This document shows, one piece after another, positions 1-24,220 of a stretch of 24,220 nucleotides of DNA. Position 1 is the stretch's first letter; the number at the start of each line of letters is the position of its first letter. The notes under the pieces were generated by a model. That model was not told the origin of the DNA. It ran no database searches and saw only the letters and a list, made by a program, of their open reading frames with translations. This stretch comes from a virus: positions 1 to 24,220 of IMG/VR virus record IMGVR_UViG_3300031952_001574, one strand, 5' to 3'. A program made the translations under genes and the position numbers.

Positions 1-380
1 ACTGGTGCAGATTCAATTTCTGAAAGCTGACGCTGTAGAGAATAATATTTTAGACGTAATAGTTCAGCCAGTTCCGCATCAGAATATTGTTCTATAGTCC
101 TAACTTCCACTGGAGTTTCCCGTTCTATTTTCAGAAGAGTACCTCTAGCAAAATGATTCTTATTCATTCTCCTAAGAAATAAGTCTTCCTTCTCCGACCA
201 AGTATCAATCCTACCCGATTCATCGTTTTTAGGATCACCATATAAAATAATTCCTTCAGGATTACCACTAAACGGGTTAAGTATATTTATATAGACCTTA
301 GCTAAAATGGTCTTTCTATACGTAGCGTAGGGATTACCTGCTTGCATAGCACTAAAAATTGCAGAATCACTGTTGTCCAT
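1..380 (-). CDS. Hypothetical phage protein downstream of the capsid gene (3' end outside window)
   Basis: The open frame starts at ATG 380-378 and reads without a stop to base 1, giving at least 126 residues beginning MDNSDSAIFSAMQAG. An AAAGGA Shine-Dalgarno site (387-392) lies about 6 nt upstream of the ATG, which supports this start. The visible part is mixed alpha/beta with a charged second half (DPKNDESGRIDTWSEKEDLF) and a probably helical stretch near the window edge (DAELAELLRLKYYSLQRQL). No signal peptide or membrane segment is visible. It is the first gene after the major capsid protein, where many phages encode head-completion, connector or neck proteins, but I do not recognise the family. 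It is separated from the capsid gene by 98 nt holding a strong hairpin, so its expression may be set apart from that of the capsid gene. Confidence 0.75.
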   Translation of the reverse strand, partial: MDNSDSAIFSAMQAGNPYATYRKTILAKVYINILNPFSGNPEGIILYGDPKNDESGRIDTWSEKEDLFLRRMNKNHFARGTLLKIERETPVEVRTIEQYSDAELAELLRLKYYSLQRQLSEIESAP

Positions 381-396
381 TCAAAATCCTTTCTTT

Positions 397-429
397 TATT
401 AGGGGAGGTTTCTTAGGCCTCCCCTAATA
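397..429 (-). terminator. Hairpin between capsid gene and next gene, possible terminator or processing site
   Basis: A perfect 12-bp inverted repeat (397-408 TATTAGGGGAGG, 418-429 CCTCCCCTAATA) encloses a 9-nt loop. It lies between the stop of the major capsid gene (479) and the start of the next gene (380). On the transcribed strand the stem is followed by TAAAAGAAAGG, not a T-run, so it lacks the U-tract of a classical intrinsic terminator. It may instead attenuate transcription or protect the 3' end of the abundant capsid mRNA. The flanking 428-474 is almost pure A/T. Confidence 0.55.
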
Positions 430-478
430 CTATATTATTTATTTATACTATATATTATATAATATAATATATTAGTTA

Positions 479-1399
479 CTAGAGGTTCCCAAGGACGAAA
501 ATCCCGTCTGCGTTATCAATCATCAAACCAAATTGACTAAATAAGTCCATGTGCCAATAAGGAGGAGTAGGCTCATTATCAGTCCATTCTTTAGACCTAG
601 GTTCACCGTAGGTAATGAATTCACCAACATTCTTACCAATGACAAGAACTTTGTCAACGGGCAGTAAAGCGGTGTAGTCATCGGGATTGTTCCAAATCTG
701 GTTGAGGGACACAATGGGAGCACCATAATATGAACCCAACCAACCATTTGTTAAAATCTGAGTTAGAACTTGCTGTGAAGTAGCTTCAATAACACCACCG
801 ACATAGGGGTTGGGCTGCCAAGCACCAAACGCCAAAATGGGGGTTAAAGCCGATCTCACGCCCACAATGGCCTTCACACCAGGGGTAGTCTGATTGATAA
901 AGTTAATAGCAGCTTCAAGACCAACCTGCGTAACACCAGCACCACCCATATTAAGGTAGTTATTGGGGGTATTAGCAGCCGTCCAAATTGTAGTTAAAGC
1001 AGTAAAAACTTTATTCATATAATAATCTTTCAACTTAGCCATAGCTTCAGCACGAAGTGATTCTACAGTACCAAGTTCACCAGATTCGAGCTCCCACTCA
1101 TTTGCCAAAATTCCGACAATAGCGGCGTCTAAGACATAATTGATTCTTTCCACGATTGTAACTTCTGATTTCAAACCAATCGAGCCAGGTACCCAAGTCC
1201 AGACTTTGATGCCCTTGCGAATCTTTTTAACCAGAGAATCCCCAGGTTTCAAAGAACGGGTATCAAGAATCTGATCCATGATATCAGTTGCAATATGATT
1301 TGGTTGAATATACTCAACAATCATCTCAGCTAAAGCATCTCTGCGTTTTGAATCCTTCATTAAGCTGGCGATTGCTTCCTTTACTTTTGTATCTTCCAT
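479..1399 (-). CDS. Major capsid protein, HK97-fold-like
   Basis: This 306-residue protein is the probable shell subunit. It lies two genes after a protease/scaffold-like gene, the standard place for an HK97-type major capsid protein. Family-like features are a helical N-terminal region with many charged residues (1-60), a Gly/Ala-rich middle (about 155-235), and a C-terminal block in which VDKVLVIGKNVGEFITYGEP is followed by a W-rich stretch and a final beta segment (FSQFGLMIDNADGIFVLGNL). Such ends are typical of the P-domain of these capsid proteins. The N terminus has no long delta-domain; scaffolding is probably supplied by the C-terminal half of the gene at 2022-2996. The start has GGAGGA upstream, with a rather long spacing. 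The identification rests mainly on gene order and overall sequence character. Confidence 0.8.
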   Translation of the reverse strand: MEDTKVKEAIASLMKDSKRRDALAEMIVEYIQPNHIATDIMDQILDTRSLKPGDSLVKKIRKGIKVWTWVPGSIGLKSEVTIVERINYVLDAAIVGILANEWELESGELGTVESLRAEAMAKLKDYYMNKVFTALTTIWTAANTPNNYLNMGGAGVTQVGLEAAINFINQTTPGVKAIVGVRSALTPILAFGAWQPNPYVGGVIEATSQQVLTQILTNGWLGSYYGAPIVSLNQIWNNPDDYTALLPVDKVLVIGKNVGEFITYGEPRSKEWTDNEPTPPYWHMDLFSQFGLMIDNADGIFVLGNL

Positions 1400-1425
1400 T
1401 TTCTTTTTAATCCTCCGAAATAATA

Positions 1426-2004
1426 TTAGTCAAACGTCTGTATGGTCAACGCACCATTGCTAGCTTCCCAATGGATAGTGAAACCAACAACTCTTTCATC
1501 CATAGTAGCTTGGTACATAGGTTTACCCATATCAAAGGGGCCATCTTGAGCAAAATTAGCTATGATAACAGGTGCACCAGGGAAGTGCAGAGCAGGGTTG
1601 TCAATGTAACAGCCAGAAAGCAGAGTAAAGACACCTTCTGCCATACCCAAAGAGGGCACACCACTAGGGATGGTCATGCAGTTCTCATTACCTGGATAGG
1701 TCAACATAACCGCAGCCGCCCAAGGTGCATTGGCAGCAGTACCAAAACCCTGTCTAGTTGAGAAAACCGGATGGGGCATTGGATACAAGAGGGGAGTGGG
1801 TCTGTTGTTAACAGCCCAAACAATAATATATCTGGCTCTATTAGCTTCCTCAGCCGTAAGTGGTCTACGCCACCCAGGTAAGTCCACATTAGAACCAAAA
1901 TCATAATCCCAACCATGCTGCACAAAAAGCCCAAACCGTCCTTCTACAACATTTTCTACTGGTACAAGTCCCCAAATTTGTTCACCGAGTCTATTAATCT
2001 CCAT
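1426..2004 (-). CDS. Putative head decoration / capsid-associated protein
   Basis: A 192-residue protein encoded between the protease/scaffold gene and the major capsid gene, the position held by head decoration or stabilising proteins in many phages. The start ATG (2004) follows GGAGG with 8 nt spacing. The sequence is rich in Pro, Gly, Trp and aromatic residues, has no evident coiled coil or membrane segment, and looks like a compact beta-rich domain (for example VVGFTIHWEASNGALTIQTF at the end). I do not recognise the family. The role is inferred from position and length only. A minor capsid or fibre-attachment protein is possible. Confidence 0.6.
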   Translation of the reverse strand: MEINRLGEQIWGLVPVENVVEGRFGLFVQHGWDYDFGSNVDLPGWRRPLTAEEANRARYIIVWAVNNRPTPLLYPMPHPVFSTRQGFGTAANAPWAAAVMLTYPGNENCMTIPSGVPSLGMAEGVFTLLSGCYIDNPALHFPGAPVIIANFAQDGPFDMGKPMYQATMDERVVGFTIHWEASNGALTIQTFD

Positions 2005-2021
2005 TATAAATCCTCCAAAAT

Positions 2022-2996
2022 TTACTTAGCCATTCGTAATGCCTGTCCGAGTTTCTTAGGATCATTATAATCCGTCATGTCACCCTTAAGATCAGGCAAA
2101 GGTTCGTGTTCTGAAGCAGTTTCAGTTTTAGCGGAAGCAGCAAATGAAACAAGTTCCTGCACCATAAAATCTAAAGCTTCTGAACTTAAACCTAACAGCA
2201 TTTCTTTATTATCTTTGAAAAAAGAGTCTTCTTTAGTAATACTAGAATCAGAAAACTTTTTCTTAATCTCATCTAATTTCTTAGCATCTTCCTGTTCCTT
2301 CACAATTGCAGCTTTAAACTGTCGCAATTCTTCAAGTTCTAACAAGGAGTTAGCCATTTCAGTTTTTGTATCAGTTAGAGTTTTCTCTAATTCAACAATT
2401 TTTCCTTTCAATTCTTCATCTTCCATTTTGATATTTGTATCCTCCGAATTAGTTTTTCTGTCTGTGGAGGCTACAGAGAGGATTTGTGTTCTACCCTGAT
2501 AAGCTGGCATACCTACCAAAGTCGCAGCTCTAAGAGTAGTATTCTTCATCTCTGTTATTCCATCCTCAGTAACATTCTCATCAGTATAGTAGATTTCCCA
2601 GGACAGATTCAGAGGTACACCTTTTGCATGGTTTTCTTTAATCAGCTTTATTTCATCTGGTTTTTCTTCAGACCATATAGCTGCTAAACCAAGTATCTTA
2701 TTACCCAATTTTTTCAGGTTAGAAATAACACCTATGGGTGTAGTACCGTCATGTCCTTCAGAAATCTCTCCTGCACCCATCTTAATAGGTGCAAGGAAAC
2801 CAGTTCTAATTAGATTATCAAATTCTTCCAATGGCACACGCTTTTTATTAGCGTTTGGTTGGTCATCAGTCAAAATGAATTTAATCCAGTTATAACTAGG
2901 ATTGGATGCTACTGATGCAAATTCCTCCCCTTCAGTTGTTTCCTTTTCTATAAATTCAAATGTTGAATTTAAAACAAGTTTGTCATCGTTTACCAT
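2022..2996 (-). CDS. Prohead maturation protease-like protein fused to a scaffold domain
   Basis: A 324-residue protein with two parts. Residues about 1-185 resemble phage prohead proteases: a G-H-D motif (GEISEGHDGTTPIGVISNL), then LNLSWEIYY and TLRAATLVGMPAYQGRTQIL, a pattern of His, Ser and beta strands near the end of such domains. Residues about 190-324 are highly charged and likely coiled coil (DEELKGKIVELEKTLTDTKT onwards), ending in an acidic linker and a helical tail, as in scaffolding domains. A protease-scaffold fusion is a known arrangement and fits the position between portal and capsid genes. The start at 2996 has GAGG 8 nt upstream. An internal ATG at 2426 sits exactly at the junction of the two parts and could make a free scaffold. 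The catalytic triad cannot be assigned with confidence by eye. Confidence 0.7.
   Translation of the reverse strand: MVNDDKLVLNSTFEFIEKETTEGEEFASVASNPSYNWIKFILTDDQPNANKKRVPLEEFDNLIRTGFLAPIKMGAGEISEGHDGTTPIGVISNLKKLGNKILGLAAIWSEEKPDEIKLIKENHAKGVPLNLSWEIYYTDENVTEDGITEMKNTTLRAATLVGMPAYQGRTQILSVASTDRKTNSEDTNIKMEDEELKGKIVELEKTLTDTKTEMANSLLELEELRQFKAAIVKEQEDAKKLDEIKKKFSDSSITKEDSFFKDNKEMLLGLSSEALDFMVQELVSFAASAKTETASEHEPLPDLKGDMTDYNDPKKLGQALRMAK
2439..2445 (-). promoter_or_regulatory. Possible internal ribosome binding site for a nested scaffold start
   Basis: GGAGGAT lies inside the protease/scaffold gene, 14 nt before an in-frame ATG at 2426-2424 that begins MEDEELKG, the first residues of the coiled-coil part. 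A product from there would be 134 residues. The spacing is longer than usual, so use of this start is uncertain. Confidence 0.3.
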
Positions 2997-3011
2997 CTTG
3001 ATTTCCTCATT

Positions 3012-3039
3012 GAAGAGAAATAAAATAATATTTCTCTTC
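3012..3039 (-). other. Hairpin in the gap between portal and protease genes
   Basis: A perfect 9-bp inverted repeat (GAAGAGAAA at 3012-3020, TTTCTCTTC at 3031-3039) has a 10-nt A/T loop. It lies in the 85-nt gap just upstream of the protease ribosome binding site. No T-run follows on the transcribed strand, so it is more likely a processing, stability or translation-control structure than a terminator. Confidence 0.4.
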
Positions 3040-3081
3040 TATTATTATTATAACATAAAGTTTAGTTCTGTATATAAAGTA

Positions 3082-4650
3082 CTACTCTTTAGTAGTCTTT
3101 TCCTTAGCTTTATTATCATTATTAGGATTACTGCCCTTATTTTGGTCTTGAGGAGAGGCATTGTTATCAGGTTGACGACTATTAGGTAACGGTGCAAATT
3201 CTGCAATACCAGAATCTTTCAAATCTTTTTCCTCTTCAAGTCTCTTCTCAATCTCATCTTCCCAGTTATAGCCAAGCAGTTCTGCATAAGAAGCCCTAGA
3301 TAAGTTACCAGATTGATATAGCTGTGTAATTGATGCCATAAAAGTAGCGTACTCTGCTAACTGTAGTGGTCTGAATCTAATTATGGGGGCTGATTTGAAA
3401 TTATTCAATTTAGTAATTTGTTTAGAAACATAGTTGAGAATTACTAATATTTTAGCTCTAAGTGTTTCCATAGTCTTTACAGGACTAGAAGTAGCATAGG
3501 ATGCATCTGAAGCTTGTGAACGTTCTGCCTCACCAGTAATTAGAATTCTAGGAAAACCTAGTGCTACAAGAATATCATCATTAACACTCTTATATTTTTC
3601 TGTATTTAACAATGCATCAGTAGGAGGGTATTTCCAATCTATCTGTAGTGTATGGTTAGCAAACAACTGGAAGATTCTATCTATATTCTTATTAGAACCA
3701 TCTCTCCAGAGCAACTGCTGTTTGATGGCAGTAAAAGCTTCTTTGTCATCCTCTGTAATAGGAAAGTCTTTATCACCAAGTCTTACTAACATGATAGCAC
3801 TAATAACTCTAGCAGCAATAGAATAATCCATTCGTCTAAGATTTCTCTTTTGTTTCATAGCTTCCAACGCTGCATACAAATAAGGTGTAGGATAAGCAGA
3901 GTCCGTAGTAACCCTTCTTCTGATAACAAGACTAGGGTCTATGTCAAGTAAAATATCTCTCTCACCTGCTTTTACTTTGGCTACAAATTCTGGATAGTAA
4001 GTAAGCAATTTCTGATATAACACTGGGTCTTTTGTACCATCTGGATAAACACCACCATGTAGAATGAAAGCAATCAAATCTTCAGGTATATGTACAAAAT
4101 AAGAGGGGGTATCAGAAAGTATTGTTTTATTAACAGTTATTGTAGTGGGATCACGCACCCACATGCTAACTGGTAACATTAATGTTTCGTACTTCTTAAT
4201 ACCTAAATCCTTTACCTTAGTCTTGTCTACAGGCCCAAACTTAATCTCCGGTACTACCAAACCCGAGATTAAATATTCTAGAGCCAGTTGTTCTGAGAAT
4301 TCTCTTAGTTGATCCTTTATACTTAAGAACACTCTGAATTCATTATCTGATAGACCATTCTTATTGAATATAAGATCACTAATAGAAATATCAATTATCT
4401 TATTAATAATGGTAGCAGCAAATGGTTCCTTTCTGTAGAAAAATCTGCACATTGCTACTATCTTTTTAAAATCATCGTCCTTCGGTAAGTCCAGTTTATC
4501 CACATCATCTGGAGAATATGGATAATCCATACTTCCTGGTAAGAAAGAAAATGTAGCCTGTGCTAATCTAACTGGGGTAGTAGCCAGCTTTGTAGTCAGC
4601 AAGACCTCACTCTCTTTTACAATAGTATTATCCTTCAATTCGTTATCCAT
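3082..4650 (-). CDS. Portal protein
   Basis: A 522-residue protein, the usual size of a portal subunit, directly between the large terminase and the protease/scaffold. Twelve copies would form the ring through which DNA enters and leaves the head. Portal-like features are an N-terminal region leading into helices (FKKIVAMCRFFYRKEPFAAT), a central region with short beta segments and aromatic residues, and a long helical C-terminal part (MKTLR/ETLRAKILVILNYVSKQI region, about 390-470) that would form the stem/wing helices. It ends in a hydrophilic Asn/Pro/Gln/Lys tail. A GGAG site 5 nt before ATG 4650 fixes the start, 11 nt after the terminase stop. The assignment comes from order, size and general sequence character; I cannot name the exact portal family. 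Confidence 0.82.
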   Translation of the reverse strand: MDNELKDNTIVKESEVLLTTKLATTPVRLAQATFSFLPGSMDYPYSPDDVDKLDLPKDDDFKKIVAMCRFFYRKEPFAATIINKIIDISISDLIFNKNGLSDNEFRVFLSIKDQLREFSEQLALEYLISGLVVPEIKFGPVDKTKVKDLGIKKYETLMLPVSMWVRDPTTITVNKTILSDTPSYFVHIPEDLIAFILHGGVYPDGTKDPVLYQKLLTYYPEFVAKVKAGERDILLDIDPSLVIRRRVTTDSAYPTPYLYAALEAMKQKRNLRRMDYSIAARVISAIMLVRLGDKDFPITEDDKEAFTAIKQQLLWRDGSNKNIDRIFQLFANHTLQIDWKYPPTDALLNTEKYKSVNDDILVALGFPRILITGEAERSQASDASYATSSPVKTMETLRAKILVILNYVSKQITKLNNFKSAPIIRFRPLQLAEYATFMASITQLYQSGNLSRASYAELLGYNWEDEIEKRLEEEKDLKDSGIAEFAPLPNSRQPDNNASPQDQNKGSNPNNDNKAKEKTTKE

Positions 4651-4661
4651 AATCTCTCCAT

Positions 4662-6221
4662 TTAAATGATCCAGACTGGCTGGAATAGTTTCTTCTTTCC
4701 ACTAGTAGATAATATATAATCATTAGCCATGTAATAAGCAAAAGAAGCACATAGTAAAGCACCTGTAAAATGGTCTTCTCCTCTTTTGCCACCCTTAAGA
4801 GTTAGAGTTTTATATGCTATATCTCCCGAAGGGTTCTTAGTGTAAGTCATTCTTTCCAGTTCTGAGATCATTTCTGTATCTGTACTTGAAAATATTACTT
4901 TATGATTATTAACATAGTCTTGTAAAATAGAAATAGCAAAAGGTTTCGTCTTAGACTTTAGTTCTTCTCCGTCATTATTGAAACCCATAGAGGTATATGT
5001 TGAGAAGTCTACAGGAGTGATTTTCTTCTTATAGTCTTTATGAAGATAATCCCTATCGTCTGTCAGATGCTGTATCAAGGAAATACCCTGTCCACCAGCA
5101 CCTTTATCTACTCCTATCAAAGCAGGTTCAAACTTTGAATCTAATAAGTCTATTAGTTTTTCCTGTATAGGATAGGACACTTTATCTAGTCTAATCTTAC
5201 CATGAAATTTAATTCGTCCATAATCATCTAAATCTAATATCCATATTGCTGTAGGTTCTGTATAACCCAAGTCAACGCCTATAATTGCTCTATGGGATTT
5301 GTTTGCCAAACCTGGGAAGGTAGCAATTCTACTCACATATTCATTTATATTATCCTGAAATACAGTCCCATTCATAGTAAGTTTGTATACAGGGTAGTTA
5401 CCAATTTCCATCATACTTCTATCAAATAGTGCATAGACTGGTCTACCATGTTTTCCTAACACAAAGTGGGTAAAATCTTCTGAATCTTCTCCACCATATT
5501 GTTCTACAGCATGTTGTCTATCTAATTCAGTAAATCTAGGATTTTCAAATGCACTAACTCTGTGTTTAGTATAAGAAGAGTTCTCTTGGTCACAATGAAA
5601 CAGTACATTGTTCTCTCTTAGACCCGTAGGTACACCAGCCACTACTTCTCTATAACCCTGTACGAAAGTGTTCAAGTCTGGTTGCATCTCTTGAAATGCT
5701 GACCAAGGAAAATAACCTGCCTCTTCTACAAGTATAATAGGTGTATGTAAACCAATTAGATTAGCACCAGTACCAGTTTGTCCAGCAATACGACATAGCA
5801 ACATCATTTGATTCAATAGTTTTAAAGAATAGTCACTAGCATTAATACCAGAATTTACTGGAATGAAGTGCTTTAGAAAAGAGTTTGATCTAAATTGTCT
5901 GACTAAATTCTCCCATACTGGTTGTAAATGTACTTTAGAAGGTGTAGCGAAGAGTACATAGTTATCAGGAAATAGTTTATATATCAACATCCAAACTATC
6001 AAAGAACTTAACGATACCGTTTTACCTATAGCCCTGGCCGTACACTCTACCTGAAAAGGATTGAAATCACACAACATTTCTTTCTGATAGTATGTAAATA
6101 GAAACTCCTCATCATCTTTTCTTTTATCAAAGTTATAGATGAATTCACAGGCCAAAACCGGATTTCTCATAATCTCATAGAAGATTAAATCTTCCTGACT
6201 AGTTTTTTCTATTAATGGCAT
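4662..6221 (-). CDS. terL: Terminase large subunit (packaging ATPase and nuclease)
   Basis: This 519-residue protein powers DNA packaging and cuts the concatemer. The ATPase domain shows a Walker A motif at about 61-70 (TARAIGKTVS), a hydrophobic strand VLFATPS at 89-95, and Walker B plus catalytic glutamate at 162-168 (IILVEEA). The C-terminal RNase H-like nuclease shows its acidic strands at about 313-320 (IIGVDLGY, Asp317), 368-375 (LIGVDKGA, Asp372) and a late Asp in GEDHFTGALL. Length and domain order are normal. The start codon overlaps the upstream stop by 1 nt (TAATG), so translation is probably coupled to the small BppU-like gene. No small terminase subunit is visible in the window. 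Confidence 0.95.
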   Translation of the reverse strand: MPLIEKTSQEDLIFYEIMRNPVLACEFIYNFDKRKDDEEFLFTYYQKEMLCDFNPFQVECTARAIGKTVSLSSLIVWMLIYKLFPDNYVLFATPSKVHLQPVWENLVRQFRSNSFLKHFIPVNSGINASDYSLKLLNQMMLLCRIAGQTGTGANLIGLHTPIILVEEAGYFPWSAFQEMQPDLNTFVQGYREVVAGVPTGLRENNVLFHCDQENSSYTKHRVSAFENPRFTELDRQHAVEQYGGEDSEDFTHFVLGKHGRPVYALFDRSMMEIGNYPVYKLTMNGTVFQDNINEYVSRIATFPGLANKSHRAIIGVDLGYTEPTAIWILDLDDYGRIKFHGKIRLDKVSYPIQEKLIDLLDSKFEPALIGVDKGAGGQGISLIQHLTDDRDYLHKDYKKKITPVDFSTYTSMGFNNDGEELKSKTKPFAISILQDYVNNHKVIFSSTDTEMISELERMTYTKNPSGDIAYKTLTLKGGKRGEDHFTGALLCASFAYYMANDYILSTSGKKKLFQPVWII

Positions 6222-6541
6222 TAACTGTCCTCAACATTAAAAGTAACCCAATTAGAATACCAATGACCAGCAAGACCAAAGGTAAGTTCAATTTGCATTT
6301 TGCATGGACCAGCTACAGTAATATCACCTAGTTTAAGTACATATCTTATTCTACCATCTGTACCGTCTGTATAGAATGTACCCATTACAGATTTAATAGG
6401 TGTGTTATACTGTTGCAACCAAATCTTAATAATTGTAACAGTAGAAAGATTAACTATCATAGAATTATTATTTACTAATTCTGTAACAGTTATATCTAAT
6501 ATTGTACCCCAATCATTTACTTTAATTAGTGTTTCTGACAT
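6221..6541 (-). CDS. Small Ig-like structural protein resembling the BppU N-terminal domain
   Basis: A 106-residue all-beta protein. Its pattern (an opening xGxxLxIxVTxL strand, a hydrophobic NLSTVTIIKIWLQ strand, then TDGTDGRIRYVLKLGDITVAGPCKMQIEL and a closing NWVTFNVE strand) resembles the N-terminal Ig-like domain of baseplate upper proteins such as BppU (DUF2479 type) found at the head of host-recognition proteins. The start has GAGGT upstream. It lies between the serine-repeat fibre gene and the terminase, and its stop overlaps the terminase start. It may be an attachment module for the fibres. The similarity is recognised by eye, so a generic phage Ig-like domain is an alternative. Confidence 0.6.
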   Translation of the reverse strand: MSETLIKVNDWGTILDITVTELVNNNSMIVNLSTVTIIKIWLQQYNTPIKSVMGTFYTDGTDGRIRYVLKLGDITVAGPCKMQIELTFGLAGHWYSNWVTFNVEDS

Positions 6542-6557
6542 AATTTTACCTCAAACC

Positions 6558-8411
6558 TTATATAGTAACTTTAAAAGATTTATTTCGTATTATAGACATT
6601 TCCCAACTCTTATGATTGGTTATTTCTACAATAAAGTATTTTATTCTAACTGGTGCACCGGGAGGAGCACTAGGAGATGAACTGACAGAAGAACTTATTG
6701 AAGCAGAGATACTAGCTGAAGCAGAGGCTGATATGCTGGCACTGATTGATGGAGAAGCACTTACGCTAGCACTGATACTAGCAGATGTAGACGCTGATAC
6801 ACTGGCTGAGATAGAGGCAGAAACACTAGCAGACTCTGAAGCACTAATAGAAGGACTAGCAGATACGCTAGCTGAGATAGATGCACTTATTGACTCACTG
6901 ATACTAGCAGATATAGAAGCTGAAGCAGATGCACTGATAGAAGCCGATACTGAAGATGATATGGACGCACTAATAGAAGGTGAGGCTGAAACAGAAGCAC
7001 TAATAGAAGGTGAGGCACTTATAGAGGCAGAGATACTTACAGAGGCACTAACACTAGCTGAGATACTAGGTGAAGCGGATATACTTGCTGATATACTTGG
7101 AGAAGCAGAAACACTAGCTGAGATTGATGGACTGGCTGAAATTGATGCAGAGATAGAGGCTGATATACTAGGACTAGCAGAAACACTAGCACTAATAGAA
7201 GGAGATGCACTAACGCTTGCACTAATTGATGGACTAGCACTAACAGAACTAGAAATACTTGCACTTATACTAGAAGATAAACTAGCACTAACAGACGCTG
7301 AAACACTAACTCCAATACTAGGTGAAGAACTAACACTAGAAGAAATAGATGGAGAGGCAGAGACACTGGCACTAACGGAAACACTTACAGATGCTGAGAT
7401 TGACAGGCTGGCTGAAACGGATGATGATACGCTTGCTGAAACTGAAGCACTTATAGATGGAGACGCTGATATACTTGCACTTATGCTAGTAGAAACAGAA
7501 GCAGAAATACTTAGAGAAGCTGAAACAGACACAGATATAGAAGCAGATATAGAAGCAGATATACTTGCTGAAATACTAGCTGATACTGAAGCACTGACAG
7601 AAACCCCAATACTCGGAGACGAACTAACACTAGAACTAATGCTGGGACTGGCACTAATAGATGCACTAACGGAGGTAGATATACTAGATGATACACTAGC
7701 CGAAATACTTAAACTAGCACTAACGGAAGCTGATACACTAGCAGATATGCTGGCACTGATCGAAGGAGATGCGGATATACTTGCAGATATGGAAGAAGAT
7801 ACACTAGCACTTATGCTTGGAGAAGCGCTTACTGATGCAGAGATACTAGCTGAGATACTAGCTGATACACTAGTACCTACACTTGGAGAAGCACTAACAC
7901 TGGAGCTAATACTAGGTGAAGCTGATACAGAAGATGATATGCTAGCACTTATGGAGGCACTAACAGAGGCACTGATACTTGGACTAGCACTGACACTAGA
8001 AGAAATACTGGCAGATACTGAAGCACTTATACTTTCACTGACTGATGCAGAAATTGAAATACTGGCAGAAACAGAAGAACTTACAGATGCTGATACACTG
8101 GAACTAATACTTGGTGATGCAGAAACAGAGGCTGAGATGGATTCACTGATGCTTGCAGAAATACTAGGAGATGCTGATACAGATGTGGATACAGACGCAG
8201 AAATGCTGGCTGAAATACTTGGTGAAGCACTTACAGAAGAGGATACTGATACACTAGCACTAGAACTAGCTGAGATTGATGGACTGGCTGAAATACTTGG
8301 ACTTGCACTAGAAGATGCAGATATAGACGCACTAATACTGATACTAGCACTGATACTAGATATCTGTCCCCAAGTTATTTCCCAACAATCTGTTCTAAGA
8401 TTTACTGTCAT
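6558..8411 (-). CDS. Serine-alternating repeat fibre or stalk protein
   Basis: A 617-residue protein. Residues 1-17 ([17 protein letters not shown]) form a short head. Residues about 18-581 are an uninterrupted low-complexity tract in which every second residue is serine and the residues between are Ala, Ile, Val and Pro, with occasional Leu, Glu, Thr or Gly. The end (about 582-617, [20 protein letters not shown] onwards) is a small beta-type tail rich in Lys. The start at 8411 overlaps closely with the upstream stop (TAATATG), so translation is probably coupled. Serine is encoded by both AGY and TCN codons throughout, which argues for selection on the protein. It belongs with the fibre genes upstream. 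I infer a stalk or mucin-like surface protein; it has no enzymatic motif. Confidence 0.75.
6668..8360 (-). repeat. Low-complexity repeat tract encoding Ser-X dipeptides
   Basis: About 1.7 kb made of short degenerate repeats. An example is a 20-nt direct copy at 6967-6986 and 6997-7016, spaced 30 nt apart (10 codons). It encodes the serine-alternating region and shares words with the tracts at 9667-10317, 11755-12048 and 13185-13308. The opposite strand is also open across almost the whole length because of this composition. Confidence 0.9.
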
Positions 8412-8412
8412 A

Positions 8413-9186
8413 TTAGTTCTTTAACTCTAAATAACCTTGATAGATACTGATTGTATTTCCCGTCTTAGCGGCAGACCACTTTGCCTGAACATAAATGTCA
8501 TTAGCTACGGTAGTATCCATTGCTCCCAAAGTAGAGTATACTCCACTAAAAGTAGATAATTTTATTTCACCATGACTTGCATATTGTCCGGTAGGAGATG
8601 TTCCTACGGCTCGTATAATAAAACTAAAATCTATGCACCAAACAGAGTTTGCATAAGTATTAAGAGTTGGAGCATATGTAGCTAAAAGATTGTTGCCCAT
8701 ATAAACATAAAATGATAGATCATCACTGTTAGCTACATTAGATGCAATACCATCACAATGAATTTTATATATTCTTCCTACTTTTGGAGCATTCATAGAC
8801 AAAGTTTCGCTATAAATAGTAGTTTGAACATCAGTATTCGCTATAGTAACAGTAGATACTAAAACTCCACAAGTTCTATCTATCGCTCTTTGTTTGGCTG
8901 TTCCCGTTAAATAAAACCTTCCGTCATAAAATTCTATAACTCCTGCTTCTGGAGTAGCAAGCAAAGCTCCCGAAGTAAACTTTAGAGGAGCAGAACCTGC
9001 CGGAGTGCCTCCTGCCTTTATATGTAGCGAAGCCGAAGGAGCATCTACTCCAATCCCTACCTTGCCTCCGGTACTAGCTACGATAGTTTTAGCAGAAGCC
9101 GCATCATCATTAGCTATTACTCTATGGGATAAAGAATGATCTGGATCATTTTGTTTATCTGTTGCTATTGGTTGTTCTATTGCCAT
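8413..9186 (-). CDS. Tail-fibre-like structural protein
   Basis: A 257-residue protein. Residues about 25-105 hold a segment often seen in phage fibre and virion proteins: [20 protein letters not shown], then [12 protein letters not shown] and [13 protein letters not shown] followed by KQRAID. The C-terminal part (about 115-257) is a predicted all-beta domain ending [20 protein letters not shown], like a jelly-roll receptor-binding or trimerisation head. It has no signal peptide. The start has AGGTGA 5 nt upstream, and the gene lies 12 nt after the 1126-residue fibre gene. It lacks the serine repeat carried by its neighbours on either side. It is probably a virion fibre component; the exact binding target cannot be read from sequence. 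Confidence 0.75.
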
Positions 9187-9198
9187 AATTCACCTACC

Positions 9199-12100
9199 TT
9201 AAGGAGCATACTGGTATACTCTAAACGACACTATATTCGCTAGAGTATAGTTAGTTAAATCTGGTACTGAGGCTGTAAGATCAAAATCTACATTAGCTCC
9301 TGGTGATACATAATAAGATGTTGAACCTGCATACGGTAGAGGATCACCGTAATCCAGAGGAACTTTATTTATGGTATCCCATACATTTGTATCGTTATTA
9401 TAAATTTGTAGATATATTGGAGATATAGAGGGGTCAACATCAGTCTGTCCCTGCCAGCGTACATAACATTCATTGTTTGCAGGAACAACATTAGCAAACT
9501 CTTTATATTCATGAATAGCATATTCACCAGTAGCACTTTGATTTACTCTGGTGTCATTACAAGTAGCAACATCTATTACATCCTGAGCAGAATAAGCAGT
9601 TTCAAGATCAGCATAATTAGTAGGTAGAACTGCATAATCTCCTCTAGTATAATTCTTATATCCAACACTAGGAGATGCGGATACTGATGCTGATATAGAA
9701 GCACTTATACTGGCTGAGATGGAAGCACTTACAGATGCTGAAATAGAGGGTGAAGCACTTACGGAAGAAGAAATACTTGCAGATATACTAGCTGATATAC
9801 TAGCACTAATTGATGCTGAAATACTAGGACTAGCTGAAACTGAAGCTGAAATTGATGCACTAACTGAAGCACTTATTGAAGGACTGGCAGAAATACTTGA
9901 TGATATTGATGCTGATACTGAAGCCGAGATTGATGGAGATGCTGAAACAGATGCAGAAACACTAGCACTTACTGAGGAACTGATAGAAGGACTCGCACTT
10001 ATGCTTGCTGATACAGATGCGGAGACACTAGAGCTTATGGATATGCTAGCAGAAACCGATGATGAGGCGGAAGCACTAATGGACGCAGAGACTGATGCAC
10101 TTCTGCTAGAGGATACAGATGCACTAATTGATATACTTGCCGAAACACTCGATGATACGCTTGAAGAAATGGAAGCACTTATACTAGGACTGGCACTAAC
10201 AGAAGAAGATACTGACGCAGAAATACTAGAACTGATAGAAGCTGAAACAGATGCACTTACACTCGAAGAAACACTGGCTGAAATTGATGGCGATGCACTA
10301 ACTGATGCACTTGGAGAAGTGGTTACTTCATATCTACCAATATCAGGAGCAACACCATGATAACCATCATTAATTCCAGCAATAATAACACCAGCATCTC
10401 TACATGGAGATGCGTAATTTAGATGAAAGTCATAGTTTGGAGCATCTATAAAACTTGGGTCTGCTGTAACATCGTGAGTACCCTGATCTCCCGCTCCAAT
10501 ATTTTCATAATTACCAATGCAATCATAGAAACAAGAATAATCGAGATCGGTAAATACTACTGTCCCACTATAATTGCGCATAGCGTTATGACAATTATAG
10601 AAAATGTTGTTGTATGCTGTTACATAAAGTGTTCCAGCTACAGGAGCAAAGTAGAAACCATCTCCCCAAGCACTCAAATCTAAATCATACAATACGTTAT
10701 GATATAGATACACAGTTCCATTGTTATGAAATATAAAACCATACTGAGAACTCGAGTTGATAAAATATCCAGTGTTGTGATGAATAGTGGCGTTAGTTGT
10801 TCCACCAAGAGCAAATAAACCATGACTGGAGTTTATAAATGTATTATTGTAAAGAGTTAATGTTACCGTTTCGGTAGCGGAGAATGATGATACACAATCA
10901 CCTGTTCCATGAATCTCACAATCATGTATTGTGAATGTTCCACCCCTTAACTCAAAACCACCAGCACCACCCATATTATCGTGACAATTGGAGATAACTG
11001 CCGATGAACTATCTGTAGCATAGATACTAACCATTTGAGAAGTTGATGATGCGTAAAAATCACAATTATCAATTATCAAACTGTCTGAACCAGCACCCAT
11101 AACAATCCAACAGAATGTTCCGCCTGTTGAGTAATCAACTATATGTTTAAAGTTACAGTTTATGACCTGTTGGCTACTACCAAGCATACGAATAGCTTGC
11201 ATCTGATAATAGAAATTTAATCCATCTAATACCTGACGAGCATATCCTGATGAAAGAGTTAAATTCCAATTATTGCTTCTATCGTATACCTCAATAGAAG
11301 TTGGAGCAGAACCACCTATGTTGACATATAGATGATCTCCAGCATTATCAAAATAGAAACTGTTAGTAGTAGAATCACATGTAGCAACACTTGCTACCGA
11401 TGCTAACTTTGTTGCTCCATTCCATACCGCCAAACAATTTCCTGAAACATAATCAGCTTCATATACATTTGTTCTTCCAGCAGTTGCTACCCATGTAGCA
11501 TATTCGTGAGATGCAGCAAATACTGGCTCATGTCCAGAGTCATTCTTTACATTTACTCCATTATGATCTATAGTTTGGTTATACTCTCTAAACCAAGTAG
11601 CTTTGTTTGCAATAGAACCACGAGCAAGAATTAGATCATTATCTCCAACATGGGTTATGGCATGAGTAAGAGTTTGCCAGGGATCGCCAGAACTACCATC
11701 TCCAGTTGCATCATCTCCATTAAGATAATCAATATAGTATGTATTCGGTGGAGTTGATGGACTTGCTGATGGACTAGAACTTGGAGAAGCTGAAATTGAG
11801 GAAGAAATGCTTGCTGATACAGAAGCACTTAATGAGGCAGATATTGACGAACTAACTGAGGCAGATACACTTGATGATGAAGAACCAGCACTAGGACTTG
11901 CAGAAACACTTGATGATATACTGGAAGAAATACTCGATGAAACAGAATCAGAAATAGATGAACTAATACTTGGAGATGATGATACCGATGAGGAAACACT
12001 GGATGAAACAGATGAACTAACTGATGATGAAACACTAGAAGAAACAGATGTTCCTCCGCCTAAATTACCACCCTCAAAATCATCCCCACGTGTTGTTGTA

Positions 12101-12579
12101 TAACCGTAACCGCCAATGCCAGCATAACCCGAAGCAATCCCATCGTCTGTTTGCGCTCCTAATCCAGCATCCGTACTCCCGTTATATTTTGGAGTGATGG
12201 TTGTCCCGCTGGCTTCCAGCCGCATAACATCATTGACGCTCAAACCCGTACTAGATGCTAAGTTTGTCTCTGAACCCGCAATTGTTCTTTGCAGCAATCT
12301 TTGATTGGATGCTGATATATACCTGTAATGTGTATTGGCGCTGGTGGCAACCCGCACCGCCGGGCCAATATAATTTGCAGACGCCAAAGCAACAGCAGTT
12401 ATTTGAGAATATTGATCGTTGTTGAAAGAATCAGCGTTCCAGTGTGCATTACAGTTATCGTTTACGCCTAAAATAACCCCATTGGTATTTATGTGGAAGT
12501 GGTTAAGATTATTCGTCCAGCTGGCACTTAAAAGATCGCCATCTGATCCCGTAAAGGTGTCGGTAGCTGGTAATGCCAT
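9199..12579 (-). CDS. Multidomain fibre: jelly-roll, Ser-repeat, beta-helix, Ser-repeat, C-terminal domain
   Basis: An 1126-residue modular protein. Residues 1-177 look like a LamG/concanavalin-type jelly roll ([15 protein letters not shown], then [15 protein letters not shown] and a Gly-rich end). Residues 178-275 are a first serine tract (SVSS repeats). Residues about 280-750 begin [20 protein letters not shown] followed by WQTLTHAI, the classic opening of pectate-lyase-like right-handed beta-helix proteins. They continue with many short N/I/C-rich turns (for example [28 protein letters not shown]). Residues 755-971 are a second serine tract. Residues about 972-1126 form a beta-rich C-terminal domain ending [10 protein letters not shown]. 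The architecture suggests a host-binding adhesin or depolymerase with flexible stalks. It starts directly after the upstream stop (TAAATG). Catalytic activity of the helix is not demonstrated. Confidence 0.8.
9667..10317 (-). repeat. Second Ser-X repeat tract of the 1126-residue fibre
   Basis: Degenerate short repeats encode residues about 755-971, mainly SAS, SIS, SVS and SPS units with serine at every second position. The wording is the same as in the tract at 6668-8360, so the two could recombine. Confidence 0.88.
11755..12048 (-). repeat. First Ser repeat tract of the 1126-residue fibre
   Basis: This encodes residues about 178-275 between the jelly roll and the beta-helix. It opens with a four-residue period (SVSS) and shifts to SAS/SIS/SPS units towards the beta-helix. 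Confidence 0.85.
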
Positions 12580-13938
12580 TTACAAACTCGCTAATCCAAA
12601 GTAAATAGGCGCGCTGCCCCACTGGTCAGCCATCGCCTTGAGGATTACCCGCATGGTGGTCGTTCCCGTTACCATCGAATAATCGTAACCCTTTTGGGTA
12701 GCCGCATTCGCCATTGCCTGCCGAATATCCGCCGGAATATTTTGCACCTGCAAATCCAGCCAGCCAGTCGTTAGGTTTATATCATGCCCCAGGATACCCG
12801 TCACTCTTTGGAAGAATAAGAAGAAACCGCATATAACTCTTAGAACACCTCTATATGTCAACCCTGTATTTATCCAACCAGAAGGAATATTATAGGTCTC
12901 AAGAAATGTTTGTGCTGTAGTAACTGCACCCATTGTCATAGTGTTATCTATATTTAATGGTAATGCGAGTACATCAGAATTAGATACTAACAATTCGTGA
13001 TCTGAGGCATAAATATTTGCACACAATATAGCTTGATTTATTGAGCCATAGTCTTTCATTGACCAAGTACAGGCAAATCCGGCATGTTGTACGGCCCTGG
13101 CAGGCCAACCACCAAAGTATTTTGGGCCACGAGTACCATCAAATACATCAATGGGTAATATGTAATATCTTATATCTTGCGTCCCGCTTGGACTTGGAGA
13201 GACACTCGAACTTACTGATGACGAGATACTTGCACTTATAGATGGCGAAGCACTAATACTTGATGATATAGAAGATGATATGGATGATGATACTGATGAA
13301 GAGGGAGATGCTACCGCAGGTCTAATAGCCGCTAAAGCGCAAATATTGATTGCGGCAGTTGAGAACGTACAGGATGAAACTCCTGTTGCCGAACCTGCAC
13401 CTACTTGAAGATTATTTGCTATTGCTATTCTGGTATATGTGGAGTAAGCACTATCCACTTGCTCTGCAAGCGCACCAGGATTAGTAGCAACAGCCTCATT
13501 GGTTACACTATAAGAACCTATTGGTGTACCAAAGAAACCAACAATCATACAATCTGAAGATGTTGGAGTTATTGAAGTTGTACCAGTTGCAGTAGAAGCA
13601 TTTCTCCCGATGGATGGAGTTACATCCATAGGATTATTTTCAGATGCACCCGTAAATCTGATACAAGTTACCTGAGTTCTGGTTGTGCCAGAAAATGACC
13701 AGGGGCCAACGCCAATACTATTTTTACCGTATACTCCCCAAAATAACTCTCCTCTACCGCTTGTACCAGATGCAGAAGCAACTCTTGTCCATCCCGTAGG
13801 TGCTGTAGTAGTACCAGATGCGACACGATCAATTTTATATGCAAGTAACAAATCACCTATCTGTACTCCAGTAGGAGCAGATAATGAGGCTGAGTTTGTT
13901 CCCGATGCTGTAGAGGTATTTTGGTATACAACAGCCAT
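12580..13938 (-). CDS. Fibre/adhesin-like protein with a central serine linker
   Basis: A 452-residue protein. Residues 1-210 match a beta-sandwich type common in phage structural proteins: GVQIGDLLLAYKIDR, then APTGWTRVASASG, LFWGVYGK and a closing INICALAAIRPA. Residues 211-251 are a serine linker. Residues 252-452 form a second domain I do not recognise (IRYYILPIDVFDGTRGPKYF near its start, ADQWGSAPIYFGLASL at its end). A GGAGG site 10 nt before ATG 13938 supports the start, and the stop of the upstream glycosyltransferase lies 2 nt before it. It is the first of the fibre genes and directly follows the glycosylation genes. The 3' end (about 12600-12800) is clearly more GC-rich than the rest, which suggests a replaced C-terminal segment. 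Confidence 0.72.
   Translation of the reverse strand: MAVVYQNTSTASGTNSASLSAPTGVQIGDLLLAYKIDRVASGTTTAPTGWTRVASASGTSGRGELFWGVYGKNSIGVGPWSFSGTTRTQVTCIRFTGASENNPMDVTPSIGRNASTATGTTSITPTSSDCMIVGFFGTPIGSYSVTNEAVATNPGALAEQVDSAYSTYTRIAIANNLQVGAGSATGVSSCTFSTAAINICALAAIRPAVASPSSSVSSSISSSISSSISASPSISASISSSVSSSVSPSPSGTQDIRYYILPIDVFDGTRGPKYFGGWPARAVQHAGFACTWSMKDYGSINQAILCANIYASDHELLVSNSDVLALPLNIDNTMTMGAVTTAQTFLETYNIPSGWINTGLTYRGVLRVICGFFLFFQRVTGILGHDINLTTGWLDLQVQNIPADIRQAMANAATQKGYDYSMVTGTTTMRVILKAMADQWGSAPIYFGLASL
13185..13308 (-). repeat. Serine linker tract of the 452-residue protein
   Basis: Short degenerate repeats encode residues about 211-251 (SVSSS, SISSS and SPSIS units), the shortest member of the repeat family shared by three fibre genes. 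Confidence 0.82.
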
Positions 13939-13940
13939 TA

Positions 13941-14888
13941 CTAATTATCCTCCGGGATTGCATCCCATCCTGGGACAGGCCAGAATTTTCTTACCAACCA
14001 TGACAAGGGATAAATTTGTTTATCCCATTTATTTTCAAAGAACAATTCTTTTGCTCTTTTCTTAGCAAAGTCAACTTGCCTACCAGATATAGGATAAGGG
14101 AAACTAAAATCCCCGCCTTGAGTCCTAAACATATGACCATAATAAGTTTTGTGATCTACCATTACTTTACCACCTGATAACCAAGTTTTTACTGCTACTT
14201 CAATTCCCTGACTACCCCAAGTACCAAATTCTTCATCACATATATTAAGTTCAAACCATTTATCTCTAGTAAGCATAAAACAAGAGCCTTGAAGAGACAT
14301 TGTTTCTGTTAATCCTGTTTTTTCTAAATCTTCTTTGTACATATCTCTTTTAGTATAATCATTAAAATATTGAAAATGTGGTGTACTGTCAAAGCAATAA
14401 GAATTGCTTTGAGGTTTTTCTTTTGCTATCCAAACCATTTTTCTTATAAACTTAGTACCATCACATTCAGAATTAAAACATTTAGTTGGAGTTGGCCCTT
14501 GATAAGTTTTCTTACCACACTTTACACATTTCCAATCAAAGGCATGTAGGTTTCTCATTGTAGGTACTATAGTCCAATCGTCTTGGATATCATTCATTAG
14601 AATAGTATCAAATCCCTCTGCAAATGAACAGTGACCATCACACTTCATAAGATATTTAGCACTAGAAATACTGGCACATCTATTAGCAATTCCTCTTTGT
14701 CCAATACTTTCTGGATAATAAACAACTGAAACATCAGGGTGTTGAGGTATAACTGGGTCTGCCCACTGTCCATCAAGTCCAACTATAATTTCTGTATTAC
14801 CTCTTTTATGTTCTAATATGTCTTCTACTGTTTTGGAAACGAACATTTCATTCCTGCTAGGAATTATGATTGAGAGGTCATATGTCAT
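13941..14888 (-). CDS. GT2-fold glycosyltransferase, polypeptide GalNAc-transferase-like, with zinc ribbon
   Basis: A 315-residue GT-A glycosyltransferase expected to move a sugar from a nucleotide donor. It opens LSIIIPSRNE (5-14), the GT2 nucleotide-binding strand. A D-G-H motif at 84-86 (MKCDGHCSF) matches the metal-binding D-x-H of GT27 enzymes. The acceptor side reads SLQGSCFMLTRDKWFEL (198-214), then WGSQGIEVAVKTWLSGG (224-240) and YYGHMFRTQGG (249-259). This closely follows the GT27 pattern GG-x-FAIDR, WGGEN-x-E, GH-x-FR. Cys121, Cys124, Cys137 and Cys142 form a probable zinc ribbon that the paralogue at 20189 lacks. AAGGAAG precedes ATG 14888, which overlaps the upstream stop (ATGA). 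It is the last glycan gene before the serine-rich fibre genes. Confidence 0.85.
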   Translation of the reverse strand: MTYDLSIIIPSRNEMFVSKTVEDILEHKRGNTEIIVGLDGQWADPVIPQHPDVSVVYYPESIGQRGIANRCASISSAKYLMKCDGHCSFAEGFDTILMNDIQDDWTIVPTMRNLHAFDWKCVKCGKKTYQGPTPTKCFNSECDGTKFIRKMVWIAKEKPQSNSYCFDSTPHFQYFNDYTKRDMYKEDLEKTGLTETMSLQGSCFMLTRDKWFELNICDEEFGTWGSQGIEVAVKTWLSGGKVMVDHKTYYGHMFRTQGGDFSFPYPISGRQVDFAKKRAKELFFENKWDKQIYPLSWLVRKFWPVPGWDAIPEDN

Positions 14889-15508
14889 TCTTTCTTCCTT
14901 AGTCTTGAGATAATCTCAAATTCAGGTATACCAACTGTTCTTTGCATAACTGTACTAAAACCAACAAAGTAATCAGAGAGGAGAAATTGAGTAGACTTAT
15001 TCCAAATAATACAATCATCCCAATCTTCTGCTTTACAAATATTCCACTTATGAGTATTAGCATACTTCTGATATTCAGCATTATTATAAAAATGCTTTAA
15101 ATAAATCCAGCCCCCTGTTTTACATACTCTATACATTTCTTGTAATGCTTTCAGGGGGTCTGCACAATGGTCTAATGCATTGACACAATGTACAATATCA
15201 AAGAAATTATCTTTATATGTTAATTGTAACATATCTTGCCTTTCTACGGATATTATAGGTATAACTTTAGCTTTTTTCAATAATTCTTTATATTCATTTG
15301 CTAATATATCAGAAGGATATAAATGTACAATTGCAGTAGGATATGTAGAACCAGTAGTAGAAAATAAACCTGCACCTAAATCAGCAATATTTACTTCCGT
15401 TTTCTCCCCTATCATCTCCCCAAAATAAGATGCTAAAGGAAATACATGATTGAACTGTCTTGCTTTATAGGGTAACTTGTTTTCGTAGAAACGTAAAGTA
15501 GCGTTCAT
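14885..15508 (-). CDS. Class I SAM-dependent methyltransferase (Methyltransf_11 type)
   Basis: A 207-residue Rossmann methyltransferase. The SAM-binding motif I is IADLGAGLFS (41-50). Later motifs are DMLQLTYKDNFFDIVHCVNA (about 92-111), followed by LDHCADPLKALQEMYRV and the strand GGWIYLKHF, the usual order for small-molecule or sugar methyltransferases of this family. It starts with ATGA overlap after the neighbouring methyltransferase and ends with ATGA overlap into the GT27-like gene, so the three are one translational unit. The substrate is unknown. A sugar made by the adjacent glycosyltransferase is the natural guess. Confidence 0.82.
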   Translation of the reverse strand: MNATLRFYENKLPYKARQFNHVFPLASYFGEMIGEKTEVNIADLGAGLFSTTGSTYPTAIVHLYPSDILANEYKELLKKAKVIPIISVERQDMLQLTYKDNFFDIVHCVNALDHCADPLKALQEMYRVCKTGGWIYLKHFYNNAEYQKYANTHKWNICKAEDWDDCIIWNKSTQFLLSDYFVGFSTVMQRTVGIPEFEIISRLRKKE

Positions 15509-15993
15509 ACAAGAAAATCCAATGATTCAAAATTACTCAATACTGTAGTATAGGGCATAAACTTAGTATAGGTATATTTACTTCTAAACATTGGATATAT
15601 TTCTTCATAGTGATAATACATCTCTTCTTTAGGTTGAGTGTCATGTAATACTACAAATGTAGCTAAGTTAGCAACTTGTTTAGCTAACTTAGCTCTCGTA
15701 TCCATAGGATTAGCGTCAATGAAAACTATGTCCCATTTCTTTTCAATGTCAATGAAATTCCAATCAGTTATCAAATGGGCTTCATGAAATGAATTGTTAT
15801 TTCTACCAACCATATTAAAATATCTTTCATCATTATCGTACGATACTAGTTTTCTATTAGCGTCTACACACAGCCAGAATAAAAGCGGGGTACTATAAAC
15901 TCCCATTCCTAACTCTAATACATCCCCTTTAGTATGTTCAAAAAGTTTTATTAATACGGGAATATGAGAACCCCAGTGCATTTTCCACTTCAT
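15505..15993 (-). CDS. Small class I SAM-dependent methyltransferase
   Basis: A 162-residue protein if started at ATG 15993, which overlaps the upstream stop (ATGA) and has AGGAG 7 nt before it. A longer version from 16020 would need a non-ATG start inside the upstream gene and is less likely. Motif I is VLELGMGVYSTPLL (25-38), the acidic motif II is LVSYDND (49-55), motif IV is WDIVFIDANP, followed by FVVLHDT. This is the Methyltransf_24-like order also seen in the pair at 18483-19546. It lacks a long C-terminal substrate domain. The substrate is not deducible; its place between a putative glycosyltransferase and a second methyltransferase points to glycan modification. Confidence 0.8.
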   Translation of the reverse strand: MKWKMHWGSHIPVLIKLFEHTKGDVLELGMGVYSTPLLFWLCVDANRKLVSYDNDERYFNMVGRNNNSFHEAHLITDWNFIDIEKKWDIVFIDANPMDTRAKLAKQVANLATFVVLHDTQPKEEMYYHYEEIYPMFRSKYTYTKFMPYTTVLSNFESLDFLV

Positions 15994-16748
15994 TCTATCT
16001 CCTGTCCACACGTAGGACAAACTTTATAAGTATAGCTTTCATCATAGAGTTTCATTGCCTCATGACAAGAACCCCAAGGTACAAGATAAGTTCCTCTTAG
16101 TTCTCCCAATGCTTTCCTTTCACCAGTAGGACGAGTTCTCCCCCTAGGAGTTTGAATATAACCTAAACCGTGTGGGTGGAAAAACTGCACCATTGACCTG
16201 CCACCCCAACCCTCTTCTGTCTTTCTAACTTTTACACCAAGATATTCATCATATCTTCCAGGTTCACCACAAAACTTATTGGTATCATATTCAGGATATT
16301 TTTCTAATCTTTCCTCAAGACTATCCACAAGTAAATCCCTAAGACAGATCAAACCAAATATCACCATACGCTTCTTCCATGAAAATGTCATTGGCCTAGA
16401 CCACGTAAAAATAGACCACTTGTTAATATCGTACAATAAGATATCATCTGTTTTAGGTCTTAGGATAAAGTGTTCTTTGGGGTATAATACATCGTCTTCT
16501 GCACAGGCTACATACTTTGTCTTTGCTGCTTTTGCTCCCTGAAGTATTTGCCAGTAAATATTTCTATTTGAACGTCCGATATCACCAACACATATATTCT
16601 CTCCAAAATCCATTGGTTTATGAGAAACACTAATAACTGATGTATCTCCTATAGACTCCTTCAAGATTCTGCGAGTATTTCCAACAAAGTATGGATTATG
16701 TTCATCAAGGAAGTTGGCTGTATAATAGATTATGCTAAGATCATTCAT
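15990..16748 (-). CDS. Putative glycosyltransferase, KP-x-DFG-x-N family (copy A)
   Basis: A 252-residue protein, one of three paralogues in the window. Shared landmarks are an N-terminal strand LSIIYYTAN (4-12), a VSHKPMDFGENICVG block (41-55) and an acidic AEDDVLYPKEHF motif (83-94). The last resembles the D-x-D metal site of GT-A glycosyltransferases. The C-terminal half has its own Arg/Gly-rich segment (GYIQTPRGRTRPTGERKALG) and ends in a CPTCG zinc-knuckle-like tail. The start at 16748 has AGG sequences just upstream. It is separated from the other glycan genes by the lysozyme and radical SAM genes. Glycosyltransferase activity is inferred from the motif and context; I cannot place it in a named family. 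Confidence 0.65.
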   Translation of the reverse strand: MNDLSIIYYTANFLDEHNPYFVGNTRRILKESIGDTSVISVSHKPMDFGENICVGDIGRSNRNIYWQILQGAKAAKTKYVACAEDDVLYPKEHFILRPKTDDILLYDINKWSIFTWSRPMTFSWKKRMVIFGLICLRDLLVDSLEERLEKYPEYDTNKFCGEPGRYDEYLGVKVRKTEEGWGGRSMVQFFHPHGLGYIQTPRGRTRPTGERKALGELRGTYLVPWGSCHEAMKLYDESYTYKVCPTCGQEIE

Positions 16749-16934
16749 TTTACCTATCCTATGAATATTGTTTTCATGTTATGAACCTCATGGTTTCGAT
16801 AATTAGGAATTATCACAACCATGAATTGTCTCTACCTGGCCCCCTGGGGGTTGCAGGGAGCAGGGAGAAATGGAACCGTGGCCGGCTACCGATGGCTTGA
16901 CCGGCGTCTTCGATGGCGGTGCCCAGGATGAAGG
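16749..16934. other. Non-coding gap after the lysozyme gene
   Basis: This 186-nt stretch has no clear gene of its own. The half next to the lysozyme (about 16840-16934) is very GC-rich and stays open in another frame. The other half (16749-16830) is AT-rich and carries the palindrome at 16788-16824 and the ribosome binding site of the next gene. The compositional step at about 16840 looks like a junction. Confidence 0.6.
16788..16824 (-). other. Long palindromic hairpin
   Basis: Nested inverted repeats: TCATGGTT (16788-16795) pairs with AACCATGA (16817-16824), and inside it GATAATT (16798-16804) pairs with AATTATC (16808-16814) around a 3-nt loop. Only two mismatched positions on each side interrupt the stem. 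It lies just downstream of the GC-rich lysozyme segment. No T-run follows on the transcribed strand. It could be a terminator-like or processing hairpin, or a remnant of an insertion boundary. Confidence 0.6.
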
Positions 16935-17648
16935 TCACCAGGAGTACCACAATCGGGATAAGCTGTTGATGTAGGGTGGGAATTGAGCGTCTTTGGGAAA
17001 GTATTGTCTTACTTCGCTCCACTTGCAGATCACTGGCGGAGCGATCCAGGTGGCCGACATCAGTTTCACATCGGGGTGTTTGGCAACCCAGGTTTCGAGC
17101 ATGTTGACCCCTCCGACCATGCAAGCGGCTTTGCCGTATTGTTCGCTGGTGTAGAGGATCAAGGGCACGTCGGGAATTTCTTTGGCTGCCTGACCTTCTT
17201 TGACATGCTTGTACATCAGGTCAAGGTTGGCCATGACCCAGTTTGAAGGGATGCGTCCCTGCTCGGGGACGGCGTTTAGCCATTGTTTTTCCATGTCAAA
17301 CATGAGGCAATAGATGCCCTTGTTAGCGGTCCAGGTTTTGAGGCGCTGGTATTCGAGGTTGGCAGTGCGGGGCATGTTCTTGTAGGCGTCCAGGCCGCCG
17401 GCGAGCTGGGCGATGATGTAGTAGTCAGGGGAAAGGTAGATATAGGCGCCGGCGGGGATGCCGAAGTTCTGGGCCTGCTGAATGTAGCCAGGGAAAGAGT
17501 AGTCGTACTGCATCGACTCTGATCTACCTGGGGTTAGTTCCCCACACTTGCAGATCACCAGGTCAACGAAACCTGTGGCGAGGGAAAAGTCAAAGGTATT
17601 GTAGTGTGACAAGTCAACAACGATTGGATTTTTCGACCAGGTAGGCAT
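16935..17648 (-). CDS. GH25-type lysozyme (putative endolysin)
   Basis: A 237-residue enzyme expected to cut the glycan backbone of peptidoglycan (muramidase). The fold landmarks of GH25 are present: VVDLSHYN (10-17, Asp12), a VDLVICKCGE strand (28-37), FGIPAGAYIYL (62-72), the catalytic D-x-E strand YCLMFDMEKQ (113-122, Asp118 and Glu120), and LILYTSEQYG (163-172). AAGGAG at 17658-17663, 9 nt before ATG 17648, fixes the start; upstream in-frame codons lie inside the radical SAM gene. There is no signal peptide. Base composition is far richer in GC than in both flanks, which suggests recent acquisition. The C-terminal end lacks the usual W-Q-Y-S pattern and another frame stays open past the stop, so the end may be altered. 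Its place inside a glycan cluster, away from a lysis cassette, is unusual. Confidence 0.78.
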   Translation of the reverse strand: MPTWSKNPIVVDLSHYNTFDFSLATGFVDLVICKCGELTPGRSESMQYDYSFPGYIQQAQNFGIPAGAYIYLSPDYYIIAQLAGGLDAYKNMPRTANLEYQRLKTWTANKGIYCLMFDMEKQWLNAVPEQGRIPSNWVMANLDLMYKHVKEGQAAKEIPDVPLILYTSEQYGKAACMVGGVNMLETWVAKHPDVKLMSATWIAPPVICKWSEVRQYFPKDAQFPPYINSLSRLWYSW

Positions 17649-17657
17649 ATGATTACA

Positions 17658-17663
17658 CTCCTT
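17658..17663 (-). promoter_or_regulatory. Ribosome binding site of the lysozyme gene
   Basis: AAGGAG, 9 nt before ATG 17648, overlaps the stop codon of the radical SAM gene (TAA at 17664-17662). It decides the lysozyme start, because longer in-frame versions would run into the radical SAM gene. Confidence 0.8.
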
Positions 17664-18486
17664 AAGCGTTTCTATTATATTCTGAAAAAGGGACAGTTCG
17701 CCAGATCCAGCGGTTTGACCAGCGTGACAAATCTCGCAACTTCTGCACCGTCCAATCAAACCGAACGATTGGTTTTTTTTCCAGTGAATACATAGGAATC
17801 ATTGGCTGTACGTGCGGTTCGCCACCCCACTCAATAACACGTAGGATGCGATGTAAGCAAATCTCAAAAGGTTCATTTCCGATCAGAACATAAATACGTT
17901 TTGAATAGGATGGTTCATCTTTGATAATCTGCATAGCTTTATAAACCTCATCCGCTTCTTTTTCCTCATCAAACGCCAACCGCCACGCACCCCGATTAAT
18001 CTTTTTCCAGCGTCGATAAACCTCATCAGTGAATGTCCGCGGTTCAAATCCGCTATTTATATCAAGTAAAGAAACGCCATATTTTTGATATTTCTCGATG
18101 ATGTAATCCTGATAATCTGCGGGCAATGCGGAGAGGTTGTTATCACACAATATAGGGCGTGGGGTAAACTCTGGGAGTAAAGTAAATTCTTTTCCCTCCA
18201 TTTTTGGGACAACACAGAAATAACAACCAACCGGACAACCGCGGCTGGCTATGGTCGCATCAGGATTATGACGCACCAGGGCGTCAACGTGGCCGCCGAT
18301 TTCTGCAACATCTGCAAAATAGGATGGTTTCGCAAATAAACCTGGTCCACCCACGCGTACATTAAAACCGGCTTCTCTATACCATATTGCACGCTGATAG
18401 ACTTGCTGTAATTTCCATGAAAACACAACGGAGATAAAAGCCGTATTTTCTTCGATCCATTCAGTAATTCCACCAGACCAGCTCAT
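17662..18486 (-). CDS. Radical SAM protein
   Basis: A 274-residue enzyme with the iron-sulfur cluster motif C-x3-C-x2-C at Cys84, Cys88 and Cys91 (SRGCPVGCYFC), which marks radical S-adenosylmethionine chemistry. The N-terminal 80 residues (FISVVFSWKL, then FNVRVGGPGLF) look like a shortened version of the region before the radical domain in B12-type radical SAM proteins. After the motif, a beta/alpha barrel is suggested by ILCDNNLSALP, DINSGFEPRTF and RIYVLIGNE. ATG 18486 overlaps the upstream methyltransferase stop (ATGA) and follows GGAGG with 5 nt spacing; a TTG at 18501 would add five residues and is less likely. The substrate is unknown. Base composition is intermediate between the AT-rich cluster and the GC-rich lysozyme, so the two may have arrived together. 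Confidence 0.85.
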   Translation of the reverse strand: MSWSGGITEWIEENTAFISVVFSWKLQQVYQRAIWYREAGFNVRVGGPGLFAKPSYFADVAEIGGHVDALVRHNPDATIASRGCPVGCYFCVVPKMEGKEFTLLPEFTPRPILCDNNLSALPADYQDYIIEKYQKYGVSLLDINSGFEPRTFTDEVYRRWKKINRGAWRLAFDEEKEADEVYKAMQIIKDEPSYSKRIYVLIGNEPFEICLHRILRVIEWGGEPHVQPMIPMYSLEKKPIVRFDWTVQKLRDLSRWSNRWIWRTVPFSEYNRNA

Positions 18487-19016
18487 TTTACCTCCCACCA
18501 AAAACTATGAGGTTTTTCTTCTGTAATAAACCCCTCAATATGGTGGGCAGTTGTATAAGCATCCACCGCAATAACAACATCTACATCTTTAAGATTATAG
18601 TAATCATGACCTGACATAATCCCTCCCTTTCTTACCTTCTTATTCCATTCAATAATATCTCTCATGATATAATCAAAAGAATGGTTTCCGTCTATGTAGA
18701 CAAAATCTAATGTACCGTCATTAACATGATTCAATGCTTCCATACTAGTCATTCTCAATATCTCAACATTGAAAGGTTTCAATATCCTAAGTGCATGAGC
18801 ATAGTTATTCTCATGGTCATTAGCATAATCATGTGGATCATCTGTATTTGAAATCCAAGGATCAATCGAATACAATTTCACATCGGGTACAAACCAGAAA
18901 AAGACTCGTGACATCTTTCCCTTGCAAACACCAACCTCTGCACCTACTTTGAAACCCAACTCACCAAAATACTTGGCTAGTTCAACTCTTGTCTTGATAG
19001 TAGGGTGTGTAATCAT
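18483..19016 (-). CDS. Class I SAM-dependent methyltransferase (Methyltransf_24-like), copy 2
   Basis: A 177-residue methyltransferase and tandem paralogue of the next upstream gene. Motif I is VGAEVGVCKGKMS (23-35). Then come LYSIDPW with the acidic residue of motif II, LDFVYIDGNHSFDYIMRDII (motif IV region) and GGIMSGHDYY. ATG 19016 was chosen because it overlaps the upstream stop (ATGA), aligns with the start of the paralogue and gives the same length of 177 residues. An ATG at 19031 is possible but has no ribosome binding site. The family often methylates sugars or natural products; the substrate here is inferred to be a glycan. Confidence 0.8.
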   Translation of the reverse strand: MITHPTIKTRVELAKYFGELGFKVGAEVGVCKGKMSRVFFWFVPDVKLYSIDPWISNTDDPHDYANDHENNYAHALRILKPFNVEILRMTSMEALNHVNDGTLDFVYIDGNHSFDYIMRDIIEWNKKVRKGGIMSGHDYYNLKDVDVVIAVDAYTTAHHIEGFITEEKPHSFWWEVK

Positions 19017-19546
19017 TTGAACCAGAACCATGTAGTTTCAGGGTCTAATGTAAAATACACCTGCTCAATTTTATGTGCTTTTGTATAAGCATCTACCGCT
19101 TCTATCACCCCTGCATTTCCAAAAACATAGTAATCGTGTCCAGACACAATTCCTCTCTTTCTAACTTTTTTACTCCATTCAATGATATCTTCCATAACAT
19201 AATCAAATTTATGATTGGCATCTATAAATACAAAATCTAAAGATTCATCTCTAAAATCCTTTACAGCATCCAAACTTAACTTCCTAATAAGTTCTGCACC
19301 GTAAGGTTTGGCAAGTCTTTCGACACATAAATTATAACGAGCTTCTTGAACCTCGTCTCTTCTTTCTTTAGAGCCAAGATATCTGTGCCATGCATCAATA
19401 CAATACAGTTCCAGATTAGGAATACCCTTGCATAACTTCAAAGAAAAGCCACCCTCCTTGACTCCAATTTCTGCACCTATTTTAAAACCTAATTGATTAA
19501 AGAAGGCTGGAAGATTATCTCTTAACTCAACAGACGGATGAATCAT
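19013..19546 (-). CDS. Class I SAM-dependent methyltransferase (Methyltransf_24-like), copy 1
   Basis: A 177-residue methyltransferase. Motifs are IGAEIGVKEGGFS (23-35), LYCIDAW (47-53), LDFVFIDANHKFDYVMEDII and GIVSGHDYY. About half of its residues match the downstream copy by eye, so the pair arose by tandem duplication and then diverged, mainly in the segment after LYCIDAW, where substrate specificity is often set. AAGGAG 8 nt before ATG 19546 and ATGA overlap with the upstream gene fix the start; a longer non-ATG version is unlikely. Confidence 0.82.
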   Translation of the reverse strand: MIHPSVELRDNLPAFFNQLGFKIGAEIGVKEGGFSLKLCKGIPNLELYCIDAWHRYLGSKERRDEVQEARYNLCVERLAKPYGAELIRKLSLDAVKDFRDESLDFVFIDANHKFDYVMEDIIEWSKKVRKRGIVSGHDYYVFGNAGVIEAVDAYTKAHKIEQVYFTLDPETTWFWFK

Positions 19547-20196
19547 ATTAATAACTCCTTTTGTAAATCTGTACACAAACCCCAATAAGGTAGGCTGTAC
19601 TCTCCTTTTGTATTTACTTGTGTTCCAGTAAAAACTCTCATTCCATGACCAGTTTTAGTACTTATCATAGGATTACCCTCAAAATATCCCCACGATCTAT
19701 AAGGAAAAACAGGTTTAACTTTGCTTATTTGAGCATTTGGAGTTGGATTCCATAAGGGTTGTCCTTCAAGAGTTGTAGTCAGCAACCTAATAAAGTACTC
19801 CCTACCAATTATTTGTGCACCCTCAGTCCAATCTTTACGTAAGAAAAATGGTCTTCCCATTCTCATTATCCAAACTGGATTATATCTATAAATCTTATTA
19901 ATTTCGGTAGGAACAAATTCAAAATATTCTGGTGGATATAAAGCATCTGCTTCAGCAACAAGAATAAATGGAGTAGTTGCTTCCTCACATCCAATTAAAA
20001 CTTGTCGCCACTCATTGAACTCATTCATACTAACTTCACCCACACAAATATTTTTACCAAAATCCAAAGGTTTCTGAGATATTGATATAAGTGGTAAATC
20101 TCCAATAACTGAAAGTAACCTTTTCCGTATATTAGTTGCAAAAGGTTCTAATTCAGTATTAGCTGTATAATAAATTACTGTGGCATGATTACTCAT
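19543..20196 (-). CDS. Putative glycosyltransferase, KP-x-DFG-x-N family (copy B)
   Basis: A 217-residue paralogue of the proteins at 15990 and 21200. It shares the strand ATVIYYTAN (5-13), the SQKPLDFGKNICVG block (40-53) and the acidic AEADALYPPEYF motif (81-92), and is closest to copy A. The C-terminal half (GYFEGNPMISTKTGHGM) carries a short Gly-rich part but no Cys tail. It overlaps the GT27-like gene upstream by 8 nt and the methyltransferase downstream by ATGA. It probably works with the GT27-like enzyme encoded just before it. The activity is inferred. Confidence 0.65.
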   Translation of the reverse strand: MSNHATVIYYTANTELEPFATNIRKRLLSVIGDLPLISISQKPLDFGKNICVGEVSMNEFNEWRQVLIGCEEATTPFILVAEADALYPPEYFEFVPTEINKIYRYNPVWIMRMGRPFFLRKDWTEGAQIIGREYFIRLLTTTLEGQPLWNPTPNAQISKVKPVFPYRSWGYFEGNPMISTKTGHGMRVFTGTQVNTKGEYSLPYWGLCTDLQKELLI

Positions 20197-21034
20197 AAAA
20201 TTCTTTGGGCCATCCTACATCACCAAATCTATCTGCAAATCTTTTTAAAAGCCATTGAATTGATAGAGTTTGTTTGTGCCAAGCATTAGGTTGCAACCAT
20301 ATATCAGAATGGCTGACTTCATTGGGTAGATTATAACCACGATTACGTTTATGCCAATGGGCATACCAAGTATTTTTATTTACAACTACTCTGCCACCAG
20401 ATAACCAGCACTTCATACCAACTTCAAGAAATTCATCCCAAAAGTTGCTATAAGTTTCTTTATCCATTAATTCTAATTCATAGAAGTAATCTCTATGCAT
20501 AAAATAAGCAGAACCTTGGGCGGTCATTAAATCATCTATTTTGGTAGCTTTCAAATCCTCACGTACATTTAGTGTATTCCATATCTTACCATGTAGCCCA
20601 CAAAGACTTCCATCAGCATTATATGGATAACTAAGATACATATAAGCTACATCAGGCCTGCCTTTTACTTCTTCTAGTTCCCATGCTTCAGGAAGTAATC
20701 TTTTTCTCACTGGAACAGATACCCAATTAGGTTCACAATCTGCCATTAGTTTTACATCAAAACCTTCATCAAACATGCAGTGTGAATCACATTTGAGAAT
20801 ATATTTAGAATCAGAAATTGCTACAGCAGAATTGATACCATCTCTAAGTCCTTGTGAGACTCCTCTATGAATTAGTCTTACTTTAGGATTATCTTTCAAT
20901 GGGGGGTTAGGCCAGTACCCGTCCAAGATACAGACTACTTCAGTATCTGCTCTGGCTTTATTAAAGATATCGTCAATTGTCTTCTGCAAATATATCTCAT
21001 TCCTGGCAGGAATCACAACTGTTACATCACTCAT
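20189..21034 (-). CDS. GT2-fold glycosyltransferase, polypeptide GalNAc-transferase-like
   Basis: A 281-residue GT-A glycosyltransferase. It begins VTVVIPARNE (4-13), has the donor/metal motif D-S-H at 83-85 (LKCDSHCMFDEGFD), and a C-terminal acceptor region with MTAQGSAYFMHRDYFYELEL, then FLEVGMKCWLSGG and TWYAHWHKRNRG. The D-x-H and the QGS...E...W-x-GG order resemble GT27 polypeptide GalNAc-transferases. The WGG and GH-x-FR parts are less well kept than in the paralogue at 13941, and there is no ricin-type lectin domain. An AAGGAG site 8 nt upstream supports ATG 21034. The stop overlaps the next gene. It is probably a second peptide- or sugar-acceptor transferase in the same pathway. Confidence 0.83.
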   Translation of the reverse strand: MSDVTVVIPARNEIYLQKTIDDIFNKARADTEVVCILDGYWPNPPLKDNPKVRLIHRGVSQGLRDGINSAVAISDSKYILKCDSHCMFDEGFDVKLMADCEPNWVSVPVRKRLLPEAWELEEVKGRPDVAYMYLSYPYNADGSLCGLHGKIWNTLNVREDLKATKIDDLMTAQGSAYFMHRDYFYELELMDKETYSNFWDEFLEVGMKCWLSGGRVVVNKNTWYAHWHKRNRGYNLPNEVSHSDIWLQPNAWHKQTLSIQWLLKRFADRFGDVGWPKEFYE

Positions 21035-21203
21035 TTATTTTCTCCTTTTTTATTATTGGTCTTTTACTTGGGACAACTAAGGGCAAATCTCTTGGATTAT
21101 CATGAGTAGTACCAGGGCAACAAACAACACATATACTCCACTGGGTATGCAAAGTATCTCGTTTGCATTTCCAACACCATCTTAGAGTAGTATTCTCCCT
21201 CAT
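21027..21203 (-). CDS. Tiny zinc-knuckle protein (58 residues)
   Basis: A short gene in what would otherwise be a 165-nt gap. ATG 21203-21201 overlaps the stop of the upstream gene (ATGA), and its stop (21029-21027) overlaps the start of the GT27-like gene by 8 nt, exactly the spacing habit of this cluster. The product is 58 residues. It has two Cys pairs, Cys10/Cys13 (WCWKC) and Cys25/Cys28 with an extra Cys29 (ICVVCC), that could bind one zinc ion, followed by a Lys-rich tail. GGGAGA-like sequence near the start is weak, so translation is probably coupled. I do not recognise the family. It may be a small partner of the flanking enzymes. Confidence 0.6.
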   Translation of the reverse strand: MRENTTLRWCWKCKRDTLHTQWSICVVCCPGTTHDNPRDLPLVVPSKRPIIKKEKINE

Positions 21204-21880
21204 TTCATCTCCTTTACTATCTCTGGTAATCTAGGCCATCCTGGAATATTAGTTATCGTACTCTCTTCCCAAAATGTAGGTTTTGTTCTAAACTTGTCTG
21301 GCGACCACTTTCTATTAGTCAAATTCTTACCATGATACAAATCTAAATTTGGGAAGGGTGGATAAAACCTTTTCATTCTATACATATGTTCCCATCTTAT
21401 TCTATTATGACTCATAGGTTCAAAACCAATATTATAACTAAAACCATTCTTTCTTACATACTCTACTCTTTCTTTATAGTGAATTAATAAGATATCTCTA
21501 TATGCACATAGTCCAGAAAGAGGCCCCATATTGTAATGCACTGCAAAACCATCACTCATTCGTACAACCCAATAATTACCATTATAATAAATCGTGTCAT
21601 GTTTCTCAGGAGTGAATTCAAAATGGGTTGGATGATATAAAATATCCGCTTCACAAAAGAATACTATATCCTCAGTCATTTCTTCCAGTCCCCACAGTAT
21701 GTTCTCAAACAAAGTCTGATAACTCTTGGGGGTGGGAGAAACTAAATTCTTGCCAAAATCTATTGGTTTTATAGTAACACTAGTAATAGGTAAATCAGAA
21801 CTTATAATATGCTCTCTACAAATTAAATCTATCCTATCATCCAGTTCATTGGAGGAATAATATAAAATACCTTTATTCAT
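21200..21880 (-). CDS. Putative glycosyltransferase, KP-x-DFG-x-N family (copy C)
   Basis: A 226-residue, more distant paralogue of the copies at 15990 and 19543. It has GILYYSSN (4-11), IKPIDFGKN (37-45) and CEADILYHPTHFEF (76-89), so the backbone of the family is kept, but the C-terminal half (MYRMKRFYPPFPNLDLYHGK) differs. The start at 21880 overlaps the end of the epimerase gene by 8 nt, and the stop overlaps the tiny zinc-knuckle gene. Like the other copies it neighbours a GT27-like gene. The glycosyltransferase role is inferred from the E-x-D motif and context. Confidence 0.62.
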   Translation of the reverse strand: MNKGILYYSSNELDDRIDLICREHIISSDLPITSVTIKPIDFGKNLVSPTPKSYQTLFENILWGLEEMTEDIVFFCEADILYHPTHFEFTPEKHDTIYYNGNYWVVRMSDGFAVHYNMGPLSGLCAYRDILLIHYKERVEYVRKNGFSYNIGFEPMSHNRIRWEHMYRMKRFYPPFPNLDLYHGKNLTNRKWSPDKFRTKPTFWEESTITNIPGWPRLPEIVKEMK

Positions 21881-22664
21881 TTCTTGCCCTTTCTATCATA
21901 TTCTTTAATCCTTCTTCTAAGGAAACAACAGGAGTCCAGTGTGGAAGTTGAAAAGTTACAGGAGTATGGACAGAGGCTCTTGTTTCTTTACCACATATTA
22001 TCTCAGCACCAGTTTCCTTAGCGATAATTCTTGCTACATCTATAATACTTACCCATCTAGAATTTGTAACATCATAAGTACCATTGAGTTTCTTTTTCAT
22101 AGCTACATGAAAAGCCCTGAAAACATCATCAATGTAAACAAACTGTCTCCTCTCTTCCCCTGTAGTCATCATCTCAATTTTGCCTGTTCTAACAGCACTA
22201 TAAACAAAATCGGATATTACGTGTGATCTTTTAGAGGGTTCTTCAAGAGTTCCATAAACATTCCACAATCTAAGGTAAGTACCACCAATTAGACTTGTCC
22301 ACACTTCACCCAGTCTTTTAGTAACACCATATGCAGTATCTGGTTTCCCTGCAAGCTGACTAGATGCAAATAGAAAGGGAACTCTTGCTGTCTGAAGTTG
22401 TGGCATAATATTAGATAAAAGTTTGATATTCCAATTCAGTTGGTAAAGTTGGGTATCTTCCTCATACAAATATTTAGCCCCACCTACGTCCCACGCTAAG
22501 AAATAAACGGCTTCAACATCTTCTAAATCTAAGTATTCATAACGTAAGTCATAGTGTCCAGGATATTTTATATCTAATCCAACTACTTCCTTACCCATAC
22601 TCTTTAAATAATTGCAGAAGGGTTTACCAATAAATCCTTCAGAGCCTAGCACTAATGTCTTCAT
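21873..22664 (-). CDS. NAD-dependent sugar epimerase/dehydratase (extended SDR)
   Basis: A 263-residue extended short-chain dehydrogenase. It has the nucleotide-binding G-x-x-G-x-x-G motif GSEGFIG (7-13), the acidic NAD-ribose residue in VVGLDIKY, the catalytic serine region FASSQLAG (99-106) and Y-x-x-x-K as Tyr112/Lys116 (AYGVTK). RQFVYIDDVFRAFHVAM is typical of nucleotide-sugar epimerases and dehydratases. It is somewhat shorter than the usual 300-340 residues. ATG 22664 overlaps the upstream FkbM gene stop (ATGA). It probably makes or interconverts a nucleotide sugar for the transferases downstream. The exact reaction cannot be read from sequence. Confidence 0.9.
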   Translation of the reverse strand: MKTLVLGSEGFIGKPFCNYLKSMGKEVVGLDIKYPGHYDLRYEYLDLEDVEAVYFLAWDVGGAKYLYEEDTQLYQLNWNIKLLSNIMPQLQTARVPFLFASSQLAGKPDTAYGVTKRLGEVWTSLIGGTYLRLWNVYGTLEEPSKRSHVISDFVYSAVRTGKIEMMTTGEERRQFVYIDDVFRAFHVAMKKKLNGTYDVTNSRWVSIIDVARIIAKETGAEIICGKETRASVHTPVTFQLPHWTPVVSLEEGLKNMIERARNE

Positions 22665-23314
22665 ATTTTATCAATCACATAAATAGAATTATATACATCA
22701 GTATGTATACACTTGTAATTTCTATTAACAAACCAAGTATCAATTTCTTCAACATTAGTAGTAGTCTCTATAATTATCATCTTAGGCAACCATTTTCTCC
22801 AAGAAAATCCATTAAGTACTTTCATCTCCGCACCTTCCACATCAATTACCAATAGGTCAAATTTGTGGGGTACTTTATACATCTTTAGTAGTTGATCTAT
22901 AGTTATAACTGGTACTGTCATATGTCTATCGGGATTGTACTTCTTACCCCAACCAGTTGCTTTATCGGGTGTATATTCAGTAGTGCTACTGGGAAAATCT
23001 ATATACTTGCCACCCTGTCTAACTCTAGGCCCAGTATATAACTGAACCTCTCCATCAAAATCACTAATAGCATAGTTAGCAACAACTACTTTATTATTCT
23101 TATGTACTTTTACACAACGTCTGGCTATCTTAGGAATAGGTTCTACATATAGTCCTTTCCATCCAGCCTCAGCAAGACCCCACGTATTAGAGAATGTATA
23201 ACCATCATATGCACCAATCTCTACAAAGTAACCATTTGTTTTACCATCAAAGTATTTTTCATAGAAACTATTAATATTATCAATCTGGCAGGAGTTTGAT
23301 ACTTTATATGTCAT
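22661..23314 (-). CDS. FkbM-type methyltransferase, copy 2
   Basis: A 217-residue SAM-dependent methyltransferase of the FkbM kind, which usually methylates hydroxyl groups of sugars or secondary metabolites. It shows the family landmarks FVEIGAYDG (30-38), GLAEAGWKGLYVEP (46-59) and, in the second half, LLVIDVEGAEMKVLNGF. AGGAG lies 5 nt before ATG 23314, and the start overlaps the stop of the first copy by 1 nt (TAATG). The two copies have the same length (217) and about half of their residues in common by eye. They differ most in the middle (here TGPRVRQGGKYIDFPSS), where the acceptor is probably bound. Confidence 0.88.
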   Translation of the reverse strand: MTYKVSNSCQIDNINSFYEKYFDGKTNGYFVEIGAYDGYTFSNTWGLAEAGWKGLYVEPIPKIARRCVKVHKNNKVVVANYAISDFDGEVQLYTGPRVRQGGKYIDFPSSTTEYTPDKATGWGKKYNPDRHMTVPVITIDQLLKMYKVPHKFDLLVIDVEGAEMKVLNGFSWRKWLPKMIIIETTTNVEEIDTWFVNRNYKCIHTDVYNSIYVIDKI

Positions 23315-23967
23315 TACTTCTCCTCTAATACATAAATAGAATTTACACCATCATATTGTACATGTTTATAATCTGTTTTTAAGAACCAATTAGTAATGGC
23401 ATTGGTATGAAATGTTTTACCTGGGTCTACATTACCATAACAATCCTCTATGATAATCATTTTAGGTTGCCACAATTTCCATGAGAAACCAGCAAGTACT
23501 TTCAATTCTGCTCCTTCCACATCAACAACTAGTAAATCAAATTTATGGGGTACTTTATAAACAGTAAGTAGTGTATCTAATTTTCTAGCAGTAACTACTA
23601 TAACTTGTTTAGGATCATATTTAAATCCCCAAGGAGAACGTTCCATAGTTTCTCTGTCAATAGTACAACTAGTATTATTAGGTTCTAACCAAAGTTCTGT
23701 TTCACCATCAAAATCAGATATAGCACATTCTGCAACAGCTACCAGATTTCTTTTATGTACTTCTTTACAACGTTCAGCAAGAAAATGGTTAGGTTCTACA
23801 TACAAACCTTCCCACCCTGCTTCAGCTAACCCCCAAGTGTTTGACATATTATAACCATCAAAAGCACCTACTTCAACAAAATAACCATTAAGTTTGTCAT
23901 TGAAATATATTCCATATAACTGATTTACATTTGCTAATTGACAATCTTGTGCTATTTTATATGTCAT
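23314..23967 (-). CDS. FkbM-type methyltransferase, copy 1
   Basis: A 217-residue SAM-dependent methyltransferase. It has FVEVGAFDG (30-38), GLAEAGWEGLYVEP (46-59) and LLVVDVEGAELKVLAGF near the end, the standard FkbM signatures. AGGAT precedes ATG 23967, which lies 3 nt after the stop of the GT4-like gene. It is a tandem duplicate of the next gene. Such enzymes are common in capsule, O-antigen and phage glycan clusters and probably cap or decorate a sugar here. Confidence 0.88.
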   Translation of the reverse strand: MTYKIAQDCQLANVNQLYGIYFNDKLNGYFVEVGAFDGYNMSNTWGLAEAGWEGLYVEPNHFLAERCKEVHKRNLVAVAECAISDFDGETELWLEPNNTSCTIDRETMERSPWGFKYDPKQVIVVTARKLDTLLTVYKVPHKFDLLVVDVEGAELKVLAGFSWKLWQPKMIIIEDCYGNVDPGKTFHTNAITNWFLKTDYKHVQYDGVNSIYVLEEK

Positions 23968-23970
23968 ATT

Positions 23971-24220
23971 TTATCCTAAGTGTGCAAAGATTTTTGGAAC
24001 AATATATTCCCAACTAAATTTCTGATGTATCTCTTCTAATTCGTCTTCATCTGGTGGAGTGGGTGTAAGTACTAGAATATCTTCTAATTGTTTTGTTATG
24101 TCACTATGCATATCCACAAATATACCATGTTTTCTATACCATCTATAAGTATCTAAAGCAGGTACAATTGGTACTGCCCCACAAACTAAACCTTCTACAC
24201 CCATCATCTCAAAACCCTCA
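23971..24220 (-). CDS. C-terminal end of a GT4-like glycosyltransferase (5' end outside window)
   Basis: The reading frame enters from the window edge and ends at TAA 23973-23971; about 82 residues are visible. The first of them, EGFEMMGVEGLVCGAVPIVP, match the donor-binding E-x7-E stretch of GT4 family enzymes (EGFG...EAMACG-x-PV). The remainder, with a closing helix (IHQKFSWEYIVPKIFAHL), fits the C-terminal tail of that family. The N-terminal acceptor domain lies outside the window. It is probably the first visible gene of the glycan cluster. Confidence 0.75.
   Translation of the reverse strand, partial: EGFEMMGVEGLVCGAVPIVPALDTYRWYRKHGIFVDMHSDITKQLEDILVLTPTPPDEDELEEIHQKFSWEYIVPKIFAHLG

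Follow-up and report, generated by a model that had tools for sequence, protein, structure and literature searches.

To our knowledge, initiation by GT27 enzymes is typical of animals and of certain protists. The serine-rich repeat adhesins of Gram-positive bacteria carry long serine repeats to which enzymes encoded beside the adhesin add sugars in the cytoplasm, with an initiator of the GT4 type (GtfA/GtfB) and export via SecA2/SecY2. For phage virions, glycosylation by enzymes of other types has already been described in a small number of mycobacteriophages; the examples are Che8 (gp110), Corndog (gp38) and Myrna (Freeman 2023, cited in PMC12363180). In the summary given there, phage-encoded glycosyltransferases act on virion proteins, the Che8 cluster includes a methyltransferase domain, and the acceptors are the capsid and the tail tube, described with no Ser-X arrays. 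A study of phages of groundwater Patescibacteria lists sugar-nucleotide and ConA-lectin genes as auxiliary metabolic genes (PMC12911398). A literature search, with little coverage of subscription journals, returned no paper that describes GT27-like enzymes from phages or from CPR (Patescibacteria).

Here, the IMG/VR record IMGVR_UViG_3300031952_001574 was analysed from positions 1 to 24,220 (24,220 nt, the whole of which is called the window). It encodes two glycosyltransferases, named GT1 (13941-14888) and GT2 (20189-21034), names that are distinct from the GT2 family (PF00535) and the GT27 family. The locus shares with the mycobacteriophage system phage-encoded glycosyltransferases and a methyltransferase, but Che8 gp110 is GT25-like (PF01755), and gp108 and gp109 are ordinary GT2 types. 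These three Che8 proteins show little or no affinity to the profiles of GT1 (A1) and GT2 (A2): in a three-sequence database, gp110 scored E 0.4 and 0.3 against A1 and A2, gp109 0.1 and 0.2, and gp108 0.001 and 3.6e-6; gp108 probably shares just the general GT2 fold with GT1 and GT2. Compared by description only, the serine-rich repeat adhesin systems differ in that the enzyme here is GT27-like and that tatC is the nearby gene in CPR genomes.

The locus and its gene content

The window is a fragment of a tailed phage, as seen from its terminase and portal genes; the contig is taken as phage because the terminase large subunit is encoded on it. The first-pass annotation had presented the two glycosyltransferases as a pair. 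Both open reading frames lie at the coordinates it had given, on the minus strand, with one correction: they are members of a more extensive island (~13.9-24.2 kb), to which the genes between GT1 and GT2 belong as well. The phage and island genes are:

3082-4650, minus strand, portal protein (phrog_2739, 8.8e-26)
4662-6221, minus strand, terminase large subunit (phrog_2, 1.1e-12)
13941-14888, minus strand, GT1, GT27-like glycosyltransferase, 315 aa, D84-x-H86...H252, probable zinc-ribbon insertion (PF00535, PDB profile search, model, alignment A1)
14885-15508, minus strand, SAM methyltransferase (Methyltransf_11, 2.8e-14)
15505-16020, minus strand, 171-aa protein, possibly methyltransferase-like by eye, no confident family
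15990-16748, minus strand, GTc family protein with an E-D-D motif, matched weakly by PF00535 (0.079; alignment A3)
18483-19031, minus strand, Methyltransf_24 methyltransferase (4.1e-15)
19543-20196, minus strand, GTc family protein (alignment A3)
20189-21034, minus strand, GT2, paralogous GT27-like glycosyltransferase, 281 aa, D83-x-H85...H226 (PF00535, PDB profile search, model, hhalign with GT1)
21200-21880, minus strand, GTc family protein, probable second glycosyltransferase, homologue of a domain fused to the GT1 C-terminus in many relatives (fusions, alignment A3)
21873-22664, minus strand, NAD-dependent sugar-nucleotide epimerase/dehydratase (PF01370, 3.2e-20)
22661-23314, minus strand, FkbM-family methyltransferase (PF05050, 7.3e-25; TIGR01444)

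By eye, the open reading frame at 19013-19585 resembles the neighbouring Methyltransf_24 methyltransferase, and the one at 23314-23967 the FkbM methyltransferase. The epimerase/dehydratase, which has no NCBIfam equivalog over the cut-off, possibly supplies the donor sugar. GT1 is often fused to GTc: its open reading frames exceed 450 aa in 41 of 78 viral loci, and the fused domain was identified as GTc in one set of sequences. Although GTc has no confident match in PDB or Pfam and hhalign does not relate it to GT2, the fusion to GT1 and an E-x-D motif make it a probable second glycosyltransferase. GT2-type genes accompany GT1 in 68/78 loci, several of them in some loci.

A GT27-like catalytic core

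Both proteins match PF00535 (Glycos_transf_2) above its curated cut-off of 23.3 (GT1, 26.7 bits; GT2, 37.1 bits), and the D-x-D motif of general GT2 enzymes is absent from both, replaced by D84-G-H86 in GT1 and D83-S-H85 in GT2, as the first-pass annotation had read them. The further motifs that it had named were found as well, namely an acceptor region with Q200-G-S and W236-LSGG in GT1 and Q173-G-S and W210-LSGG in GT2, and in GT1 the WG-x-Q-x-IE block (W224-G-S-Q-G-I-E230) and G-H-x-F-R (G251-H252-M-F-R255). GT2 also has F198-W-D-E-F-L-E204 and Y224-A-H226. By sequence, the two are paralogues (hhalign, 5.7e-86).

A GT27 layout had been proposed on these motifs, as against a place among polysaccharide-acting GT2 enzymes with no GT27 affinity, and profile searches of the PDB gave the opposite of the latter, with GalNAc-transferases first for both families: GalNAc-T1 as best match at 3.5e-11 for the GT1 family, and 1.9e-14 over the full length for the GT2 family. 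Since the single GT1 sequence, too, finds GalNAc-transferases (2.7e-7), the likeness in motifs goes beyond chance. Superposition agrees with this: for both AlphaFold models (pLDDT 92.3 for GT1, 94.1 for GT2), the best 50 Foldseek matches are all GalNAc-transferases. In VIA-align, all 29 GalNAc-transferase entries among the matches listed have Z 23.6-27.4 (GT1) or 22.6-26.6 (GT2), and other glycosyltransferases follow after a gap at Z 19.8 or less, with chondroitin polymerase, heparosan synthase and WrtF well below, in lists from which the absence of a family excludes no family. GalNAc-T2 (Z 27.4 for GT1, 26.6 for GT2) was aligned over ~270 residues of its residues 134-442 at 2.6-2.8 Å. The assignment of a GT27 (polypeptide GalNAc-transferase) catalytic core to both proteins thus holds up in sequence profiles and predicted structures. 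PHROGs has no family for either protein, and neither has an NCBIfam match over the cut-off.

The metal triad D-x-H...H is conserved in both, with D84, H86 and H252 of GT1 and D83, H85 and H226 of GT2 aligned with D209, H211 and H344 of GalNAc-T1 in profile alignments. The three residues are identical in 27/27 GT1 relatives (alignment A1), the consensus of which at the metal motif, D-A-H-C, has the same form as GalNAc-T1; among the 43 rows of the family of the GT2 protein, D83 and H226 are invariant (43/43) and H85 is kept in at least 90%. E201 and E204 of GT2 align with E319 and E322 of GalNAc-T1 (WGGEN-x-E block), positions at which GT1 has Q227 and an E230 that is not invariant in its family.

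With respect to the peptide groove, F172, W224, F254 and R255 of GT1 align with F280, W331, F361 and R362 of GalNAc-T2 by profile; their roles, including those of the groove aromatics, we presume from GalNAc-T2. Sequence alignment gives F172, F254 and R255 as conserved across the GT1 family (A1) and a GT1 gating loop, H252-P264, of 13 residues. In Toxoplasma GalNAc-T3, the metal motif and distal histidine ligand are D276, H278 and H414, and the gating loop, H414-P426, has the same length (PMC11074326). GT2 has a gating loop, but with H228 at the position of the loop aromatic F361; by alignment, GT1 keeps the loop and the equivalents of two groove aromatics.

Taken together, GT1 and GT2 resemble the polypeptide GalNAc-transferases (GalNAc-T1, T2 and T10; Toxoplasma GalNAc-T3; CAZy GT27) in the GT-A domain, the D-x-H with a distal histidine, the W-x-GG region and a serine-rich probable acceptor. 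In contrast to them, they come from a prokaryotic virus, would be cytoplasmic, and share 16-22% identity with them. Neither has the C-terminal ricin-type lectin domain, both ending after the catalytic domain, and GT1 relatives carry GTc or other domains where it would be. A type II membrane anchor is likewise absent, as there is no hydrophobic N-terminus and the first GT-A strand starts from residue 4 or 5. They are therefore called GT27-like and not GalNAc-transferases. A further difference is an insertion in GT1 with C121, C124, C137 and C142, a probable zinc ribbon by its cysteines; the DZR_2 double zinc ribbon is matched by 1/27 GT1 relatives (0.0013).

Serine arrays as companions of GT1

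Three proteins near GT1 and GT2 carry long Ser-X-Ser-X arrays:

6558-8411, minus strand, 617-aa protein, almost wholly Ser-X array (~6666-8357)
9199-12579, minus strand, 1126-aa protein, probably a fibre, arrays at ~11752-12048 and 9664-10317
12580-13938, minus strand, 452-aa protein directly downstream of GT1, array of 21 units at ~13183-13308

In the array of the 617-aa protein, AGY (126) and TCN (173) serine codons are intermixed, and serine is therefore kept at the protein level; a simple DNA repeat is ruled out for the window.

The arrays recur in 66/78 viral loci, all fetched by the GT1 profile only, and in each of the 31 that reach 14 kb or more; where the flank is sufficient, an array lies within 2.5 kb downstream in 43 of 56. 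None was found in 120 random viral loci (Fisher 1.3e-40) or in 15 terminase relatives without GT1, the two controls used, the FkbM methyltransferase as matched control having returned one locus only. The reverse search, by a Ser-X DNA pattern that at first caught many poly-Ser and SG/SR microsatellites, removed by a composition filter, retrieved GT27-like genes in 6/9 loci with arrays of at least 40 units and in 1/28 with 14-39 units (Fisher 2e-4).

This linkage shows a functional association of GT1 with the Ser-X proteins, the serines of which are a putative acceptor. Because the arrays are near-obligatory companions, the idea of a protein acceptor for GT1 and GT2 is strengthened. Judging from gene position and protein form, the Ser-X proteins would reside on the virion.

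A proposed glycosylation pathway

We consider it probable that the phage encodes, in GT1 and GT2, two GT-A enzymes that depend on a metal and have a GT27 core, and that GT1 initiates O-glycosylation of fibre-like proteins of the virion. GT1 would add the first sugar, from a UDP-sugar donor (candidates are UDP-GalNAc and UDP-GlcNAc), to serines of the Ser-X-Ser-X arrays in the host cytoplasm, ahead of virion assembly. Extension and capping of the glycan would fall to GT2, the GTc proteins and the methyltransferases, and the end product would be a mucin-like glycosylated stalk. On this reading, phages would produce a mucin-like coat themselves.

That only GT1 acts on the naked serine and GT2 adds the second sugar to its product is a serious possibility, to which we give slightly less than an even chance: GT1 retains F172 and F254 where GT2 has lost the loop aromatic, and GT2-type genes are frequent, sometimes multiple, partners of GT1, but GT2 keeps both acidic positions, has the stronger profile match to GalNAc-transferases, and in several loci also has a Ser-X gene just upstream.

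Distribution in phages and CPR bacteria

In tblastn searches of 50,697 isolated phages, GT1 and GT2 gave no match, and the catalytic domain of mouse GalNAc-T1 one weak partial match only. Relatives are common in uncultivated phages and CPR genomes, and ultra-small CPR bacteria are the suggested host of the virus. The CPR relatives sit in chromosomes among housekeeping genes, and of the 21 CPR genomes with a tatC gene, 15 have it on the same contig as a GT27-like gene, within ~15 kb. On the tree, sequences from viruses and from genomes are interspersed, and at least 7 virus/genome label changes are forced. All three observations favour the view that the island serves CPR bacteria in the first place, as a surface-glycoprotein system that phages have borrowed and use merely to match the host surface, a view that is tenable, if we lean a little against it; a terminase is encoded on some of these CPR contigs, and there is no conflict with GT1-initiated glycosylation of virion fibres.

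It is improbable that the task of GT1 and GT2 is to make a polysaccharide or alter a host surface glycan (superinfection exclusion, serotype conversion) with the Ser-X proteins as mere companions, since, for all the PF00535 matches and the epimerase and FkbM-type methyltransferases common in polysaccharide loci, the nearest neighbours in sequence and structure act on protein, the window has no recognised glycosyltransferase of the lipid-carrier or membrane kind, and the Ser-X linkage holds despite the label changes on the tree.

Implications

Beyond glycosylation of phage fibres initiated by GT1, we lean slightly towards a prokaryotic mucin-like O-glycosylation shared by uncultivated CPR phages and CPR bacteria, in which a cytoplasmic GT27-like initiator and extenders would act on Ser-X proteins, which would become virion fibres in the phage and, in CPR, may reach the cell surface with the help of a linked Tat translocase. 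If true, a large uncultivated phage family with GT27-like enzymes and serine-array fibres would provide a prokaryotic counterpart of mucins and might yield small, soluble glycosyltransferases for serine, and a widespread family of prokaryotic enzymes would have the same catalytic core as animal mucin-type initiation. The sugar-nucleotide and ConA-lectin genes of the groundwater Patescibacteria phages (PMC12911398) could then be read in this light, and the way in which CPR phages recognise or imitate hosts living attached to other cells becomes a testable question.

Gene content and order

The gene content of the IMG/VR virus record studied here (24,220 bases) is that of a phage. All main genes lie on the minus strand, and they are transcribed in the order methyltransferases, epimerase, glycosyltransferases, lysis gene, serine-array (Ser-X) proteins, terminase, portal and probable head protein. 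The epimerase could supply a sugar donor.

13941-14888, minus strand: GT1, a glycosyltransferase of 315 residues
20189-21034, minus strand: GT2, its paralogue of 281 residues
15990-16748, 19543-20196 and 21200-21880: the GTc family
16935-17759: endolysin-like lysis gene within the glycosylation island (phrog_291, 8.7e-7)
17662-18501: radical SAM protein between the endolysin and methyltransferase genes (phrog_9298, 3e-16)

The GC content of the endolysin-like stretch, 0.50, is above that of its surroundings.

Relationship to polypeptide GalNAc-transferases

Both glycosyltransferase ORFs of the first-pass annotation are present, and its proposal that they share the layout of the polypeptide GalNAc-transferases (family GT27) is borne out by profile searches. 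As single sequences against the PDB, GT1 matches GalNAc-transferases at 2.7e-7 and GT2 at just 0.14, while profiles built from viral-contig sequences (27 for GT1, 43 for GT2) rank these enzymes first, at 3.5e-11 and 1.9e-14, the latter alignment spanning positions 4-265 of 280. Structures of the ordinary GT2 enzyme family match both profiles mainly in the first ~100 residues, and the entry 8uhv, titled "Glycosyl transferase" in the match lists, is Toxoplasma GalNAc-T3. An hhalign comparison of the two proteins (5.7e-86) shows them to be paralogues.

The structural comparison that the annotation had called for gives the same answer. The AlphaFold models (mean pLDDT 92.3 for GT1, 94.1 for GT2) retrieve only GalNAc-transferases among the best 50 Foldseek matches of each. 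In VIA-align, 29 GalNAc-transferase entries score Z 23.6-27.4 against GT1 (top 6nqt_F, 2.8 Å, 269 residues, 20% identity) and 22.6-26.6 against GT2 (top 6e7i_A, 2.6 Å, 260 residues); below them, Z falls to 19.8 and 19.6, respectively, for 6p61, and WrtF, chondroitin polymerase and others follow at about 18.

The catalytic core of both proteins is GT27-like, with an intact metal site. In the profile alignments, numbered by the full-length sequence of the 8v9q chain, GalNAc-T1 D209, H211 and H344 align with D84, H86 and H252 of GT1 and D83, H85 and H226 of GT2, and E322 with E230 and E204; the position of E319 is aligned with Q227 in GT1 and E201 in GT2. F172, W224, F254 and R255 of GT1 are the aligned counterparts of GalNAc-T2 F280, W331, F361 and R362, which we take to be functional residues. 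In GT1, four cysteines (C121, C124, C137 and C142) sit in an insertion that is probably a zinc ribbon, in which position 124 is Cys or His among relatives. Of the 27 sequences in the family, one hits a model of a double zinc ribbon at 0.0013.

GT1 is fused in many relatives to a domain homologous to the three GTc ORFs, and its ORF exceeds 450 residues in 41 of 78 viral loci retrieved by the GT1 profile; GT2-type genes occur together with it in 68. The GTc family has an invariant E77-x-D79 and a conserved start, Y-Y-T-x-N; because it finds no confident match in Pfam or the PDB, we can only infer that it is a second glycosyltransferase. Long viral-contig ORFs join GT27-like with other domains (L051:4032-6872, L045:9986-12601, L046:9302-11812), those of L051 and L046 containing a tandem pair of GT27-like domains.

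Association with Ser-X array proteins

Downstream of GT1, the window encodes three proteins with Ser-X-Ser-X arrays, in which X is mainly A, I, V or P. In the array of the 617-residue protein (6558-8411), the serines are encoded by 126 AGY and 173 TCN codons; since both codon types are used, it is selection at the protein level, rather than a simple DNA repeat, that maintains the alternate serines.

Ser-X proteins are near-obligatory partners of GT1. Among the 78 loci, retrieved by the GT1 profile alone, an array of at least 12 units occurs in 66, including all 31 of at least 14 kb, and lies within 2.5 kb downstream in 43 of the 56 having that much downstream sequence. Viral loci retrieved by an arbitrary 14-base pattern contain neither an array nor a GT27-like gene (0/120 each; Fisher 1.3e-40 for arrays, the random loci being shorter on average, with 55 of at least 9 kb). 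Searched in reverse with Ser-X DNA patterns, GT27-like genes are found at 6 of 9 loci with at least 40 units, the other three being on short records, and at 1 of 28 with 14-39 units. Within the window's own phage lineage, the terminase relatives include one that carries both GT1 and arrays, another, on a short record, with arrays, and 15 that lack both; ten of these 15 were searched at record level and the rest as fetched loci only. At least 393 IMG/VR stretches encode a GT1 relative.

Array proteins of related loci also contain folded regions, among them Laminin G/ConA-like domains fused to the arrays (L083:14675-18232, L043:14306-15817), and these fusions may be virion adhesins. None of the array proteins inspected by eye at these loci has an obvious Sec signal. 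In Patescibacteria phages, ConA/Laminin G-type genes have been interpreted as auxiliary metabolic genes (PMC12911398).

Probable hosts and a possible link to Tat export

One genome scan yields 55 loci, almost all in CPR/Patescibacteria, on contigs of which some carry a terminase and others are chromosomal. Because its relatives lie in these genomes, we infer that the window phage infects a CPR bacterium. In a tree of 91 GT1 sequences, virus and genome entries are intermixed, and supported branches force at least seven label changes, for which prophages or mis-binned contigs may also account.

In 15 of 21 tatC-bearing CPR genomes, tatC is on the same contig as a GT27-like gene, ~1-15 kb away, and in one WWE3 genome GT1 is followed by a TatA-like ORF, TatC and a 2323-residue Ser-X protein. 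Islands of GT27-like and Ser-X genes near tatC are seen on CPR chromosomes (G031:C1, G040:C9, G049:C2 and G056:C14, loci L354-L357; L102:3219-3992). This suggests that Tat export is tied to a serine-repeat glycoprotein in CPR, despite the absence of a twin-arginine signal in the Ser-X proteins inspected by eye.

Proposed function

The GT27 family is defined by a D-x-H motif, a third His ligand, a gating loop (H414-P426 in Toxoplasma GalNAc-T3) and a lectin domain (PMC11074326). GT1 and GT2 may work as polypeptide GalNAc-transferases do, but they are not classed as such because they lack the lectin domain and membrane anchor of those enzymes and their activity is putative. The system also differs from the known virion glycosylation of mycobacteriophages, in which the Che8 enzymes are GT25-like and ordinary GT2-family proteins.

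To our knowledge, within the open-licence literature, the pairing of a GT27-like enzyme with a Ser-X array has no earlier report. In the proposed scheme, GT1 would act in the host cytoplasm and add sugar to the serines of the arrays. The glycan would be extended and capped by GT2, GTc and the methyltransferases, and the end product would be a glycosylated fibre or stalk.
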